DNA from: Geothrix oryzae
GTDB lineage: Bacteria > Acidobacteriota > Holophagae > Holophagales > Holophagaceae
Reading direction: 5' to 3'
Assembly: GCF_030295385.1 (NCBI RefSeq)
Contig: NZ_AP027079.1
Location: 1,488,001 to 1,552,000 of the forward strand
Length of the DNA: 64,000 bases
In this document: piece by piece, positions 1 to 64,000 of the stretch
Layout: the number at the start of each line of letters is the position of its first letter
How positions within the stretch are numbered: position 1 is the stretch's first letter
Made by a program: the position numbers and the translations under genes
The notes under the pieces: generated by a model
What the model was told of the DNA's origin: nothing
What the model saw: the letters and a program-made list of their open reading frames with translations, nothing else
Databases searched by the model: none

Positions 1-2943
1 GAAGCGGGCGCCGATCTGGATCTGGCGGGCAGCGCCGATCCAGGTCTGCTGGGGAGTGGGCGCCGGGTTGACCGCATCGATCGTGGAGGCGTTGCCAACC
101 GAGGGGGCGCGGTAGGACAGATAAGTGTCCTGGCGGTTGAGCAGGTTGAACACATCGGCGGACAGGGTCATCTTGATCCGCTTCGTGAAGAAAAAGTCGC
201 GGCGCAGGCCGAGGTCGAAGGTCAGGTTGGAACCTCCGCGCAGGGTGTTGCGGCCGGGATCGACGCCATTCTGGAAGACGCGGTCGTTGGTGCTGTTGGC
301 ATCGCCGTTCACATCGGTGCCGTAGGTCAGGGTGTAGGGCGTGCCCGTCTGGTAGCGGATGGAGACGGAGGTCAGGATGCCCGTCACTTCCTTGTCGAGG
401 AAGCTGAAGTAGCCGGTGAGCACCTCGCGGCGGTCGGTATCGGCATAGCCCCACTGGGCGCCCAGCCGACCCTGGTCCTGGATGCCGATGCCGGAGTAGT
501 TACGCTCGTTGGAGTCGCTGTCCTTGTTGATGGCGTAGGTGTAGTACAGCTGGGCATCGAAGGGGCTGCCGTCCTTGTGGTACTTCATGCTGGCCGTGTA
601 GGCGTGGTACTGGCTGGTGGCATCGGACAGATACAGGCCCATGGTGCCGTAGGCCGCGTTGGGGCGGACCGCCGTGTAGGCGCCGGAGGCGCTGATGGTG
701 CTGGGGTAGATGAGGCGGCCCGAGGCATTCGGGGTGGGGTTGCCGAGGTTCAGGTCCGCCGTGCGCTCAAGCTGCTGAGCCTTGGCGTAGGTCGCGGACA
801 GGCCCAGCACCAGATCGCCGAAGAAGGGGCGCTCGGCGCCGATGTTCACGCGGTCGGTGTAGGGGTTCTTGAAGTCGGGGCTGAAGCTCCAGATGTTGAA
901 CCCGGAGAGGGTCACGCCCGTGGGCATGGCCGAGATCCAGTAGGGATTCGAGGCATTGAAGGACGCGCCGCGGGGGATGCCGTAGGTGGCGGCTTCACCA
1001 GGCTGGAAGTCCTTGGAGCCCGTGCGGATCCCGTTGGCCGCGAAGGCCTGGTAGAGGAACACGGCGGGCGTGGTGCTCACATAGCGGCCCACGCTGCCGC
1101 GGACCACCGTCTTGCCCTGGTCGAAGGCGGGGGTCCAGGTGAAGGACACCCGGGGGGAGAACTGGCTGTCCGTGGGGATCTTGGCCGTCACGGGCATGGT
1201 GGTGGCGAGCCGGTTGCTCATGTCCAGGATCGGGAAGTCGGGGTTCTCCTGGCGGTCCCAGCGGACGCCGACGCCCAGCTTGAAGGTGTCGGTGAGGCGC
1301 CAGTCGGTCTGGATGAACGCGGCCAGCTGCTTGTAGCTGGTGTCGAAGAGGCCCGCCTGCTGCACGGGGCTGTTGAGGCCGAAGTTCTGGCGGTAGTAGG
1401 ACCAGTTGCCCGCCCGGAAGTTGGCGAGGGAGCTGAACTGGTAGACGCCCTGCCAGTTGCCGGCGAAGAACTCGGACACATTGATGTCGTTGTAGTCCAC
1501 GCCCGCCTTCACCTGGAAGGTCGGCGTCACATAGCTGATGTTTTCCTGGAACTGGGTGCGCTTCGTGCTGTAGGTGCGGTCGAAGGGATAGGCGCCGTAG
1601 TAGCCCACATTGGAGATGCTGACTTCGGGGATCTTGGAGTAGGTCGACCGGGGCATGTCGTCCTTGGTGTGGCTGATCCGGAACTCGTTCATCCAGTTGC
1701 CGTTGATCACCCAGTTCCACTGGAGGACATAGGCGTCGGTCTTCACATCGTCCGAGGCCAGGTTCTCGTAGGCCGCCATGCTGCTGGCGCCGGTGACGCC
1801 CTTGAAGCTGGAGTGGTTGACCCGGAACTGGATGTTCTGGTCGATGGTGGGGTTCCAGTCGAAGCGGATGAAGTAGACATCCGAATCGAGCTTGTTGGAG
1901 TAGCTGCCGCCCTTGGCGAGCAGCACCGCATCATTGGCCTGGCCCGCGACCGTGGGGTCGAGAGCGACGGGTGTGTTGCCGCCCCAGACCTGGTTGATGG
2001 GGGACTTGTAGCGCTGGGCGTCGTAGGCCACGAAGTAGAAGAGCTTGTCCTTGACGATGGGGCCGCCCACGCTGAAGCCGAACTGCTCCTGCTGGAAGTC
2101 GCCGACGGGATTGGTGGTGGTGCTGCCATTGGGCTGGCGCAGCGTCGGGCCGGCTTCCACCCAGCCGCGGGGGCGCATGTAGTAGAAGAGGCTGCCGCTG
2201 AGGTCGTTGGTGCCGTTCTTGGTGATGGCGTTCACATAGCCACCGCCCATGCGGCCGAACTCGGCGCTGGCGCCGTCCGTGACGACCTGGTACTCGCGGA
2301 TCGCTTCGATGGAGATGGTGAAGGGGGTCTTGCCTTCCGCCGCGCCGGTGGCGCCGCCGAAGAAGGGCTCGTTGTTGTCGCCGCCGTCGATGTTGATGGA
2401 GGTGTTCACGCCGCGCTGGCCGGCGATGGCGAGGTTGCCGCGGCTGCTGTCAACCACGACCTGGGGGGCGAGCGTCGCGAGATTGGTGAAGTTGCGGTTG
2501 AAGACGGGCAGGTTGGTCAGGTTGTCCGGGGAGACGATGGCGGCGGCGCTGGCGCGCTCGCTGTCCACCTGGCTGGCGGCGGCCACGACTTCCACCACGG
2601 CGCCGGTCTCGGGAGCCAGGCGGATGGCGAGGGGGGCGGCATCACCCAGGTTGAGGTTCACCTTCACATTGCTGGCGGTCTGGAAGCCGGCCTTGGTCAC
2701 GGTGACGCTGTAGGGGCCCACCGGCAGGAGGGTGGCCAGGTAGCGCCCTTCGGCGTTGGTCTGCGTGGTGCGGGTGAGACCGGTCTCCGTGTTGCGGATG
2801 GTCACCGTGGCACCCGCCACGGCCGCGCCCTTGGTATCCATGATCCGGCCACCCAGCTGGGCGGACACGCCCTGGGCCATGAGCGGAGCCGCCGCGACCA
2901 GCAGGGCCACCAGGGTTGAGCTGTTCAAATGCCTTGAACGCAT
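1..2943 (-). CDS. TonB-dependent outer-membrane receptor, Oar-like (stop just beyond the left edge)
   Basis: The minus-strand frame is open from the ATG at 2943 to base 1, which is 981 codons. GGAGG lies 9 bases before the start. A signal peptide (MRSRHLNSSTLVALLVAAAP...) is followed by a carboxypeptidase-regulatory/Cna-B-like fold (about residues 28-105), a plug domain (about 120-240) and a long beta-barrel rich in aromatic strands. The last visible residues are QIQIGARF. A terminal Phe is the usual outer-membrane barrel sorting signal, so only the stop codon is probably missing. This architecture is that of Oar-type TonB receptors, which are abundant in Acidobacteriota. The substrate cannot be read from sequence. 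The gene is divergent from the S55 peptidase gene. Confidence 0.9.
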   Translation of the reverse strand, partial: MRSRHLNSSTLVALLVAAAPLMAQGVSAQLGGRIMDTKGAAVAGATVTIRNTETGLTRTTQTNAEGRYLATLLPVGPYSVTVTKAGFQTASNVKVNLNLGDAAPLAIRLAPETGAVVEVVAAASQVDSERASAAAIVSPDNLTNLPVFNRNFTNLATLAPQVVVDSSRGNLAIAGQRGVNTSINIDGGDNNEPFFGGATGAAEGKTPFTISIEAIREYQVVTDGASAEFGRMGGGYVNAITKNGTNDLSGSLFYYMRPRGWVEAGPTLRQPNGSTTTNPVGDFQQEQFGFSVGGPIVKDKLFYFVAYDAQRYKSPINQVWGGNTPVALDPTVAGQANDAVLLAKGGSYSNKLDSDVYFIRFDWNPTIDQNIQFRVNHSSFKGVTGASSMAAYENLASDDVKTDAYVLQWNWVINGNWMNEFRISHTKDDMPRSTYSKIPEVSISNVGYYGAYPFDRTYSTKRTQFQENISYVTPTFQVKAGVDYNDINVSEFFAGNWQGVYQFSSLANFRAGNWSYYRQNFGLNSPVQQAGLFDTSYKQLAAFIQTDWRLTDTFKLGVGVRWDRQENPDFPILDMSNRLATTMPVTAKIPTDSQFSPRVSFTWTPAFDQGKTVVRGSVGRYVSTTPAVFLYQAFAANGIRTGSKDFQPGEAATYGIPRGASFNASNPYWISAMPTGVTLSGFNIWSFSPDFKNPYTDRVNIGAERPFFGDLVLGLSATYAKAQQLERTADLNLGNPTPNASGRLIYPSTISASGAYTAVRPNAAYGTMGLYLSDATSQYHAYTASMKYHKDGSPFDAQLYYTYAINKDSDSNERNYSGIGIQDQGRLGAQWGYADTDRREVLTGYFSFLDKEVTGILTSVSIRYQTGTPYTLTYGTDVNGDANSTNDRVFQNGVDPGRNTLRGGSNLTFDLGLRRDFFFTKRIKMTLSADVFNLLNRQDTYLSYRAPSVGNASTIDAVNPAPTPQQTWIGAARQIQIGARF

Positions 2944-3113
2944 GGGAAGTTCCTCCGTGATCCAAGAGTAGCCTCAGACCCCCTCGTAATAAAAGGACCG
3001 GTTGGTCAAGGAACGAAAATGTCACCCCGGGCACCTGAAGGTCACAGGGGCGCCCGCTCGGGGGCCGTCCCGGTTCCCGGGACAGCCCTGCTAGGCTTCA
3101 TTCTTTCCTTGAG

Positions 3114-4859
3114 ATGTCGATGAAACTGGTCGCCCTTGCCTTCACCCTCCTCCTCGGGGCCTCCCTGTGTGCCCAGGGGCCAGCCACCATGGGCGCGTCC
3201 GAGATCCGCGCCGGCATGAAGGGGTACGGCCGGACCGTGTTCCAGGGCGGCAAGATCGAGCGGTTCGACTTCGAGGTGCTGGGCGTCCAAAAGAACGCCG
3301 CGCCGGGCCGCAGCCGGATCATGGTGAGGGCATCAGGGGGGCCCTTGGCGGAAACCGGCATTCTGGCCGGCATGAGCGGGAGTCCCTGCTACATCGACGG
3401 CAAGCTCATCGGGGCCCTCAGCACGGGCATCGCCTTCGAGAAGGAGGCCATCGGGGGCATCACGCCCATCGCCGAGATGCTGGATCAGCTCCGGGACATC
3501 GCCGAGACCGCCCCGAGCCGGACCCCCTTGATCCTGCCCAAGCTGGAGCCGCCGAAGGTCCTCAAGTCCGCCCTCACGGGCCAGATGCTCGATTTCCGGG
3601 CCCTGATGGGTGACCCGGACCCCCAGGCGCTGTCCATGTCCATCGCCGGCAGCGCCCTGGGGGCCGAGGTCCAGCGCCTCTGGGCGGGGCTGCCGGTCAC
3701 CTTCGCGGCCGCCCCCGTGATGTCCGGGAGCCGCGAGGAGGCCAGCCCCCTGGAGCCCGGAGGCATGGTGGCGGTCACGCTCATGCAGGGCGACCTGGAT
3801 CTGGCGGCCGCGGGCACCATCACCTATGTCTCGGGCAAGCGGATCCTGCTCTTCGGCCACCAACTGTTCAACCTGGGGCCCGTGGACCTCCCGCTCTGGT
3901 CGGCCACGGTGGCCAGCACCGTGGCCAGCTACCAGAGCTCCTTCAAGATGGCCATGCCGGTGGCGCCCATCGGCGCCCTGCGCCTGGATCGCAGTTCGGG
4001 CGTGGCGGGGCTGCTGGGGGCTGAGGCCCGCATGGTGCCCCTGCGCATCGGCCTGAACCTGGGGGGCAAGCGGACGCTGAACTTCCGCTTCGAGATCATG
4101 GATCATCCCGTGGTCACGCCCGCGCTGGCGGCCACGGCCGTGGCCCAGACCCTCGAGGCCCACACCCGCGGCCTGGGGTTCCAGAGCCTCTCCATGCAGG
4201 GGAATATCAAGCTGGCCGGGCATCCCGCCATCCAGATCGAAAATGTCATCGCGGACCTGAATTCCCTCCGGATGGCGCAGTATGTGGGCGGCATCCTGCA
4301 GGCCGTGAGCTTTAACCCCTTCGAGCGGCCCGTGTTCGAGGGCATCTCGCTCACCATCAAGGCGGAGGAGCGGCTCGACCTCACGGGCATCGCCGGCGTC
4401 CGCCTGCTCAAGGCCCGGGCCAAGCGCGGCGAGGTGCTGCCGGTGCTGGTGACCCTCCAGAACATCCAGGGCGTGCGGGAGACGGCCACCTTCAACATCC
4501 AGGTGCCCTCCTCGGCCGCCAAGGGCAAGGCCATCCTCATGGTGGGCGACGGTTTCAGCCTCATGGCGGCGGATCCGGACGAGCGGATGATCGAGGTGGC
4601 CAGCCTGAACGACATGGTGCGGATCCTGAATGGGGCCCTCCGGAACAACCACGCCTACGCCCTGCTGGTGCAGGCGCAGCCGGGCGCGGGCCTCCGCGGC
4701 AGCCGCATCGAGGGGATCCCCCCCACCGTGGCCAGCCTGGTCGGCGGCGACGGGGCCAGCAGCGACAACCGCCTGCAGCGCAGGATCGTGGGCCGCGCCG
4801 TGCTGCCGCTGGAGCGGGAAGTCCGCGGCCTCAGCCAGTTGGAAGTGGAGATCGAGTGA
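3114..4859 (+). CDS. Secreted SpoIVB-type (S55) serine peptidase domain protein
   Basis: 581 residues. The signal peptide covers about residues 1-20 and ends LCAQG. The S55 family block starts with EIRAGMKGYGRTVFQG, and GMSGSPCYIDGK (residues 86-97) carries the likely nucleophile Ser88. A GHQLFNLGPVDLPLWSA block near residue 245 is also typical of the acidobacterial members. SpoIVB of Bacillus cleaves in sporulation signalling; this organism need not sporulate, and the substrate is unknown. ATG at 3114 is used, but ATG at 3120 is as likely because no clear ribosome site decides. The gene is followed with no gap by the beta-propeller gene, so the two probably form one operon. Confidence 0.8.
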   Translation: MSMKLVALAFTLLLGASLCAQGPATMGASEIRAGMKGYGRTVFQGGKIERFDFEVLGVQKNAAPGRSRIMVRASGGPLAETGILAGMSGSPCYIDGKLIGALSTGIAFEKEAIGGITPIAEMLDQLRDIAETAPSRTPLILPKLEPPKVLKSALTGQMLDFRALMGDPDPQALSMSIAGSALGAEVQRLWAGLPVTFAAAPVMSGSREEASPLEPGGMVAVTLMQGDLDLAAAGTITYVSGKRILLFGHQLFNLGPVDLPLWSATVASTVASYQSSFKMAMPVAPIGALRLDRSSGVAGLLGAEARMVPLRIGLNLGGKRTLNFRFEIMDHPVVTPALAATAVAQTLEAHTRGLGFQSLSMQGNIKLAGHPAIQIENVIADLNSLRMAQYVGGILQAVSFNPFERPVFEGISLTIKAEERLDLTGIAGVRLLKARAKRGEVLPVLVTLQNIQGVRETATFNIQVPSSAAKGKAILMVGDGFSLMAADPDERMIEVASLNDMVRILNGALRNNHAYALLVQAQPGAGLRGSRIEGIPPTVASLVGGDGASSDNRLQRRIVGRAVLPLEREVRGLSQLEVEIE

Positions 4860-4882
4860 TGAGCATGAGAGGAAAGGGTTCT

Positions 4883-6988
4883 ATGCGCTGGCTGACCTTG
4901 CTGCTTCCCGCCGTCCTGAGCGTCGCCGCCTTGGCGGACCAGCCCATGGCGACCTTCTCGGGATTCAACGACTGGCTGGGTTCCGAGACGCGCGGCGTCC
5001 GCATCGGCGCCGACGGCCGCCTGCGCCTGGCGCCGAACCTTCGGCGCGTGGGCCAGCTGCCCGAGGGCGTCATCTGGGCGGCGGTGTCGGACGGAGCCGG
5101 CGGGGCCTACCTGTCCGCCGGCACGGACGGCAAGCTCTTCCACTATGCGGGCGGCCAGGTGAAGCCGCTCGGCCAGGTGAAGGGCGGCATCGTGTTCGCT
5201 CTGGCCCGGCTGGGGCAGGATCTGGTGGTGGCGCCCACGGGCGAGGGCAAGCTGTTCCGGGTGTCCCCCGCCGGCGAGGTGAAGCCGTTCGCCGACATCG
5301 AAGCCCGCATCGTATGGGCTCTGGCCGTCGAGGGCGACGCGGTGATCGTGGCGGGCGGGGCCGAGAAGGGGGCGGTGCTGCTGCAGGCGAGAGAAGGCTC
5401 GAGCCGCCGCCTGGCGGAACTGGCCGATGAGACGGCCTTCACGGCCATGACGCCGGACGGGCAGGGTGGCTGGTACCTGGGCAGCCACGGCCGGGGCCTG
5501 GTGCTGCGCTACAGCCGGCAGGGCGATCGCCTGGAAACGCTCATGGACACGCCCTTCGAGGAAGTGCGCGCCCTGGCTGTGGCCGAGGGTCAGCTCTATG
5601 TCGGCGCCGACAACGGGCTCACGCCCAAATTCAGCACAGGTCAGCTGGAGCGCCGGGAGGGCTACCTGCAGGCCGATACGGCCAGCACGGCCCGCTCCGC
5701 CGTCATCCGCCTGGACCGGGACCGGGTGCCCGAAACCCTGTGGCAGAGCGCCCAGAGCCAGGTCTATGCCCTGACGGCCTGGAAGGGGCAGCTGCTCGTG
5801 GGTACGGGAAACCGTTCGCGCCTCTTCTCGCTGCCCTTGGGCAAGGCCCGTGATGCCGATCCCTTCGCGGTGGTGCAGGAACTGGGGACGGCCCAGGCTA
5901 CGGCCTTCCTTCCCGCCGGCGGGGATCTGCTGGTGGTGGGCTCCAATCCCGCCGAGCTGCACCTGCTCTCCGAGGCCCAGGCCACGGAAGGGACGCTGGA
6001 ATCGAAGATCCTGAAGGGGGCGCCCCTGGCCGACTGGGGCCGGGCCTACCTCGAGTCCGACCTGCCCACCGGCACGAATGTGGAGCTGCAGTTCCGCACG
6101 GGCAGCACGGAGACGCCCGACGCCACCTGGAGCGCGTGGACGCCGCCGCTCCGCAGCGGAGAGCGCCCGGCGCTGCCGCCCTCCCGGTTCGCCCAGTTCC
6201 GGCTGCGGCTCAGCAGCACCCGGGGCGGCGCCACCCCCACGGTGGAGACCGTCACCCTGCACTGGGCCCACCGCAACCTGGCGCCGGTCTGGGAGGGCGT
6301 GGACATCATGCCGCCCGGGCTGGTCATCACCCGCACCGCGCCGCCCGATGACATCGGCATCGAACGCGTGCCCCTGGAGACCCAGAAGCTCATCCCGGCC
6401 CTGGGCTACATGGGCGCGGAAAAGCGCAGCTTCCGCCGGGGGGGGGCGAGCTTCGTGTTCCGGGTGAACGATCCCAACGGCGACGCCCTCGAGTTCACCA
6501 TCCGGTTGCTGCCCGAACGCGGGGCGCCCCTGCTCCTGGAAAAGGCCTGGAAGGAAAAGTTCTTCAGCTTCGACACCCTGCCTGTGCCCGATGGCCGCTA
6601 CCGATTGGAAGTGACCGCCTCGGATGCGCCCACGGTCCCCTTCAACGCCGCCCTCGCGAGCACTTGGCGCACGGCGCCCTTCCTCATCGACCATACGCCC
6701 CCGGCCATCGCGGAACTGAGCGCCGTGCCCGAAGGCGAGGGCGTGCGCCTGCGCTTCGTGGCCCGGGATGAGACCTCGGTGCTGAAAGAGGCCGCGGTGA
6801 GCGCCGATGGCGAGCACTGGCTCCAGATCGTGCCCGAGGACCGCGTCTTCGATCAGAAGGAGGAGCGCTTCGATGTGATCGTGCCCCGCGAGGCCGTGCG
6901 CGGCGACCGCATCCTGGTGAAGGTCGCAGATCAGTATCACAACGAGCAGACGGCGGCGGTGCAGGTAGGGACTCCCGCCAAGCGGTAG
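4883..6988 (+). CDS. Exported beta-propeller protein with C-terminal Ig-like region
   Basis: About 701 residues. The frame is open from GTG 4856, but ATG 4883 follows a good GGAAAGGG ribosome site and begins a clean signal peptide (MRWLTLLLPAVLSVAALA). Residues about 45-380 are repeated short units of the form GGAYLSAGTDGKLFHY and DLVVAPTGEGKLFRV, as in SMP-30/NHL-like propellers. The C-terminal third reads like fibronectin/Ig beta-sandwiches (TSVLKEAAVSADGEHW). It is probably periplasmic or surface-bound and co-transcribed with the S55 peptidase. No enzymatic motif was recognised, so the function is unknown. Confidence 0.75.
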   Translation: MRWLTLLLPAVLSVAALADQPMATFSGFNDWLGSETRGVRIGADGRLRLAPNLRRVGQLPEGVIWAAVSDGAGGAYLSAGTDGKLFHYAGGQVKPLGQVKGGIVFALARLGQDLVVAPTGEGKLFRVSPAGEVKPFADIEARIVWALAVEGDAVIVAGGAEKGAVLLQAREGSSRRLAELADETAFTAMTPDGQGGWYLGSHGRGLVLRYSRQGDRLETLMDTPFEEVRALAVAEGQLYVGADNGLTPKFSTGQLERREGYLQADTASTARSAVIRLDRDRVPETLWQSAQSQVYALTAWKGQLLVGTGNRSRLFSLPLGKARDADPFAVVQELGTAQATAFLPAGGDLLVVGSNPAELHLLSEAQATEGTLESKILKGAPLADWGRAYLESDLPTGTNVELQFRTGSTETPDATWSAWTPPLRSGERPALPPSRFAQFRLRLSSTRGGATPTVETVTLHWAHRNLAPVWEGVDIMPPGLVITRTAPPDDIGIERVPLETQKLIPALGYMGAEKRSFRRGGASFVFRVNDPNGDALEFTIRLLPERGAPLLLEKAWKEKFFSFDTLPVPDGRYRLEVTASDAPTVPFNAALASTWRTAPFLIDHTPPAIAELSAVPEGEGVRLRFVARDETSVLKEAAVSADGEHWLQIVPEDRVFDQKEERFDVIVPREAVRGDRILVKVADQYHNEQTAAVQVGTPAKR

Positions 6989-7001
6989 CCGTTCCCTCCT
7001 C

Positions 7002-7039
7002 CAAGAGAAAGGCGGGCCGGATGGCCCGCCTTTCTCTTG
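7002..7039. terminator. Bidirectional terminator hairpin
   Basis: Perfect 17-bp inverted repeat (caagagaaaggcgggcc and its complement) around a 4-base loop ggat. It lies between the convergent beta-propeller and enoyl-CoA hydratase genes. Confidence 0.85.
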
Positions 7040-7052
7040 AGCATGTCAAAGC

Positions 7053-7829
<777 letters not shown>

Positions 7830-7887
7830 TGGGGGCTCCTGATGTGGGATTGTTGCCGACCATTGTACGCTGGGGCCGGAGTGACCG

Positions 7888-8736
7888 ATGTTCCATCCCC
7901 CACACCCCGAGACCTACCGCGACCAGCTGCGCGCCTTCCTGCGCGAGGACTGGGGCACCCAGGACTGGACCACGGCCGCCGTGCCGGACCGGCCCATGGT
8001 GGCCCGGGTGGTGGCCAAGGGGGATCTGGTGCTGGCCGGCCTGCCCGTGGCCCAGGAGGTGTTCCGGCTGGCTGAACCCGGGCTGGCGGTGACCCTGGAG
8101 GCCGCCGACGGACAACGGGTGTCCAAGGGGACCGAAGTCCTGCGCGTGGAGGGGTCCAGCCACGGCATCCTGCTGGCCGAGCGCGTGATGCTGAACCTCC
8201 TGCAGCGGCTGTCGGGCACGGCGACCCTCACGCACCAGTTCGTGGACGCCATCGAAGGCACGGGCGCCCGCATCCTCGATACGCGCAAGACCACGCCGGG
8301 CCTGAAGCTGCTGGAGAAATACGCCGTGCGCTGCGGCGGGGGCGTGAACCACCGCCTCACCCTGGGGGATGGCGTCCTGCTCAAGGAGAATCACCTCGCC
8401 GCGGCCGGCGGCATCCGGGCGGCGGTGGAGGCGGCACGGCACGGCGCCCCCAACCTGGTGAAGATCGAAGTGGAGGTCGAGACCCTGGGCCAGCTGAAGG
8501 CCTGCCTGGACCTGCCGGATGTCGATGGCGTCCTGCTGGACAACATGCCCCTTGAGCAGATGCGCGAGGCCGTGGCCCTGCGGGACCGCAGCGGGCGGCG
8601 CCTCTTCCTGGAGGCCAGCGGCAACCTCACCCTGGAGCGGGCCCGTGCCGTGGCGGAAACCGGCGTGGATTTCCTCAGCGTCGGGGCCCTCACCCACAGC
8701 GCGCCCTCGGTGGATCTCAGCCTGCGGATGGACTGA
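7888..8736 (+). CDS. nadC: Nicotinate-nucleotide pyrophosphorylase (carboxylating)
   Basis: 282 residues, the usual NadC length. The enzyme converts quinolinate and PRPP to nicotinate mononucleotide in de novo NAD synthesis. Diagnostic blocks are LNLLQRLSGTATLT, DTRKTTPGLKLLEKYAVRCG, GGVNHRLTLGDGVLLKENH and the C-terminal EASGNLTLERA. GGAG lies 7 bases upstream of ATG 7888. It is divergent from the enoyl-CoA hydratase gene, with 58 bases between them. No nadA or nadB is in the window. Confidence 0.95.
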   Translation: MFHPPHPETYRDQLRAFLREDWGTQDWTTAAVPDRPMVARVVAKGDLVLAGLPVAQEVFRLAEPGLAVTLEAADGQRVSKGTEVLRVEGSSHGILLAERVMLNLLQRLSGTATLTHQFVDAIEGTGARILDTRKTTPGLKLLEKYAVRCGGGVNHRLTLGDGVLLKENHLAAAGGIRAAVEAARHGAPNLVKIEVEVETLGQLKACLDLPDVDGVLLDNMPLEQMREAVALRDRSGRRLFLEASGNLTLERARAVAETGVDFLSVGALTHSAPSVDLSLRMD

Positions 8737-8788
8737 AGGGGCGACCTGCGCCATGATCTAGGCCTCAATACACGAGGCAGGAGGCGGC

Positions 8789-11020
8789 ATGCGTTCGAAT
8801 CGATGGGGACTGGTCCCGATGGTGTTGGCGGCAGCAGGGCCCCTGCTGGCCCAAACGCCGTCGCCGACTCCGGCCACGCGACCCATGACCTTCATGGATG
8901 TGATGGAGATGCGCGGCGTGGGCGGCGGTCAGCTGTCGGCGGACGGAGGCCGGGTGGTCTACACGGTGAGCATCCCCCACTGGAAGTCGGGCAAGGCCTT
9001 TACCGAGATCTTCGTGGCGGAGGCCGCCACCGGCGCCGCCCGCCAGATGACCTTCACCCGCGAGAAGAACGAGACGGCCCCCCAGTGGGCCCGGGACGGC
9101 CGGCGCTTCGCCTTCCTCAGTGATCGTGAGGGCAGCCAGCAGGTGTATCTGATGTCGGTGGATGGGGGCGAGGCCCGCAAGCTCACGGAAGCCAAGGACG
9201 GCGTCCAGGCCTTCGCCTTCAGCAGGGACGGGAAGTGGCTGGCCTTCAGCGCGGGCAAGGCGGAGGACCGCCAGCTCTCGCTCGTGGATCTGGCTTCGGA
9301 GGATCTGACCGTGGCGGCCCTCCCCAAGCACGCCACGCCCATCCGCGACTTCGCGTTCGCGGAGGACGGGCAGCGCATCTTCTTCACCAGCCCCGATGGG
9401 GTGGACAAGGACGACCTGAAGCGGAAGGAGAAGAAGTTCGATGTGCGCGTCGCGGATCCGGAGCAGCCGCCCGTGCATGTGTGGTCCGTGGATCTGAAGG
9501 ACAAGACGGAGAAGCGCTGGACGGAGGGGGCGGACTTCACCGTGGCGGCCTTCCAGCTCTCGAAGGACGGCCGCTGGGCCTCGTACCGGGCCCTTCCCGC
9601 CGCCCGTCGCGTGGGCGACATCACCCACGAGGAGGCGAGCCTGCACCTGCTGGATCTGGGCAGTGGCCAGGGCCGCCTGGTCCTGGAGAAGTTCGCCGGG
9701 TTCTCAGCCTTCTCGCCGGACGGACAGTGGCTCGTCTATGCGGCGCCCGAGCGGTTCGAGCGCCTCCGCAACGAGAAGCTCTGGGTGGTGCCCACGACCG
9801 GCGGACCCGGCCGGAATCTGATGGCCGGGAAGGACATGAGCGTGTCCAACGCCAGCTGGAGCGAGGATTCGCGCACCCTCTACTTCACCGAGGCCGTGGG
9901 CGCGGACCAGCACCTGTTCGCGCTGTCCGTCGCCAGCGGCGCCATGACCCAGCTCACCAAGGAGACCGGCGTCATCAACGGCGGCTACAACGCCGACGCC
10001 AAGGCTTTCCTGGTGAGCTACAGCCAGCCCCGGAAGCCCCTGGATCTCTATGTGGCGAGGCCCCGGACAGTGGGGTCGGCAGCCACCTGGATCAAGGTCT
10101 CCGACGCGAATCCCCAAGTGGCGCGGTTGTCCCTGGGCGCCACGGAAACGGTCCGCTGGAAGGCCAAGGATGGCGTCGAGGTGGAGGGCCTGCTCATCAA
10201 GCCCCTGGACTATGAGAAGGGGAAGCGCTACCCCCTCATCGTGCAGCTCCATGGTGGGCCGGCCGCCGCGGACATGAACGGATTCCAGGGCCGCTATGTC
10301 ACCTACCCGCACATCTACGCCGCCGCGGGCTATGCCGTGCTCCAGCCCAACTACCGGGGCTCGACGAACTACGGTGAGGCCTTCGCCCGGCAGATCGGCG
10401 GGAACTTCATGCGTCTCTCCTACGGCGACATCATGAGCGGCGTGGATCACCTCATCCGTGAAGGCGTGGCGGATCCGGACCGGCTCGGCATGATGGGCTG
10501 GAGCGCCGGCGGGCACTTGTCCAGCTGGACGCTCACCCAGACCGACCGCTTCAAGGCCATCAGCACCGGCGCCGGGGCGGTGAACTGGATCTCGATGTAT
10601 GCGGAAAGCGATGTCCAGAGCGTCCGCGAGTTCTATCTGGGTGGAAGGCCCTACGATGCCTGGGACAACTTCCTGAAGGAATCGGCGCTCAAGTACATCA
10701 AGAACGCGAAGACTCCCACGCTCATCCATGTGGGCGAGGCGGACCAGCGGGTGCCCAAACCCCAGAGCGATGAACTCTACATGGCCCTCAAGAAGCTGGG
10801 TGTGCCCGTGGAGTACCTCGTCTATCCCGGCATGCCCCACGGCCTCACCGAACCTCGCTACCAGCTGGTGAAGATGGTCAGCGAGTTCAACTGGTTCGAG
10901 AAATGGATCAAGGGGAAGAAGGGCTGGTTCGAGTGGAAGGCCCTGTTGGATACGCTGCCGGCGGATGCGGAGGCCAAGCCCGAAGGGCCCTCGGCTTCCG
11001 CCCCTTCGCGGCGGAAGTAA
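8789..11020 (+). CDS. S9-family peptidase (prolyl-oligopeptidase/acylaminoacyl-peptidase type), exported
   Basis: 743 residues with a signal peptide ending near residue 22 (AAAGPLLAQ). The first part is a WD40-like/TolB-like propeller (PQWARDGRRFAFLSDREGSQQVYL). The C-terminal alpha/beta hydrolase carries GWSAGG with the nucleophile near Ser572, an Asp in GEADQRVP (about 651) and a His in PGMPHGL (about 685), a complete triad. AGGAGG precedes ATG 8789. It probably degrades short peptides in the periplasm. It is monocistronic, ending at a strong hairpin. Confidence 0.93.
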   Translation: MRSNRWGLVPMVLAAAGPLLAQTPSPTPATRPMTFMDVMEMRGVGGGQLSADGGRVVYTVSIPHWKSGKAFTEIFVAEAATGAARQMTFTREKNETAPQWARDGRRFAFLSDREGSQQVYLMSVDGGEARKLTEAKDGVQAFAFSRDGKWLAFSAGKAEDRQLSLVDLASEDLTVAALPKHATPIRDFAFAEDGQRIFFTSPDGVDKDDLKRKEKKFDVRVADPEQPPVHVWSVDLKDKTEKRWTEGADFTVAAFQLSKDGRWASYRALPAARRVGDITHEEASLHLLDLGSGQGRLVLEKFAGFSAFSPDGQWLVYAAPERFERLRNEKLWVVPTTGGPGRNLMAGKDMSVSNASWSEDSRTLYFTEAVGADQHLFALSVASGAMTQLTKETGVINGGYNADAKAFLVSYSQPRKPLDLYVARPRTVGSAATWIKVSDANPQVARLSLGATETVRWKAKDGVEVEGLLIKPLDYEKGKRYPLIVQLHGGPAAADMNGFQGRYVTYPHIYAAAGYAVLQPNYRGSTNYGEAFARQIGGNFMRLSYGDIMSGVDHLIREGVADPDRLGMMGWSAGGHLSSWTLTQTDRFKAISTGAGAVNWISMYAESDVQSVREFYLGGRPYDAWDNFLKESALKYIKNAKTPTLIHVGEADQRVPKPQSDELYMALKKLGVPVEYLVYPGMPHGLTEPRYQLVKMVSEFNWFEKWIKGKKGWFEWKALLDTLPADAEAKPEGPSASAPSRRK

Positions 11021-11022
11021 TA

Positions 11023-11052
11023 CAGAACGGGCCCCGCATGGGGCCCGTTCTG
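11023..11052. terminator. Bidirectional terminator hairpin
   Basis: Perfect 13-bp stem (cagaacgggcccc) with loop gcat, placed between the convergent S9 peptidase and TolC-like genes. Confidence 0.85.
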
Positions 11053-11067
11053 CGCAGGATGGAACCC

Positions 11068-12597
11068 TTACTTGACTTCCAGCTTCCGCGCTTCCAGCAG
11101 GTGCCCCAGGGCCTTCTCCAGGGCGGTGATGGCCTTGGCGTAGGTGATCTGGGACTGGAGTTCGCTGCTCTTGGCGGTGTCGAGGTCGTTCTGCTTGGAG
11201 AGCACGAGGAAGTTGGTGCTCATGCCGTTCTCGAACTTCTTCTGCTCGGCTTCGAGATCTTTCTCGCGGAAGATGCGGGTCTTCTCGGCGGCGGCGACGC
11301 CCTTGGCGGAGGCCTCCACATTGCGGAAGGCCTGGCGGGCCTCCAGGGTGATGCCGAGCTCGAGGTCGCGTAGGCTCCACTCGCTCTGGCGCCGGTTGGC
11401 GCGGGCCTGGGCCTGGGTGCCCTTGGCCGCCCGGTTCTGGATGGGCAGGGCGAACTGGAGGCCCACGGTGTAGCCGGGGTAGGCGCCCTTGGTCAGGTCC
11501 TTGTTGACTGCCGAGAGGCCCTCGGAGGGGATCTGCGAAGCCGCGTTGCCGTTGTAGGTGGCGTAGGCGTCCAGCTGGGGCAGGGTGCGGTTGTTGGCCG
11601 CGGACTCGAGCACCTGCTTGGATTCCAGGTCCAGACGGGCGCTCTTCAGCTCGATGCGGTTGGCCAGGGCCTGCTTCTCGGCGGCGGCCTCATTCAGCTC
11701 CAGAGGCTTGATGCTGGGGGCATCGGTGGGTTCCAGGCCGGCGGGGCGCTCGGACGACGGATACAGCGCGCGGATCAGGGCGTCCTTGGCGTTCAGGAGC
11801 TGGGCCTCGGCGGCGATGATGTCCTGCTCGCGCTGGGCGACGGAGGCTTCGGAAGAGGTGACCTCGATGGGGGCCAGGGTGCCCACCTGCACGCGGATCT
11901 GGTTCTCCTTGAGCTGCTTCTGGGCCAGGGTCAGGGCCTGCTGCTTGTTCTCCAGGTTGCGCTGCGCGTAGACCACATCCCAGTAGAGGGATTCGGTACT
12001 GGCCACCAGGTCGATGATGGCCTTCTGGAAGGCGAGGTCCGCGGCCTGGGCGCTCTTGCGGGCCACGATCAGGCGGCTTTCCGTCGCATCGCGGCCGAAG
12101 CCCTTCAGCAGGCTCTGGGAGTAGGTGGCCGAGAAGCTGCCGTCGTAGGGGTTCGTGGTGAAGGGAGATTCGGGCCCGCCGTTGACCGTGCCCTTGGTGA
12201 AGCGGTAGGTGGGCGCGTAGTTCAGGCTCAGGTTGCCGCCCCAGCCGAAGGCCTTGGTGGAGCCCAGGGTGAAGTTCCGGCTGAAGGAGGTCGTCTCCGA
12301 GGAACTGAATGGACCACCAGGGAAGTTCTGAGTGCGGCTGGCGTCCTGGACCTTGCTCAGGCTCAGGCTGCTGGTCAGGTTCCAGTCGAAGGCACCCTGC
12401 TCGATGGTCAGGCCCGCGCGCGTGAAGTCCCGCGTCTCGACGGCGATCTGCACCTGCAGGTTGTTCTTCAGGGAAGTCTCGATGGCGCCCTGCAGGGTCA
12501 GCTGGGTGGCGACCTTGGCTCCATCGGCCTTGGGAGTCTCCTGGGCCACCAGGGAGAAGGCCACCAGCAGGGCCGGGAAGATCGGGAGACGCGTCAT
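11068..12597 (-). CDS. TolC-family outer-membrane efflux channel
   Basis: 509 residues with a signal peptide (MTRLPIFPALLVAFSLVAQ). Two long alpha-helical OEP repeats carry the usual blocks: TLQGAIETSLKNNLQVQIA near the start, YWDVVYAQRNLENKQQALTLA in the middle and TAKSSELQSQITYAKAITAL near the end. Such proteins form the trimeric outer-membrane duct of tripartite efflux or type I secretion systems. No inner-membrane pump or membrane-fusion protein gene lies beside it, so its partner must be encoded elsewhere. Confidence 0.9.
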   Translation of the reverse strand: MTRLPIFPALLVAFSLVAQETPKADGAKVATQLTLQGAIETSLKNNLQVQIAVETRDFTRAGLTIEQGAFDWNLTSSLSLSKVQDASRTQNFPGGPFSSSETTSFSRNFTLGSTKAFGWGGNLSLNYAPTYRFTKGTVNGGPESPFTTNPYDGSFSATYSQSLLKGFGRDATESRLIVARKSAQAADLAFQKAIIDLVASTESLYWDVVYAQRNLENKQQALTLAQKQLKENQIRVQVGTLAPIEVTSSEASVAQREQDIIAAEAQLLNAKDALIRALYPSSERPAGLEPTDAPSIKPLELNEAAAEKQALANRIELKSARLDLESKQVLESAANNRTLPQLDAYATYNGNAASQIPSEGLSAVNKDLTKGAYPGYTVGLQFALPIQNRAAKGTQAQARANRRQSEWSLRDLELGITLEARQAFRNVEASAKGVAAAEKTRIFREKDLEAEQKKFENGMSTNFLVLSKQNDLDTAKSSELQSQITYAKAITALEKALGHLLEARKLEVK

Positions 12598-12744
12598 CTA
12601 CCACTCCTTGAAGATCGAAAAGAGCTGCCACGGGGACAGGCTGCCTACGGACGGGTCCAGGGGCCGGTTTAGGTTAACCCCGGAAGCAGGATGCCTCCCT
12701 CGCAAGATGAGGGCAAGAAGGATTTCACCGGGTGTTGAAAATAA

Positions 12745-13884
12745 TCACTTCAGCAATTCCCGGGCGATCACCATGCGCTGGATTTCGCTGGTGCCCTCGT
12801 AGATCGTGGTCACGCGGACATCGCGGTAAAGGCGCTCGACGAGGTATTCCCGGGAATAGCCATACCCGCCGTGGATCTGCACGGCGCGGTCGCAGATCCA
12901 GACGGCGCTTTCCGTGGTGAAGAGCTTGGCGGTGGCCGCCTCCACGGTGCAGGACTTCCCGGCCTCCTTCAGGGCGGCGGCGCGGTAGACCAGCAGGCGG
13001 GCGGCCTGGAGGCGGGCCTCCATCTCGGCCAGGTAGGTCTGGATCATCTGATGTTCGCCGATGGGCTTGCCGAAGGACACGCGAGCCTTGGCGTAGGCCA
13101 CGCTCTCGTCCATGGCCCGCTGGGCGATGCCCAGGGCCTGGGCCGCGATGCCGACGCGGCCGCCGTCGAGGCCGCCGAAGGCCACCTTGAGGCCGTCCCC
13201 GGGCTTGCCCAGCAGGGCATCCTCGGCCACGAAGGCGTTCTCCAGGGCCACCATCACGGTCTTGCTGGAACGCAGGCCCATCTTCTCCTCGGGCTTGCCC
13301 ATGACCACCCCGGGTTGCCGGGCATCCAGGATGAAGGCGCTGATGCCCTTCTTGCCCTTGTCCGGATCGGTGCGCGCCATGGTCACGAAGTACCGGCCCA
13401 CGCCGCCGTTGGTGATCCAGGCCTTGGCGCCGTTCAGGTGCCAGCCGCCGTCCACCTTCGTGGCCCGGGTCTTCAGGGCCGCGGCATCGGAACCGGCGTC
13501 GGGCTCCGTGAGCATGAACCCGCCCAGCTCCTCGCCGCTGGCCAGGGGCTTCAGGTACTTCTGCTTCTGCGCCTCGGTGCCGAAGGCCAGGATGGGGGCG
13601 CAGGCCACGGAATTGTTCACGCTCATGGTCACGGCCACGGAAGCGTCCGCGTAGGCCACCTGCTCCAGCGCCAGGATGTAGCTGAGGAAATCCACACCGG
13701 CGCCGCCGTAGGCTTCGGGGACGGTCATGCCGAGGAAGCCCATCTCGCCCAGCTGCTGCAGGATGGCCTTCGGGAACTCGCCGCTGGCATCCCGGGCCGC
13801 GGCGCCGGGATCGATCTCGGACATCGCGAAGTCGCGCGCGGCCTCGCGGATGGCGGTCTGGTCCTCGGTGAACAGGGGGAACAT
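12745..13884 (-). CDS. Acyl-CoA dehydrogenase
   Basis: 379 residues from ATG 13884, which has GGAG eight bases upstream. The frame stays open to 13965, but that extension is not family-like. FAD-dependent alpha,beta-dehydrogenation of acyl-CoA is indicated by MLTEPDAGSDAA and by the C-terminal block IHGGYGYSREYLVERLYRD. The catalytic base is in YEGTSEIQR (about Glu363). Length and motifs fit short-chain/butyryl-CoA dehydrogenases. No etfAB genes are adjacent. The 147 bases downstream, before the TolC-like gene, hold no further gene. Confidence 0.93.
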   Translation of the reverse strand: MFPLFTEDQTAIREAARDFAMSEIDPGAAARDASGEFPKAILQQLGEMGFLGMTVPEAYGGAGVDFLSYILALEQVAYADASVAVTMSVNNSVACAPILAFGTEAQKQKYLKPLASGEELGGFMLTEPDAGSDAAALKTRATKVDGGWHLNGAKAWITNGGVGRYFVTMARTDPDKGKKGISAFILDARQPGVVMGKPEEKMGLRSSKTVMVALENAFVAEDALLGKPGDGLKVAFGGLDGGRVGIAAQALGIAQRAMDESVAYAKARVSFGKPIGEHQMIQTYLAEMEARLQAARLLVYRAAALKEAGKSCTVEAATAKLFTTESAVWICDRAVQIHGGYGYSREYLVERLYRDVRVTTIYEGTSEIQRMVIARELLK

Positions 13885-13999
13885 GGTGACTCCAGGGGAA
13901 TCATCCAGGTTAGCAAGCCCGGAGCCTTCCTCATCGCGCGGGACGGAGGGCGTGCCGCGGGTCACAGACCGCGGCAGCGGCCACCCGGTCAGGCGTCGA

Positions 14000-15739
14000 T
14001 CAGGCGCAGGCGGGGAATCTCAGCGTGAAGGTGGTGCCCTGGTTGGGCTGGCTGACCAGGGAGAGCGACCCGCCGAGAAGCACCACGGTCTGGTGGACGG
14101 AGGCAAGGCCCAGGCCGGTGCCGCGACCGGGAGCCTTGGTGGTGAAGAAGGGCTCGAAAATGCGGGCCTGCAGCGGTTCGGGGATGCCCACGCCCGTATC
14201 CGAGACGGTCAGCTCCGCCTGGGAACCCCGGTCTTCCAGGGCCACGGCGAGGCGCAGGACGCCGCCGTCGGGCATGGCATCCCGGGCGTTGAGGACGAGG
14301 TTGACGATCAGTTGATCGAGGCGGCCGGGCTGGCTGAGGACGAAGACGGGATCCGGCGGGAGGTCGACCGTGAACCGGATGCCGGCGGGCAGGGTGGCGC
14401 GCAGCAGGGGCCGGAGCTGCTGCACTCGCAAGGCGAGGTCCACGGCCACCGGGGCATCCTCCGCGCCGCGGCCGAAGGCCATCAGGTCCGCCGTGAGCGC
14501 TTCCGCCCGGGCGGCGGCTTCCCGGAGCCCCTCCACATCCTGCCTGGCCTCGGCCTCCCGGTTCCCGAGGCGGGCCGTCAGGAGATCCGTGCGCAGGCGG
14601 ATCACGCCCAGCAGGTTCTTCAGGTCGTGAGCCAGGCCCGCGCCGAGGATGGCCACGCCGTTCAGCCGCTCCGTCTTGAGCAGGAGCTCCTGGGCGGCCT
14701 CCAGGGAGCGGGTGCGCTCCTGCACCCTGGCCTCCAGGGCGGTGGAGAGCAGCTGGAGATCGCGCAGCGCCAGCAGACCCCGGAGGAGCCCCAGGGCGGT
14801 CATGAGGATTCCGGTGATGAGGAAGGGGTGATCCACGCGTTCCGGCGCGAGGAACAGCACGCTCAGGGCGAAGGGGACGGCGGTGGCCGAGGGGACCAGG
14901 GGCAGGATGAGGGTGCCCAGGGAGGTGTCCCGGGTCTCGGCATCCGGCGCGGGGCCGGGTTGGACCGCCTGCGGCGCCAGGGGGGCCAGGAGGACCCCGA
15001 GGCCCGCGAGGAGCACCAGCATGTCCAGGGGGTGGCCCACATAGTAGCCACCCGCCAGGCTCAGGGGCACCTGGATGGTCACCTGGAGGAGGGAGAGCCC
15101 GAAGGTCAGCATGACCCAGCCGAGGGGTCCCCCCAGGCGGCTGGGCTGGCGGGCGCAGAGGTAGGCGCCGATGCCGAGGATGGTGGCATTGCCGAGGAAG
15201 AAGCCCACCATCACGGCCCGGTTCAGGGGCGTGGCGGCAGTGTCGCGGAAGAGTGGGCCGAGGGCGAAGACCCAGGCGGCGAAGAAGACGGCCACTGCGA
15301 TGCCCAGGCCATCAAGGCCCTTCCTCAGGCGCTCCGACCCGCTGGTCGAGGCCAGGGGCCAGGCCAGCAGGGCCGCGATGGTCAGCGCCAGGGAGAGGAA
15401 GGAGAAGGCTTCCCCCAGGGAAGGGAAGGCCGGTGGCTGGCCGTACCGGAGCAGGCTGTGGAGCGCCCAGGCCTGGGTGAGGAACTGAGCGGCCATGGCC
15501 AGGCCGAGCAGGTTCCATCCCCAGTCCGCCTCGGGCTCCCGGCGCGCCCGGTGGAAGGCCGCGGCCCCCGCCGCACCGAAGACCGTGGCGTTCAGCAGAT
15601 TCAGGGCGATGTCCCGGGCCGCCACCGGCAGGGCCAGGCTGGCGAATCCTGCCCCGACCAGGACGATCACCGCGCCCCACAGGAACCCCGGCCAGCGCGG
15701 CTGGCCATGGGCGGGGAAGGTCGGAAGGGAGGAAGGCAT
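14000..15739 (-). CDS. Membrane sensor histidine kinase
   Basis: 579 residues. The N-terminal half is very hydrophobic, with roughly eight membrane helices and no evident periplasmic sensor domain. A coiled linker leads to the dimerisation helix AGLAHDLKNLLGVIRLR, with the phospho-accepting His near residue 370. The HATPase domain follows, with N box NLVLNARDAMPDGG, G1 box DTGVGIPEPLQARIFEPFF and G2 box GRGTGLGLASV. The C-terminus resembles NtrB-type kinases. No response regulator gene is adjacent. It lies 57 bases downstream of lipB on the same strand and may be co-transcribed with it. Confidence 0.88.
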   Translation of the reverse strand: MPSSLPTFPAHGQPRWPGFLWGAVIVLVGAGFASLALPVAARDIALNLLNATVFGAAGAAAFHRARREPEADWGWNLLGLAMAAQFLTQAWALHSLLRYGQPPAFPSLGEAFSFLSLALTIAALLAWPLASTSGSERLRKGLDGLGIAVAVFFAAWVFALGPLFRDTAATPLNRAVMVGFFLGNATILGIGAYLCARQPSRLGGPLGWVMLTFGLSLLQVTIQVPLSLAGGYYVGHPLDMLVLLAGLGVLLAPLAPQAVQPGPAPDAETRDTSLGTLILPLVPSATAVPFALSVLFLAPERVDHPFLITGILMTALGLLRGLLALRDLQLLSTALEARVQERTRSLEAAQELLLKTERLNGVAILGAGLAHDLKNLLGVIRLRTDLLTARLGNREAEARQDVEGLREAAARAEALTADLMAFGRGAEDAPVAVDLALRVQQLRPLLRATLPAGIRFTVDLPPDPVFVLSQPGRLDQLIVNLVLNARDAMPDGGVLRLAVALEDRGSQAELTVSDTGVGIPEPLQARIFEPFFTTKAPGRGTGLGLASVHQTVVLLGGSLSLVSQPNQGTTFTLRFPACA

Positions 15740-15796
15740 GGCCGGTCCCTTTACCTATCGGCGCTCAGGAGGGGGACCTGAATCCGGCCGCCTGTC

Positions 15797-16942
15797 TCAG
15801 GCTTGGGCAAGCCAGGTCTCCAGCAGCTTCAGCGCCGCCTTGGAGCCTTCCCACTTCATGAGGTCGTGGGCCTCCTTCAGGCCGCACCACTTGCATTCAC
15901 TGTGCTCCAGCGGCTCCAGGCGGACCGGAGCCTCCGGGGCCACCTCCATGGAGAAGCAGATCTCGGTGTTGAAGCGGGGCTCGGCATCGGGGAATCGCAC
16001 GATGGCGGGATCCACCCAGAAGCTGTGGGAGAGGCCCAGGGGCCGCAGGGTGCCGGAGAGACCGGTCTCTTCCATCAGCTCCCGGTGGGCGGTCTCTTCC
16101 GGGGTTTCCCCCGGCTCCATCATGCCGGTCACGCTCTGCCACCAGAGGCCGTGCTCGGGCACCCGGAGCATCATGAGGACCTCGGGACCCGCGGGCCCCC
16201 GGCGCCAGGTCATGGCCGAGACGCTGCGGCTGGGTTCGCGCACGGGCTGGAGATCCAGAGCCAGGCAGGCGGTCAGATGGGCCTGGAGCCGGTCCGTGGC
16301 CGCTTCCAGGCTGGGTGCGGCCTCGCCCAGCAGGGAGGCGAGGCTGCAGACGCCCTTGTCCGTGAACCCGCAGGGCGTGATCCAGCGGAAGTGGTCGAGG
16401 TTGGGGCGCACATTGAAGGCGATGCCATGCGTGGTGATCCAGCGGCTGAGGTGCAGGCCGATGGCGCCCAGCTTCTCCAGGCCACCTCCTGTTCGATATC
16501 GGGCCGTGTCCACCCAGATGCCCGGCGCGCCCTTCAGGCGATCGGCCACCACGCCGAAATCCGCGGCGGTGCGGATCATGGCCTCCTCGAGGCCCCGGAC
16601 CAGGCGGCCCACATCCTCGCGGCCGCCCCGCAGGTTGCAGATGGGATAGGCCACGATCTGTCCGGGGCCGTGGTAGGTGACTTCGCCGCCGCGGTCCGTG
16701 CGGTGGACGCTCACGCCCTGGGCGGCCAGGAAGTCGTCGCTCATGTGGATGTCGGCGGGCGTGGCGTTGCGGCCCAGCGTGAAGACGGGATCGTGCTCCA
16801 GGATCACGAGCTGGTCCGGCTTCCCGTCCTGGCTGACATGCGCCGAGAGGGCCTTCTGCAGTCGGAGCCCCGCGGGGTAGAACACACGCCCGAAGCGGCG
16901 GAGCTGGGCGGGGTGGAGGGTGGAAAAGCCGATCTCGGACAT
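15797..16942 (-). CDS. lipB: LipB octanoyltransferase fused to a Nudix hydrolase domain
   Basis: 381 residues in one uninterrupted frame. Residues about 1-235 are lipoyl(octanoyl) transferase, which moves octanoate from acyl carrier protein to lipoyl domains. Seen are RGGEVTYHGPGQ (84-95), KLGAIGLH with Lys157, and TPCGFTDKGVCSL with Cys191 as the acyl-thioester residue. Residues about 240-381 form a Nudix domain whose box fits GX5EX7REUXEEXGU exactly (273-295). The preceding WWQSVTG resembles NudB-type enzymes. Stand-alone LipB is about 210-240 residues, so the extra 140 are a real fusion. The Nudix substrate is unknown. Confidence 0.9.
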   Translation of the reverse strand: MSEIGFSTLHPAQLRRFGRVFYPAGLRLQKALSAHVSQDGKPDQLVILEHDPVFTLGRNATPADIHMSDDFLAAQGVSVHRTDRGGEVTYHGPGQIVAYPICNLRGGREDVGRLVRGLEEAMIRTAADFGVVADRLKGAPGIWVDTARYRTGGGLEKLGAIGLHLSRWITTHGIAFNVRPNLDHFRWITPCGFTDKGVCSLASLLGEAAPSLEAATDRLQAHLTACLALDLQPVREPSRSVSAMTWRRGPAGPEVLMMLRVPEHGLWWQSVTGMMEPGETPEETAHRELMEETGLSGTLRPLGLSHSFWVDPAIVRFPDAEPRFNTEICFSMEVAPEAPVRLEPLEHSECKWCGLKEAHDLMKWEGSKAALKLLETWLAQA

Positions 16943-17012
16943 GCCTCGAGTCTACCCGTACGCCCGGATCGCGGGCCCGGACCGGCCCTGCTCTGGCATC
17001 ATCAAGGAACAG

Positions 17013-18473
17013 ATGAGCCTGGACCCTTCCACCATCGGCCGCTACAAGGTCCTCGGCACCCTCGGTTCAGGGGCGATGGGCACGGTGTACCTGGCGGAAG
17101 ACCCGCTTCTCAAGCGGCCCCTGGCCATCAAGGTCGTGCGGGAGGGCACCGGGGACGCCGAGGTGCTGGAGCGCTTCAAGCGCGAGGCGGAGATCTCGGC
17201 CCGTCTGAACCACCCCAGCGCCATCACCGTGTTCGATGTGGGCGAGGAACCCGACCTAGGTCCGTTCCTGGTGATGGAATTCGTCGAAGGCGAATGCCTG
17301 TCGGACCGGATTCGGCGGGGCCCCCTCGAGCCCGAGGAGGCCCTGGGGCTGCTCATCCAGGCCGGAGAGGCCCTGGAGGCCGTGCATGCCCTGGGCATCG
17401 TCCACCGGGACATCAAGCCCGAGAACTTCATGGTGGGCCGCGATGGGCGCATGAAGCTCATGGATTTCGGCATCGCCCGCAACGATGACGGGCGCCTCAC
17501 CAGCACGGCCGCTTTTCTCGGCACGCCGGCCTATTCCGCGCCCGAGGTGCTGAACGGGGCCAGGGCCACCGCGGCTTCGGACCGCTGGTCCTTCGCCCTG
17601 ACGGCCTACGAGATGTTGACGGGCGGCCTGCCCTTCTCGGGCGAGAGCGTGGGCGCCACGCTCTACCGGATCATCCACGACGCCCCGGTCTTCGCGGAGG
17701 GGATGCCTCCCGAGGCGGAGGCCGTGTTCCGGCGGGCCTTCGAGAAGGATCCCTCCTTGAGGTTCGGGGACCTGCGGACCTTCCTGCGGGCCCTGGTGGA
17801 AGTCCTTCCCCTCGACCCGGCCCTGCGGAGCGGCTGCCTGGCGCGGATCGAGGCCCTGGGTACCGAGACTTCCCCGGGCACCCTGCGCATGCCCCCGGCA
17901 CCCGCCGGGAGGTTCACCGTGCGTTCGCGGTGGATTTGGGCGGCCGGCGCTCTGGGCGCGGGACTCCTGCTCTGGGTGGCCTTCTTCCGCCCGGACCGGA
18001 GTCGCGTGCTGTCCATCGAATCCCGTCCGGGCGGGGCCCAGGTCTTCCTGGATGGGACCCCCCTGGGCCAGACGCCGCTCCGCCAGGTGGTGGTGAAGGG
18101 CAAGGCGGAAACCCTCCGCCTTGAGAAGCCCGATTTCCAGCCCCTGGAAGTGCGCCTCAAGTCCGAGGATCGCGACCTCTCCCTGCGCCTTCAGCCCGCG
18201 CCCTTCGAGGTGTCGCTGATCACCGAACCCGCCGGGGCCGAGGTCTTCCTCGACGGGGAATCGAAGGGGCGGACGCCCGCCACGGTCTCCGTGCCCGGCG
18301 AAGGCGCCCACCAGCTGCGGCTGACCCTGGATGGCCATGCGCCCTGGACCACGGTGGCCGAGCGCCACCGGCCTCTGCCCGAGCCCATCCGCCTCCAGAA
18401 GCTGCGCGGAAAGAAGGGCCATCCGGGAGACGGGAAGATCAAGAAGTTCTTCAAGGGCATCTTCCAGAAATAG
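17013..18473 (+). CDS. Membrane-anchored Hanks-type Ser/Thr protein kinase with two PEGA domains
   Basis: 486 residues from ATG 17013, preceded by AAGGAA; an upstream in-frame extension overlaps lipB and is not used. The kinase domain (about 10-270) shows GSGAMGTVY, the ATP lysine Lys40 in AIKVV, HRDIKPEN, DFGIAR and a SAPE block. A proline-rich linker and one membrane helix (about 307-325) follow. Two PEGA repeats lie outside (about 330-395 and 398-465), each with GA.VFLDG...G.TP. PEGA domains are thought to bind surface polymers, so the kinase may sense the envelope. The C-terminal tail is lysine-rich. Confidence 0.92.
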   Translation: MSLDPSTIGRYKVLGTLGSGAMGTVYLAEDPLLKRPLAIKVVREGTGDAEVLERFKREAEISARLNHPSAITVFDVGEEPDLGPFLVMEFVEGECLSDRIRRGPLEPEEALGLLIQAGEALEAVHALGIVHRDIKPENFMVGRDGRMKLMDFGIARNDDGRLTSTAAFLGTPAYSAPEVLNGARATAASDRWSFALTAYEMLTGGLPFSGESVGATLYRIIHDAPVFAEGMPPEAEAVFRRAFEKDPSLRFGDLRTFLRALVEVLPLDPALRSGCLARIEALGTETSPGTLRMPPAPAGRFTVRSRWIWAAGALGAGLLLWVAFFRPDRSRVLSIESRPGGAQVFLDGTPLGQTPLRQVVVKGKAETLRLEKPDFQPLEVRLKSEDRDLSLRLQPAPFEVSLITEPAGAEVFLDGESKGRTPATVSVPGEGAHQLRLTLDGHAPWTTVAERHRPLPEPIRLQKLRGKKGHPGDGKIKKFFKGIFQK

Positions 18474-18513
18474 CCCTCGGCGATGGAAAGGGGTGCCCAG
18501 CGATGCCGGAGCC

Positions 18514-19001
<488 letters not shown>

Positions 19002-19005
<4 letters not shown>

Positions 19006-19106
19006 GATTGGCCTCCAGAGGCGGCGTTCGAGCGGAGAATGGAGCAGAGGTCTGAGCCAGCGAAGTCGGCGAAGACGATGAGGCCCACCAGCGATGCATG
19101 GGGCAT
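19002..19106 (-). other. Possible 34-residue leader ORF with a partial repeat of the purE 5' end
   Basis: The ORF runs from ATG 19106 to a TGA that overlaps the purE start as ATGA. Its first 22 or so bases match the purE start region at about 20 of 22 positions (tgca.cgctggtgggcctcat), so it begins [10 protein letters not shown] where purE has [10 protein letters not shown]. It then diverges. It could be a duplication scar that became a translationally coupled leader, or chance. Confidence 0.35.
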
Positions 19107-19162
19107 GGATCAACCCCAGGCGCGATGTCCCAGTGTAGCCCCGCCTCGGCCATGATGGAGCC

Positions 19163-20392
19163 ATGGCGAAGGTGGTCGTGGTGGGAGGGGGTGCGGCGGG
19201 GCTGGTGGCGGCCTGGCGGGCGGCCTCGCGGGGCCATGCGGTCCTGCTGCTGGAAGCCAATGGGCGCCTGGGCGTGAAACTCCGCATCAGCGGCGGGGGC
19301 AAGTGCAACATCACCCATGACGGCCCCCCCAAGGCCCTGATGGCGGCCTTCTCCAAGGAGCAGGCGCGCTTCCTGAGGCCCTCCCTCCACGCCTTCGACA
19401 ACCGGGCCGTGCTGGACCTGCTGCGCCGGGAGGGGGTGGAGACCTATGTCCGGGACAACGGCCGCGTGTTCCCCTTGGACCGCCCCGGCAGTGCCGGAGC
19501 GGTGGTGTCGGCCTTCGAGACGCTGGTGCGCCGGGCGGGGGTGGAGGTGCGGACGGGCGCCCGGGTGACCGGGCTGGAAGGGGAGTTCCCCCGCCTGTCG
19601 GCGCTGCGGGTGGGCGAGGAACGCCTCGCCGCGGACGCCTTTATTCTGGCCACGGGGGGCGCGAGCTATCCGGAAACGGGCACTCGGGGCGAGGCCCTCG
19701 GCTGGCTGAAAGGGCTGAAGGCCCCGGTGCGCCCCTGGTTTCCGGCTCTGGCCCCCATCCCCTTGGCCCGTCCCCGCGGGACCTGGGAAGGCGTGGCCCT
19801 GCGGGAGGGAGAGCTGCGCCTGAGCGCCGGACCTGAAGGCCGCCGTCTCGCCGTCTTTGCGGGAGACATTCTCTTCACGAAGGTGGGCATCAGCGGACCC
19901 GCGGCCCTGGAGCTGAGCCAGGCCACCGAACGGGCCCGGCGGGAGGGGGCCGCCTGGCTGGTCTACGCCTCGAGCCTGGCGGCGCCGGAGCGGGTGGACG
20001 CGGCGCTGATCGAAGAAGCCCGGGCAAACCCGCGCCTGCTGGCCGCCACCTGGCTGCAACGGCATCTGCCAGAGCGGCTCGTGGACCCGTTGCTGCAGGA
20101 GGCCGCCGTGGATCGCGGCCTCATGCTCAAGGATCTCTCCAGGGCCGCGCGCCGGGAGCTGGTGGGTCTGGTCACGGCGCTGCCGCTGGGCGGCCCTCAG
20201 CCCGTCCCCCTGGCCCGGGGTGAAGTGGCGGCGGGCGGCGTGGAGCTGGCGGCTGTGGATCCGCACAACATGGCTCTGCGGGGCTGGGAGAACCTGCGCG
20301 TCTGCGGCGAGCTCCTGGATCTGGATGGCCCGGTGGGGGGCTACAACCTGCAGGCGGCCTTCAGCACGGGCTTCGCGGCGGGGACTCTCTAG
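19163..20392 (+). CDS. FAD-dependent oxidoreductase, HI0933/BaiN (YhiN) family
   Basis: 409 residues. The N-terminal dinucleotide-binding motif [17 protein letters not shown] is followed by the family-specific [13 protein letters not shown] second FAD contact ([13 protein letters not shown]) lies mid-protein, and the C-terminus has [18 protein letters not shown]. Members are flavoproteins of mostly unproven function; BaiN acts in bile-acid dehydroxylation in gut bacteria, which is not implied here. The stop codon TAG overlaps the stop of the convergent GAPDH gene within ctag. Confidence 0.88.
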
Positions 20393-21399
20393 ATCCTGGC
20401 CGCCAGGTCCACCACCAGGTCGCGAAGCCGGGCTGCGTAGCCGGTCTCGTTGTCGTGCCACCCGAAGACCTTCACGAAGCGGGGTCCCAGCATCATGGTC
20501 AGGTCCTGGTCCAGGATCACGCTTTCCGTCCGGCCCGTGATGTCGCAGCTGACCGTGTGGGGATCGGCCAGGGCCAGGAGATCCTTCCAGGGGCCCGCGG
20601 CGGCGGCGGCATAGGCGGCCCGGATCCCCGCGACTTCGGCATCCCGGCGGAGGGTGGCCACCACATCCACCAGATTCACGCTGAGGAGGGGCACCCGCAG
20701 GGCCACGCCATCGAAACTCGGAGGCAGGTCCGGCATGACGCGGTGCAGGGCGCCGAAGGCACTCGAGGTGGTGGGGATGATGCTCTGGAAGGCCGCCCGG
20801 GCCCGCCGCCGGTCCTTGTGAGGCAGGTCCAGCAGGCGCTGGTCGTTGGTGACGACATGCACGGTGCTCATCCCCGCGTGCTCCAGGCCGAAGGCATCCT
20901 CCAGGATCTTCAGCATGGGCGCCGTCGCGTGGGCGGTGCAGCTGGCGTTGGAGATGACGCGGTGGCGCGCCAAGTCCAGCCCAGAGCCGTTCACCGGAGC
21001 GATGATGGTGTAGTCCGCATCGGGGCTGGGCGCGCTGATCACCACATGGGAGACCCCCCCCTTCAGGTGCCGGGCGGCCTCCTCCCGGCGGGTGAAGCGG
21101 CCGCTGGCCTCCACCACCAGGCGGGTCCCGGAAGGGAAGGGGATGCTACTGGGATCCGTGGCATGGAAGAGGGGCAGGCGCCGGTCCCCCAGCAAGAGGA
21201 AGTCCTGCCCGCCCTCGGTGAACCCGTCGATGGGGCGATGGCTGGGGCCGTGCACTGAGTCGTACCGGAGCAGGTGAACGAGCTGGTCCAGGGGGGCCGG
21301 GTCGTTCACGGCGCCCAGGAGCCCGGGCCGGGTGGTGCCCAGCAGGCGGACCAGCAACCGGCCGATGCGACCCAGGCCGTTGAGGGCGATGGAACCCAT
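20389..21399 (-). CDS. Divergent glyceraldehyde-3-phosphate dehydrogenase paralogue
   Basis: 336 residues aligned over its full length with its neighbour. The Rossmann start NGLGRIGR, active-site Cys154 in NASCTAHATAP and the His in STVHVVTNDQ are kept. Several normally invariant positions differ: CTTNCLAP becomes CTAHATAP, ECTGKF becomes EASGRF, and the PTSTGA phosphate-site loop becomes PTTSSA. It may act on another aldehyde-phosphate or have altered cofactor use. It starts 3 bases after the stop of the canonical gene, so the two are almost surely one transcript. Confidence 0.85.
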   Translation of the reverse strand: MGSIALNGLGRIGRLLVRLLGTTRPGLLGAVNDPAPLDQLVHLLRYDSVHGPSHRPIDGFTEGGQDFLLLGDRRLPLFHATDPSSIPFPSGTRLVVEASGRFTRREEAARHLKGGVSHVVISAPSPDADYTIIAPVNGSGLDLARHRVISNASCTAHATAPMLKILEDAFGLEHAGMSTVHVVTNDQRLLDLPHKDRRRARAAFQSIIPTTSSAFGALHRVMPDLPPSFDGVALRVPLLSVNLVDVVATLRRDAEVAGIRAAYAAAAAGPWKDLLALADPHTVSCDITGRTESVILDQDLTMMLGPRFVKVFGWHDNETGYAARLRDLVVDLAARI

Positions 21400-21402
21400 C
21401 GA

Positions 21403-22407
21403 CTAGATCCGCTCCAGCAGGTGCACGCAGAGATCCTTCAGCCGTGCCGCATAGCCGAATTCGTTGTCGTACCAGGCGAAGACCTTGACCAGCCGGGGGC
21501 CCAGCATCTTGGTGAGGTAGGGGTCGTAGAGGGTGCTGGCGGTGCTACCCACCAGATCCGCGCTGACCAGCTCGGCATCGAGGACTTCCACATAGGGGGC
21601 CAGGGGGCCGGCCGTGGCGGCCTGGCGGAAGAGCTCCTGAATGCCCTCCAACGAGGCGTCGCGCTTCAGGGTGGCCGTGAGGTCCACGAGGCTCACATCG
21701 GGGGTGGGGACCCGCACTGCGATGCCGTCCAGCCGCCCCTTGAGGTGGGGCAGCACCAGCCCGATGGCCTTGGCGGCGCCCGTGCTGGTGGGGATCATGC
21801 TGAGGGCCGCGGCCCGGGCCCGGCGCAGGTCCTTGTGGGGCAGGTCGAGGATGCGCTGGTCGTTGGTGTAGCTGTGCACCGTGGTCATGAAGCCGTAATC
21901 CAGGCCGTAGGCGTCGTCGAGGATCTTCACGACGGGGGCCAGGCAGTTGGTGGTGCAGCTGGCGTTGGAGATGATGTGGTCCGCCGTGGGATCCAGGGCC
22001 GCCTCGTTCACGCCCATGACCACGGTGCGGTCCGCGTCGCCCGCGGGGGCGCTGATCACCACATGGGTGACGCTGCCCTGGAGGTGGACGGCGGCCTGGG
22101 CGCGCTTGGTGAACTTGCCCGTGCACTCCAGGACCACCTGGGCCCCCTGGGCCCCGAAGGGGATGAGCTGGGGATCCTTCTCGGCGTAGACGCGGATGCG
22201 GCGCCCGCCGAGCACGAGGTAGTTCCCGTCGGAGGCCACGGGGAAATCCGCCTGGCCGTGGACCGAGTCGTACTTCATCAGGTGGGCCAGGGTGGCCGCA
22301 TCGGTGAGGTCGTTCACGGCCACCACCTGGACATGCGGAACCTTCATCAGGTGGCGCAGCACCAGCCTTCCGATCCGCCCGAGTCCGTTGATGGCCACCT
22401 TCTTCAT
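21403..22407 (-). CDS. gap: Glyceraldehyde-3-phosphate dehydrogenase, canonical
   Basis: 334 residues from ATG 22407, which has GGAGG five bases upstream; the open frame to 22446 is not part of the family. It catalyses phosphorylating oxidation of glyceraldehyde-3-phosphate in glycolysis. All expected blocks are present: NGLGRIGR, AVNDLTD, ECTGKF, NASCTTNCLAP with Cys151, TTVHSYTNDQ and WYDNEFGYAARL. It is the first gene of the pair; a divergent paralogue follows at once. Pyruvate kinase is encoded 450 bases away on the other strand. Confidence 0.96.
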   Translation of the reverse strand: MKKVAINGLGRIGRLVLRHLMKVPHVQVVAVNDLTDAATLAHLMKYDSVHGQADFPVASDGNYLVLGGRRIRVYAEKDPQLIPFGAQGAQVVLECTGKFTKRAQAAVHLQGSVTHVVISAPAGDADRTVVMGVNEAALDPTADHIISNASCTTNCLAPVVKILDDAYGLDYGFMTTVHSYTNDQRILDLPHKDLRRARAAALSMIPTSTGAAKAIGLVLPHLKGRLDGIAVRVPTPDVSLVDLTATLKRDASLEGIQELFRQAATAGPLAPYVEVLDAELVSADLVGSTASTLYDPYLTKMLGPRLVKVFAWYDNEFGYAARLKDLCVHLLERI

Positions 22408-22483
22408 GGCGTCCTCCGAATCCTTGTTGTATCGGCCCCGTCCCATCCTGTCGAAGGAAAAGGCTGTCGCGCCGACAAAATGA

Positions 22484-22506
22484 AAAGCCCGGCAGGGCCG
22501 GGCTTT
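22484..22506 (-). terminator. Terminator hairpin after the Fis-type gene
   Basis: Perfect 10-bp stem aaagcccggc/gccgggcttt with loop agg, 28 bases past the stop of the Fis-type gene on the minus strand. It would also separate that gene from gap. Confidence 0.7.
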
Positions 22507-22534
22507 GGATGGAACGGGGCCGGGGATGGCTGCT

Positions 22535-22759
22535 TCAGCTGGCCAGGCTCACCTGGCGGATCCGGCTGGGGGGCGTCTCCAGCTTCTTGGCGAGGGTGTT
22601 CCGGTGGATGCCCAGCTCCCGGGCAGCGGCGCTGTGGTTGCCCTCGTGGGTGGCCAGCACCTCTTCCAGGTAGAGCCGCTCGAATTCGCGGCGGGCCATC
22701 TCCAGAGGGACGCCTCCACGCACCATTTCGGCCACGAGGACTCGCAGCTTTTCGCGCAT
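22535..22759 (-). CDS. Small Fis-type DNA-binding protein
   Basis: 74 residues from ATG 22759 with GGAG upstream. The sequence LEEVLATHEGNHSAAARELG followed by IHRNTLAKKL is the helix-turn-helix found in Fis and at the C-terminus of NtrC-type activators. It stands alone, without AAA+ or receiver domains. It lies between gap and pyk, divergent from pyk, so a role in regulating these glycolytic genes is possible but unproven. Confidence 0.82.
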   Translation of the reverse strand: MREKLRVLVAEMVRGGVPLEMARREFERLYLEEVLATHEGNHSAAARELGIHRNTLAKKLETPPSRIRQVSLAS

Positions 22760-22863
22760 TCCGTCTTCTCCAACAACCGTATCGGGACCAAGAAGGTAGC
22801 ACCGCGATGACAAGAGGGAAAGCCCCGTGACAACTTGGAAACGCAGGCGCAGACTGTGGAAAA

Positions 22864-24321
22864 GTGTGTGGAATGCCTGTGCAGGCCATGGGGGTTGATG
22901 TGCGCAAGACCAAACTCGTGATGACCTTGGGTCCGGCCCTGATGCAGGGCGATCGGTTGCGGGAATCCCTCCGCGAAGCTGACGCGGTGCGATTAAATGC
23001 GAGCCACGGGGATCCCGAGAGCCGGGTCGAGGCCCTCCAGAAGGTCCGGGCCCTGGCTCTGGAACTCGGGCGGTCGATCCCCGTCTTTCTGGATCTGCAA
23101 GGGCCGAAGTGGCGGGTGGGCCTGCTGGAGGCTCCCATCGACCTGGTCGAGGGCAGCGAAGGCTACTTCTTCGCCGCGGGAGTGACGGTTCCCGCGGATG
23201 CCGCCTGGGCCGCACCCCTGCCGCACCCCGAGCTGTTCGAGGGGGCCGAAGCCGGCCAGCACTGGCTGCTGGACGACGGCGCCATCACGGTGGAGATCCT
23301 GGCGAAGCGTGCGGATCTCCTGAAGGCCCGGGTCGTCATCGGCGGGCCGCTGAAGGCCAGGAAGGGCATCCATCCCATCGGCATGGACATCAACATGGAT
23401 CCCCTCACCGAGAAGGACCATGTCGACATCCGCTGGGGCGTGGAGCACGAGGTGGACCTCTTCGCCCAGAGCTTCGTCCGCCGGGCCTCAGATGTGCAGC
23501 AGCTCCAGGCCATCATCCAGCACCTGGGCGGCACCCAGCCCATCATCGCCAAGATCGAGCACCCGGCGGCCCTCGCCAACCTGGGCGAGATCCTGGAGGT
23601 TTCCTGGGGTGTGATGGTGGCCCGCGGCGACCTGGGCGTGGAGCTTGGCGTGGAGCGGGTTCCGGGCCTCCAGAAGCAGATCATCAAGACTGCCCGCCGC
23701 GCCCTGAAGCCCGTGATCACCGCCACCCAGATGCTGGAGAGCATGATCGAGCACTCGCAGCCCACCCGGGCCGAGGCCAGCGATGTGGCCAACGCCATCT
23801 GGGATGGCACCGATGCGGTGATGCTCAGCGCCGAGAGCGCCACGGGCGCCCACCCCGTGGAGGCCGTACAGTGGCTGGCCCGCATCGCCGCGGAGGCCGA
23901 CGCCAATGTGAAGCAGCGCACGCCCACCCTGCCGGATGAACTGGCGGAGAAGGTGCTGGCCCGCACGGACATCTCCGTGGCGTTCGCGGCCTGCCGCACG
24001 GCCGACGAGATCAACGCCCGCTGGATCGTGGCCTTCACCGAAGGGGGCGGCACGGCCCGTATGGTGAGCCGTCTGGCGGGCCGCACGCCGGTCCTGGGGG
24101 CCACGGTGGATGAAGTCACGGCCCGCCGCATGGGCCTGCTCCGGGGCGTCACCTCCCTGCTGATCCCCCGCGTGAGCAACACGGACGAGATGGTGACCGT
24201 GGTGCGGGAGCTGCTGGTGGCCAAGCATCAGCTGGGCAGCATGGATCGCGTGGTGATGACCATGGGCCTCCCCCTGTGGAAGACTGGAAGCACGAACACC
24301 ATGAAGGTGATGACCTTCTGA
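22864..24321 (+). CDS. pyk: Pyruvate kinase
   Basis: About 485 residues; the start is uncertain between ATG 22864, 22873 and 22888, and the family-like sequence begins at VRKTKLVMTLGPAL. It makes pyruvate and ATP from phosphoenolpyruvate and ADP. Diagnostic are LNASHG, FLDLQGPKWRVG, AKIEHPAALANL, the signature MVARGDLGVELG and TQMLESMIEHSQPTRAE. The C-terminal domain is complete. It is monocistronic or co-transcribed with the DinB-like gene 12 bases downstream. Confidence 0.94.
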   Translation: MCGMPVQAMGVDVRKTKLVMTLGPALMQGDRLRESLREADAVRLNASHGDPESRVEALQKVRALALELGRSIPVFLDLQGPKWRVGLLEAPIDLVEGSEGYFFAAGVTVPADAAWAAPLPHPELFEGAEAGQHWLLDDGAITVEILAKRADLLKARVVIGGPLKARKGIHPIGMDINMDPLTEKDHVDIRWGVEHEVDLFAQSFVRRASDVQQLQAIIQHLGGTQPIIAKIEHPAALANLGEILEVSWGVMVARGDLGVELGVERVPGLQKQIIKTARRALKPVITATQMLESMIEHSQPTRAEASDVANAIWDGTDAVMLSAESATGAHPVEAVQWLARIAAEADANVKQRTPTLPDELAEKVLARTDISVAFAACRTADEINARWIVAFTEGGGTARMVSRLAGRTPVLGATVDEVTARRMGLLRGVTSLLIPRVSNTDEMVTVVRELLVAKHQLGSMDRVVMTMGLPLWKTGSTNTMKVMTF

Positions 24322-24333
24322 AGAGGAGAACCC

Positions 24334-24861
24334 ATGGGCCTCACGCGACCTCTCCCCGGCGAGTACCCCGAAGCCTACGCCCCCTACATCGCCGCGGCGG
24401 GCGAGGGGGAGATCTCCGCCAGCCTCCAGAGTCAGATGGGTGAAGTGGCGGCCCTGTTCGCAGGGCTCTCCGAGGCCCAGGGCGGCTTCCGCTACGCCCC
24501 CGGCAAGTGGAGCCTCAAAGACCTCCTCCAGCACCTCAGCGATGCCGAGCGCATCTTCACCTACCGCTGCCTGCGCATCGGCCGGGGCGACGCCACGCCG
24601 CTTCCGGGCTTCGACGAGGAGACCTATGCCGTCGCGGCCAAGGCGGACGCCCACTCCGTGGCGGATCTGCTCGCCGACTGGCGCGCCGCCCGCAGCGCCA
24701 GCCTCGCGCTGTTCCGCAGCCTGCCCGAGGCGGCCTGGGACCACCAGGGCACCACCAACGGCCGGGCGATCACCGCGCGCTGCATCCCCTTCATCTGTGC
24801 GGGCCACACGGCCCACCACCTGACGGTGATCCGCGAGCGCTACCTGCCCGCGCTGAAGTAG
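24334..24861 (+). CDS. DinB-family protein
   Basis: 175 residues forming the four-helix bundle of the DinB/YfiT superfamily. Metal-ligand histidines are seen in HLSDAERIF and GHTAHHLTV, with a conserved WSLKDLLQHL helix. Relatives include damage-inducible proteins and thiol (bacillithiol or mycothiol) transferases; the substrate is unknown here. The start follows AAGAGGAG closely. Its 3' end overlaps the convergent gene at 24840 by 22 bases. Confidence 0.85.
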   Translation: MGLTRPLPGEYPEAYAPYIAAAGEGEISASLQSQMGEVAALFAGLSEAQGGFRYAPGKWSLKDLLQHLSDAERIFTYRCLRIGRGDATPLPGFDEETYAVAAKADAHSVADLLADWRAARSASLALFRSLPEAAWDHQGTTNGRAITARCIPFICAGHTAHHLTVIRERYLPALK

Positions 24862-25136
24862 CCCTTCCAGCCCTCCAGCGAATCAGCCAGCTTCTCCAGC
24901 TGAGTGGATTCCGTGGTGCGGAAGCGGCTCACGAGCTTCCAGCCCTGGGCCACCTTCTGGTAGCGGTGCAGCCAGAGAAAGGGGCCCTCCCAGTCGCCTT
25001 CGGGATCCGTCTTCGTCTTCACCAGGAAGGCCACGGTGGTCCAGGGTCCCCGGGCCAGGAAACGCCTTCCCAGCTCCTGGATGCCGGACTCCTCGTCGGA
25101 TTCCAGGATCAGGTCGTCCAAATCCGGGATGATCAT
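24840..25136 (-). CDS. Hypothetical protein
   Basis: 98 residues (MIIPDLDDLILESDEESGIQ...). No signal peptide or membrane helix. The second half is rich in Trp and aromatic residues (GDWEGPFLWLHRYQKVAQGW). The upstream AGAGG supports the ATG at 25136. It overlaps the DinB-like gene tail to tail. No family was recognised; codon use looks normal for the backbone. Confidence 0.6.
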   Translation of the reverse strand: MIIPDLDDLILESDEESGIQELGRRFLARGPWTTVAFLVKTKTDPEGDWEGPFLWLHRYQKVAQGWKLVSRFRTTESTQLEKLADSLEGWKGYFSAGR

Positions 25137-25185
25137 GGGAACACCTCTTCCAATTCCATCATCCTAAAGCCCAGGAGGCGCCTCC

Positions 25186-25350
25186 GTGGAAAAGCTCATG
25201 GGTTTCGTCGGGGCCACCCTGGGCAGCCTGGCGGGATGGTACCTCGGGGCCCTGGTCGGCGTGACCACCGGGGTCGTCCTCAGCATGGTGGGCACCGGCG
25301 CCGGGATCTGGTTGGGGCGCTGGGCGGCGCGGGAGTGGCTGGAGTCCTGA
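25186..25350 (+). CDS. Small glycine-rich membrane protein
   Basis: 54 residues from GTG 25186, with AGGAGG six bases upstream. Nearly the whole chain is two membrane helices with small-residue spacing (GATLGSLAGWYLGALVG and VVLSMVGTGAGIWLG), a glycine-zipper pattern, ending in a charged WAAREWLES tail. It precedes cinA by 42 bases on the same strand. Confidence 0.6.
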   Translation: MEKLMGFVGATLGSLAGWYLGALVGVTTGVVLSMVGTGAGIWLGRWAAREWLES

Positions 25351-25392
25351 CCCGCATTGAGCTTTCGCGAGCCCCGTGTTTCCATTCCCTTC

Positions 25393-26616
25393 ATGCGCAT
25401 CGAATGCATCGCCATCGGGACGGAGCTGCTCACCACGCGGCGCCTCGACACCAATTCCGTGTGGCTGGGCGAGCGCCTGGCGGCCCTGGGGCTCGGCTTC
25501 CACCGCAAGACCGCGGTCGGCGACAGCCGGGAGGACTTGGGCCAGCTCTTCCGCGAGGCCCTGACGCGGTCGGATCTCATCATCACCACCGGCGGCCTGG
25601 GCCCCACCTTCGACGATTTCACGAAGGAATGCTTCGCGGACATCCTTGGCGCCGAGCTGCGCGAAGATGCCAAGAGCCGCGAGGACATGCTGGCCTTCTA
25701 CGCGGCCCGGAAGCGAGTTCCGCCCCAGGCCAACTTCAAGCAGGCGCTCATCCCCGCCGGCGCGGAGGCCCTCGCAAACCCCGTGGGCACGGCGCCGGGC
25801 GTGTGGTGGGCAGATCCCCCGGGGCACTCGGGAACGCGCCTCGTGATGCTGCCGGGCGTGCCCCGCGAGATGAAGCGCATGTGGGAGGAGCAGGTGGAGC
25901 CGCGCCTCCGGGCCCTGGCCGGTCAGCAGGTGCACACGCTGCGCCTGGTGGTGGGGGGCGTGCCCGAGAGCAACCTGGACGAGCGCACCCGTGAGGCCCG
26001 CGAGCGGCACGCCCACCTCGAATGGACCATTCTCGCCAGCCTCACCCAGGTGGAGCTGCTGGCCCGCGGGAGCGACCTGGCCGCCCTCGAGGCCGCCCGC
26101 GTCGAATTCGAGGCCCTGCTGGGCGGAGATCTCGTCGGCGTCGGCGACGGCAACCTGGAGGACGCCGTACTGGAGCGCTTGAAGGCCCGGGGCGAGACCC
26201 TGGCCGTAGCGGAAAGCGTGACTGGCGGCCTGCTGGCCGCGCGTCTCACGGCCATCCCCGGGGCGAGCGAGGCCTTTCTCGGGGGTGCCACGGTCTACAC
26301 CGCCGCCGCCAAGACCACGCTGCTGGGGCTTCCCGCGGCCTTCCTCGCGGCCGAAGGCACCGTGTCTGAAGCCACCAGCCGGGCCCTGGCGGAAGCGGTC
26401 CGCGCGAAACTCGGCGCCACCTGGGGGCTCGGCCTCACGGGCAATGCAGGCCCCGCAGCGGAAGGGGGAGCGCCGCTGGGCGCCGTGTTCATCGCCCTGG
26501 CCGGGCCGCGAGGCACCGTCTCGAAGGCGTTCAACCAGCCAGGTGACCGCACGGACATTCAGCTCCGCAGCACGGCCTGGGCGCTGGATCTGCTGCGCCG
26601 GGCGCTGTCCGCGTAG
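25393..26616 (+). CDS. cinA: CinA-type protein (MoaB-like domain plus nicotinamide-nucleotide amidase domain)
   Basis: 407 residues from ATG 25393; the ribosome site is weak and the frame is open to 25357. The N-terminal domain (about 1-170) starts CIAIGTELLTTRRLDTNS and has the ITTGGLGPTFDD loop of molybdopterin-binding-like folds. The C-terminal domain (about 255-407) is PncC-like, with AESVTGGLLAARL (Ser nucleophile; the common Cys is Val here) and YTAAAKTTLLG. The enzyme recycles pyridine-nucleotide by-products (NMN deamidation). Confidence 0.92.
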   Translation: MRIECIAIGTELLTTRRLDTNSVWLGERLAALGLGFHRKTAVGDSREDLGQLFREALTRSDLIITTGGLGPTFDDFTKECFADILGAELREDAKSREDMLAFYAARKRVPPQANFKQALIPAGAEALANPVGTAPGVWWADPPGHSGTRLVMLPGVPREMKRMWEEQVEPRLRALAGQQVHTLRLVVGGVPESNLDERTREARERHAHLEWTILASLTQVELLARGSDLAALEAARVEFEALLGGDLVGVGDGNLEDAVLERLKARGETLAVAESVTGGLLAARLTAIPGASEAFLGGATVYTAAAKTTLLGLPAAFLAAEGTVSEATSRALAEAVRAKLGATWGLGLTGNAGPAAEGGAPLGAVFIALAGPRGTVSKAFNQPGDRTDIQLRSTAWALDLLRRALSA

Positions 26617-26654
26617 CCTTCCTGCCGGTGCGCGGCCGCTGATACACTGCGTCC

Positions 26655-27302
26655 ATGCCGTCATCCGATCCGAAATCCCTGGTCCTCTGGTGCCTCGCGG
26701 CCTTCTTCTGCGGCAGCATCCCCTTCGGCCTCCTGCTGGTGAAGCTGGCGGGAAAGGGGGATGTGCGCGCCCACGGCAGCGGCAACATCGGCGCCACCAA
26801 TGTGAGCCGGGTGGGGGGCAAGGGCCTGGGCGTGGTCACCCTGCTGCTGGACATCCTGAAGGGCTTCCTGCCGGTCTTCCTGGCGAAGCGGGCGGGGTTG
26901 GGCACCGACATGCTCGCGCTGTTGGCCCTGGCTGCGGTGCTGGGTCACATCTACACGCCCTGGCTGAAGTTCCAGGGTGGGAAGGGCGTGGCCACGGCCC
27001 TGGGCGTGATCCTCGCCGCGGAACCCACCCTGATGGTCCTCCCCATGGTCACCTTCCTCTTCGTGCTGTGGCTCACGCGCCATGTGAGCTTGGGCAGCAT
27101 CCTCGCTGCGGCCATGGTGCCGGGCCAGTTCATGCTCCTGGCCTTCAGTTTTTTCAGGCCCGGGTGGGGAGTGGTCGTTCCCTGGCTGGCCTTGGCGATC
27201 CTCGTAATCTGGAAGCACCGCGAGAACATCAAGCGCCTGCAGGAAGGCACGGAAGCCAAGCTCTGGGGTGGCAAGAAGGAGGACAGCCATGTTCAGGGCT
27301 GA
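26655..27302 (+). CDS. plsY: Glycerol-3-phosphate acyltransferase PlsY
   Basis: 215 residues with about five to six membrane helices. PlsY acylates glycerol-3-phosphate from acyl-phosphate, the first step of phospholipid synthesis. The three family loops are visible: GSIPFGLLL, GSGNIGATNVSRVGG and KFQGGKGVATALGV. It overlaps gpsA by 14 bases, so substrate supply (GpsA) and use (PlsY) are coupled. Confidence 0.95.
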   Translation: MPSSDPKSLVLWCLAAFFCGSIPFGLLLVKLAGKGDVRAHGSGNIGATNVSRVGGKGLGVVTLLLDILKGFLPVFLAKRAGLGTDMLALLALAAVLGHIYTPWLKFQGGKGVATALGVILAAEPTLMVLPMVTFLFVLWLTRHVSLGSILAAAMVPGQFMLLAFSFFRPGWGVVVPWLALAILVIWKHRENIKRLQEGTEAKLWGGKKEDSHVQG

Positions 27303-28287
27303 CATCGGCGTCTTCGGCTCCGGCGCCTGGGGCACGGCCCTGGCCATCACCTGGGCCCGGGCGGGCGCCAAGGTGGCCTTGTGGGGCACCTTTCCCGACG
27401 AGATGGCGCAGATGGCCGCCACGCGGCGCCACCTGCGCCTGAAGGATGTGGCGTTCCCGGACAACCTGCAGACCTCGGATGATCCGGCGGCGGCCTTCGC
27501 CGCGCCCCTGTGGATCTCCGCCATGCCCACCCAGGTCACGCCCGAGGCCTGGCGAAGCCTGCGGCCCCGCGCGGAGCAGGCTCCCGAGCTAGTGATCCAT
27601 GTGAGCAAGGGCATCCTCCAGAGCACGCATCAGACGCTGTCCCAGGCCCTCACGGGCGTGCTGGATGTGCCCGTGGGCGCCCTGTCCGGCCCGACCTTCG
27701 CCGATGAGGTGAGCCGCGGCGTGCCCTCCGCCATCGTGCTGGCGCTGCCGCAAACCGTGTCCGATGAGCGGGCGAAGGCCCTGCAGGCCCAGCTGTCCTC
27801 CGAGAAGCTGCGCATCTACCTCAGCCGCGATGTGGTGGGCACGGAGCTCTGCGGCGCCCTGAAGAATGTCCTCGCCATCGCGGCGGGCCTGGTGGATGGC
27901 CTGAAGCTGGGCTACAACGCCCGCGCGGCGCTCATCACGCGAGGCCTGGCCGAGATGGCCCGGCTGGTGGAAGTCCTGGGCGGCCAGCCGTCCACGGTGA
28001 TGGGGCTGGCGGGCATGGGGGACCTGCTCCTCACGGCCACGGGCCCCCAGAGCCGCAACCGCACCTTCGGTGAGCTGGTGGGCCGGGGGCAGAGTGTGGA
28101 CGCGGCCCGGGACGCCCTGGGCGGCCAGGTCATCGAGGGCATGTTCACCTGCGAGGCCGCCCTGGACCTGGCGCAGGAGCACGGCCTCGACCTGCCCATC
28201 GCCGCCGAAGTGCAGCGCCTGCTCAACGGCGAGCGCCCCGAGGAAGCGGTGCGGCGGCTGATGACCCGCTCGTTGAAGTCCGAGTGA
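27289..28287 (+). CDS. gpsA: NAD(P)-dependent glycerol-3-phosphate dehydrogenase
   Basis: 332 residues from ATG 27289, which has GGAGG within the end of plsY. It reduces dihydroxyacetone phosphate to sn-glycerol-3-phosphate. Seen are the nucleotide-binding VFGSGAWGTALAI, the substrate-domain LSGPTFADEV, ELCGALKNVLAIAAGL with the catalytic Lys, and GMGDLLLTATGPQSRNR. Full length and intact. Confidence 0.96.
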   Translation: MFRADIGVFGSGAWGTALAITWARAGAKVALWGTFPDEMAQMAATRRHLRLKDVAFPDNLQTSDDPAAAFAAPLWISAMPTQVTPEAWRSLRPRAEQAPELVIHVSKGILQSTHQTLSQALTGVLDVPVGALSGPTFADEVSRGVPSAIVLALPQTVSDERAKALQAQLSSEKLRIYLSRDVVGTELCGALKNVLAIAAGLVDGLKLGYNARAALITRGLAEMARLVEVLGGQPSTVMGLAGMGDLLLTATGPQSRNRTFGELVGRGQSVDAARDALGGQVIEGMFTCEAALDLAQEHGLDLPIAAEVQRLLNGERPEEAVRRLMTRSLKSE

Positions 28288-28300
28288 CCTGGAGGCCGCC

Positions 28301-29365
28301 TTGGCCGATCCGTTCCGTTTCCGAGTGAACCAACACGGCCCGGCGGGTTCGCCGGTGCGCGAGGCTTTCGTGCCCGCGAATCCGAAACCGGGTTGGGTGC
28401 GGCTCGAGCTGAAGGCCATGGCCCTGAACCGCCTCGATCTCTGGACCACCGAAGGCCTGCCGGGCTTCCCGCTGCCCCTGCCGCTCACGCCGGGCTGCGA
28501 TGGCGCGGGCGTGGTCGAGGCCATGGGCGAGGGCACGGTCCTGCCGCCGGGCGTGGAACTGGGCGGCAGCGTGATGATCGCGCCGGGCCTCAGCTGTGGC
28601 GTCTGCCCGGCCTGCCTGCGCGGCGACGACATGCTCTGTCCCGCCTACGGTGTGCTGGGCCATGTCTGTGACGGCACGGCCGCCACCCATGTGCTGGTGC
28701 CCGCGGCGAACCTGCTGCCGATTCCGCCGAACTGGGATTTCGAGCAGGCGGCGGCCTTTCCCCTGGTCTTCCTCACGGCCTGGGAGATGCTCGTCCACAA
28801 GGCGGCCCTGCGCCCCGGCGAGACCGTGCTGGTCTGGGGCGGAGGCAGCGGCGTGGGGAGCGCGGCCATCCAGCTGGTGAAGGCCCTGGGCGGCACGGCC
28901 ATCGCCGTGGTGGGCAGCGAGGCCAAGGCCATGAAGTGCTGGGAGCTGGGGGCCGAGCATGCGCTCGTCCGCGGCGACCTGAAGGCCCTGGCCGCCAAGG
29001 TGCGTGACCTGACGGGCAAGCGCGGCGTGGATGTGGTGTTCGAGCACACGGGCGCGGCCACCTGGGGCACCAGCCTCTCCGTCTGCACCCGGGGAGGGCG
29101 CATCGTCACCTGCGGCGCGACCACGGGCCGCGAGACGACCTTCGACCTGCGCGCGCTCTTCGCCAAGCAGATCCAGATCCGGGGCTCGTACATGGGCCGC
29201 CGGGAGCACCTGTGGTCGTTGTTGTCCCTGCTGCGGCGCAATCCCACGAATCCGCCCTTCCGCCCCGTCATCGACCAGGTCTTCGATCTGGCCGACTATC
29301 CCGCAGCCCAGCGCCACCTCGAAGCCGGACAGGGCTTCGGCAAGGTGGTCTGCCGGGTGCCTTGA
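28301..29365 (+). CDS. Zinc-binding-type medium-chain dehydrogenase lacking catalytic-zinc ligands
   Basis: 354 residues from TTG 28301, which has GGAGG five bases upstream. The MDR fold shows a Rossmann motif VWGGGSGVGSAAIQL and the structural-zinc cysteines CGVCPACLRGDDMLC. The usual catalytic-zinc positions differ: the C-H-T-D region reads LNRLDLW, and GHE reads GCD. It is therefore nearer to quinone-oxidoreductase-like MDR proteins than to true alcohol dehydrogenases. Its TGA overlaps the corA start (TGATG). Confidence 0.88.
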   Translation: MADPFRFRVNQHGPAGSPVREAFVPANPKPGWVRLELKAMALNRLDLWTTEGLPGFPLPLPLTPGCDGAGVVEAMGEGTVLPPGVELGGSVMIAPGLSCGVCPACLRGDDMLCPAYGVLGHVCDGTAATHVLVPAANLLPIPPNWDFEQAAAFPLVFLTAWEMLVHKAALRPGETVLVWGGGSGVGSAAIQLVKALGGTAIAVVGSEAKAMKCWELGAEHALVRGDLKALAAKVRDLTGKRGVDVVFEHTGAATWGTSLSVCTRGGRIVTCGATTGRETTFDLRALFAKQIQIRGSYMGRREHLWSLLSLLRRNPTNPPFRPVIDQVFDLADYPAAQRHLEAGQGFGKVVCRVP

Positions 29366-30270
29366 TGCTGCGCAATCTGCCGCTTCCCGAGGGTTCCTCC
29401 TTTGCCTGGGTGGACCTGGTGGACCCCACGGCCGCGGAGATGGCCGAAGTCGCGGACCGCTACGGCCTGCATCCGGCGGCGGTGCGCGACTTCCTCAACC
29501 AGCCCCACCTGCCGAAGTTCGAGCGCCTGCCGGGCCAGCAGCTGCTGATCCTCCGGGCCTACGACGAGGTGGCCAAGCGGGGCGACACCATCCAGGCCAT
29601 GACCCGGCGCCTCGTGGTGCTGATGATGGAGGGAGCCGTCATCACCGTCCATCGACGCGAGCAGCCCTTCTTCACGGCGGCGGCGCAGCAGGCGGCCTCG
29701 GGCGGGGCGGCGCTCCGGCCGGAGCAGCTGGCGCTGGCCCTCTGCGCGGGCGCGGTGAAATCCTTCGATGATCCCTTGAAGGAGAGCGAGGACAAGCTCG
29801 ACCAGATCGAGGCTGCCCTCTTCAGCCGGAAGACCCCGCACCAGGGCGTCAAGCAGATCTACGGCCTCAAGCGCCGCTGCGCGGTCATCAAGCGCACCCT
29901 GGGCCGCATCATGACCTCTCTGGGCCACCTGAAAGAACAGGCCAGGGACGACCAGGGGCTGCTGGCGGATGTGGTGGAGGAGGCGGATCGGCTGCACACC
30001 TGGGCGGACGAACTCCTGGAGAGCGCCACCCACCTCATGAACCTGGAGATCAACCTCGCCAGCCAGCGTACCAACGAGGTCATGCGGGTGCTCACGGTCT
30101 TCAGTGCCTTCTTCCTCCCGCTCACCTTCATCGCGGGGGTCTACGGCATGAACTTCAAGCGGATGCCCGAGTTGGAGCACCGGCTCGGGTATCCGCTCGT
30201 GATCGCCGCCATGGTCCTGACGGCCCTGGCCATCTGGGTCTGGTTCCGGCGGAAGGGCTGGCTGAAATAG
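29365..30270 (+). CDS. corA: CorA-type magnesium/divalent-cation transporter
   Basis: 301 residues from ATG 29365, overlapping the preceding stop by one base. A cytoplasmic alpha/beta domain and long helices precede two C-terminal membrane helices (about 240-260 and 272-292). Between them the pore signature GMN is present in VYGMNFKRMPEL. The basic tail WFRRKGWLK is typical. It is a complete CorA of the shorter kind. Confidence 0.93.
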   Translation: MLRNLPLPEGSSFAWVDLVDPTAAEMAEVADRYGLHPAAVRDFLNQPHLPKFERLPGQQLLILRAYDEVAKRGDTIQAMTRRLVVLMMEGAVITVHRREQPFFTAAAQQAASGGAALRPEQLALALCAGAVKSFDDPLKESEDKLDQIEAALFSRKTPHQGVKQIYGLKRRCAVIKRTLGRIMTSLGHLKEQARDDQGLLADVVEEADRLHTWADELLESATHLMNLEINLASQRTNEVMRVLTVFSAFFLPLTFIAGVYGMNFKRMPELEHRLGYPLVIAAMVLTALAIWVWFRRKGWLK

Positions 30271-30286
30271 GCGCGGGAGTCGCGGT

Positions 30287-30724
30287 CTACCAGCAATCGT
30301 TCCCTTCGTATTTGGTGGACAGGATGGTGCCGCGGGCATCGGCCTCCAGGACCACCCGGCAATAGAGGTTGCTGGTCAACGACACAGGGACCTTCCGGGT
30401 CTGGATGCCATCGCTGCTGTTGTTCACCCACTCAGGAGGGGTGGCTCCAGGCGCCTGCTGCACGCTCTCGTGGGTGGTGGTGTTGTGGAATTCCCGATAG
30501 ACGATCTTGTCTTCCTTCTGGTGATAGGCGGCGAAGACATAGGTCTTGCCGCCATCGGGCCTAGCGGAAGTGGTGGAGGGATTGCCGTTGGCCCGGATGA
30601 ATTCGGTGGCGGGGCGACCGACCCAGCGGTTCAGGTTCGCCTCGAAGTCGGCCTTCCTTTTGGGGGCAAGGCAGGCCATGGAGGTCGTCAACAGCAGGCC
30701 GACGAGCAGGGGCGAGGCATTCAT
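30287..30724 (-). CDS. Hypothetical lipoprotein
   Basis: 145 residues. The signal sequence MNASPLLVGLLLTTSMAC ends in a lipobox, so Cys18 is probably lipidated. The central part VGRPATEFIRANGNPSTTS resembles SmpA/OmlA-like small lipoproteins, but the match is short. Two later cysteines (LYCRV and NDCW) could pair. GGAGG lies four bases before ATG 30724. Convergent with corA. Confidence 0.65.
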   Translation of the reverse strand: MNASPLLVGLLLTTSMACLAPKRKADFEANLNRWVGRPATEFIRANGNPSTTSARPDGGKTYVFAAYHQKEDKIVYREFHNTTTHESVQQAPGATPPEWVNNSSDGIQTRKVPVSLTSNLYCRVVLEADARGTILSTKYEGNDCW

Positions 30725-30846
30725 GGAACCTCCTGAGGGTGAGTGGTGATAAAAGATGAAGCAATATCCATACCTATTGAAAAGGTATGAGATTGGACGC
30801 GGGTTAATGCTTCAAGATCGAACCCTTCCTGAGGCAATCTTCCACG

Positions 30847-30873
30847 GGACGCGTGGCGATTCGCCACGCGTCC
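30847..30873. repeat. Isolated 12-bp perfect hairpin
   Basis: ggacgcgtggcg / att / cgccacgcgtcc, in a 226-base gap between a lipoprotein gene (leftward) and the Ara4N-like cluster (rightward). There is no T-run, and no gene ends here. Apart from it the gap holds an AT-rich stretch (30745-30800) that may contain promoters. Confidence 0.6.
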
Positions 30874-30950
30874 TGCCGATCCCCGGGCAAAACGGGATGT
30901 TCATCTGCCTGCCCAGGCTCTAAGCTGAAATGTTTGCGTGAGGAGCTTTC

Positions 30951-32003
30951 GTGAAAGTCCTGATTCTGGGTGTCAACGGCTTCATCGGGTCCCATCTGGT
31001 GGACCGCATCATGCAGGACACGGACTGGGAGGTCTACGGCCTGGATCTTGGCGCCCACAAAGTGGCCGACCATCTGCCCAACCCGCGCTTCCACTTCGTG
31101 GAGGGCGATGTGACCATTTCCAAGGAGTGGATCGAGTACCACATCAAGAAGTGCGATGTGGTGCTGCCCCTGGTGGCCATCGCCACGCCCAAGGTCTATG
31201 TGACCGATCCCCTGCGCGTGTTTGAGCTGGACTTCGAGGAGAACCTCCGCGTGGTCCGCCAGTGTGTGAAATACAAGAAGCGCGTGGTGTTCCCCAGCAC
31301 CTCCGAAGTCTACGGCATGTGCCCCGACGCGGAGTTCGACGAGCACGAGTCGCCCCTGGTGACGGGCCCCATTCCCATGAACCGCTGGATCTACAGCACC
31401 AGCAAGCAGCTCCTCGACCGCGTGATCTGGGCCTACGGCTTCCAGCAGGGCTTGAAGTTCACCCTCTTCCGTCCCTTCAACTGGATGGGCCCCAAGCTCG
31501 ACAGCCTGAACACCGCCAAGGAGGGCAGCAGCCGCCTGGTGACGCAGTTCAGCTGGAACCTCTTCAACGGCGAGCCCCTGAATCTGGTGGACGGCGGCCA
31601 CGCGCACCGCTGCTTCTGCGATGTCAGCGACGCCATGGACGGCCTGATGGCGATCCTCCGCAACGAGGGCGGCAAGGCTGACGGCGGCATCTTCAACATC
31701 GGCAATCCCGCCAACGACTACAGCGTGCGCGAGATCGCCGAGATGATGATCGCCATCTGGAAGGACCACCCCTTCCGCATCGAGCGGGGCATCCCCGAGG
31801 GGCGCACCATCGAGACCGGCAGCGGCGAGTTCTACGGCAAGGGCTATCAGGATGTGGCCCGCCGCACCCCCAGCATCAAGCGCATGCAGAGCACCTTCGG
31901 GTTCGATCCCAAGGTGTCGATGAAGGACTCGCTGAAGAAGGCCATGGACTTCTTCGTCGAGGAGCACAAGGCGCTGGAGAAGGTCGTCGAGACCGAGAAC
32001 TAG
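30951..32003 (+). CDS. UDP-glucuronate oxidative decarboxylase, homologue of the ArnA C-terminal domain
   Basis: 350 residues and a very close match to the dehydrogenase half of ArnA. The start VLILGVNGFIGSHL is the NAD fold; KKCDVVLPLVAIATP, ELDFEENLRVVR and PSTSEVYGMC follow. The catalytic Tyr/Lys pair is in RWIYSTSKQLLDRVIWAYG, then LFRPFNWMGP. ArnA_DH turns UDP-glucuronate into UDP-4-keto-pentose for L-Ara4N synthesis. The formyltransferase half is absent. It heads a rightward run of sugar-transfer genes. Confidence 0.9.
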   Translation: MKVLILGVNGFIGSHLVDRIMQDTDWEVYGLDLGAHKVADHLPNPRFHFVEGDVTISKEWIEYHIKKCDVVLPLVAIATPKVYVTDPLRVFELDFEENLRVVRQCVKYKKRVVFPSTSEVYGMCPDAEFDEHESPLVTGPIPMNRWIYSTSKQLLDRVIWAYGFQQGLKFTLFRPFNWMGPKLDSLNTAKEGSSRLVTQFSWNLFNGEPLNLVDGGHAHRCFCDVSDAMDGLMAILRNEGGKADGGIFNIGNPANDYSVREIAEMMIAIWKDHPFRIERGIPEGRTIETGSGEFYGKGYQDVARRTPSIKRMQSTFGFDPKVSMKDSLKKAMDFFVEEHKALEKVVETEN

Positions 32004-32020
32004 CCCTCGAACCCCGCGCC

Positions 32021-33688
32021 ATGACGCGTCGCGAACGCACTTCCCTCCTCATCCTCTGGTTCTTCCTCGGCCTGCTGCCGCTGCTGGTGCGACCGCTCTG
32101 GGAGCCGGATGAAGGGCGCTATGCGGAGATCCCGCGGGAGATGCTCGCGGCCGGCGACTGGCTGACGCCGCGCCTCAACGGGGTGCTCTACTTCGAGAAG
32201 CCGCCCCTTCAGTACTGGCTGTCGGCCCTCAGCATGAAGCTCTTCGGGGTGAACGGCGCCGCGGCGAGGCTGCCCCTGGCCCTGGCTTCGGGGCTCATGA
32301 TCTGGGCGGCCTGGCGGCTGGCGAAGCGCCTGGGCGCCCGGGATCCCCTGTGGGCTCCCTTCATGGCGGCCACGGGCCTGCTGGCCTTCCTGGTGGGCCA
32401 GATCCTCACCCTCGATGCCCTCTTCAGCGCCTTCCTGGTGGCGGCCCTGGCCGCCTTCGTGGAGGCGGCAGCCCAGCGCAAGGAGGGGCAGGGCGGCCTG
32501 GGGTGGACGCTGACGGCCTTCCTCTTCATGGCCGGCGCCATGCTCACCAAGGGGCTGGCCCAGGTGATCCTCATGGGCGGCATCCTGGCGTTCTCGCTGC
32601 CCTTCGCCTGGAAGGACGCCGCGCTCCGGCGGGCCGTGCTGCGCACGGCCTTCGATCCCCTGGGCTGGCTGCTCTATCTCGGGCTGGTGGTGCCCTGGTT
32701 CTGGGCCGTCAACCGCGCGAATCCGGGTCACGCTCAGTTCTTCTTCATCCACGAGCACTTCACGCGCTTCCTCACCCATGAACACGCCCGCCAGGGCTCG
32801 AACAACTGGCTGCTGGACAAGCTCTACTTCGTGGGCGTCCTGGCCGTGGGCCTGCTGCCCTGGCTGTCCGCCACGGCCGTGGGGTTGAAGCGCGGCTGGA
32901 CCTTCCTCAGGGGCCGGGGTCCGCAGGGCCAGGACCATCTGGCCCGCTGGGTCGTGGGCATCACCGCGCTGGCCTTCGTCTGGCCCCTGGCCTTCTTCAG
33001 CGCCTCCGGCTCCAAGCTGGCCCCCTACATCCTGCCGGTCCTCGTGCCGCTTGCGGCTCTGGCCTGCACCTTCGAGCGCGAGGGGGAAGAAGCCGCCGCC
33101 CTGCGCCGCATGGGCAAGGAGCTGGTGCTGCTCGGTGGGATCTTCCTCCTGGCCGCGGCCATCTTCCGCAAGGATCTGGGCGGGTTCGCCTGGATGCTGG
33201 CCCTCGGCGCCGGCTTCGCGGGCCTCGGCCTCTGGGCCCACCGGCCCAAAGGGCTGACGGCTCCCCGTCTTATGACGGCCATGGGAGCGGCCCTGTGGTT
33301 GCTGGTCTGGGCCGCCCAGGTGACGGCGGGGCCGGGCAAATCCGTGGCCGATCTCCTTCGCGCCGCGCCGGCGAATGCCCAGTGGATCAGCTACGGCACC
33401 TACTTCCAGGGGCTGCCTTTCTACGCCCGCACCCGGGCCGTGGTGGTGGCGGGCACCGGCGAGCTGGCCTACGGCCGGGACAAGCTGGGCGCCGAGGCGG
33501 CGCGCTGGTTCAACGAAGACCCTGCTGCCCTGGGCCCCATGGCCGATCACCTGAAGCAGACCGATCCTTCGCGCCCCGTCCTGGTGATGGCCAAGGCCGC
33601 CAGCTGGAAGCAGCTGGACGCCGGTGAAATGGCCCGCTGGGAGGTCGTGGCGCGCAACCCCGCGGCCGTGGTGGCCCGGCGGCGCTGA
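32021..33688 (+). CDS. ArnT-like GT83/PMT-family glycosyltransferase (first copy)
   Basis: 555 residues with about a dozen membrane helices. The first periplasmic loop has WEPDEGRYAEIPREML then GDWLTPRLNGVLYFEKPPL, a clear ArnT signature with the acidic pair near residue 33. ArnT moves L-Ara4N from undecaprenyl phosphate to lipid A at the periplasmic face of the inner membrane; here the sugar is not known. It follows the ArnA-like gene by 17 bases. Confidence 0.9.
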   Translation: MTRRERTSLLILWFFLGLLPLLVRPLWEPDEGRYAEIPREMLAAGDWLTPRLNGVLYFEKPPLQYWLSALSMKLFGVNGAAARLPLALASGLMIWAAWRLAKRLGARDPLWAPFMAATGLLAFLVGQILTLDALFSAFLVAALAAFVEAAAQRKEGQGGLGWTLTAFLFMAGAMLTKGLAQVILMGGILAFSLPFAWKDAALRRAVLRTAFDPLGWLLYLGLVVPWFWAVNRANPGHAQFFFIHEHFTRFLTHEHARQGSNNWLLDKLYFVGVLAVGLLPWLSATAVGLKRGWTFLRGRGPQGQDHLARWVVGITALAFVWPLAFFSASGSKLAPYILPVLVPLAALACTFEREGEEAAALRRMGKELVLLGGIFLLAAAIFRKDLGGFAWMLALGAGFAGLGLWAHRPKGLTAPRLMTAMGAALWLLVWAAQVTAGPGKSVADLLRAAPANAQWISYGTYFQGLPFYARTRAVVVAGTGELAYGRDKLGAEAARWFNEDPAALGPMADHLKQTDPSRPVLVMAKAASWKQLDAGEMARWEVVARNPAAVVARRR

Positions 33689-33703
33689 GGAAACGCGCCG
33701 TCC

Positions 33704-33991
33704 CTACTTCTTCACGGCCTCTTTGATCCCCTTGCCGGCTTCCTTGGCGCCCCTGGCGACGCCCTTGCCGGCGGTCTTCGCGCCGCGGCCCACGGCCTTC
33801 CCGCCTTCCTTCGCCGCATGGCCGATGGCCTTGCCGCCCTTCTTGAAGCCCTGGCCGATCTCCTTGCCCGCCTGCTTGATGTCCTCCTTCACGCCGTCCG
33901 CCGAGGGGGCGGCCGAAGGAGTGGCCGAAAGGGTGGCCGAAAAGGTGGTCGGCGTGGCCAGAAGCACGAGGCTGAAAAGGAGAGGGCCCAT
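33704..33991 (-). CDS. Secreted Lys/Gly-rich protein with 11-residue repeats
   Basis: 95 residues. A signal peptide (about 1-20) and a Ser/Ala/Pro stretch precede five tandem 11-residue repeats with the consensus K..GK.(I/V)G..., for example KKGGKAIGHAA then KEGGKAVGRGA. The pattern would form an amphipathic helix like LEA or synuclein-type 11-mers. It is the only leftward gene inside the Ara4N-like cluster, between the two ArnT-like genes. Function unknown. Confidence 0.6.
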   Translation of the reverse strand: MGPLLFSLVLLATPTTFSATLSATPSAAPSADGVKEDIKQAGKEIGQGFKKGGKAIGHAAKEGGKAVGRGAKTAGKGVARGAKEAGKGIKEAVKK

Positions 33992-34044
33992 GCCCCCATT
34001 CTAACGCCTGGGCGGAAGGCCGCTTTCCGGGCGAAGATGGAGGG

Positions 34045-35742
34045 ATGGACGGACACCTGCCCCCGCCGCCTCCCTTGAGGTCCAGAGCCCGCCTGGCGGA
34101 CTGGCTGCGTGCCCATGCGCCCGAGCTGCTCTTCGCCCTGCTCCTCCTGGCCGTGCTGCCCATGCGCGACCTGTGGGCGCCGGACGAGCCCGACTTCGCC
34201 CAGTGCGTGAAGGAGATGCGCCTCCGCGGCGACTGGATCCTGCCCTACCTGAACGGCGTGCCCTACAGCGAAAAGCCGATCCTCTACTACTGGGTGATGA
34301 AGGCCTCCGCGGGGCTGCTGGATGCGCTCACCGGCGGCCTGGGCTTCACCCAGGGTGTGGCGGCCTGGGCCCTGCGCCTGCCGTCGGTGCTCGCCGCCGT
34401 GGCCTTCCTGGCGGCCTTCCGCCGCTGGGCCGCGCGCTTCCTGGAACCGGGGATCGCGGAACCTGCGGCGCTGATCCTGGCCACCACGCCCCTCTGGTTC
34501 TGGCAGAGCCAGTTCATCCAGATCGATCTGCTCTTCGCGGCCCTGCTGGCCTGGAGCTGGTTCTGCTGGCTCGGAGGCTACCTGCTCTTGCGGGATCGGC
34601 AGGAGGGTGCCTCCCCTGATGAGCACCGCCGCTGGTTCCTGAAGGCCTACTTCTGGCTGGCCCTGGCCTTCCTCGCCAAGGGGCCCCTGGCACCGGTGCT
34701 GTCGGTGCTCCTGCTGGGGGCCTTCCTCCTCTGGCAGCGGGACTTCGCCGTGCTGCGCCGCGCGGGCATCTTCGCGGGCCTGGGGCTCACACTGCTGCTC
34801 GTGGCGCCCTGGTATGTGGCCGCCGGGCTGAAGGGCGGGGCGCACTACGCCTACGAGCTGATCATCTTCCAGAACTTCGAGCGGGCCACGAAGGCCTGGG
34901 ACCACATCCATCCCTGGTGGAAGTACGGCGAGTATCTCCTCGGGGACTTCTTCCCCTGGGTGCTTCTGCTGCCGGCGCTGGGGCTGCACCTGCGGCGGGA
35001 GCGGAGCCTGGGCGACCCGGCCAAGCGCTTCCTGCTGCTGGCCTTCCTCGTGCCGTTCATCTTCCTCAGCGCGGTGCAGAGCAAGCAGGGCAAATACCTG
35101 CTCATGGGCTATCCCTTCCTGGCGCTGCTGCTGGCCGACCTGTTCCGGCGGATGGCGGGCGCCCGCGCCCGGCGCCTGGGCCTGCTGCTCGCGGCCGGCC
35201 TCGCCGTGCCCGCCCTCGCGCTGACCGCCCTGGCCCTGGGGGCCGGCGGACCGAAAATGCGGGTCCAGGTGGCGCCCTTCCTCGGCCCGATCCGCCTCAT
35301 GGCCCTGGTGATGGTGGCGGGGACGCTCGGGACGGCCGTCCAGGCCTGGCGCCAGCGGGCCCAGGGCCTGATTCCCGCCGCGGCGCTGGCCCTCGGCCTG
35401 CTCTACCTGGTGGGTGGCACCTGGGGCTTCCGACTGCTGGACCCGCCGAAGTCGTACCGTCGCTGGACCGCCGCCGTACAGCCTCTGATCGCCGGGCGGC
35501 AGGTCTACTACTGGCAGACCATCCGCAGCGGCGTCATGGTCTACACGGATCACCTCATGCCCGAGCTACGCAGCGCCGGGGCCCTGGAACGGCTGGACCC
35601 CGAGGCGCGGCTGGTGGCCCAGCGCGGCGAGTGGGAGCTGGATGCCTGGGGCATGACGCCGGCCCTGCGGGCCCGCTTCGAGGTGCTGCTGGCCGTGCCC
35701 ACGGGCGGTGGCGAGATCCTGCTGCTGAAGAAGAAGCCATGA
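34045..35742 (+). CDS. ArnT-like GT83/PMT-family glycosyltransferase (second copy)
   Basis: 565 residues with many membrane helices. The ArnT-like loop is present in diverged form: LWAPDEPDFAQCVKEMRL then GDWILPYLNGVPYSEKPIL. Position PDFA in place of RYAE suggests a different acceptor or donor from the first copy. ATG 34045 sits very close to a GGAGG, so a slightly later start is possible. Its stop overlaps the next start as ATGA. Confidence 0.88.
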   Translation: MDGHLPPPPPLRSRARLADWLRAHAPELLFALLLLAVLPMRDLWAPDEPDFAQCVKEMRLRGDWILPYLNGVPYSEKPILYYWVMKASAGLLDALTGGLGFTQGVAAWALRLPSVLAAVAFLAAFRRWAARFLEPGIAEPAALILATTPLWFWQSQFIQIDLLFAALLAWSWFCWLGGYLLLRDRQEGASPDEHRRWFLKAYFWLALAFLAKGPLAPVLSVLLLGAFLLWQRDFAVLRRAGIFAGLGLTLLLVAPWYVAAGLKGGAHYAYELIIFQNFERATKAWDHIHPWWKYGEYLLGDFFPWVLLLPALGLHLRRERSLGDPAKRFLLLAFLVPFIFLSAVQSKQGKYLLMGYPFLALLLADLFRRMAGARARRLGLLLAAGLAVPALALTALALGAGGPKMRVQVAPFLGPIRLMALVMVAGTLGTAVQAWRQRAQGLIPAAALALGLLYLVGGTWGFRLLDPPKSYRRWTAAVQPLIAGRQVYYWQTIRSGVMVYTDHLMPELRSAGALERLDPEARLVAQRGEWELDAWGMTPALRARFEVLLAVPTGGGEILLLKKKP

Positions 35743-36770
35743 TCCCGCCCGGCGCCCACTGGCTTCGCCTGCCCCGCTTCGTGGGCGACGCGGTGCTGAT
35801 GCACCAGGCCGCGGCCCCGCTGATCGCCGCGGGGCTGCCCCTGGTGGCCTGGGGCCCGGCGGCCACGGTGGAACTCTTCGAGGGCGCCGAGGGCTATGGG
35901 GGCGCCGTGGCCGATCCCCCGGGAAAGACCGGCCTGCTGGAGGGGGCGCGGCTGCTCCGCACCCATCGCCCGGCCTCCGTGCTGGCTCTGGCCAAGAGCC
36001 TGCGCGCCCCGGCCGCGGCCTTCCTGGCCCGCGTGCCGCGCCGCGTGGGCTGCGGGGACGGCGGCGCCTCGCTCCTGCTGACCGCCAGCTTGAAATACTG
36101 GGACCGGGATGACCACGCGCTCGACCGCTACCGGGACATCGTGCGGTGCGGCTATCCCGAGTTGGAACCGGCGGCTTTCCGGCCCTTCCATCCGCGGCCG
36201 ACGAGCGCGGAGGCCGTGGCTGACCAGCGCCGCCGCCAGGGATTCGACGCCGCGCCCTACCTCGCGTTCGCCATCGGGGCGGCGGCCGGCGCCAAGCGGC
36301 TGGGGCTCGACCTGCTGGTGGATCTGGCCCACCGGGCCCTGGGGGCCGGGTACCGCATCGTGGTGCTGGGCGGGCCCGGCGACGATGTGATCTGGGGCGG
36401 CAGGCTGAAGGAGCAGGTGCCGGAGGTGCTGAACCTCACGGCGCAGCTCCCCTGGTCCCAGAGCGCCGCCTGGCTTGCGGGCGCCACCGCCGTGCTGGCC
36501 AACGATTCAGGCTTGGCCCACCTTGCCGCGGCTTGCGGCGTGCCCGTGGTGACCGTCTTCGGGCCCACCATCCCCCGCCACACCGCGCCCCGGGGGCCTC
36601 AAGTGACAGTGCTGCGCAAGGAGGACCTCGCCTGCCTCGAATGCCAGCAGTGGCACTGCCCGCTGCCGGATCACCCCTGCATGACTCAGCTGCCTGCAGA
36701 GCGCATCTGGGCCGCCCTTGAAGCCCAGGCCGTCACCCGCCCAGTCCTGCCCGCCCCGGAGGCCCCATGA
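35739..36770 (+). CDS. GT9-family (heptosyltransferase-like) glycosyltransferase
   Basis: 343 residues from ATG 35739. Two Rossmann halves are typical of LPS core heptosyltransferases: the N-terminal FVGDAVLMHQAAAPLI and ASVLALAKSLRAPAAAF, then the C-terminal donor site GGPGDD and NDSGLAHLAAACGVPVVTVFG. It ends with a Cys-rich block CLECQQWHCP. It overlaps both neighbours by ATGA, so translation is coupled with the ArnT-like and ArnE/F-like genes, pointing to lipopolysaccharide decoration. Confidence 0.9.
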   Translation: MIPPGAHWLRLPRFVGDAVLMHQAAAPLIAAGLPLVAWGPAATVELFEGAEGYGGAVADPPGKTGLLEGARLLRTHRPASVLALAKSLRAPAAAFLARVPRRVGCGDGGASLLLTASLKYWDRDDHALDRYRDIVRCGYPELEPAAFRPFHPRPTSAEAVADQRRRQGFDAAPYLAFAIGAAAGAKRLGLDLLVDLAHRALGAGYRIVVLGGPGDDVIWGGRLKEQVPEVLNLTAQLPWSQSAAWLAGATAVLANDSGLAHLAAACGVPVVTVFGPTIPRHTAPRGPQVTVLRKEDLACLECQQWHCPLPDHPCMTQLPAERIWAALEAQAVTRPVLPAPEAP

Positions 36771-37144
36771 GCCCCAACCTGAAGGCCATCCCCCTCATCG
36801 TGCTGGGCGTGCTGCTCAATGCCGCCGCGCAGATCTGCCTGAAGAAGGGCCTGCAGGCGGCCGGGGGCATGCAGTTGGCCGCGGGCCCGCTGTTCCGCCT
36901 CATGCTCGAGCCCTGGGTCATCGCGGGACTGGCCTGCTACGCCGTGAGCGTCGTCGTCTGGCTCGGCGCCCTGTCCATGGTGCAGGTGAACTACGCCTAC
37001 CCCTTCCTGGCGCTGGGCTTCATCGCCAACGCCCTCATGGCCCGGGCCTTCCTCGGCGAGGCCATGACGCCCATGCGGTGGGTGGCGCTGTGCATCATCG
37101 TCATCGGCGTGGGGCTGCAGGCCTGGAGCGGACGGGGGCACTGA
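36767..37144 (+). CDS. Small EamA/SMR-type transporter, ArnE/ArnF-like
   Basis: 125 residues with four membrane helices. It has the EmrE-like start LIVLGVLLNAAAQICLKKGL and the loop NYAYPFLALGFIANALMA. ArnE/ArnF heterodimers flip undecaprenyl-phosphate-L-Ara4N; one subunit only is encoded here, so it would act as a homodimer or with a distant partner. It is the last gene of the cluster. Confidence 0.8.
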   Translation: MSPNLKAIPLIVLGVLLNAAAQICLKKGLQAAGGMQLAAGPLFRLMLEPWVIAGLACYAVSVVVWLGALSMVQVNYAYPFLALGFIANALMARAFLGEAMTPMRWVALCIIVIGVGLQAWSGRGH

Positions 37145-37153
37145 AACGCCATT

Positions 37154-37226
37154 AACCACAGAGGACGCAGAGGGCACAGAGGAAAGAGACCTGCTTTTCG
37201 CTGTGCCCTCGGTGTCCTCTGCGGTT
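37154..37226. repeat. Long imperfect palindrome, REP-like
   Basis: Arms of 25 bases (aaccacagaggacgcagagg... and its complement at 37202-37226) match at about 22 positions around a 23-base loop. It lies between the ArnE/F-like gene and mtnA, convergently. Sequences of this 'ccacagaggac' type recur in many bacterial genomes. It could also terminate both genes. Confidence 0.7.
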
Positions 37227-37239
37227 GACGCATCCGCTT

Positions 37240-38235
37240 TTACCCGCACACCCTGGCGAGGACTCCGGATCGAAGCTGGCCGGCGCTGTAGACGCCCCGA
37301 TCCAGCACCAGGCTGGTGACGAGCTCCACCGGTGTGACATCGAAACTGGGGTTCCAGGCGGCCATGCCTTCGGGGGCCCACCGCAGGCGGCCATGGCCGC
37401 GCACCTCGGCGGGGTCCCGCTCCTCGATGGGGATGGCGGCGCCGGTGGGGCAGGCGAGGTCCACGGTGCTGAAGGGGGCCACGGGATGGAAGGGCACACC
37501 GTGGAAGCGGGCCTGCACGGCCAGGCCGTAGGTGCCCACCTTGTTGGCGAAGTCGCCGTTGGCGGCCACGCGGTCCGAGCCCACCAGCACGCGCTGGACT
37601 TTGCCATCGCGCAGGAGCAGGGCCGCCATGCTGTCGGTGATGAGGGTGGAGGGGATGCCCAGCTTGCTCAGCTCCCAGGCCGTGAGGCGGCCGCCCTGGA
37701 GCAGGGGCCGCGTCTCGTCGGCAAAGACATGGATGCGCTTGCCCTGCTCGTGGGCGCGGCGGATGACGCCGAGCGCCGTGCCGATGCCCGCCGTGGCGAG
37801 GCCCCCGGTGTTGCAGTGGGTGAGGATCCCCTCGCCCTCCTGGATGAGGGCCGCGCCGTGCTGGGCCATGCCCTCGCAGAGCCGCACATCCTCTTCGAAG
37901 ATGGCCTGGGCCTCCGCCCCGGGATCGGTCGCGGCCTTCATGCGGTCCATGGCCCACATGAGGTTCACGGCCGTGGGCCGGGCCGCGCGCAGGGCCGCGC
38001 AGGCGGCGGCGTATTCGGCCGCGGAGGCCCCGCGCGCCGCGCAGGTGGCCAGGCTGGCCGCCGCGGCCACGCCGATGAGGGGCGCCCCCCGCACGGCCAG
38101 GCGCTTGATGAGGGCGATCATGTCCTCGGGCGCGCTGCCATCCAGCCAGACTTCGGCGTCCGGAAGCTGCGTCTGGTCCAGCACCCAGAGCGTGCGTCCG
38201 TCATGTTTCAGGCCAAGGGATTCAAAGGGGGTCAT
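37240..38235 (-). CDS. mtnA: 5-methylthioribose-1-phosphate (or 5-deoxyribose-1-phosphate) isomerase
   Basis: 331 residues of the eIF2B-like isomerase fold. It converts the aldose-1-phosphate to the ketose-1-phosphate in methionine salvage or the related 5-deoxyadenosine salvage. Seen are AVRGAPLIG, LTHCNTGGLATAG with the catalytic Cys, ADETRPLLQGGRLTAWEL and VGSDRVAANGD with the catalytic Asp. The class II aldolase gene lies 113 bases upstream on the same strand. No other mtn gene is in the window. Confidence 0.93.
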   Translation of the reverse strand: MTPFESLGLKHDGRTLWVLDQTQLPDAEVWLDGSAPEDMIALIKRLAVRGAPLIGVAAAASLATCAARGASAAEYAAACAALRAARPTAVNLMWAMDRMKAATDPGAEAQAIFEEDVRLCEGMAQHGAALIQEGEGILTHCNTGGLATAGIGTALGVIRRAHEQGKRIHVFADETRPLLQGGRLTAWELSKLGIPSTLITDSMAALLLRDGKVQRVLVGSDRVAANGDFANKVGTYGLAVQARFHGVPFHPVAPFSTVDLACPTGAAIPIEERDPAEVRGHGRLRWAPEGMAAWNPSFDVTPVELVTSLVLDRGVYSAGQLRSGVLARVCG

Positions 38236-38289
38236 GGTTGCTTCTCAGTCATTGGGGAGCCGGACGAAGGGTTGATTCAGCGCAGGAAG

Positions 38290-38319
38290 CGCAGAGATCA
38301 TCTTTCATTATCCTCTGCG
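38290..38319. repeat. Small inverted repeat, possibly a remnant of the palindrome at 37154
   Basis: cgcagag and ctctgcg, seven bases each, around a 16-base AT-rich loop in the 113-base gap between the aldolase gene and mtnA. The arm shares the cgcagag core with the larger palindrome on the other side of mtnA. Confidence 0.4.
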
Positions 38320-38348
38320 ATATGTGGGGTTGGCGTCGTTTCATTCGC

Positions 38349-39011
38349 TTAGATGATTCTCGGCCCCAGCTTGGCCCGAAGCGCCCGGAGTTCGTCCAGA
38401 TCGGTGGGTTCCAGGCGCTTGGCGCCGCCCAGGGTTTCGGCCTTCCAGAGGATCTCGGCCACCTGCTCCAGCCGCTCGATGCCGCCGGTCGCCTCGTCCA
38501 GGTGCTCGCCCCAGCAGAGGCCGCCGTGGCGGGCCAGGATCATCAGGCGATGGCCGGGCAGGAAGGGCAGGAGGTTCGTGCCCATGGCCTCGGTGCCGGG
38601 GATGGCCATGGGCACGATGGGGATGCGGCCCGCGGCGAGGATGACTTCCGGCAAGCCGTCCGAAGGCAGCTCCCTCAGCTCGGGCCGCGCCAGGGACCAG
38701 GCGATGGCGGTGGGCGGGTGGGCGTGGACGATGGCCCTGGCTTCCGGCACGGCGCGGTAGATGGCCAGGTGCATGGCGCGCTCGCTGCTGGGACGGCCCG
38801 AGAGGATGGTGCCGTCGAGGGCCAGGTAGGCCAGGTCTTCCCGTTTCACCTTCGCCTTCGGCACGCCGCTGGGCGTCATGGCGATGCGGCCGTCGGCCAG
38901 CCTCAGGGACAGGTTGCCGTCGGAAGCCGCCAGCAGGCCGCCTGCGTGGAGGTGGCGGCAGGCATCGAGGAGGTCTTGGAGGAGATCGTGGAGGGGGCCG
39001 GAAGCATCCAT
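38349..39011 (-). CDS. Class II aldolase/adducin-family protein (MtnB or 5-deoxyribulose-1-phosphate aldolase)
   Basis: 220 residues from ATG 39011. Zinc ligands are in AIVHAHPPTA and a later His in LARHGGLCWGEHL. The motif RPSSERAMH places a Glu as in fuculose-phosphate-type aldolases, while MtnB dehydratases have a related but different loop. Next to mtnA, both methylthioribulose-1-phosphate dehydratase and the aldolase of the dihydroxyacetone-phosphate shunt are possible; I lean to the aldolase. The family is sure, the reaction is not. Confidence 0.82.
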   Translation of the reverse strand: MDASGPLHDLLQDLLDACRHLHAGGLLAASDGNLSLRLADGRIAMTPSGVPKAKVKREDLAYLALDGTILSGRPSSERAMHLAIYRAVPEARAIVHAHPPTAIAWSLARPELRELPSDGLPEVILAAGRIPIVPMAIPGTEAMGTNLLPFLPGHRLMILARHGGLCWGEHLDEATGGIERLEQVAEILWKAETLGGAKRLEPTDLDELRALRAKLGPRII

Positions 39012-39018
39012 GGAGGGA

Positions 39019-39429
39019 TTATCGCCTGCTCCGGAGGGCCGCGGGGCGGGCCTTCGCCACCGGGGCCGCCGCCAGGGTCGCCGACACGCGCTTGGGCGCC
39101 ACGGCACAGAAACTCTCCTCGAGCCAGTCCAGCAACAGGGGCAGGGGGATGGATTCCCCCGGGGTGAAGGTGGCGGTGATCCATCCGCTTTTGCCGAGGC
39201 CGTAGCCCGTGGGTTTGGTGAAGGGCAGAAGGATGGCGAAGCCGTTCGACTGGGGCAGCTTCATGGAAAGGGAGAGGGTGTCGTCGCCCGTGGACAGGAA
39301 GAGGAACACCTTCCCCCTCACCTTGAAGGCGCACTCACCCCAAGGGTGGTCCTCCGTGGTTTCGGGGAAGGCGAGGGCCGCCTTCCGGAGAGCCGTCACG
39401 GGCCTGGAGAACGGCGGGGGCTTGGGCAT
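39019..39429 (-). CDS. MmcQ/YjbR-family protein
   Basis: 136 residues from ATG 39429 (an ATG at 39447 would add six). The fold is the CyaY-like one of the MmcQ/YjbR group, with ALAFPETTEDHPWGECAFKVRGKVF and GKSGWITATF. These proteins are often found in single-copy variable loci; a DNA-binding role has been suggested but not proved. It sits only 7 bases upstream of the aldolase gene. Confidence 0.8.
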   Translation of the reverse strand: MPKPPPFSRPVTALRKAALAFPETTEDHPWGECAFKVRGKVFLFLSTGDDTLSLSMKLPQSNGFAILLPFTKPTGYGLGKSGWITATFTPGESIPLPLLLDWLEESFCAVAPKRVSATLAAAPVAKARPAALRSRR

Positions 39430-39467
39430 GGGCGCACTCGCGAACAAGGCTGACTGGATGGGATCCC

Positions 39468-39887
39468 CTAGGACTTCGGTTTCTTCGGGGATTTCGACGG
39501 GGTGGACCTGTTGAGCTCGACCGCTCGGCGGATGAGCGCCTTGAAGGCCGATGCGTCGACCTCTTCTCCTTCATGGATGTCGATCGCGCGCCGCGCGTTT
39601 CCATCGAGGCTCGCGTTGAAGAGGTGGTCCGGATCCGCCAGCGACGCGCCCTTGAGGAAGGTCAGCTTCACGGCCTTCTTGTAGGATTCCCCCGTGCAGA
39701 GGATGCCATCGTGCGACCAGACAGGAGTGCCCATCCACTTCCATTCTTCGACGACTTCCGGATCGGCCTCCTGGATGAGCCGGCGCATTCGACCGAGGGT
39801 TTCGCCCCGCCAGTCCCCGAGCTCGGCGATCCGTTCCGTGATGAGCTCCGAGGCCGTGGGAACTGGACTCGCACTTTGTTTTTTCAT
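39468..39887 (-). CDS. DUF1801 (YdhG-like) protein
   Basis: 139 residues from ATG 39887, with AGGAGGAA immediately upstream. The family core WKWMGTPVWSHDGILCTGES and the KKAVKLTFLKGASL block are clear; the tail is basic (SKSPKKPKS). Function unknown. It is the first gene left of the cassette array, on the same strand as the cassettes and 80 bases from the last degenerate attC, so it could be an old cassette whose attC has been lost. Confidence 0.78.
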   Translation of the reverse strand: MKKQSASPVPTASELITERIAELGDWRGETLGRMRRLIQEADPEVVEEWKWMGTPVWSHDGILCTGESYKKAVKLTFLKGASLADPDHLFNASLDGNARRAIDIHEGEEVDASAFKALIRRAVELNRSTPSKSPKKPKS

Positions 39888-39967
39888 GGTTTCCTCCTGA
39901 GAACGCAGGAGATTCTATGAACAGGCAGATGAGGGGCAGGAGCTGTGGGGGAGATTGGGCCCCGAAT

Positions 39968-40057
39968 GCCTAATCATGCCGCGAAGGCGAGTAAGCAGGG
40001 AGATGAGAGAGAGCGAAAGGCAAAGCAGGCAGGGGCTGAGCTAGCAGAGGGCTAGGC
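39968..40057 (-). repeat. attC-1 (degenerate, left end of array)
   Basis: Cores gcctaat and gctaggc, 90 bp. The left arm and stem are lost, but the agatgagagagagcgaaaggca loop is still recognisable. Confidence 0.65.
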
Positions 40058-40441
40058 GCTGCGTGATTTCGAAAGGAGGCCGCCCAGCCACGCGCACGGC
40101 AAGGTGGCGAGGGCGAGTGCCATGGGGTACCACGCGGGCCCGAAATGGTTTTGAATGGCAGTCCTAGCCCCAAGAAGGCTGAGAATGAAACTGATGATGC
40201 CGAGAAGCATGGCGTGCAGCATGGGATTTCGACCCGAAAGCCTTCCTGCGATGTAACAACCAGTCACGGTAAAGACACATCGATAGGAAAGGGCCAGGAG
40301 ATTGGGCCAGAAGCCCCAGACCGGCTGGCCCCAGGCTGGATAGAGCCTGGCTTGTTGGAGCACATGGTCGGTGGAGAGTGAAAGGCCGACCGCCGCGATC
40401 CACCCAATGAGGACCGCCCCGACACTCCTTGGCAAGTTCAC
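40052..40441 (-). CDS. Cassette: small membrane protein
   Basis: 129 residues from GTG 40441, with AGAGGG eight bases upstream. The frame is open to 40564, but that part is attC-2 sequence. About four membrane helices (SVGAVLIGWIAAVGLS, LLALSYRCVFTVTGCYIAG, MLLGIISFILSLLG, MALALATLPCAWLGG). No family recognised. The stop lies inside attC-1. Confidence 0.6.
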   Translation of the reverse strand: MNLPRSVGAVLIGWIAAVGLSLSTDHVLQQARLYPAWGQPVWGFWPNLLALSYRCVFTVTGCYIAGRLSGRNPMLHAMLLGIISFILSLLGARTAIQNHFGPAWYPMALALATLPCAWLGGLLSKSRSA

Positions 40442-40475
40442 GAAACCCTCTAAGTGGTGTGGTCCTCGGGTTGAC

Positions 40476-40598
40476 GCCTCACGGGAGAGGCTGATCGGCC
40501 CGCCTGCACCGAGGTGCTGAGCGAAGACGAAGAAACAAGATATTGAGAGAGAGCGGAAGGCCATGCCGGCGGTGTGCGAGTGGAGCGAGGTGTCAGGC
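40476..40598 (-). repeat. attC-2 (degenerate)
   Basis: Cores gcctcac and gtcaggc, 123 bp. The right arm is diverged to gtgcgagtggagcgag. Confidence 0.7.
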
Positions 40599-40964
40599 CT
40601 GCCTGGGATGAGGGGGAACTTTTTCTGTTTTTACGATGTCGACGGAAATTTCAATGGCTGGGATGGTTCCTTTGTTCTCGAGCCAGTGATGGGTGTTTCG
40701 ATCTTCTGGCCAGCCCACTCCAGGGCCATAGTCGGTGGAAATCCCGTTTCGATGATCAGTGATCGTACCTTGAAGAATGAAGACAGTACCCGGTCTCCCA
40801 ACATGGTCATGAAGCGGGCCGAACACCCCTCCAGGTGCGATGGTGACCCTTCGCATTCGAAGCTGTCGGCCTTCCATCCCATCGATCTCTGGACCTAGGT
40901 CGACCGTCGAAAGCAGCTGAACGGTCACACCGTTTGTCTCTGGAACGACCTCGTCTTTGTTCAA
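40593..40964 (-). CDS. Cassette: cupin-domain protein
   Basis: 123 residues from TTG 40964, which has GGAGG six bases upstream. A cupin_2-like barrel: RVTIAPGGVFGPLHDHVGRP gives the metal-binding His pair, and VGWPEDRNTHHWLENKG the second motif. Such proteins bind small molecules or metal. The stop TGA is supplied by the core of attC-2. Function unknown. Confidence 0.75.
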   Translation of the reverse strand: MNKDEVVPETNGVTVQLLSTVDLGPEIDGMEGRQLRMRRVTIAPGGVFGPLHDHVGRPGTVFILQGTITDHRNGISTDYGPGVGWPEDRNTHHWLENKGTIPAIEISVDIVKTEKVPPHPRQA

Positions 40965-40988
40965 GGTGGCCTCCGGTCGTGAGGTGGG

Positions 40989-41118
40989 GTCTGACGAATG
41001 AAGATAACGGCCCTGGCCTGCGCCTGCGTCGAGACGAGGAGCCAAGCCAAGGAAGCGGGAAGCTGGGAGAGCGCGGAAGCCAACATGGGCGAGGCCCAAG
41101 TTGAGCTAAAGGTTAGGC
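40989..41118 (-). repeat. attC-3 (diverged)
   Basis: Cores gtctgac and gttaggc, 130 bp; the stem has several mismatches. Confidence 0.75.
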
Positions 41119-41133
41119 CGCGGCAGGCCCCCT

Positions 41134-41628
41134 TCAACCTCCGACGGGGTTAGGAACTCCAATGGATGAGAACCATGAAGCAAGATGATCTGCGTGCTTG
41201 CCTGATGCCAGAGGAATCGACTTGCCTTCGTTCAGGTCGTTCAAGGTTAGGGATCGATCGATCCACTCAAGCGTGACCGCTGATTTGGAGTGGACGACCC
41301 TTTGAGTTATGCCGAGTGGAACCAATATTGGTCCAATGTTGATCCAAGTCGTAGGGACTTGGTGAAATACGACCGAATCACCTTCGAGGCTTACCTTTCT
41401 GGGGAAAGTCCGAATGGCGAAGGTCGCGAGAGCAAGGTAGATACCACCGTTGAACAGTGAGGTTATGAGTGGCCGCAGGGTGTGTAGATGGAGCGAATCA
41501 TAGACACCGCTCATCAACACGAGGGCAGCCCCGAGTTGTAGGAACCTCTTAAAGAACAGCATGAAGCCCGAGAGTTCGATGAGGAACTCTGAATCGGGAA
41601 CTTTCAAGCTGAGTTCTTCTGGATTCAT
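41134..41628 (-). CDS. Cassette: membrane protein with soluble C-terminus
   Basis: 164 residues from ATG 41628, five bases from the core of attC-4. A short acidic start (MNPEELSLKVPDSEF) precedes two or three membrane helices (FLQLGAALVLMSGVYDS and GGIYLALATFAIRTF) and a C-terminal domain of PH-like look (RKVSLEGDSVVFHQVPTTW, LTLNDLNEGKSIPLASG). It resembles no named family with certainty. Confidence 0.6.
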   Translation of the reverse strand: MNPEELSLKVPDSEFLIELSGFMLFFKRFLQLGAALVLMSGVYDSLHLHTLRPLITSLFNGGIYLALATFAIRTFPRKVSLEGDSVVFHQVPTTWINIGPILVPLGITQRVVHSKSAVTLEWIDRSLTLNDLNEGKSIPLASGKHADHLASWFSSIGVPNPVGG

Positions 41629-41633
41629 GGGCG

Positions 41634-41755
41634 GCCTAATGAATGAAGCTAACTGGCTCCGCCTGCGCCGAGGCACTGGGCGGAGCCGAGGAAGCGGGAC
41701 GTTGAGAGAGCGGAAGGCCATGCGGGCGGGATCCGAGTTGAGCTGGAGTTGAGGC
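41634..41755 (-). repeat. attC-4 (diverged)
   Basis: Cores gcctaat and gttgaggc (one extra base), 122 bp. Confidence 0.75.
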
Positions 41756-42502
41756 TCACCGCGGCATCAGCGCGAAGACACCCCAGCCCAGGTACTCACG
41801 CGTGTACGCGGCGTAGTGCTCGGGTTCCGAGGTCAGTTTGGCTCGAACTTCTTTCGCGAACGGATCATCTGGATTGGCTTCAAGCCATCGGCGCATGGTG
41901 AGCCATTTGGCCGCCTCGTATCTGTCCCAGCCGTCCTGGTCAGCTAGAACCATTTCAACGATGTCATAGCCAAGGCGGCCGAAAGACGCGAGAAGGTCCG
42001 GGAGCATGAGAAAATCGGAGATTGAGCTGGCAAGGCACCCCTTGGCAACATCTTCCGTCGGGGGTGACTGCCGCCAGTAGGGCTCACCGATGAGGATGAT
42101 CCCTCCGGTACGCAGGCTCCGGGAGAGAAGTTCGATCGTGCCGGCGACTCCCCCGCCGATCCAAGTGGCGCCAACACAGGCGGCCACACTGACCTTCTCA
42201 TCCGAGACATAACCGGCAGCATCGCCATGGAGGAACTTGACTTGATCGGCGACGCCGAGTTCTTCGGCACGGAGGTTCGCTTGCTCGGTGAACAACGGGC
42301 TCATGTCGATACCGAAGCCGATGATGCCGTGATCGCGTGCCCAGGTGCAAAGCATCTCCCCCGAACCGCTGCCGAGGTCGAGCACCCGAGTTCCCGATTC
42401 CAGACGCAGCGCAAGGCCAAGAGTGGCCAGCTTTTCGGGTGTGAACGGGTTGTGGATGCGGTGCGCACTTTCAGTGATGTTGAAGATCCTTGGAATGTCC
42501 AT
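41756..42502 (-). CDS. Cassette: SAM-dependent class I methyltransferase
   Basis: 248 residues. Motif I is VLDLGSGSGEMLCTWARD (residues about 40-57), followed by GFGIDMSP and FLHGDAAGYV, the SAM pocket. IILIGEPYWRQSP follows at motif IV/V. The substrate is unknown; the overall layout resembles ubiquinone/menaquinone-type and cyclopropane-like methyltransferases. It is among the longest cassette genes and ends just outside attC-4. Confidence 0.85.
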   Translation of the reverse strand: MDIPRIFNITESAHRIHNPFTPEKLATLGLALRLESGTRVLDLGSGSGEMLCTWARDHGIIGFGIDMSPLFTEQANLRAEELGVADQVKFLHGDAAGYVSDEKVSVAACVGATWIGGGVAGTIELLSRSLRTGGIILIGEPYWRQSPPTEDVAKGCLASSISDFLMLPDLLASFGRLGYDIVEMVLADQDGWDRYEAAKWLTMRRWLEANPDDPFAKEVRAKLTSEPEHYAAYTREYLGWGVFALMPR

Positions 42503-42543
42503 TCCGGGAAATCTCCTTATGCGCGTGAGCAGACACGGTCATG

Positions 42544-42572
42544 GCCTAACGAATGTGGGCGGAGCGTTGGGT
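42544..42572 (-). repeat. attC-5 (29-bp deletion remnant)
   Basis: gcctaacgaatg at one end and gttgggt at the other with only 15 bases between; stem and loop are gone. Probably no longer recombinogenic. Confidence 0.55.
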
Positions 42573-42583
42573 GCGAGATGGCC

Positions 42584-43096
42584 CTAGCGATCCGGGGTCA
42601 CGGATATGACCAGCTTCAATTTGGCGGGGTTCTCGCCCTTGAAAAGGTTGTCGAATTCTTCTTTTGAAATTTCCAAGGAGGAACTATCCGATCTATTCTG
42701 CTTTTCCTTGGCAGAAATCTCGAGCTCCGTGATGGTGTTTATCGCACGAGCACCACCAATGATCGAACACTGAACCCTGACCTTTCGATCATATGAAGGA
42801 CGAACATAGGCGGTCGCCTTGATGGTTAACTTGATGCGCTTCGACCAAGTTGTGGATTTCGTAATCAAGATGAGTGGCAGGGAGACCCCGTCGCACACAA
42901 ACTTATCTTGATCGGTATAGGGATAGATATTTCCAGGCTCCTCCACCTTGAGTCGATCCAATGGCAATTCAATGACCATGGGGGAAGAAAATTCTCCATG
43001 TTTTAAATCTGCTTCAGACCCCTGTTTTGCGATCACCTGCCCCATGAGTGGCGAGACCAACAAGGTTAAGACCAGGCATAGATGCTTGAAATTCAT
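42584..43096 (-). CDS. Cassette: exported protein
   Basis: 170 residues from ATG 43096. A signal peptide (MNFKHLCLVLTLLVSPLMG) leads to a beta-rich domain with paired cysteines (FVCDGVSLPLIL and VQCSIIGGA). The last third is charged (EISAKEKQNRSDSSSLEISK). No family recognised. It stops at a TAG next to the truncated attC-5. Confidence 0.65.
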   Translation of the reverse strand: MNFKHLCLVLTLLVSPLMGQVIAKQGSEADLKHGEFSSPMVIELPLDRLKVEEPGNIYPYTDQDKFVCDGVSLPLILITKSTTWSKRIKLTIKATAYVRPSYDRKVRVQCSIIGGARAINTITELEISAKEKQNRSDSSSLEISKEEFDNLFKGENPAKLKLVISVTPDR

Positions 43097-43123
43097 GGAA
43101 GATCCTTTGAAAAGGGATGGTGA

Positions 43124-43246
43124 ACCCAACCAAAACGGGCAACCGGCCCTGTCTGCACCGAGGCACTGAGCGAAGCCGAGATGCGAGAGGCTGAGAGAGA
43201 GCGGAAGGGAAGGCAGGCAGGATCTGACTTGAGCGAGGAATTAGGC
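43124..43246 (-). repeat. attC-6 (diverged)
   Basis: Cores acccaac and attaggc, 123 bp. Confidence 0.7.
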
Positions 43247-43279
43247 CGCAGGGTGCACATGCTTGATCATCGTAAACGG

Positions 43280-43681
43280 CTACGGGGCAGGCTGGGAAGC
43301 CATGTGGAGCAGCCCCCACCCATGGCCATCCGGATCCACGAAACTGTGTGTGTACATGAACCCAAAATCTTCGGGCTTGTCGTAGGTTGAACCACCAGCC
43401 GCAAGGGCCTTGGCGACCAATTCATCTACCTGTTCACGGCTCTCACAACTGAGAGATATCAAGACTTCGACGGCCTGATTCGTGTCGCAGATAGCTTTGG
43501 GCGTGAACTCACGGAACTTGGCATGGGTACCCAACATCACAGACATTGCATCATTGATGACGATGCACGCGGCCGTGTTGTCGCTGAACTGTGGGTTGTG
43601 AACAAATCCAAGCGCCTTGAAGAAGCTGATCGACCTCTGGAGATCAGCGACCGGGAGGGTGAGGAACACCTGGTTGATCAT
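43280..43681 (-). CDS. Cassette: VOC-family (glyoxalase/bleomycin-resistance fold) protein
   Basis: 133 residues. Two beta-alpha-beta-beta-beta modules: VFLTLPVADLQRSISFFKALG, then EVLISLSCESREQVDELVAK and ending FVDPDGHGWGLLHM. This is the common small VOC type often labelled extradiol dioxygenase-like; substrates are mostly unknown, though some confer antibiotic resistance. 42 bases separate the start from attC-7. Confidence 0.85.
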   Translation of the reverse strand: MINQVFLTLPVADLQRSISFFKALGFVHNPQFSDNTAACIVINDAMSVMLGTHAKFREFTPKAICDTNQAVEVLISLSCESREQVDELVAKALAAGGSTYDKPEDFGFMYTHSFVDPDGHGWGLLHMASQPAP

Positions 43682-43723
43682 GCCAATCTCCTTTGGCCTG
43701 GTAATGACGGCGATGGGGGTGCG

Positions 43724-43855
43724 GCCTAATGAATGAGGCCTACCGGCCGCACCTGCGCTGAGGGGCTGGGCAGAGCTGAGGAATCGAGAAGTTGAGAGAG
43801 CGTGTGTGAGAGAGGGACAATGCAGGCGGGGTCGGAGGTGAACGAGGGGTTAGGC
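43724..43855 (-). repeat. attC-7
   Basis: Cores gcctaat and gttaggc, 132 bp with a loop about 8 bases longer than usual. Confidence 0.85.
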
Positions 43856-44322
43856 CCAGCTGCTTCGAGCACCTCCAGCGTGAAGTCCAACCAACCCTCA
43901 GCTGTATAGGCAGTAGGACGAACCTCTAGAACTTTATTTATTGCTACTTTGACAGGTAAGTCGAAAGCCCTCATGAGGAAATATGCCAGAAATAGCCCTG
44001 TTCTGTCTTTTCCCGAGGAGCAGTGGACCAGCACCCTGTGCCCTTGTGTGAGTTGTTGGAGCACGAAGGAATACGCACACGGAAGGGCGTTCATGCAGTG
44101 ATCGGCGTCACCGGACTGCGGCGGCACATGCGGCGGCAAGGCAATGCAAGCGTAGGCCATTCCGAGCTGATCGAAGTCTTCTGGATGGCAGAGCACCCCA
44201 TCATTGACCGAAAGAACTGCACTAAACCCTGCTGATCTAAGTTCGGCAAGTTTCCAAGGCTGTCGATCGGGTCCACATCGACCGGCAAGCTGGTCTTGGA
44301 TCACCCAGAAAATGTGCTGCAT
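43726..44322 (-). CDS. Cassette: dual-specificity phosphatase-like protein with attC-encoded tail
   Basis: 198 residues from ATG 44322. The P-loop VHCSSGKDRTGLF gives CX5R with Cys101 and Arg107, so a phosphatase of the DSP/PTP group is well supported. Residues about 156-198 are read from attC-7, ending at a stop in its far core, and are not part of the fold; the original stop seems lost or was never present. The natural substrate is unknown. Confidence 0.8.
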   Translation of the reverse strand: MQHIFWVIQDQLAGRCGPDRQPWKLAELRSAGFSAVLSVNDGVLCHPEDFDQLGMAYACIALPPHVPPQSGDADHCMNALPCAYSFVLQQLTQGHRVLVHCSSGKDRTGLFLAYFLMRAFDLPVKVAINKVLEVRPTAYTAEGWLDFTLEVLEAAGPNPSFTSDPACIVPLSHTLSQLLDSSALPSPSAQVRPVGLIH

Positions 44323-44329
44323 CCATGCG

Positions 44330-44456
44330 ACCTAACGGGTGAAGCTAACCGGACCAGCTGCGGCTGAAACGATTAGCAGAGAACGGGGGAAGGAACAGCC
44401 AAGGCGGAAGGGCTTGGCCGCTCGCGGCTGGGTCCGAGTAGAGCGGAGGGTTAGGG
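44330..44456 (-). repeat. attC-8 (different stem)
   Basis: Cores acctaac and gttaggg, 127 bp. The outer arms match the others, but the stem and loop (accagctgcggctg...cgcggctgggt) differ. Confidence 0.75.
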
Positions 44457-44693
44457 TACCTGCCCGGTCAAGTCGAGGAAAAGTAGGTATGAAATGAAGA
44501 TGAGCAATCCTAGGCCTAGAACACCCAGGTAAGCAGTTCGAATCCAAAATGGTACGGGGTCGGCTTCACGATAATACTTTGTCTCGAAATATACGGAGAC
44601 CCCCCGTTTGATTGACCTTCGAAACAGGTAGAGGAGACAGATGCTCAACCCATAGGCGAGGAGAAAGACAAAGGCATGTTGGAAGAGGCGCAT
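44451..44693 (-). CDS. Cassette: small membrane protein
   Basis: 80 residues with two membrane helices (FVFLLAYGLSICLLYLF and TAYLGVLGLGLLIFISYLLF) and a basic loop between (RRSIKRG). The TAA stop is the core of attC-8. No family recognised. Confidence 0.6.
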   Translation of the reverse strand: MRLFQHAFVFLLAYGLSICLLYLFRRSIKRGVSVYFETKYYREADPVPFWIRTAYLGVLGLGLLIFISYLLFLDLTGQVP

Positions 44694-44712
44694 CCGGTCC
44701 AGTCCTTGGGTG

Positions 44713-44835
44713 GCCTAACGAATGAAGCTAAGCGGCCACGCCTGCACCGAGTCGATGAGTGGAGCCGAGATAGCGTAATGCTGGGAGAGAGCGGAAGGCA
44801 ATGCAGGCGGCGCCGAGCTGAGCTAAGGGCTAGGC
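44713..44835 (-). repeat. attC-9
   Basis: Cores gcctaac and gctaggc, 123 bp; left arm ctaagcgg with a mixed right arm ccgagctgag. Confidence 0.85.
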
Positions 44836-45174
44836 CAAGTCATTACGATCACCGCGAGTAGTTGGATTGGATATGACCAGGAATTCGACAGGATCATTGT
44901 ATGGATTCTTGAACTGATGTGGTTTGCCAGCCGCAATGTGAATGCCCTCACCGGCCGAGAGTGGATAATCTTGGCCTTCTAGTTCCATGATGGCGTGACC
45001 GGTGAGGATGAAGAAAAACTGCTGAGCCACCGAATGGGTGTGCCGTTGTTCCGATCTGCCCGGTGGAACCGATTCTTGGATGACATGGAGGCTTGGGTTC
45101 TTAAGCAGATGCCATCCATCACAGTTGTCGCCCCAAACATAGTGCTCAGCATTGTTTGTAGAAACGATCGTCAT
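44830..45174 (-). CDS. Cassette: cupin_2 protein
   Basis: 114 residues. The barrel has motif 1 PPGRSEQRHTHSVAQQFFF and motif 2 AGEGIHIAAGKPHQFKNP, so a full set of metal-binding His/Glu residues is present. Small single-domain cupins often act as isomerases or sugar/ligand sensors; the role is unknown. The TAG stop is the core of attC-9. It is unlike the cupin at 40593 in sequence. Confidence 0.85.
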   Translation of the reverse strand: MTIVSTNNAEHYVWGDNCDGWHLLKNPSLHVIQESVPPGRSEQRHTHSVAQQFFFILTGHAIMELEGQDYPLSAGEGIHIAAGKPHQFKNPYNDPVEFLVISNPTTRGDRNDLA

Positions 45175-45190
45175 GAGAAATCCGGGTAGG

Positions 45191-45314
45191 GCCTAACGAA
45201 TGAAGCCAAGCGGCCACGCCTGTACCGAGGCGACGAGCGGAGCCGGGGAAGCGAGAAGTTGAGAGAGAGCGGAAGGCAATGCCGGCGGGGTCCGACTTGA
45301 GCGAGAGGTTAGGC
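45191..45314 (-). repeat. attC-10
   Basis: 124 bp; covarying G-type arms (ccaagcgg/ccgacttg). Confidence 0.92.
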
Positions 45315-45725
45315 GTCTGCATTTGAATGGCCATTCTGGCTTGAAGTGTGGAATGCCAAGGTGATGATTGACGGAAAAATAAAGCCCTTGAGATAGGAGA
45401 GCGGATGCCTACCCAGGGTGAAATCGACGGGCAAGTTCCCGAAATGCGCCCAATAGTGCGTTGCAACAAGCCCAGCGATTCCGGCCCACATTCCATACAA
45501 TGCCCAGCGTTTACCAAAGACGACGAGCAACAAACTGAGAGTAATCATCACTCGAAGGACCGATTGCACGTATTCGAATGTTGTATGCGTGCTGGTTCCA
45601 GCACCCAGATACAGACCGCACAGAGTAAAGATGTGGTAATAGATCAGCAGCCCGGCGAGAACAAAGATGATCAGGCGCCGGGATAACAGAAATCGGCTCG
45701 TCTGCATTCCAGGCAGTGTGGTCAC
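45309..45725 (-). CDS. Cassette: four-helix membrane protein
   Basis: 138 residues with about four membrane helices (LIIFVLAGLLIYYHIFTL, VLRVMITLSLLLVVFG, ALYGMWAGIAGLVATHY, GFIFPSIITLAFHTS). The TAA stop is the attC-10 core. No family recognised. Its upstream attC is the short foreign-looking one, attC-11. Confidence 0.6.
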   Translation of the reverse strand: MTTLPGMQTSRFLLSRRLIIFVLAGLLIYYHIFTLCGLYLGAGTSTHTTFEYVQSVLRVMITLSLLLVVFGKRWALYGMWAGIAGLVATHYWAHFGNLPVDFTLGRHPLSYLKGFIFPSIITLAFHTSSQNGHSNADA

Positions 45726-45747
45726 CTCGGCCCTCCTTTCTACAGAC

Positions 45748-45814
45748 GCCTAACGAAGGGAGTTCAGCGGATCCGGCCGCTGGCGGCCGGGTCCGCTGCA
45801 ACGAATGGTTAGGC
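45748..45814 (-). repeat. attC-11 (67 bp, different type)
   Basis: Cores gcctaac and gttaggc, but the inside is unrelated: agcggatccggccg, loop ctgg, then cggccgggtccgct, a compact hairpin. This is the classical short attC form seen in mobile integrons. Confidence 0.88.
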
Positions 45815-46040
45815 AGGGCGAGAAGTCAGTTTGAGAGTGACTCGGCCTGCGAAACCAAAGGTTTGAACGATTGAAAGAACGACTGGAATGGAGAACTGAA
45901 GGCTTTAAACGCTGGTCGTGGACCCAGGTTACCCACGAAGATGGCAGAAACTCGGCCGTTTCTGGGTGGGCCACCGCGAACGGTGTTGAATGGCGGCGCG
46001 AACGGTAACAGCTGACCAGAAGGGCGAAAGAGCTGAGTGG
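45815..46040 (-). other. Cassette without a convincing gene
   Basis: 226 bases between attC-11 and attC-12. Frames are open on the minus strand (including one from GTG 45974 that runs into attC-11), but none has a good start, ribosome site or recognisable protein pattern. It may be a regulatory RNA or promoter cassette, or a dead gene. With its two attC sites it makes the longest gene-free stretch of the array (45726-46178). Confidence 0.6.
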
Positions 46041-46163
46041 GCCTAACGAATGAAGCTAACCGGACCCGCCTGCACCGAGGCGCTGAGCGGAGCCGAGGAA
46101 GCGAGAAGCGAGAGAGAGCGGAAGGCAGTGCAGGCGGGGTCCGAGTTGAGCTAGGGGTTAGGC
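46041..46163 (-). repeat. attC-12
   Basis: 123 bp; C-type arms (ctaaccgg/ccgagttg). Confidence 0.93.
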
Positions 46164-46178
46164 TGACCAGGTTTGCCC

Positions 46179-46490
46179 TCATGGTTTTCGCTCGAATTGG
46201 TGGGAAAGTTCGAGGGAAGAGGCCAATTGGAAGGTGGTTGTTGGCCTGCCCTCGGCGGCCAAGATGTGAACCCCTTCAAGGTCAATCGAAATGACGAATG
46301 CACCAGTGGGAAATGAACACTCCCAAATATGCCCTTCTTCTGTTGGCCAATCCTCTTCGATGGTGAACCCCGGCACATGTGCCTGAAGGATTTTGATCAG
46401 ATCTGGATTTACCTTTGTTTGCTCATCGAGAGCCAGGGCAAGACCTATTCCCTCGGTTCCAAATTTGCTCAGAACTGTGAAGTGGTTCAT
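46179..46490 (-). CDS. Cassette: hypothetical protein
   Basis: 103 residues, soluble, slightly acidic. Segments of note are KVNPDLIKILQAHVPGFTIE and GHIWECSFPTGAFVISIDL. It looks like an alpha/beta domain of unknown family. The ATG lies six bases from the attC-13 core. Confidence 0.55.
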   Translation of the reverse strand: MNHFTVLSKFGTEGIGLALALDEQTKVNPDLIKILQAHVPGFTIEEDWPTEEGHIWECSFPTGAFVISIDLEGVHILAAEGRPTTTFQLASSLELSHQFERKP

Positions 46491-46496
46491 GGGGCG

Positions 46497-46620
46497 GCCT
46501 AACGATGGAAGCTAACCGGCCACGCCTGTACCGAGACGATGAGCGGAGCCGAGGTAGCGAAATGTTGAGAGAGAGCGGAAGGCAATGCAGGCGGGGTCCG
46601 ACTTGAGCGGAGGGTTAGGC
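46497..46620 (-). repeat. attC-13
   Basis: 124 bp; arms ctaaccgg/ccgacttg do not covary (one mismatch). Confidence 0.92.
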
Positions 46621-46971
46621 TTCGTGGATGAATGATAATAATTTGGCACTAGCTACGAGTTTAGACCCTTCTTGAATTCGCCACTCGCGCCCAATAGTTA
46701 GGCATTCCAAGAGACCCTGGACATTCAAAAAGGTGATCCTCAGATCGCGTGAATCGCCTGGATGGACCCACACTCCTTCAGGAACCTCAACCTGGCCAAT
46801 GAAGAAGATCTTATTGTCTGGGGGCCCGAAATTGTGGTTCGGTCTGTACGCCTTCGTGAATGGGCCTTTACGACCACCATTTTCAGTCTTCACAACCTCG
46901 ATTCGGGCTAGAACCTGGATTGGCTCCTCGCCAGCTGGCTCCAGTTGATCGCTGAACATCTCACTGTGCAT
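46615..46971 (-). CDS. Cassette: stand-alone EF-Tu domain III-like protein
   Basis: 118 residues. After a 22-residue lead, the sequence follows the C-terminal beta-barrel of elongation factor Tu step by step: EVVKTENGGRKGPFTKAYRP (EF-Tu has EEGGRHTPFFKGYRPQF), VEVPEGVWVHPGDSRDLRITF (EF-Tu LPEGVEMVMPGDN) and WRIQEGSKLVASAKLLSFI (EF-Tu FAIREGGRTVGAGVV). There is no GTPase domain. In EF-Tu this domain contacts tRNA and EF-Ts. Whether this one binds tRNA, or serves in defence or regulation, is unknown. The TAA stop is the attC-13 core. Confidence 0.75.
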   Translation of the reverse strand: MHSEMFSDQLEPAGEEPIQVLARIEVVKTENGGRKGPFTKAYRPNHNFGPPDNKIFFIGQVEVPEGVWVHPGDSRDLRITFLNVQGLLECLTIGREWRIQEGSKLVASAKLLSFIHEA

Positions 46972-46977
46972 TCAGAA

Positions 46978-47101
46978 GCCTAACGAATGAAGCTAACCGG
47001 ACCCGCCTGCACCGAGGCGCTGAGCGGAGCCGAGGAAGCGGGAAGCTGAGAGAGAGCGAGAGGCAATGCAGGCGGGGTCCGAGTTGAGCGCGGGGTTAGG
47101 C
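46978..47101 (-). repeat. attC-14
   Basis: 124 bp; C-type arms. Confidence 0.93.
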
Positions 47102-47114
47102 CGACGGTCAGAGA

Positions 47115-47522
47115 TCAGAGCCATTCGAAACTGAAATGAGTTGCGGCGATATAGATGAAGCTGTTCCATTCACTCACGAAGAACTGGTACACAGAAGCGT
47201 TTGCTGGAAGGTTTTTCGGTAGTGATTCGGTGCCTTTTGTTACCCCGGGAACGATTTCGGTATCACTGATCCAAAGGCCATCTTTCGATTGGTAGGGATA
47301 GCGCTCATCGGGCGGTTCCATTGTAATAAAGAGAAGCCCTGAAATCAGAAGAGAACCAGGTTTCGAGCTTTCACGCAGTTCGTGCTCGGTTGCATTCGGA
47401 TCGCCAGTGCAGATTTGAACCTGGAAGCGTGCGGTCCTATTCAGATAGTCAATTTCCACCCGCTCGATAGTTGAGTCGTGGAAGGTGCCATGCGGGTGAT
47501 CCAGGAGCTGATCTAAATCCAT
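47115..47522 (-). CDS. Cassette: hypothetical soluble protein
   Basis: 135 residues. It begins MDLDQLLDHPHGTFHDSTIE and continues with a beta-rich stretch (RVEIDYLNRTARFQVQI); the 'HDSTI..(V)EID' start is shared by several small uncharacterised bacterial families. The C-terminus is aromatic (WNSFIYIAATHFSFEWL). ATG seven bases from attC-15. Confidence 0.55.
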   Translation of the reverse strand: MDLDQLLDHPHGTFHDSTIERVEIDYLNRTARFQVQICTGDPNATEHELRESSKPGSLLISGLLFITMEPPDERYPYQSKDGLWISDTEIVPGVTKGTESLPKNLPANASVYQFFVSEWNSFIYIAATHFSFEWL

Positions 47523-47529
47523 GAAGGAG

Positions 47530-47653
47530 GCCTAACGAATGAAGCTAAGCGGCCCTGCCTGCACCGAGGCGATGAGCGGAGCCGAGATAGCGAGATGTTG
47601 AGAGAGAACGGAAGGCAATGCAGGCGGGGTCCGACTTGAGCGGAGGGTTAGGC
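47530..47653 (-). repeat. attC-15
   Basis: 124 bp; covarying G-type arms. Confidence 0.93.
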
Positions 47654-48163
47654 GTGGAGACCATTGTGTGAGTTTGAGGTATTTCGATCATAGATCTTGA
47701 GAAACCCCATCGAAGAATCAGCCTGGGACCAGAGGCCCGTTATGTAATCGAATTCGGCATGAAATGGGGGTAGAAAATCTGGAATGTCTGTGGCGTATTC
47801 ACAATTTCGGCTCAGCATAGCAAGCCAGGCAGGGCTTCCGAGCTGAGAGTAGAGTGTGGTGATTACGTCAGCGAGAGTAACAACGGACAATTGGCCTTCG
47901 CGGTACATCTGATGCAGTAGGACTAGGTGTTTACCAGCGCCTACTGTTGGATCGCCTCCGCCGAGGTAATTGGTCAAGATTCGTTCAGTGACCTTGATAG
48001 CCTCATTCTTGTCGTTGGTGGCGGCAAGAGAGAGAACATCTTGATCCTTGGGCTCAGCGTTCGTACCAATTTGAGCGATAGCCCAGTCAATGCACGCGAG
48101 CGTTGAGCCATTTCCGGCCAGTGCCATTAGGTAGGATTTCTGAAGCCCGTGGATGCCGTTCAT
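47648..48163 (-). CDS. Cassette: hypothetical alpha-helical protein
   Basis: 171 residues, predicted mostly helical and soluble (MNGIHGLQKSYLMALAGNGS..., KNEAIKVTERILTNYL, LSVVTLADVITTLYSQLG). The TAA stop is the attC-15 core, and the ATG is seven bases from the attC-16 core. No family recognised. Confidence 0.55.
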   Translation of the reverse strand: MNGIHGLQKSYLMALAGNGSTLACIDWAIAQIGTNAEPKDQDVLSLAATNDKNEAIKVTERILTNYLGGGDPTVGAGKHLVLLHQMYREGQLSVVTLADVITTLYSQLGSPAWLAMLSRNCEYATDIPDFLPPFHAEFDYITGLWSQADSSMGFLKIYDRNTSNSHNGLHA

Positions 48164-48170
48164 GGAAAAC

Positions 48171-48294
48171 GCCTAACGAATGAAGCTAACCGGACCCGCC
48201 TGCACCGAGGCGCTGAGCGGAGCCGAGGTAGCGATATGTTGAGAGAGAGCTGAAGGCAATGCAGGCGGGGTCCGAGTTGAGCTAAGGGTTAGGC
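48171..48294 (-). repeat. attC-16
   Basis: 124 bp; C-type arms. Confidence 0.93.
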
Positions 48295-48296
48295 CT

Positions 48297-48521
48297 TCAC
48301 TGGGGATGATCATATTTGCCCTCACGCTTGTGCCAGTTCAAACCGATGGCAACTCCAAGAACCACCGACGCCAACAAGACACAAGTGCCAATGGTTTTAT
48401 TTGGGATAAACCAATAGGCAACCCCGCCGAGAACTGTCGTGAGGAAGAGCGATACCAGGACTCGAATTGGTGTTGGCCCTGTGACGATCAATTCGACGAG
48501 AAATGCGATGAAGTCCAGCAG
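48297..48521 (-). CDS. Cassette: two-helix membrane protein, paralogue of 58621-58842
   Basis: 74 residues assuming a CTG start at 48521, which has AGGAGG five bases upstream; no ATG, GTG or TTG is suitably placed. The start is chosen because the protein then aligns end to end with the 73-residue cassette protein at 58621: LLDFIAFLVEL against MWDLVAFLIDF, VLGGVAYWFIPNKTIG against ILGGIAYAVIPNKTVG. Helices cover most of the chain; the tail is basic/His-rich. Confidence 0.55.
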   Translation of the reverse strand: MLDFIAFLVELIVTGPTPIRVLVSLFLTTVLGGVAYWFIPNKTIGTCVLLASVVLGVAIGLNWHKREGKYDHPQ

Positions 48522-48544
48522 AATTGCCTCCTCGTGCTTTGAAG

Positions 48545-48668
48545 GCCTAACGGAAGAAGCTAACCGGCCACGCCTGCACCGAGACGATGAGCGAAGGCGA
48601 GATAGCAAAATGTTGAGAGAGAACGGAAGGCAATGCAGGCGGGGTCAGAGTTGAGCCAAAGGTTAGGC
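48545..48668 (-). repeat. attC-17
   Basis: 124 bp; C-type left arm, right arm tcagagttg. Confidence 0.9.
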
Positions 48669-48686
48669 CGACACGGGCATTCTTTC

Positions 48687-48953
48687 TCATGATTGCGCTC
48701 TCTGCCAGAGCCATATAAGAACCAATATACCGATGAGCCCAAGTTGCAGGCGATCGAGCCAGGGTGGATTGTCATCGAATTCGGTATCAGAACCCCAACT
48801 GAGTAGTAATCGAAATGGAATGAAAGTCCAGAAAAGTGCAGAAAGAAAACCACGAGTCTTGATCATGAAGAAAAATGAAAGCACAAAAGTGAGTGCAGTG
48901 CAGGCGAACACCACAGTGTAGAGCGTTGAGATTGTGTTCGAGGCCTGGTCCAT
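48687..48953 (-). CDS. Cassette: small membrane protein
   Basis: 88 residues with about three membrane helices (LYTVVFACTALTFVLSFFF, LSALFWTFIPFRLLLSW, LGLIGILVLIWLW). ATG eight bases from attC-18. No family recognised. Confidence 0.58.
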   Translation of the reverse strand: MDQASNTISTLYTVVFACTALTFVLSFFFMIKTRGFLSALFWTFIPFRLLLSWGSDTEFDDNPPWLDRLQLGLIGILVLIWLWQRAQS

Positions 48954-48961
48954 TTGGTGCG

Positions 48962-49085
48962 GCCTAACGAATGAAGCTAACCGGACCCGCCTGCGCCGAG
49001 GCGCTGAACGGAGCCGAGGAAGCGGGAAGCTGAGAGAGAGCAGGAGGTAATGCAGGCGGGGTCCGAGTTGAGCTAACGGTTAGGC
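48962..49085 (-). repeat. attC-18
   Basis: 124 bp; C-type arms. Confidence 0.93.
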
Positions 49086-49091
49086 CGACAG

Positions 49092-49325
49092 TCATGATTT
49101 CACTGGAGCGGTGAGCACTTCCCAGAACAAAAAAGCGGAGACGCAAAGAATTACGATGCCGATATGAACCCGCGTGCGGTCTGAACATTGGGTGCTTGGT
49201 TTGAGCGCGTAGAAATTTGCGAGACGATGCGGAGCAGAGATGTGAAGGCCCGCGAATGCCAACGCAACAACCGCTACGATAGTGGCGACGATGCGATCGG
49301 TTTGGCTAAGTGGTGCAAATTCCAT
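49092..49325 (-). CDS. Cassette: small membrane protein
   Basis: 77 residues with two membrane helices (RIVATIVAVVALAFAGLHI and VHIGIVILCVSAFLFWEVL) joined by a polar loop. ATG seven bases from attC-19. No family recognised. Confidence 0.58.
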   Translation of the reverse strand: MEFAPLSQTDRIVATIVAVVALAFAGLHISAPHRLANFYALKPSTQCSDRTRVHIGIVILCVSAFLFWEVLTAPVKS

Positions 49326-49332
49326 GGGTGAG

Positions 49333-49456
49333 GCCTAACGAATGAAGCTAACCGGCCCCGCCTGCACCGAGACGCTGAGCGGAGCCGAGGAAGCGAGAAG
49401 TTGAGAGAGAGCGAAAGGCAATGCAGGCGGGGTCCGAGTTGAGCTAAGGGTTAGGC
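49333..49456 (-). repeat. attC-19
   Basis: 124 bp; C-type arms. Confidence 0.93.
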
Positions 49457-49774
49457 GTCGGTTCCGGTTTTTGAATTGAGCCTACGCAAGCGCAAGTCTG
49501 AGGCAATGCCTGAGGCAACCACGCCTGCGATTGTCCATGGAATAACGCAGGCCAGACCCCAGGCGGAGTACCCAGGCGATGAATAACCACCGAACCAAAC
49601 CGGCGACCAATAGATAAGACAAGACAGGGCGAAAGGCGCAACATACAGGATATCTACCTGGATTCGTGGTGTTTTGACCCAAGAAGTGGCCAACGTGACC
49701 ACGGCAGAGAGCGCACCAACGACAACGAGCCCTAATGGCAGGGAGATCGGTTGTTTGGGCCAGAGCGCGTACAT
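49451..49774 (-). CDS. Cassette: three-helix membrane protein
   Basis: 107 residues with three membrane helices (LPLGLVVVGALSAVVTLA, ILYVAPFALSCLIYWSPV, LACVIPWTIAGVVASGI) and a basic tail (DLRLRRLNSK). The TAA stop is the attC-19 core. No family recognised. Confidence 0.58.
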   Translation of the reverse strand: MYALWPKQPISLPLGLVVVGALSAVVTLATSWVKTPRIQVDILYVAPFALSCLIYWSPVWFGGYSSPGYSAWGLACVIPWTIAGVVASGIASDLRLRRLNSKTGTDA

Positions 49775-49781
49775 GCGAGAC

Positions 49782-49905
49782 GCCTAACGAATGAAGCTGA
49801 CCGGACCCGCCTGCGCCGAGGCGCTGAGCGAAGTCGAGGAAGCGGGAAGCTGAGAGAGAACGGAAGGCAATGCAGGCGGGGTCCGAGTTGAGCGAGAGGT
49901 TAGGC
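49782..49905 (-). repeat. attC-20
   Basis: 124 bp; left arm ctgaccgg, right arm ccgagttg. Confidence 0.92.
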
Positions 49906-50233
49906 GCTGCACTTGGGCTGGAGTTGGAGCAGCTGGGGAATGAGGAAATATTGGGACCCAGTACCAAAGTAGGTAGATGAACGCTATGACAACTGGAATA
50001 TGCAGAAGGATGGCGAAGGTTCGATTGAATTCGTTTCGAAACAAAATCGTTAGCGTTGGTAACCCGATCCAGGTGACCAACCCGATGCCCCAGGCAAGTC
50101 CGACACCCTCCCAGTATTCATCGCGGCTCGGATTCAGCGCGCTCGAGTAGTAGAGGTAGGTGTAATAGAAAACCAGCCCAAGCATTGCCCAACCCCAAAG
50201 GGAAAGCAGGAGCGCAATGATTTTGCGGGCCAT
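49784..50233 (-). CDS. Cassette: membrane protein with attC-encoded tail
   Basis: 149 residues. Three membrane helices (IIALLLSLWGWAMLGLVFYY, LAWGIGLVTWIGLPTLTIL, ILLHIPVVIAFIYLLWYW). Residues from about 110 onward (RSTRTPPALPSVL...) are translated from attC-20 and end at a stop in its far core. The tail resembles that of the cassette proteins at 43726 and 58027 only because all are attC sequence. Confidence 0.55.
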   Translation of the reverse strand: MARKIIALLLSLWGWAMLGLVFYYTYLYYSSALNPSRDEYWEGVGLAWGIGLVTWIGLPTLTILFRNEFNRTFAILLHIPVVIAFIYLLWYWVPIFPHSPAAPTPAQVQRLTSRSTRTPPALPSVLSQLPASSTSLSASAQAGPVSFIR

Positions 50234-50239
50234 GGTGAC

Positions 50240-50348
50240 GCCTAACGAATGAAGCTAACCGGCCCTATTGCTGCGGGGACACGGACGCTGAGTTATTTGA
50301 GGACACTAGCGCGCAGCGATAGGGTCCGAGTTGAGCGGAAGGTTAGGC
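50240..50348 (-). repeat. attC-21 (different loop)
   Basis: 109 bp. Outer arms are standard C-type, but the inner part (ctattgctgcggggacacgg ... gcgcagcgataggg) is unrelated to the family loop. Confidence 0.88.
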
Positions 50349-50355
50349 GCGCGGG

Positions 50356-50949
50356 TTAATGTCTTTTCGAGGTCATTCGTATTGATTGGGCAATAGCAAT
50401 TGCAGTTGATTTGAGCTGAGGCAAATTCTGAATTGGATTCGACTCGGCAACACCGATGAGGTTGAAAATGATTTGACGATCATTGAATTGCCTAACGAGA
50501 GTTATACAGAGTACAGGCATTGGAGCACCAGAATATTTAATGCTGGTCTGATAGGTAATCAAGACAGCTTGTTCTGCACCTGAAAGCGAAACTGTGTCGG
50601 CCGAATATTCTGACTTATTGGATGGATTGCCGTGCTTGAGATGGAGGCGGGTCGTAAGAGCTTTAATAAATCTATCTGCCTCTTGTGCAGGTTCGGGAGC
50701 GGGCCGAAGCCCAGCTTCGAGAATTGTCCAAGTGCCAACAGCGAGTTCACAACTTCCTAGAAAAGTAACCCCATCGAGGCTTGGGGTGCTCATTTCACCC
50801 ATTTCAAATTCCTGCCCCTTTGATATTGGTGCCTCAAAGGTAATCAAGTCAGATTTGTATGGAATCTCGACAGCGGTGCAAATAGAAGTTGGGCTTGGCT
50901 GAACCATGCAGATGAGAGCGGCAGGAATTGTCCGAGCAATGGTGAGCAT
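50356..50949 (-). CDS. Cassette: exported hypothetical protein
   Basis: 197 residues, one of the larger cassette products. The N-terminus MLTIARTIPAALICMVQPSP is probably a signal sequence. The rest is a mixed alpha/beta domain (TWTILEAGLRPAPEPAQEAD, VLITYQTSIKYSGAPMPVLC, IALIA-like C-terminal helix SIRMTSK). ATG five bases from attC-22. No family recognised. Confidence 0.55.
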   Translation of the reverse strand: MLTIARTIPAALICMVQPSPTSICTAVEIPYKSDLITFEAPISKGQEFEMGEMSTPSLDGVTFLGSCELAVGTWTILEAGLRPAPEPAQEADRFIKALTTRLHLKHGNPSNKSEYSADTVSLSGAEQAVLITYQTSIKYSGAPMPVLCITLVRQFNDRQIIFNLIGVAESNPIQNLPQLKSTAIAIAQSIRMTSKRH

Positions 50950-50954
50950 TGAGC

Positions 50955-51078
50955 GCCTAACGAATGAAGCTAACCGGCCCCACCTGCACCGAGGCGACGA
51001 GCGGAGCCGAGGAAGCGGGAAGCTGAGAGAGAGCGGAAGACAATGCAGGCGGGGTCCGAGTTGAGCTAGGGGTTAGGC
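50955..51078 (-). repeat. attC-22
   Basis: 124 bp; C-type arms. Confidence 0.93.
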
Positions 51079-51097
51079 CGACCTGACGCGATTGCAA

Positions 51098-51322
51098 TTA
51101 GTGGATGCGAGCAAGCAGCGAATCTAGCTTATGAGATAGCCCCTCAATTTGTTCGCCATTCTGTTTTGCAAGGAAGCCGGCATCAAAATAATTGGTGATG
51201 CCCACCACGCAACCGCACAATACACAATTCACGGATACAACTCTGTATGCAGCGCCAGAGACATTGATCTCATTCATCTCGAACGATTGAGATGAACACT
51301 TAGGGCACGATGGAATCGCCAT
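51098..51322 (-). CDS. Cassette: small zinc-ribbon-like protein
   Basis: 74 residues. Two CXXC knuckles (IPSCPKCSS and VNCVLCGCVV) are spaced as in a zinc ribbon; a helical tail follows (EQIEGLSHKLDSLLARIH). The fold is likely; the target, nucleic acid or protein, is not known. 26 bases lie between its start and attC-23. Confidence 0.7.
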   Translation of the reverse strand: MAIPSCPKCSSQSFEMNEINVSGAAYRVVSVNCVLCGCVVGITNYFDAGFLAKQNGEQIEGLSHKLDSLLARIH

Positions 51323-51348
51323 GACGGCTCCTGTGTGGTTGTGAGGCG

Positions 51349-51472
51349 GCCTAACGAATGAAGCTAAGCGGCCACGCCTGCGCCGAGGCGACGAGCGGAG
51401 CCGAGATAGCGAAATGATGAGAGAGAACGGAAGGCAATGCAGGCGGGGTCCGACTTGAGCGCAAGGTTAGAC
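51349..51472 (-). repeat. attC-23
   Basis: 124 bp; covarying G-type arms; right core gttagac. Confidence 0.92.
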
Positions 51473-51520
51473 CGCTGGGATGGGGATTCATTTTGCGCTG
51501 ATTGATTGAACCACATGCGA

Positions 51521-51862
51521 TTAGGGCGCATGCATTTTGAGTTTTCGTTTCTGACGCCGATGCCAAATAGTCGCGGGTATAGCAAACCACCAAATCGTTC
51601 CTACGACTGCCTCTGCGAATGGAATAGGCAGCACGAAATAGATAATAGAAATGGGAAAGTCTAGGACCCAGAGTGGCCAGTAATCGAACTGCCACATTGC
51701 ATCATGGTTTTGATGAGCATGGATTAACCTGAATACATAGAAACGTAGGGCAGCCAAAATACAGCCCACTATCCATAGCGCCATTGGCATCTTGCCGAGT
51801 TTGCGGATGTCTGGACGAAATTCCTGCCACAGGCTTCGACCAGGTTCGTTCTCTGATGCCAT
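51521..51862 (-). CDS. Cassette: membrane protein
   Basis: 113 residues from ATG 51862 (an upstream ATG at 51874 would sit against the attC core). A polar start is followed by about three membrane helices (ALWIVGCILAALRFYVF, WVLDFPISIIYFVLPIPF, AVVGTIWWFAIPATIW) and a very basic end (RRQKRKLK). No family recognised. Confidence 0.58.
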   Translation of the reverse strand: MASENEPGRSLWQEFRPDIRKLGKMPMALWIVGCILAALRFYVFRLIHAHQNHDAMWQFDYWPLWVLDFPISIIYFVLPIPFAEAVVGTIWWFAIPATIWHRRQKRKLKMHAP

Positions 51863-51875
51863 GAGGCCTCGCAAG

Positions 51876-51999
51876 GTCTAACGAAAGAAGCTAACCGGAC
51901 CCGCCTGCGCCGAGGCGATGAGCGGAGCCGAGGAAGCAAGAAGTTGAGAGAGAGCGGAAGGCAATGCAGGCGGGGTCCGAGTTGAGCTAGGGGTTAGGC
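51876..51999 (-). repeat. attC-24
   Basis: 124 bp; left core gtctaac; C-type arms. Confidence 0.92.
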
Positions 52000-52512
52000 T
52001 GCCGGTGATACTTGCTTCGGTTTTTGTAGCTCCTTGAATTCAAGGGCGACACCAAAGAGTTGTGTTGTGTGAGTATTTTCGCGGGTGAGCTTATCAGATT
52101 TGATTAACAGGCGATCTGAGGATATCCACTGAAGCTCGGCAATGGGGGACTCGGAATCCTGTACGACCGAGAACGCCAAGCCTGATTGATTTTGGCCGGC
52201 AAGGAACCTGATCTCTGAGCCCTTTGGAGCGAGTTGGACCTCTTGCCATACGACCGCACCACCGAAGCCGGAACCGCCGATGACCCTGACAAGCCTTGCT
52301 TCCAGGCGGCCATCAGGTGAAGTGGACCTGGCGATTACCTGTATTTCTGGAATGTTTTGCTGCCCGAAGGTAGCCCTGAAAAATCTATCGATTGCATAGT
52401 AAGCGCCAGTGATGACTACAAGGCAAATGACAGTGAAGATCCCAACCCACCTGAGAAGAGGGCGCGATCGCTTCGATGGTGTGGCTGCGGGCGAATCCAT
52501 TTCTGGGGTCAT
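51994..52512 (-). CDS. Cassette: single-pass membrane protein
   Basis: 172 residues. A basic N-terminus and one membrane helix (VGIFTVICLVVITGAYYAI) anchor a beta-rich extracytoplasmic domain (DGRLEARLVRVIGGSGFGGA, LQWISSDRLLIKSDKL). The TAA stop is the attC-24 core. No family recognised. Confidence 0.58.
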   Translation of the reverse strand: MTPEMDSPAATPSKRSRPLLRWVGIFTVICLVVITGAYYAIDRFFRATFGQQNIPEIQVIARSTSPDGRLEARLVRVIGGSGFGGAVVWQEVQLAPKGSEIRFLAGQNQSGLAFSVVQDSESPIAELQWISSDRLLIKSDKLTRENTHTTQLFGVALEFKELQKPKQVSPAA

Positions 52513-52518
52513 TGAGCA

Positions 52519-52642
52519 GCCTAACGAAAACGGCTAACCGGCCGCGCCTGCATCGAGATGATGAGCGAAGCCGAGGAAGCAGGAAGCTGAGAGAGAGCGG
52601 AAGACAATGCAGGCGGGGTCCGAGTTGAGCTAAAGGTTAGGC
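52519..52642 (-). repeat. attC-25
   Basis: 124 bp; C-type arms. Confidence 0.92.
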
Positions 52643-52644
52643 GC

Positions 52645-52938
52645 CTAACTGGGCTTCTTTTTGTTTTGTAGGCGTTGGCGAAGAGTCATGATGCGTGTTT
52701 TGCGAATGGCACTGGGAACATGGATTGTCTTGAGCTTGTTCAGCGTTAGGTCATCTTCATTACCCGAGGAGAGATCCCGGTCGATAGTTTGCTTTACATT
52801 CCGGCGTTCTGCACGGTTGACTCGAGCTTTCTTCCTCGGCCAATTCTTCCGGAATGCGTGAGGCGCTTCGCACCAAGGGCGAATCTCACATTCGTAATCC
52901 TCTTCCTTTTTCTCTTGCGGAGTTTTGCGACGAGTCAA
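52645..52938 (-). CDS. Cassette: small highly basic protein
   Basis: 97 residues, about a third Lys/Arg, with acidic patches (KKEEDYECEIRPWCEAPHAF, KKARVNRAERRNVKQ, MTLRQRLQNKKK). The charge suggests nucleic-acid or ribosome contact, but no domain was recognised. 32 bases to the attC-26 core. Confidence 0.55.
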   Translation of the reverse strand: MTRRKTPQEKKEEDYECEIRPWCEAPHAFRKNWPRKKARVNRAERRNVKQTIDRDLSSGNEDDLTLNKLKTIHVPSAIRKTRIMTLRQRLQNKKKPS

Positions 52939-52970
52939 TCGGACACCTGGCGAATGATGTTGGTGATGGC

Positions 52971-53094
52971 GCCTAACGAATGAAGCTAACCGGACCCGCC
53001 TTCGCCGAAGCGCTGAGCGGAGCCGAGGAAGCGAGATGCTGAGAGAGAGCGAAAGGCAATGCAGGCGGGGTCCGAGTTGAGCTAAGGGTTAGAC
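52971..53094 (-). repeat. attC-26
   Basis: 124 bp; C-type arms; right core gttagac. Confidence 0.92.
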
Positions 53095-53111
53095 CGCATG
53101 GTTACTGACAA

Positions 53112-53582
53112 TCAGAGCTTATAGGTCTCGAGAAACTTGCCTACGAGGTTTCCGTCTTCGGTGCCATCAGGTTTGGAGATAGTCCAATCCCAGATTTCTG
53201 CCTCCGCGATTGAAAATCTCTGACCTGCTTTGTACCCAGACACGGTAGAAATTTCGTTCGCGATCAGGCCAGTGATGATGCCGTTCTCGATTTTCTGAAC
53301 TTCCACGAAAGTGATCTCGCGTTTTCCTCGCATGTCAGCCAGTTCGACGGTCACAAAAAAAACATGCTTGGGTGGAAGCCCTTTGAGGTAATTCGCCTTG
53401 GCCGTTGGCCATGTCTTTCTGGCTTGAGCCATGTAAGGCGCCACCGCCTTCAATAGTCTCTGATGCTGGTCCCCAGTGAACCCGACAGGCTTATCTTCTG
53501 GGGCGTTTGGCGCAAGTGTCGACTGGGTGTAAGCAACTGAGGGACAAGCCAGGACGAGGGCCATTAGGAACACTCTAAGCAT
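53112..53582 (-). CDS. Cassette: exported DUF2314-like protein
   Basis: 156 residues. Signal peptide MLRVFLMALVLACPSVAYTQ. The second half matches the DUF2314 pattern: VTVELADMRGKREITFVEVQ, then GIITGLIANEI, GYKAGQRFSIAEAEIWDWTI and NLVGKFLETYKL. DUF2314 proteins are widespread and uncharacterised. Well-formed start with 20 bases to the attC-27 core. Confidence 0.72.
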   Translation of the reverse strand: MLRVFLMALVLACPSVAYTQSTLAPNAPEDKPVGFTGDQHQRLLKAVAPYMAQARKTWPTAKANYLKGLPPKHVFFVTVELADMRGKREITFVEVQKIENGIITGLIANEISTVSGYKAGQRFSIAEAEIWDWTISKPDGTEDGNLVGKFLETYKL

Positions 53583-53602
53583 GCTTTGACTCCTTGGGTG
53601 CG

Positions 53603-53726
53603 GCCTAACGAAAGAAGCTAACCGGCCCCGCCTACACCGAGGCGCGGAACGGAGCCGAGGAAGCGGGACGAAGAGAAGGAACGGAAGACAATGCAGGCGG
53701 GGTCCGAGTTGAGCTAAGGGTTAGGT
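53603..53726 (-). repeat. attC-27
   Basis: 124 bp; C-type arms; right core gttaggt. Confidence 0.92.
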
Positions 53727-53737
53727 GCTTTGATTGA

Positions 53738-54118
53738 TTAGGTTTTCGATTTTCTCGATATTAACTTACCTGTTCGATATTGAAGGACAATCTGCAAGGA
53801 AGCTTGGACTTTCTCTTCTTTGCTGTCGCGTAGCCGCCGGTAATACAACTTCCCCTTTGAGGTTTGGGCGATGACATTTACCTTAGCCTCGGTGTAGGCG
53901 TTGTAATCTGAAATACAAGTGTTTGTAAGTGCAAGTGCGATTGTGCTCGCATCGGAAACCTTGTCGTCAATAGTTGGGACAAGTTCGATGGCATGATCGA
54001 AAAATGAATTCATTGCCCGTGTTGCATCAGCCTCATATTGAATGCGGTGTTCCGCCGATGGCCCAACGCATGAGATGCAGGCGACTACGGAGATTCCATA
54101 GATAGCGGTGATTCTCAT
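53738..54118 (-). CDS. Cassette: putative lipoprotein
   Basis: 126 residues. The start MRITAIYGISVVAC ends in a lipobox-like VVAC, so Cys14 may be lipidated. The remainder is soluble and helical with a basic C-terminus (YRTGKLISRKSKT). GGAG lies upstream of ATG 54118. No family recognised. Confidence 0.58.
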   Translation of the reverse strand: MRITAIYGISVVACISCVGPSAEHRIQYEADATRAMNSFFDHAIELVPTIDDKVSDASTIALALTNTCISDYNAYTEAKVNVIAQTSKGKLYYRRLRDSKEEKVQASLQIVLQYRTGKLISRKSKT

Positions 54119-54151
54119 CGGAGTCCTCCAGTCATTACAAGGGTGTGTAGC

Positions 54152-54275
54152 GCCTAACGAATGAAGCTAAGCGGCCGCGCCTATACCGAGACGATGAGCG
54201 GAGCCGGGATAGCAAAATGCTGAGAGAGAGCGGAAGGCAATGCAGGCGGGGTCCGACTTGAGCGAGGGGTTAGGC
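54152..54275 (-). repeat. attC-28
   Basis: 124 bp; covarying G-type arms. Confidence 0.93.
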
Positions 54276-54315
54276 GTGTCGATACCATCAAATCAGGTAA
54301 GGGTTTTGAGCAAGA

Positions 54316-54756
54316 TCAAGGAAATTCTTGAGTGAGTAACGCTAACGTGGTTTGGTAATCGGACTCAGTTTGACAGTCTTCTGGAATTAGATATTGGGGG
54401 TAACGAACTCCCGCTTCGTATTCCACTGTTAAGCCACCATGTACGGGGACAAGAACCTTCTGCCCGGATGGAAGCTCTTCTAATTGGACAGCAATTCGAT
54501 GCCAACGCTCGGTTTCAATAAAACGGATTCGCCAATGGAAAATAACTTGAGAATTGCTATCATCAGTTTTGAACCTGAGGCCTTTGTCGGAAGCGAACTT
54601 GGAAACTATGGAAAGCCAAGACGGGTTCTTAGGTGAGGACCTTAGAGGCTCGTGTGCCTCTAATGAAGCCTGCTCCAATGAAGCAATAGGGAGAGCCGCC
54701 CAGCCATCTCGTTCGAGATTTGCGAGGAGTGCGGACTGAAGAGTTTGCCAAGCCAT
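54316..54756 (-). CDS. Cassette: hypothetical soluble protein
   Basis: 146 residues, soluble. It begins MAWQTLQSALLANLERDGWA and has a central beta sheet (VIFHWRIRFIETERWHRIAV). Both flanks are unusually long (54 bases upstream, 40 downstream), and GGAG is present before the ATG, so it has its own ribosome site. No family recognised. Confidence 0.58.
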   Translation of the reverse strand: MAWQTLQSALLANLERDGWAALPIASLEQASLEAHEPLRSSPKNPSWLSIVSKFASDKGLRFKTDDSNSQVIFHWRIRFIETERWHRIAVQLEELPSGQKVLVPVHGGLTVEYEAGVRYPQYLIPEDCQTESDYQTTLALLTQEFP

Positions 54757-54810
54757 GTGCGTGACTCCTGGAGAGAAGGAAGGCTGATCGTTGGGCTTTC
54801 GGTCCGTGAC

Positions 54811-54934
54811 GCCTAACGAATGAAGCTAACCGGCCCCGCCTGCACCGAGGCGCTGAGCGGAGCCGAGGAAGCGAGAAGTTGAGAGAGAGCGGAAGGCAAT
54901 GCAGGCGGGGCCCGAGTTGAGCTAAGGGTTAGGC
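54811..54934 (-). repeat. attC-29
   Basis: 124 bp; C-type arms. Confidence 0.93.
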
Positions 54935-54964
54935 TGTAGCCTGATTGCTAAAGTGTGATGCCGA

Positions 54965-55174
54965 CTATGACCGGAAAAGCCGAAGAATAATAACGACAAA
55001 GCAGACTGTGGCAACGAACCAACACATATAAGCAGCGTTGATGGCATCTTGAGTGCTTTTGCCACCAAGCCAGTAGGAGCTTGTTCGCTTGCGCCAGATC
55101 AGAAGGCCGAACCCGCCGGATAAAAGCGTGAGAAGCAGGACTACCCAAAGGCGGGCTTCTTGGGGTTCGTTCAT
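54965..55174 (-). CDS. Cassette: small two-helix membrane protein
   Basis: 69 residues with two membrane helices (LWVVLLLTLLSGGFGLLIW and MCWFVATVCFVVIILRLF) and a basic loop (RKRTSSYWLGGKS). ATG six bases from the attC-30 core. A second open frame overlaps it but lacks these features. Confidence 0.58.
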   Translation of the reverse strand: MNEPQEARLWVVLLLTLLSGGFGLLIWRKRTSSYWLGGKSTQDAINAAYMCWFVATVCFVVIILRLFRS

Positions 55175-55180
55175 CTACGG

Positions 55181-55303
55181 CCTAACGAAAGAAGCTAACC
55201 GGACCCGCCTGCACCGAAGCGACGAGCGAAGCCGAGGAAGCGAGAAGCTGAGAGAGAGAAGAAGGCAATGCAGGCGGGGTCCGGGTTGAGCTAGGGGTTA
55301 GGC
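55181..55303 (-). repeat. attC-30
   Basis: 123 bp; left arm ctaaccgg, right arm ccgggttg. Confidence 0.92.
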
Positions 55304-55315
55304 GCCTAGTGAATG

Positions 55316-55531
55316 TCATTCGATGCTCTTTATCCAAAGAATTGCTGAATCTACATCAATGAGAAAGCGCTGGGCGAACTCGCGAGGCAAAGATTCAGCG
55401 CCCTCCACTCCAGAATCAGGAGTTTCACCCATGGCCTTCTGGTAAGCATGATAAGCAGAGATCCCCTCTCCATTCTTGAGGTACCGTAGCGCCCAAATGG
55501 CTAGTTCTTTGTGTTTCCGTTGGTTCGACAA
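55316..55531 (-). CDS. Cassette: small helical protein
   Basis: 71 residues, soluble and helical (KHKELAIWALRYLKNGEGIS, REFAQRFLIDVDSAILWIKS). No family recognised. 15 bases to the attC-31 core. Confidence 0.55.
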   Translation of the reverse strand: MSNQRKHKELAIWALRYLKNGEGISAYHAYQKAMGETPDSGVEGAESLPREFAQRFLIDVDSAILWIKSIE

Positions 55532-55546
55532 TGTGGCACTCCGTGC

Positions 55547-55670
55547 GCCTAACGAATGAAGCTAACCGGCCCCGCCTGCGCCGAGGCGATGAGCGGAGCC
55601 GAGGAAGCGGGACGAAGAGAAGGAGCGGAGGACAATGCAGGCGGGGTCCGAGTTGAGCTGGGGGTTAGGC
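55547..55670 (-). repeat. attC-31
   Basis: 124 bp; C-type arms; loop carries gacgaagagaaggagcgg in place of the usual gagaga run. Confidence 0.92.
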
Positions 55671-55682
55671 AGCCTAGGAAGA

Positions 55683-55865
55683 TCATTCTTCGGGTAGTTC
55701 TCGTATCGCCCGCTGAATATCTTGTTCAGCGTCGTCGAGTTCTCGCATTGCCCGGCGGATCTGGTATTCACCATTTGCCCCGGAATCGCTGCGGGCTTGC
55801 TGTAGCGCGCGCTTAGCATCGTCTATTGCGTTCAGGGCGTTGCGGAGCTTTGACTTTGATGACAT
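55683..55865 (-). CDS. Cassette: short coiled-coil protein
   Basis: 60 residues, nearly all one amphipathic helix (LRNALNAIDDAKRALQQARS, RRAMRELDDAEQDIQRAI). Heptad spacing suggests a coiled coil. No membrane segment. 17 bases to the attC-32 core. Confidence 0.55.
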   Translation of the reverse strand: MSSKSKLRNALNAIDDAKRALQQARSDSGANGEYQIRRAMRELDDAEQDIQRAIRELPEE

Positions 55866-55882
55866 AGATACCTCGGTGGGCG

Positions 55883-56006
55883 GCCTAACGAGTGGAGCTA
55901 ACCGGACCCGCCTGCGCCGAGGCGCTGAGCGAAGCCGAGAAAGCGGAATGTTGAGAGAGAGAGGAAGGCAATGCAGGCGGGGTCCGAGTTGAGCTGAAGG
56001 TTAGGC
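55883..56006 (-). repeat. attC-32
   Basis: 124 bp; C-type arms. Confidence 0.92.
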
Positions 56007-56020
56007 CAATTGGGTGTGGG

Positions 56021-56554
56021 TCAGGGATATTGCTTATCAGGTTGAAGATGGGCAGATGGACGACCTGAAAGTGTAAAAGAATTTCCATAAATACAGCTAT
56101 AATTTAATATAAATTCAATTGATTTAAGTTTCGTGTTAAAAACTATTGTGTCGAAATTTTCAACAGATCGAATATCTAGCAATTGATTTTCTTTACCTGG
56201 GGCTAAAATGCTGTCTGTATCGAATAGGCCGTAAGCATGGTCAATTTTTGTACTGCCTTCGAACAGGTAATTGTATAATTTATGTAATGATGGAATGCTA
56301 TGCAAGTCTATTGTTTCATCATTAAATTTGGCAGATAGTTTGTTGAGATTTGCAGGCCCCAATCCAAAATTATGAATCACGATTCGGAATATAGTGTCTT
56401 CCGTTCTGTGAAAGGCGAAGCCAACAAAGGGTCGAACAGATAGTTGATTATGTTTTCTTGTAAGGTAACCTTGCCAAACAGATGTACCAAATGCGCTCAG
56501 AGCAATAACAGCTGATGCAAGAGCAATGTAATCCGTTGCAGTTAGGTTTGGCAT
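56021..56554 (-). CDS. Cassette: single-pass membrane protein, very AT-rich
   Basis: 177 residues. One N-terminal helix (YIALASAVIALSAFGTSVW) followed by RKHNQLSVRPFVGF and a soluble domain (FRIVIHNFGLGPANLNKLSA). The 'NxLSVRPxV' start after a single helix is a common layout in uncharacterised bacterial proteins. Its coding sequence is among the most AT-rich of the array, a sign of a foreign source. Confidence 0.62.
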   Translation of the reverse strand: MPNLTATDYIALASAVIALSAFGTSVWQGYLTRKHNQLSVRPFVGFAFHRTEDTIFRIVIHNFGLGPANLNKLSAKFNDETIDLHSIPSLHKLYNYLFEGSTKIDHAYGLFDTDSILAPGKENQLLDIRSVENFDTIVFNTKLKSIEFILNYSCIYGNSFTLSGRPSAHLQPDKQYP

Positions 56555-56577
56555 TGCTACCTCTTGGTTGGTCTGGG

Positions 56578-56701
56578 GCCTAACGAATGAAGCTAACCGG
56601 ACCCGCCTGCACCGAGGTAATGAGCGGAGCCGAGGAAGCGAGAAGTTGAGAGAGAACGAAAGACAATGCAGGCGGGGTCCGAGTTGAGCTGAAGGTTAGG
56701 C
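56578..56701 (-). repeat. attC-33
   Basis: 124 bp; C-type arms. Confidence 0.92.
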
Positions 56702-56721
56702 CGCTGCAGGTGGGAATTGAA

Positions 56722-57123
56722 CTATTTTTGCACGATTGGATCACTGGTCTTTTCTAGCTTCCACGCGAATATTCTCAGAGTTCCCGAAGGTTCTAACTCC
56801 GCTTCTGGCAACACAGGAAGATTTGTAGGCATAATGTGAATTTCAATCTTGAAATCGAGACTTCCAGGAATATGGCTTTCGAATTGCCATTTTGAAAATA
56901 CTCGTTGAGCGAATTTAAGATCGCGTTCGATGTTATTTGAATTGCTGAGTCTTATGCCTGTGACTAGGCCAGATTCGTCAATATCCAATGAAGAAACGAA
57001 ACAATAATTCTCATTGGCAACTCGATAAATAGGAGGAACCACCGGAATCGTGGCTTTTTTAAGAGCTTGTGCAAACGATGGCATCGAAAGCAGAAGAGCT
57101 AGAAGGAAGAGTTTGATCTTCAT
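56722..57123 (-). CDS. Cassette: exported protein with TonB-C-like segment
   Basis: 133 residues from ATG 57123 (57132 is an alternative). Signal peptide MKIKLFLLALLLSMPSFAQA. The stretch CFVSSLDIDESGLVTGIRLS ... FAQRVFSKWQFES recalls the C-terminal domain of TonB-type energy transducers, but the match is short. AT-rich. Confidence 0.58.
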   Translation of the reverse strand: MKIKLFLLALLLSMPSFAQALKKATIPVVPPIYRVANENYCFVSSLDIDESGLVTGIRLSNSNNIERDLKFAQRVFSKWQFESHIPGSLDFKIEIHIMPTNLPVLPEAELEPSGTLRIFAWKLEKTSDPIVQK

Positions 57124-57145
57124 GTTTAGCACCTTCAGAGAAGCG

Positions 57146-57269
57146 GCCTAACGAATGAAGCTAAGCGGCCCCGCCTGCATCGAGGCGATGGGCGGAGCTG
57201 AGATAGCTAAATGCTGAGAGAGAGCGGAAGACAATGCAGGCGGGGTCCGACTTGAGCGGAGGGTTAGGC
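57146..57269 (-). repeat. attC-34
   Basis: 124 bp; covarying G-type arms. Confidence 0.93.
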
Positions 57270-57650
57270 TGCAGACGGTTCATTGGAATCCCTGCGCCTG
57301 GGGAAGAAACCAACTGCGAAGAGCAAAGTATGACCAAGTGTGACGAGAATGATGGTGCCCCATTGGATTGGTGCTATCACATACTGCAAGCCATACATTT
57401 CTAGGGCGAAGTCTGCCAGGGTTGCGCCTGCAACTAGCCCTAGATATTCGTTCCGAGACGGCGGGCGTTTCTCCCTGCGAAGAAAAAAGGCGTTGATGAG
57501 AAGAACCGAGCCAACGATGACCAGGATGTTGCTCATTGAAGGTGGTGTGATCTCTAGAGTTTGAATGACAAGCCCAACAATAAACATAAGAACGAAGTAC
57601 AAAACAGCGAAGAGGCCGATGTATCTTAAGGTCAAGAAGCGCTTGTTCAC
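57264..57650 (-). CDS. Cassette: four-helix membrane protein, ABZJ_00895-like
   Basis: 128 residues with four membrane helices. The inter-helix loop FLRREKRPPSRNEYLGLVAG is like the 'F.R..gR.pt..E' loop of the ABZJ_00895 family, known from many cassette arrays and chromosomes and uncharacterised. The TAA stop is the attC-34 core; the ATG is eight bases from the attC-35 core. Confidence 0.62.
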   Translation of the reverse strand: MNKRFLTLRYIGLFAVLYFVLMFIVGLVIQTLEITPPSMSNILVIVGSVLLINAFFLRREKRPPSRNEYLGLVAGATLADFALEMYGLQYVIAPIQWGTIILVTLGHTLLFAVGFFPRRRDSNEPSAA

Positions 57651-57658
57651 GATGAGTG

Positions 57659-57782
57659 GCCTAACGAATGGGGCTAACCGGCCCCACCTGCGCCGAGGCG
57701 ACGAGCGGAGCCGAGGAAGCGAGAAGCTGAGAGAGAGCGGAGGAAAATGCAGGCGGGGTCCGAGTTGAGCTAAGGGTTAGGC
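57659..57782 (-). repeat. attC-35
   Basis: 124 bp; C-type arms; left end reads gcctaacgaatgggg. Confidence 0.93.
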
Positions 57783-58021
57783 GGCTCGCTGAATACGCCG
57801 AGTTTGACAGCCGTAATGATCATTGAGAATCCAAGAACAAACACGGTGAGGAGCGAAAGCCAATCCTTGCGATTGAAATAGAAGGGCCAAAATATGGTTT
57901 CCCATCGAATGGAAAACCATCCGAAGCCCAGTCGCTTCTTGAATCGAATGTCGACCCAAGTCCAGCCCACGATGACAGTGAGAAGGCCGACCAGCATGAG
58001 AGGTTGAGCGAGGGGATGCAT
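57770..58021 (-). CDS. Cassette: small membrane protein
   Basis: 83 residues with two membrane helices (PLMLVGLLTVIVGWTWV and WLSLLTVFVLGFSMIITAV). Its last four residues and stop lie inside attC-35. The ATG is only three bases from the attC-36 core. No family recognised. Confidence 0.58.
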   Translation of the reverse strand: MHPLAQPLMLVGLLTVIVGWTWVDIRFKKRLGFGWFSIRWETIFWPFYFNRKDWLSLLTVFVLGFSMIITAVKLGVFSEPPNP

Positions 58022-58024
58022 GGC

Positions 58025-58148
58025 GCCTAACGAATGAAGCTAACCGGACCCGCCTGCGCCGAGGCGACAAACGGAGCCGAGGAAGCGGGAAGCTGAAAGA
58101 GAGCGGAAGGCGATGCAGGCGGGGTCCGAGTTGAGCGGAGGGTTAGGC
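58025..58148 (-). repeat. attC-36
   Basis: 124 bp; C-type arms. Confidence 0.93.
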
Positions 58149-58488
58149 AGGCGTATTCGGAGCTAATGACTCGGAAAGCTCTGTGGTTGTCATAGAGGTT
58201 AGTGGCGACCCAGAGTGAGATGAGAATCAACCACACAACTGAAAGAAGTAGCTTGTCGGAGGCGGCTCGTTTTCTGAAGAGGATGAAGTAAAGAGCAACA
58301 AGATCGAGAATTGCGATTACCGCATTAAATGGAATCAGAATGAGTAACCAGTAGAACGCATCCCCTGGCCCGCCTGGTTGCCCTTCAGTGCCCGGCTTGA
58401 CCCAAAGGGAAGAGGCTAGCCAGAGGTATAGAGGAATTCCCGCGATGTTGACCGCAATCCAGATCCAACGCTTTGCGGGGAGTTTCAT
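58027..58488 (-). CDS. Cassette: three-helix membrane protein with attC-encoded tail
   Basis: 153 residues. Three membrane helices (WIWIAVNIAGIPLYLWLA, FYWLLILIPFNAVIAILDLV, LLLSVVWLILISLWVA). Residues from about 114 onward (LRSTRTPPASPSA...) are translated from attC-36. ATG six bases from attC-37. Confidence 0.58.
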   Translation of the reverse strand: MKLPAKRWIWIAVNIAGIPLYLWLASSLWVKPGTEGQPGGPGDAFYWLLILIPFNAVIAILDLVALYFILFRKRAASDKLLLSVVWLILISLWVATNLYDNHRAFRVISSEYACLTLRSTRTPPASPSALFQLPASSAPFVASAQAGPVSFIR

Positions 58489-58494
58489 CAGACT

Positions 58495-58618
58495 GCCTAA
58501 CGAATGAAGCTAAGCGGCCACGCCTGCACCGAGACGATGAGTGGAGCCGAGATAGCAAAATGTTGAGAGAGAGCAAAAGGCAATGCAGGCGGGGTCCGAC
58601 TTGAGCGAGAGGTTAGGC
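58495..58618 (-). repeat. attC-37 (nearest the attI-like end)
   Basis: 124 bp; covarying G-type arms. Confidence 0.93.
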
Positions 58619-58620
58619 AT

Positions 58621-58842
58621 TCACGCTTGCTGATCATGATTTTGGTCCTTGAAGTGCCACCAGACCGCAATTGCCAGGCCAGCGATGATGATTAGCCCAA
58701 AGGCGTACGAGCCAACCGTTTTGTTGGGAATGACCGCATAGGCGATTCCACCAAGGATTGCGGATGGAATGAGGACGAGAACCGATTTCCCAGGTGTGGA
58801 TGAAGCCACAAAATCTATCAGGAAGGCCACGAGGTCCCACAT
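58621..58842 (-). CDS. First cassette: two-helix membrane protein, paralogue of 48297-48521
   Basis: 73 residues: MWDLVAFLIDFVASSTPGKS, then ILGGIAYAVIPNKTVGSYAF and a His/Asp-rich tail (FKDQNHDQQA). It aligns over its length with the cassette protein at 48297. ATG 58842 has GGAGG 8 bases upstream, so it has its own ribosome site. It lies next to the attI-like boundary and would be the most recent insertion. Confidence 0.65.
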   Translation of the reverse strand: MWDLVAFLIDFVASSTPGKSVLVLIPSAILGGIAYAVIPNKTVGSYAFGLIIIAGLAIAVWWHFKDQNHDQQA

Positions 58843-58867
58843 AGGTTTTGGCCTCCGATCGTTGAAT

Positions 58868-58930
58868 GCCTAACTTTAAATTGGACGGTGGGGACGAAGG
58901 GATTCGTAGTTCACCTAATCCGGTTTGAGA
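58868..58930 (-). other. attI-like boundary of the cassette array
   Basis: On the minus strand the flank reads ...gtccaatttaaaGTTAGGC and then the first cassette. The last core is gttaggc, but upstream of it there is no attC arm or stem; the AT-rich aatttaaa before the core is like attI sites (attI1 ends aaaacaaagttaggc). A second core-like word, attaggtg, is at 58911-58918. The flank to 59084 has no gene. Confidence 0.5.
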
Positions 58931-59084
58931 GGGGCGTAAGTGCTGATTTTACCGTGGGGCTGCTGGCTGGGGCGATTTGAATGGGCAGACCGGAAATGGG
59001 CGGATGGCGGCGGTTTCAGTCACTGAGACCGATCGAATTGGAGGCAGGCCTCCCTTGGAGGGTGGACTCCGTTCGCGGGGGGGT

Positions 59085-59936
59085 TTAACGCCGTTTGGGT
59101 GCGGGCAGGGCGGCGTAGCGTTCGGCTTGGCGCAGGTTCTCGGTGAGGACGGGGTCGCCGGGGCGGAGGGCGAGGGCGGCGCGGAAGTCATCGCGGCTCT
59201 CGGGGTAGCGCTTCAGCTCGAAGCGGGCACGGCCGCGGTTGAAGAGGGCTTCGAGCTGGTTGGGCTCCAGGGCCAGGGCCCTGTCCAGGGCCTCGCAGGC
59301 CTCGGCCCAGGCCTTCTTTTCGTTGAGGCAGCGGCCCAGGTTGTTCCAGGCGTGGGCGATCGCCGGGTCCTTCGCCACGGCCGCGCGGAGGATCGGCTCG
59401 GCCTCGGCTAGGCGGTCCTGGCGCGCCAGGGCCTCGCCTTTCCAGGCCTGGCCCATGGCGTCCCCCGGGCGGGCCTCGAGCAGCGCATCGGCGCAGGTTT
59501 GGAGGGTGGTCCAGTCCTGGGCCAGGCGGGCCTCGGCACAGGCGTTGGGAAAGCCGTCGGGATAGCCGAGGCGGCCGTTCTCGGCATGGGCGGCCGCGGC
59601 GTCCCCATGGCGCCCCAACTGGCTCAGGGCCTGGGCGCGGTAGAGGCGGTAGGTGGCCAGGCGGGGGCCGGATTTGGCTTCCAGCTGAGGCTGCAGGGCC
59701 TCGCAGACCGCCGCGAGCCGCTCCCAGCGCCGGCTCCGGTTGAGGGCCTGGATCCACAGCTCGTAGTGGGCGCCCCGGGTGGCGGGCGACACCGTCTCGA
59801 ACCAATCCGCGAGGCCGCCCCAGTCCTTGGCCCGGGCCAGGGCCTCCGCCGGGGCGGGCAGGGGGGCGGCCAAGCCCTGGGATTGGACCTGGGACTGGAC
59901 CTGGGCGACAGGAAACAGGAGGAGCAGAGGGATCAT
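59085..59936 (-). CDS. Exported TPR-repeat protein
   Basis: 283 residues with a signal peptide (MIPLLLLFPVAQVQS) and a small QVQS duplication. About five or six tetratricopeptide units follow, the clearest being AIAHAWNNLGRCLNEKKAWA, EACEALDRALALEPNQLEAL and YPESRDDFRAALALRPGDPV. TPRs mediate protein contacts; the partner is unknown. This backbone gene occupies the place where an integrase gene would be expected. Confidence 0.85.
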   Translation of the reverse strand: MIPLLLLFPVAQVQSQVQSQGLAAPLPAPAEALARAKDWGGLADWFETVSPATRGAHYELWIQALNRSRRWERLAAVCEALQPQLEAKSGPRLATYRLYRAQALSQLGRHGDAAAAHAENGRLGYPDGFPNACAEARLAQDWTTLQTCADALLEARPGDAMGQAWKGEALARQDRLAEAEPILRAAVAKDPAIAHAWNNLGRCLNEKKAWAEACEALDRALALEPNQLEALFNRGRARFELKRYPESRDDFRAALALRPGDPVLTENLRQAERYAALPAPKRR

Positions 59937-59975
59937 GGGGCGTCCGGATGGGGCGGGAGAGAATGCTCCAAACCT

Positions 59976-60012
59976 CCCGAGAAAGGGGCGGCATTGCCGC
60001 CCCTTTCTCGGG
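59976..60012 (-). terminator. Terminator hairpin after the flotillin gene
   Basis: Perfect 17-bp stem (cccgagaaaggggcggc) with loop att, 15 bases past the flotillin stop and upstream of the TPR gene. Confidence 0.85.
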
Positions 60013-60026
60013 TCGTCGAAGTCGGG

Positions 60027-62063
60027 CTACTTCGTCATGTTCTGTCGCAGGGCCGCCTTCAGGGCCTCGGCCTCGGGGTTCGCGGCGGCCGGTGTCGCCA
60101 CGCCCGCCAGCTGTCCGGCCTTCTCGCTGAGCAGGAGGCCCAGCAGGCTTTCGATGAGGCTGCCGCCGCCCTTATCGCCCCCGCCCATGTGGATCTTGGG
60201 GACCACATCCACCTGGGACTTCTCGATGGCTTCGGCGAAGCGGTTCATGACCTGCTGCACGAGCTGGAACTGGGGGCCGCCGTAGGCGCGGACCTGCTCC
60301 TCGATGGCCATGGCCTGGGCGATGCCCACGCGGGCGGCCTGCTCGGCCTGGGCTTCGGCCATGACCTTGATGCGCTTGGCCTCGCCTTCGCCCATGAGGC
60401 GCACCTTCTCGGCTTCGGCGCCGGCGAGCGTCTGGATCTGGGCGGCCTGCTGCTGGGCCTTGGCGTAGTCGGCCTTGCCCTGGTTGCTCTGCACCTCGAT
60501 GCCGATGGCGGATTCCGTGAGCAGGGTCTGCTGCTTGGCGCGGGCCTCGGCTTCGCGGAGTTCGCGTTCCTTCACCGCGGCGCTCTGCTGGCGACCGTAG
60601 GTCTCCACCTGCTCGTCGGCGATCTGGCGGCTGCGCAGCTGCACGAGGATCTGCTCGATCTGTCCGCCGGGCGCGCCGCTGGTGGGCGTGCCGATGAGGA
60701 CTTCCTGGAGCTCCAGGTTGTACTGGGTGAACTTCTCCTTCATCTGGACGCCACTCTGCTCCTGGATGGCGCTGCGGTCCTGGATGAGCTGGATGAGGGT
60801 GCGGGTCTGGCCGATGTTCTTGAAGTAGGCGCTGACCATGGGGTCCAGCGTCTGTTCCACGAGCTTCTTGATGTCGCCGAAGCGCTGGATGACGAGGGGC
60901 GCCTTGCGGTAGTCGATGTGCACCACCACGGAGAGCGGCAGGCTGGGCTCGAAGGCATCCTTGGTGATGAGGCTCACCTCGGTCAGGTTCTCGTCGAACT
61001 TGTGGCTGCCCACCTCACCCTTGGTCCACTTGAGGATGAAGTTGGTGGTGGGCACCATGAGCACCTTGCCGGCGTAGGTGTTGAAGGCGTACTTGCCGGG
61101 CAGCAGGGGCTCGCTCCAGACGCCACGGGTGCCCTTGGTGACCAGTTCGCCGTGGCGATACTCCTGGCCGCTGATGTCGGTGCCGATCTCGCCGGTGTAG
61201 CTCACCACCACGCCCACCGTGCCCACTTCCACCACGGTCTTCGGGATCATCTCCACCGTCGCGAAGAGGCGGTTGATGTAGTAGGTGCCTTCCACCAGCA
61301 CCTGGTACTGGCGCCCACGCTGGCCGCCCGCCACGAGGAACTTGTCCGCGTCCTGGAAGTTGTTGTGGTAGCTCGCCACCTGGTTGGGATCTTCACCCAC
61401 GGTGGGCGCGATGATCTCACCGCTGGATAGCGAAGGCCCGTCGTGCACCGTGACGATGCCCACGGCGTCGTCTGCGCCGCGGATGATGACGGGCCGCCAT
61501 CCGGCACGCTCGGTGATGATCGCGCTCATCTTCTGGAAGGTTTCCACCTCGCTCTTATCCAAAGGCAGGTAGTAGACCTGGTCTTCGGTGAGTACCACGA
61601 ACTGCACGAGGTTGATGGCATACATACCTTCGCGGAGGATCTGCCGCTGGGGGCCCTTTTCACCACCGCTCTGGAGGAAGGCCACCACATCCTGGAAATC
61701 AGCGCCATGGCTGTTGCTGGCCAGGGCCTGGGAGGGCGGCAAGTCCTTGCCGTCACGGGCGAAGACATAGCCGATCTTGCCCTGGGGGATGGTGACCATG
61801 GGCATCTTGTGGATGCGGTACTGGAAGGGGGTGAGCAGGTGCCAGCCGCCGCGCAGCAGGTGGGGCTGGAAGCCCGCCTCGCCGCCCAGGGCGATGAGGC
61901 CGGTCTTGACGGAGCCCTTGCCGCTGATGAGCTTCTCCACGATGCCCACGCGGTTGTTGGGGATGTAGCGGATCCACTTGCTGAGGAGGAGCGCCGCGAA
62001 GGCGGCGCTAAGGAAGGCCAGTAAGCTCAGGCCGGGATTGGCGGAAAGCCAGGAGAGGTCCAT
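60027..62063 (-). CDS. Large flotillin-like SPFH/band-7 protein
   Basis: 678 residues from ATG 62063, with GGAG six bases upstream; a longer open frame is not used. One membrane helix (about 10-30, LSLLAFLSAAFAALLLSKWI) is followed by IPNNRVGIVEKLISGKGSV and a long band-7 region in about two copies. A coiled coil rich in Glu/Ala (EAEARAKQQ, EAEKVRLMGEGEAKRIKVMA) and a Gly-rich end follow. Such proteins scaffold membrane microdomains. At 678 residues it is longer than typical flotillins (about 400-530). Confidence 0.88.
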   Translation of the reverse strand: MDLSWLSANPGLSLLAFLSAAFAALLLSKWIRYIPNNRVGIVEKLISGKGSVKTGLIALGGEAGFQPHLLRGGWHLLTPFQYRIHKMPMVTIPQGKIGYVFARDGKDLPPSQALASNSHGADFQDVVAFLQSGGEKGPQRQILREGMYAINLVQFVVLTEDQVYYLPLDKSEVETFQKMSAIITERAGWRPVIIRGADDAVGIVTVHDGPSLSSGEIIAPTVGEDPNQVASYHNNFQDADKFLVAGGQRGRQYQVLVEGTYYINRLFATVEMIPKTVVEVGTVGVVVSYTGEIGTDISGQEYRHGELVTKGTRGVWSEPLLPGKYAFNTYAGKVLMVPTTNFILKWTKGEVGSHKFDENLTEVSLITKDAFEPSLPLSVVVHIDYRKAPLVIQRFGDIKKLVEQTLDPMVSAYFKNIGQTRTLIQLIQDRSAIQEQSGVQMKEKFTQYNLELQEVLIGTPTSGAPGGQIEQILVQLRSRQIADEQVETYGRQQSAAVKERELREAEARAKQQTLLTESAIGIEVQSNQGKADYAKAQQQAAQIQTLAGAEAEKVRLMGEGEAKRIKVMAEAQAEQAARVGIAQAMAIEEQVRAYGGPQFQLVQQVMNRFAEAIEKSQVDVVPKIHMGGGDKGGGSLIESLLGLLLSEKAGQLAGVATPAAANPEAEALKAALRQNMTK

Positions 62064-62283
62064 GAGGACTCCAGGGGACGGGTTGCTTGGAGTGTACCGG
62101 CCCGGGGCGCCGTCCCGCCCGGAGTCCGGAGGCCTTCCGTGGTCCCGCGCCCCGGCTCGAGTTCGAGCGGGCACCGGGGATCCAACGCGGAAAGAACCAT
62201 ATGAAGGCTGTGAACATAGGCGGGCCGACCTTCCGCGCCGTGACGGGCATCACCATTTTCCGGGGCGCGGGTAGTCTGGTCGC

Positions 62284-62907
62284 ATGGGCGGATGGCTGGA
62301 GTGGCTTCAGGAGCGGCGTGGAGCCGTGGTCGTGGCGATCGTGGCGGCCCTGACTGGGCTCTGGTGGTGGCAGGGGCGGCCCGTGACCCAGCCGCCGGGG
62401 ATGCTCGCGCCGGAGGACCCGCTCCAGGCCCCGCCGGAGGCCCCGGCCCCCTGGACCTTCCGGAACCACTCGCTCACGGCCCTCGCGCGGTTCGAGCTGC
62501 GGGCGCGGGTGCTGGGCGTGGAACGATACCGCTTCGACCGGCCCGCCGAGCTGTCTCCCGTGGACTTCGCCCTGGGCTGGGGGCCCATGTCGGATTCCCG
62601 GATCCTGGACGCCTTCAGCATCCAGCAGCGGGACCGCTGGTATTTCTGGAGCAGCCCCCGGATGCCGATTCCCGAGGCCGAAGTCATCGCCCACAGCGCC
62701 AACATGCACCTGATCCCGGCCACGCCGCTCGTGGAGAAGCGCCTGCTGGCCGTGAAGCCGGGGCAGGTGGTGGCGCTCCGGGGCCAGCTCGTGCGGGCGG
62801 ACGGGAAGGATGGCTGGCACTGGGTGAGCAGCCTCACCCGGACGGATACCGGCGATGGCTCCTGCGAGGTGATCTGGGTGGAGTCCGTGCGGGTGACAGA
62901 CCGCTAG
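62284..62907 (+). CDS. Membrane-anchored hypothetical protein
   Basis: 207 residues. A short cytoplasmic start (MGGWLEWLQERRG) and one helix (AVVVAIVAALTGLWWW) anchor a soluble domain with LTALARFELRARVLGVERYR, FALGWGPMSDS and the repeated Trp-rich RWYFWSSPRMPIPEAEVIAH. It resembles exported acidobacterial proteins of unknown role. The 220 bases before it hold no recognised gene. Confidence 0.65.
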   Translation: MGGWLEWLQERRGAVVVAIVAALTGLWWWQGRPVTQPPGMLAPEDPLQAPPEAPAPWTFRNHSLTALARFELRARVLGVERYRFDRPAELSPVDFALGWGPMSDSRILDAFSIQQRDRWYFWSSPRMPIPEAEVIAHSANMHLIPATPLVEKRLLAVKPGQVVALRGQLVRADGKDGWHWVSSLTRTDTGDGSCEVIWVESVRVTDR

Positions 62908-62995
62908 GACCAAATGTGACTTCTGGGTAGACAACATAGAATCTTCCGCCTGATAGACTCGGCAGGTTGAAGGCCCCCAGTGGTCTTGGAGTCCC

Positions 62996-64000
62996 ATGTT
63001 TGACATCGAAGCGTCCCTCGACAGCCGACTGCTGGCCGAACCCCGGAACCGCCCCACGGTGGTGTTTCCGGAGGCCCTGGATCCCCGCACCCTTGAAGCC
63101 GCCTGCTTCCTGAGCCGGTTCATCCGGCCCGTGTTCCTGGCGCCCGAAGCCGAGGTGCGCGCCGTGGCCGCCCAGCACCTGGCCCATCTGGGCGCCGACC
63201 GCGTGGCCTACACGCTGTCGGAGAGCGCCTTCGTGGTGCCCGCCACCCGGCCCGACCTGGTGGAGGCCTTCGCCACCGCCTGCGTGGACTTCGGCCGGAC
63301 CCACGGCCGGCCCATGAGCCTGGACGAGGCCCGCCTGCTGGTGTCCGAACCCGGGCGCTTCGGCATCTGGGCCGTGAAGCAGGGCCATGCCGACATGGTC
63401 GTGGGCGGGGCCATCCACGAGCCCAAGGCCTTCTTCCGGCCCATGGTGGAGCTGCTGGCCCACCGGAGCGTCGCCTGCGAGGCGGGCGTGTTCGTGCTGC
63501 CGGATTCCCACCCCAACGATGTCTATCCCCACAACATCGTGGTGTTCGGCGATGTGGGCGTGAACGCGACCATGACGCCGCGCACCCTGGCCGAGGTGGC
63601 CGTGGGCACCTGCGCCGTGGCCCGCGACCTCTTCCCGGAGGAGGTGCTGCCGGAGATCCGCTGCGCCATGGTGTCCTATTCGAACCGCGGCAGCGACGAG
63701 GGCCCCTCGCCCGAGCTGGTGCGGCAGGCGGCTGATTTGGTGCCGGACATCCTGGCTGAGCGCATCGCCCACAGCACCCGCTACGCCAGCATCCACATCC
63801 GCGGCGAGGTGAAGGTGAGCGTGGCGCTGTCCCGCCGGTCCGCCGACCTCTACCACCCGGACGGCCTGCCCTGGGAGGGCGGGCCCAATGTGATCGTCTG
63901 CCCCAACCTCGACATGGGCAACCTGCTCTATCACCTCTACGCCACCCGGTTCCCCGAGGCGCGGAAGTTCCCGGTCATGTTCGGCCTCTGGTTCCAGGGC
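62996..64000 (+). CDS. pta: Phosphate acetyltransferase (3' end cut by the window)
   Basis: 335 codons from ATG 62996, with GGAG four bases upstream, open to the right edge. It aligns with the PTA/PTB fold: TVVFPEALDPRTLEAACFLS at the start, WAVKQGHADMVVGGAIHEP in the middle and VFVLPDSHPNDVYPHNIVVF. The enzyme interconverts acetyl-CoA and acetyl phosphate. A short version without the N-terminal regulatory part is expected. An ackA gene, if any, lies outside the window. Confidence 0.85.
   Translation, partial: MFDIEASLDSRLLAEPRNRPTVVFPEALDPRTLEAACFLSRFIRPVFLAPEAEVRAVAAQHLAHLGADRVAYTLSESAFVVPATRPDLVEAFATACVDFGRTHGRPMSLDEARLLVSEPGRFGIWAVKQGHADMVVGGAIHEPKAFFRPMVELLAHRSVACEAGVFVLPDSHPNDVYPHNIVVFGDVGVNATMTPRTLAEVAVGTCAVARDLFPEEVLPEIRCAMVSYSNRGSDEGPSPELVRQAADLVPDILAERIAHSTRYASIHIRGEVKVSVALSRRSADLYHPDGLPWEGGPNVIVCPNLDMGNLLYHLYATRFPEARKFPVMFGLWFQG

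Follow-up and report, generated by a model that had tools for sequence, protein, structure and literature searches.

Long amphipathic helices of the 11/3 type that coat lipid are well described in animals. Alpha-synuclein, perilipin-4 and the apolipoproteins carry 11-residue repeats that form such a helix, weakly hydrophobic on its face and basic along the flank, and the apolipoprotein and synuclein 11-mer helices are reported to fold upon lipid contact (PMC5889406). Plin4 repeats are reported to be nearly devoid of aromatic residues, and the purified Plin4 helix to have a poor interaction with bilayer membranes (PMC5889406). Motifs of 11 residues are also given as characteristic of group 3 LEA proteins (PMC12871917). 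Small exported helical or repeat proteins include Lpp/OprI and Ag473, the latter described as having tandem repeats, reported as 7-residue, and no aromatic residue (PMC3402496).

Here we analyze a 64,000-nucleotide stretch of the Geothrix oryzae genome (the window), in which an earlier note had described a secreted protein built from five 11-residue repeats. The repeats were borne out at exactly 33704-33991 on the minus strand, with a lag-11 identity of 0.49, and we use K11 as a working name for the 95-residue protein encoded there. K11 shares the repeat, helix type, weakly hydrophobic face and basic flank of the synuclein, perilipin-4 and apolipoprotein helices, however, it is bacterial, has a signal-peptide-like start and is rich in Gly and Lys, and neither the window protein nor any of 20 singly scored orthologs has a Pfam match above cut-off. 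It is hydrophilic like group 3 LEA proteins, small and predicted to be helical like Ag473 and Lpp/OprI, and short and probably exported like the entericidins.

The K11 Gene and Its Surroundings

The K11 gene and its start region comprise the following features:
33704..33991, minus strand: K11 coding sequence including the stop codon, 95 residues (orthologs, purifying selection)
33893..33991, minus strand: K11 residues 1-33, hydrophobic signal-peptide-like segment and linker (ortholog N-termini, AF2)
33707..33892, minus strand: K11 residues 34-95, 5.6 repeats of 11 residues, predicted as one amphipathic 11/3 helix (repeat statistics, AF2)
33998..34003, minus strand: TAGAAT, probable -10 box lying 6 nt upstream of the ATG (conservation in Geothrix loci)
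34033..34040, minus strand: CCATCTTC, a conserved element of the divergent intergenic region (36/42 Geothrix loci, 0/16 others), possibly part of the other gene's start region

K11 contains 15 Lys, 2 Arg, 2 Asp and 5 Glu, giving a net charge of +10, and lacks Trp, Tyr and Cys. Its N-terminal sequence, together with orthologs that have clearer signal peptides, suggests that it is probably exported or secreted; the linker that follows is rich in Ser, Thr, Pro and Ala and is longer here than in most relatives. The gene is single-copy in the 3,265,981-base single-contig genome (next match E=0.07), and the closest named locus, in Geothrix sp. BP11, is 99% identical. Among 24 orthologs with a 60-residue repeat core the median dN/dS is 0.18 and no pair reaches 1 (275 usable of 276 pairs), by which measure K11 is under purifying selection. 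The possibility of a spurious open reading frame was rejected on these ratios and on the in-frame length steps described below.

A TANNNT box starts 12 nt (34 loci) or 11 nt (8 loci) before the K11 ATG in 42/42 Geothrix loci, while a Shine-Dalgarno-like core is found in 1/42 of them vs. 9/16 loci in other genera. A TANNNT box about 12 bp upstream has served as the criterion for leaderless genes, which made up 13.3% of genes on average over three Acidobacteria genomes (PMC3160421). By this criterion the Geothrix K11 mRNA is probably leaderless. A consensus sigma-70 scan of 33600-34150 gave no -35/-10 pair, and the -10 box is called on its conservation; a scan of the same interval gave one terminator-like site against 0.5 expected. 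A CTTCC-N3-GGAAG inverted repeat, present in 13/42 Geothrix loci and 0/16 others, was considered as a shared operator and is not claimed as such.

The surrounding genes of the window are as follows:
29212..30270, plus strand: CorA-type Mg2+ transporter, preceding the arn-like genes
30951..32003, plus strand: ArnA C-terminal-domain-like UDP-4-keto-pentose/UDP-xylose synthase (529.9 bits, cut-off 294)
32021..33688, plus strand: ArnT-like glycosyltransferase 1 (PMT_2), convergent neighbor of K11 (Pfam, PRK13279 score)
34045..35742, plus strand: ArnT-like glycosyltransferase 2 (PMT_2), divergent neighbor of K11 (Pfam, PRK13279 score)
35739..36770, plus strand: glycosyltransferase family 9 (GT9), heptosyltransferase-like
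36767..37144, plus strand: ArnE-like small membrane protein (below curated cut-offs)

The gene order is corA, a small ORF (minus), ArnA-C-terminal-like, ArnT1-like, K11 (minus), ArnT2-like, GT9, ArnE-like and mtnA, and no single ORF with both ArnA domains was found. The small ORF between corA and the ArnA-like gene (30287-30724, minus strand, 145 residues) has a signal-like start and no Pfam match. K11 had been placed between two lipid-A transferase genes. It is indeed flanked by two ArnT-like genes of the PMT_2 type, however, their scores with the ArnT model PRK13279 are 183.8 and 107.5 bits (cut-off 567), which leaves the lipid-A assignment plausible rather than established.

Elsewhere in the window, at about 40000-58700, lies a stretch of low GC3 with small, mainly minus-strand ORFs separated by about 30 imperfect repeats of 100-160 nt, each bounded by GCCTAAC...GTTAGGC. 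From its sequence it looks like a chromosomal integron cassette array.

Distribution and Conserved Linkage

K11 is matched in 59/77 genomes of the family at E<=0.001 (18/77 have no match). Restricting the set to the 48 genomes with completeness of 90% or more and contamination of 5% or less leaves 40 with a match. The repeat is thus conserved in relatives, the point on which its proposed significance had been staked beforehand. Within Geothrix, 43/47 genomes match at the same threshold, the exceptions being G019, G023, G032 and G040. G019 and G040 also have no ArnE-like or ArnT1-like match and the G023 contig ends within the ArnT1-like gene, so that in these three the absence is probably due to assembly gaps. 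The complete genome G032 retains the ArnT/ArnE-like genes, and in the approximately 140 nt between its matched ArnT1-like and ArnT2-like regions there is no K11 match or K11-like ORF.

At class level, none of the 16 genomes lying outside the family gave a match at E<=1e-4. When 396 genomes were drawn from the phylum, family included, at least 38 matched at E<=1e-5, at least six of them outside the family (E 6e-9 to 9e-6); both counts are lower bounds because at most 14 candidates were scored per genome. The six loci outside the family (L129-L134) differ from K11 in their neighbors and, given the low complexity of the sequences, may be either relatives of K11 or convergent. Three (L129, L130 and L132, Acidobacteriota family f10) encode Lys-rich 11-mers behind a signal-like start. 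The others (L131, L133 and L134, family f48) resemble K11 in their first part only, followed by a different conserved helix. The f48 proteins are small, with a signal-like start, and each lies beside neighbor genes that are similar by sequence.

For comparison of neighbors and sequences one locus per genome was taken (59 genomes); L073 is truncated at the start of its contig, leaving 58 proteins, and omission of three duplicates of other proteins gave an alignment (A1) of 55 orthologs. Neighbors within 300 nt were surveyed at the 58 loci with the window proteins as the only probes, some loci ending too soon to tell. The divergent neighbor of K11 is ArnT2-like at 45/58 loci, ArnE-like at 5 and GT9 at 3, with none of these at the other 5; that is, one of the three is divergent from K11 at 53/58. 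The ArnT1-like gene is the convergent neighbor at 45/58. Outside Geothrix, the divergent link holds at 11/16 loci and the convergent link at 4/16. A homolog search around arnT-like genes had been proposed as a check, and this conserved linkage to ArnT/ArnE-like genes favors a lipid or lipopolysaccharide-related role without proving it.

The tie, although strong, can be broken. K11 lies away from the arn-like genes in G051 of genus g3 and at four loci of genus g9; in G051 a GT2-type glycosyltransferase gene lies no more than about 2 kb from it. These five loci, together with the absence of K11 from G032, indicate that K11 is not essential to the ArnT/ArnE-like genes. Both the ArnE-like gene (72/77 family genomes, E<=1e-10) and the ArnT1-like gene (70/77, E<=1e-60) are more widespread than K11. 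In genus g9, K11 adjoins an acyltransferase gene in L108 and L109 (by Pfam) and a gene of similar sequence in L110 (by sequence resemblance); an ankyrin-repeat protein gene lies near K11 in L108, and a similar sequence near it in L109 (again by sequence resemblance).

Helix Geometry and Length Variation

From Val34 to its C-terminal end (62 residues), K11 consists of five 11-mers and seven further residues. The lag-11 identity given above, taken over these 62 residues, was reached by 0/100,000 shuffles, and in a control that took the best of lags 2-22 the observed value was matched by 0/20,000. At the DNA level, too, a 33-nt tandem repeat is scored (2.6 copies, 73% matches). An ideal 11/3 helix turns by 98.2 degrees per residue, and the hydrophobic moment peaks at 98.0-99.0 degrees per residue in 55/55 orthologs, the observed moment being reached by fewer than 10 of 1000 shuffles in each. 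The amphipathic 11-residue helix proposed for this ORF thus gains strong support.

Counted on the 24 alignment rows with a 60-residue core, repeat position 1 is Val/Ile (93%), position 5 is Ala, Val, Phe, Ile or Leu, position 6 is Lys (94%; Lys or Arg 98%), position 9 is Gly (88%), position 10 is Lys/Arg (84%), and positions 3 and 7 are mainly polar. On this pattern the lysines flank one side of a weakly hydrophobic face of small residues, and few large residues occur on the apolar face. An AF2 model from 17 sequences predicts a helix at 4-12, a loose low-confidence linker and a single continuous helix at 31-94 (mean pLDDT 63.5, pTM 0.26; block means of 60-75 along helix 31-94). The model fits a lone, conditional helix in K11 and says nothing on binding.

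The repeat varies in length between relatives. Measured by alignment columns from the first repeat residue to the last Val/Phe in the 55 orthologs, the core is 60, 71, 82 or 93 residues in 43, a single class modulo 11, and 67, 78 or 89 residues in nine; the remaining three measure 85, 98 and 44 residues, the last becoming 42 once a misaligned end was corrected by hand. At least 15 length changes are required on a 43-row tree of the neighboring ArnT1-like protein, in which 11/40 inner branches have poor support. Slippage of the 33-nt unit may account for steps of 11 residues and would give steps of 7 or 4 less easily. With steps of either 11 or 7 residues the hydrophobic stripe stays nearly in phase (a step of 7 shifts it by about 33 degrees), which points to selection on the helix, although the 55 rows are non-independent through shared ancestry.

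A Proposed Role in Coating Lipid

We tentatively favor, as quite possible though short of probable, a role for K11 as a periplasmic and conditionally helical polycation that coats anionic lipid, namely lipid A or the outer membrane, in the manner of synuclein and perilipin-4. Its exact job is held to be less likely than the lipid-surface coat as such. K11 would be exported, and in the periplasm its mature repeat of about 62 residues would be unfolded when free. By analogy with published 11-mer helices, contact with an anionic lipid surface would fold it into a single long 11/3 amphipathic helix, with a weakly hydrophobic interface stripe of Val/Ile at position 1, Ala/Val/Phe at position 5 and Gly/Ala at positions 4, 8 and 9. 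The Lys or Arg residues at positions 6 and 10 would pair with phosphates, and the resulting polycation coat would lie on phosphate-bearing lipid, most likely lipid A under modification or the periplasmic face of the outer membrane, acting alongside the adjoining ArnT/ArnE-like genes. It is from this adjacency and the many lysines that we infer lipid A or the outer membrane as the target and charge masking as the job. The sequences themselves show the repeat, its helix phase, its conservation and changing copy number, the gene linkage and the promoter-like box.

Counting for the lipid coat are the position of the moment peak, the length steps, the net charge, the lack of Trp, Tyr and Cys, the linkage, the AF2 helix, the precedent of the apolipoprotein, synuclein and Plin4 repeats, and a weak resemblance to lipid-surface families: the best single orthologs score 19.7 bits for ApoLp-III (cut-off 36.3), 19.3 for the Senescence family (cut-off 24.6) and 15.1 for the Apolipoprotein family (cut-off 90). 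Counting against it are G032 and the other genomes among the 18 with no K11 match, set beside an ArnE-like gene found in 72/77, the g9 and G051 loci away from arn-like genes, a glycine content that is high for a helix, the modest mean pLDDT, and weak matches that extend to antimicrobial peptides and unrelated families. The poor interaction with bilayers reported for Plin4 (PMC5889406) also calls for caution over the analogy.

Family Searches and Alternative Explanations

Window K11 reaches no Pfam or NCBIfam cut-off; Moricin is its only Pfam match (E=1.6) and entericidin B its only NCBIfam match (6.6 bits of 94). The best PHROGs match has E 0.047, a PDB sequence search with the single protein gave a ribosomal protein (E=0.17), and an Rfam search at gathering thresholds gave no match in the window. 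Searches of the 55 orthologs, read by E-value only, gave 31 Pfam families at E<=1, 25 of them listed, and 24 NCBIfam families. None of the orthologs scored singly (20 for Pfam, 16 for NCBIfam) reached a cut-off within the E-value limits used. The synuclein and perilipin families are absent from the Pfam matches of window K11 (E<=10) and from the 25 of 31 families listed for the orthologs. Among the weak matches are cationic antimicrobial peptides and families that are plainly unrelated, and as chance resemblance is expected for helices of Ala, Gly and Lys, the weak matches are only hints to physical type. K11 is a small-protein family placed in no curated family tried, of a physical kind that is already known, and no description of it or of a like periplasmic protein was found among the open-access literature matches listed.

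K11 could instead be an LEA-like protectant, a disordered periplasmic protein shielding membranes or proteins upon drying, salt or freezing, which we consider unlikely. The 11-mer motif that it has in common with group 3 LEA proteins (PMC12871917) and its hydrophilic, Gly/Ala/Lys-rich composition agree with such a role, as do weakly similar secreted 11-mer proteins at three f10 loci, where no arn-like gene was recognized among the listed neighbors (judged without profiles). However, the likeness to LEA proteins that had been raised does not extend to family membership, since the LEA_4 profile (PF02987) has no match in the genome at E<=10; nor is LEA_4 among the 25 of 31 Pfam families listed for the 55 orthologs. 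Protection would also leave the linkage to glycolipid-type genes unexplained.

A structural periplasmic helix is considered unlikely as well. K11 chains would bundle or form filaments through their small-residue face, in alanine-zipper style, acting as spacers or stiffeners of the envelope whose length would follow from the copy number. Ag473 lipoproteins (NF047840) are the commonest NCBIfam match, in 17/55 orthologs (best E=8.3e-05) and 9/16 of those scored singly, and the Lpp/OprI alanine zipper (NF040598) is matched in 2/55 (best E=0.0054). A PDB search with a K11 profile likewise gave matches that include designed proteins, namely a helical repeat protein (E=0.00075) and coiled coils (best E=0.087). 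These scores are far under the cut-offs (at most 23.4 bits of 100 for Ag473; 17.2 of 43 for Lpp/OprI, in one of six proteins scored), Ag473 differs further in its reported 7-residue repeat (PMC3402496), window K11 has no Cys for a lipid anchor, and few large residues line the apolar face.

That K11 is a self-made cationic, membrane-active peptide of the entericidin or moricin kind, with ArnT-like modification of lipid A as self-protection, appears very unlikely. It is a cationic amphipathic helix linked to polymyxin-resistance-type genes, and weak matches are seen to Moricin (15/55 orthologs, best E=0.027; the commonest Pfam family among the 25 of 31 listed), Clavanin (3/55, best E=0.016) and Entericidin (3/55, a short similar stretch, best E=0.0057). 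Clavanin, however, reaches 15.9 bits (cut-off 21) and Moricin at most 13.6 of 27.6 among the 20 orthologs scored singly, a set that does not contain the best Moricin and Entericidin members. Entericidin (PF08085) membership was rejected: the profile finds three genome matches below cut-off, none at the K11 gene (E<=10), and its models, of 20 and 48 positions, contain no repeat array. Entericidins bear a lipobox cysteine, and window K11 has no Cys. K11 is moreover single-copy and conserved, and lies away from arn-like genes in some genomes. Least probable of all is a secreted polycation binding exopolysaccharide, DNA or mineral surfaces outside the membrane, with which the high lysine content and the nearby GT2-type gene of G051 would accord, as the strict helix phase in 55/55 orthologs is not needed by a simple polycation.

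Significance

The lipid coat that we favor could be taken further, to a reading that we regard as unlikely. K11 would then be a bacterial counterpart of the synuclein and perilipin coats, forming the protein arm of a charge-control locus of the arn type. Gain and loss of 33-bp units would tune the length of its periplasmic helix, and the helix would stand in for Mg2+ by masking lipid A phosphates. The gene for the CorA Mg2+ transporter is also found in the arn-type locus of many Geothrix. If the lipid coat is true, a conserved, probably exported, Lys-rich version of the animal helices tied to lipid-A-type genes would mean that this physical device is at work in the bacterial envelope too. K11 would also be a small modular protein whose natural length variants could serve to relate helix length and phase to lipid binding.

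Follow-up and report, generated by a model that had tools for sequence, protein, structure and literature searches.

An integrase-less cassette array of Geothrix oryzae headed by a gene-less attI unit that may be a mobile cassette

Cassettes in which a part of attI replaces attC have been described from class 1 and class 2 integrons, and IntI1 both excises and inserts these deltaattI-type gene cassettes (PMC12901181). In Xanthomonas, cassette arrays located away from the intI locus (CALINs) are frequent, and their mobilisation in trans is possible (PMC12444791). Insertion of cassettes at chromosomal attG sites is attributed to Loot et al. 2024 as cited in PMC12901181 and PMC12444791, and cassettes without a gene that provide a promoter are known from the superintegrons of Vibrio (PMC11014356). 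How arrays without an integrase originate and whether they continue to grow is unsettled, and they are often read as the remains of dead integrons. The Geothrix array described here looks alive and served from afar, because the attI unit at its head has relatives in cassette position and because its proximal cassettes differ between close relatives. A limited literature search returned no paper on Geothrix integrons and none using the term orphan attI.

The array and its attI end

The chromosome of Geothrix oryzae (genome G000) consists of one contig of 3.27 Mb, and the window, as we call the whole stretch of 64,000 nucleotides that was analysed, comprises its bases 1488001-1552000. A profile built from the window's own attC sites identifies a cassette array with 35 attC at window positions 39968-58618 (minus strand). 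With at least two attC sites and no neighbouring intI this array is a CALIN; of the parts of a complete integron it has the attI at its head and lacks the intI beside it. The genome-wide integrase search found a single full and intact intI in the chromosome, at bases 581571-582515, which scores above the curated cut-off and is free of stops. It adjoins an acyltransferase gene, as does intI in at least ten other genomes, and its linked array is found at about 561-581 kb. The window array at 1.53-1.55 Mb is therefore 0.97 Mb away from the only integrase gene, and the initial annotation was right in stating that the integrase is missing at the junction. The IntI proteins of Geothrix have a conserved N-terminal extension (NRQTGxxR) ahead of the usual IntI start (L001:1438-1500), and the DNA encoding this extension may have a second role in regulation or binding.

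The left end of the insertion is the distal core ATTAGGC (39968-39974, minus strand), which matches the junction core in genome G007. The distal attC sites (39968-43855) are more diverged than the proximal ones and partly broken, which resembles an old array end, and one of the array's cassettes (41756-42502) encodes a methyltransferase-like protein. At the other end, the attC profile places the last attC at 58495-58618 (minus strand), next to the ORF of cassette 1 (73 residues, 58621-58842, minus strand), which is unlike the first cassettes of genomes G007 and G017. The leading core of cassette 1 is GTTAGGC at 58868-58874 (minus strand), located by sequence and by a pattern scan, and this core is also the putative crossover site of the attI. 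It is preceded on the minus strand by ...CCGTCCAATTTAAA, and the window sequence thus bears out the aatttaaa reported at this place.

A profile built solely from 19 intI-linked attI sites of Geothrix has a single match in the 64-kb window, an attI-like site at 58868-58925 on the minus strand (E=2.4e-12). This site is composed of the core, an inverted box GTCCAAT, and an upstream direct ATTAGG-like repeat, a layout similar to that of attI1. In addition, 25 of 26 bases are identical to the attI beside the sole intI of G000 (E=1.4e-4 over 3.27 Mb), and the same 26-base motif is kept next to intI in other Geothrix. Because of this identity to intI-linked attI sites and the single match of the profile, the right-end core is, judged from its sequence, an attI by descent and more than a short core, in agreement with the attI-like end proposed earlier. 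An attC-like fold is absent from the 123 nucleotides to the right of the core (z of +0.4 compared to -3.3 for two attC sites of the array), and the attC profile finds no attC to the right of the 58868 core in G000, G007, or G017, so that the reported absence of an attC arm also stands. A truncated array running on rightward, for which further attC sites in relatives would have spoken, is ruled out by the same result in the three genomes; G007 and G017 have the same attI block against the same TPR gene instead. Likewise ruled out is a simple copy of the chromosome's own intI-linked attI, because the close identity ends after 26 bp. In G027 and G010, the similarity of the attI sites extends beyond this point into the adjoining sequence.

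A recurrent unit of 222 bp

The attI is the right end of a unit of 222 bp (58868-59089, minus strand), of which the window contains a complete but decayed copy. The unit family was found by searching 47 Geothrix genomes with window positions 58868-59010. Ten near-full copies are present in seven genomes and share 86-98% mutual identity. The window copy, which is 71-72% identical to the cassette-like copies, was held out from a profile built from ten array-internal copies of other genomes, and aligns to this profile at 59088-58869 over model positions 2-221 of 222 (E=5.3e-37). In the alignment, the units are 220-222 bp long and have constant ends, the left one being GTTAGGC CGCCCAACCAGCGGAGTACGC and the right one an attI, and they are arranged in the order left core, conserved tail, probable remnant of an intI 5' end, leader, and attI. 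An attC immediately precedes six of the ten array-internal copies; three come right after the attI at the intI locus and occupy the position of the first cassette, and the remaining one follows a diverged copy of the unit. The sequence following the copies varies almost everywhere, with different cassettes coming next, and genome G046 contains three copies whose 3' parts agree completely for at least 111 bp before they continue into different sequence. The attI end is retained in all copies. A DNA-level search of 30 other genomes of the family did not find the unit.

The unit family has no conserved ORF, and no convincing gene is present at 58875-59084 of the window, which is crossed by chance ORFs only. 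The initial annotation had described 210 bases without an ORF at this place; a convincing gene is indeed absent, but the stretch is not blank, being part of the recurrent and conserved unit. An Rfam search gave no match. The unit is not a hidden attC either, because its fold is no better than that of shuffled sequences (z of -0.5 compared to -3.3) and it does not match the attC profile. Thus, it is ORF-less like a promoter cassette but does not end in an attC, and it has attI in place of attC at its 3' end like a deltaattI-type cassette but no ORF. Probably, it is a gene-less cassette with a full attI at its 3' end in place of an attC. The TPR array of G007 (L107:5084-5523) contains two tandem attI units sharing a core, of which one is diverged (67%) and the other near-intact, and similar tandem heads are also found in G014 (L208) and G018 (L210).

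When translated in the orientation of intI, the middle part of the unit yields NGQTGKPRMKRVLEQL..., which compares to NRQTGEGRI...PRLLDQLRE in IntI. A profile of IntI N-termini ranks the sense frames of the unit family first, and the translation of the window copy (NGQTGNGRM..., 58980-59019, plus strand, the orientation expected of intI) matches with E=0.0015. The unit therefore looks like an attI with its leader and what is left of the 5' end of intI, for which the evidence is modest but consistent. Diverged copies carrying the tail are present in G014, G018, and G032. Since neither G014 nor G032 carries an array at the TPR gene, the unit predates the insertion seen in the window. An origin from DNA downstream of the TPR gene is ruled out by these distant copies of the tail and because the unit is unlike the array-free flank.

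The leader might in addition contain a cassette promoter. A TAAAAT (58946-58951 in the window, minus strand), possibly a -10 element, is conserved at the matching place in most copies, 83-85 nucleotides before the unit end and accompanied by a weak -35. The start implied by this element is about 65 nucleotides from the core, and for Vibrio cholerae PMC3948777 mentions a cassette mRNA start 65 bp upstream of attI. A scan of the window with the sigma-70 consensus passes no promoter. It could also be supposed that the unit serves mainly as a promoter cassette, in which the attI-like end is left over from its ancestry and has ceased to recombine. The conserved TAAAAT with its weak -35 in most copies and the gene-less Vibrio cassettes with promoter activity (PMC11014356) would be in accordance with this, but the window has no consensus promoter, and all copies have retained the attI end and are followed by different cassettes. 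This explanation is therefore very improbable.

The insertion at the TPR gene and how it arose

The unit abuts a TPR gene (59085-59936, minus strand; Pfam TPR), which has orthologues across the genus and is the native neighbour of the insertion on the chromosome. In the window copy, the left core is GTTAAAC (59083-59089, minus strand) and contains the TPR stop codon (59085-59087). The corresponding cores are ATTAGGC in G007 and CTTAGAC in G017, and in G009, which has no array, DUF1801 follows a TPR gene with GTTAGGC at its end; in G001 and G005 the stop codon lies in GCTAGGC. The native neighbour on the far side is the DUF1801 gene (39468-39887, minus strand), which adjoins the TPR gene in array-free relatives. 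The gene order in the relatives is TPR, DUF1801, aldolase, and MtnA, or TPR, aldolase, and MtnA, and according to this synteny the arrays have been inserted between TPR and DUF1801. The distal junction core is ATTAGGC in both G000 and G007, and the stretch downstream of it has no clear match to the array-free flank. The insertion may be of the attG type; the array-free G009 carries GTTAGGC at the stop codon of its TPR gene, and cores are present at both junctions.

The TPR gene had been described as standing in the place of the integrase, and a search of related strains for an intI at this junction had been suggested. None of the 18 Geothrix orthologues of the TPR gene, of which 15 are without array, has an intI beside it, and among the neighbours of intI in 17 further genomes of the family there is no TPR or SPFH gene. 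Because the gene order is native in the relatives and because of the missing intI beside these 18 orthologues, the TPR gene did not take the place of intI. It reads toward the array and in the same direction as the cassettes; its orientation is opposite only to the one that an intI would have had here.

The insertion at the TPR gene is common to G000, G007 (an incomplete MAG, 64% complete), and G017, with arrays of about 19 kb, 7 kb, and 20 kb, respectively. The first cassette is different in each of these genomes, as expected if the site still accepts cassettes with the integrase acting in trans. G000 and G007 have only the distal-most cassette in common and differ in the proximal ones. The comparison of the cassettes suggests that new cassettes are found at the attI end and old ones at the far end. 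Two stretches of the window array (57146-57781 and 55547-56005, both minus strand) are 95% and 97% identical, respectively, to parts of the intI-linked array of G000. Among the three TPR copies of the unit, attI and leader (139 bp) are 88-93% identical and the tail 59-67%. The 4-fold sites of the TPR genes are 89-93% identical and thus as conserved as the attI part, so that it is the difference between attI and leader on one side and the tail on the other that speaks for selection. Judged from this difference, selection seems to preserve attI and leader, whereas the tail is decaying. Such a pattern fits a site that has been maintained and on which an integrase would act in trans.

Heads with an attI but without intI are found at about a dozen places in Geothrix, with different upstream sequences. 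G017, a genome of two contigs, has attI heads at four arrays, of which one head is weak, and an intI at one. Besides the window, G000 has such heads at 2.64 Mb and, in decayed form, at 3.244 Mb. The former is a second integrase-less array with three attC and the attI head GTCCAATTCAAAGTTAGGC (G000:C1:2640048-2640124; L224:4052-4124), and the latter is an attI-like head with a single attC beside an M28-like peptidase gene (L045:1332-1381). At this peptidase locus, intI adjoins the gene in G029 and G020, and only an attI head is found in G002, G003, G009, G046, and G017. Here, intI has either been lost in place or gained. The heads at the peptidase locus do not have the tail of the unit.

For the TPR locus, the explanation that we consider probable is the insertion of an attI cassette at the TPR stop codon, which then seeded the array. 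Recombination by IntI between the attI of the unit and the core preceding the unit would release a circle, and in the ancestor of G000, G007, and G017 such a circle would have been inserted by recombination at a GTTAGGC located at the stop codon of the TPR gene. The planted attI would subsequently have gained cassettes by IntI supplied in trans, which would result in an array with its own attI but without integrase gene. The decay of the window copy with its left core GTTAAAC counts against this model, as does the peptidase locus, where an in-place loss of intI could leave an attI head, too. A complete integron might thus have been present at the TPR gene, of which after deletion of intI only the 5' end and the attI were left, and the cassette-like copies would later have been cut from such a remnant. 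The probable intI 5' remnant in the unit and the five genomes with only an attI head at the peptidase locus, compared to the two with intI, are consistent with this history. Against it speak the 18 TPR orthologues without intI and the 17 other genomes of the family, in which neither TPR nor SPFH genes adjoin intI. Moreover, the supposed truncation shares its end and its tail with copies inside arrays, and the tail is present in distant species without an array at TPR and absent from the heads of the peptidase locus. Because the ends and the tail match those of the cassette-like copies and because no state with intI has been seen, the insertion of a ready-made unit is preferred, and the loss of intI in situ is rather unlikely.

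The attI and cassettes at the TPR gene could also be the copy of a segment of another array, made independently of IntI by homologous recombination or transposition. The stretches common to the window array and the intI-linked array could be seen as traces of such a process, and attC sites are repeats that could recombine. But both junctions are on core sequences, which only IntI-type recombination predicts, the identity with the intI-linked attI of the same chromosome is limited to 26 bp, and no transposase was noticed at the junction. We regard this explanation as improbable. The insertion of an attI cassette can be extended to the whole genus, and we rate the chances of this extension as about even: a mobile gene-less attI cassette might be a portable founder of arrays across Geothrix, moved by IntI into arrays and to core-like chromosomal sites. 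Each landing would create a new attI, and a single integrase would feed several arrays in trans. If true, an integron would consist of one integrase and several docking sites, of which the docking site itself is mobile, and the portable attI cassette would provide a way in which integrase-less arrays come into being.

Comparison with described systems

The Geothrix unit resembles the deltaattI-type gene cassettes (PMC12901181) in having attI sequence for attC at its 3' end and in being located in cassette position behind an attI or attC. In contrast to these, which carry an ORF and mostly 14-18 nucleotides of attI, it contains no gene and about 58 bp of attI. It also differs from them in its leader and intI remnant, in its many copies across the genus, and in heading arrays without intI. 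With the promoter cassettes of Vibrio (PMC11014356) it has in common that it is a short, ORF-less cassette in a chromosomal array, but it ends in an attI and not in an attC, and its promoter is only putative.

The integration at the TPR gene would be like the attG insertion ascribed to Loot et al. 2024 in the two papers citing it, having presumably taken place at a genomic core-like site outside integrons. It would be unlike that insertion in that an attI unit was planted, presumably by IntI, so that the site can grow into an array. Similar to the CALINs of Xanthomonas (PMC12444791), the window array lies away from the intI locus at a chromosomal position that is conserved among relatives. CALINs are defined regardless of attI, whereas the window array has kept an attI head and has its turnover at the attI end.
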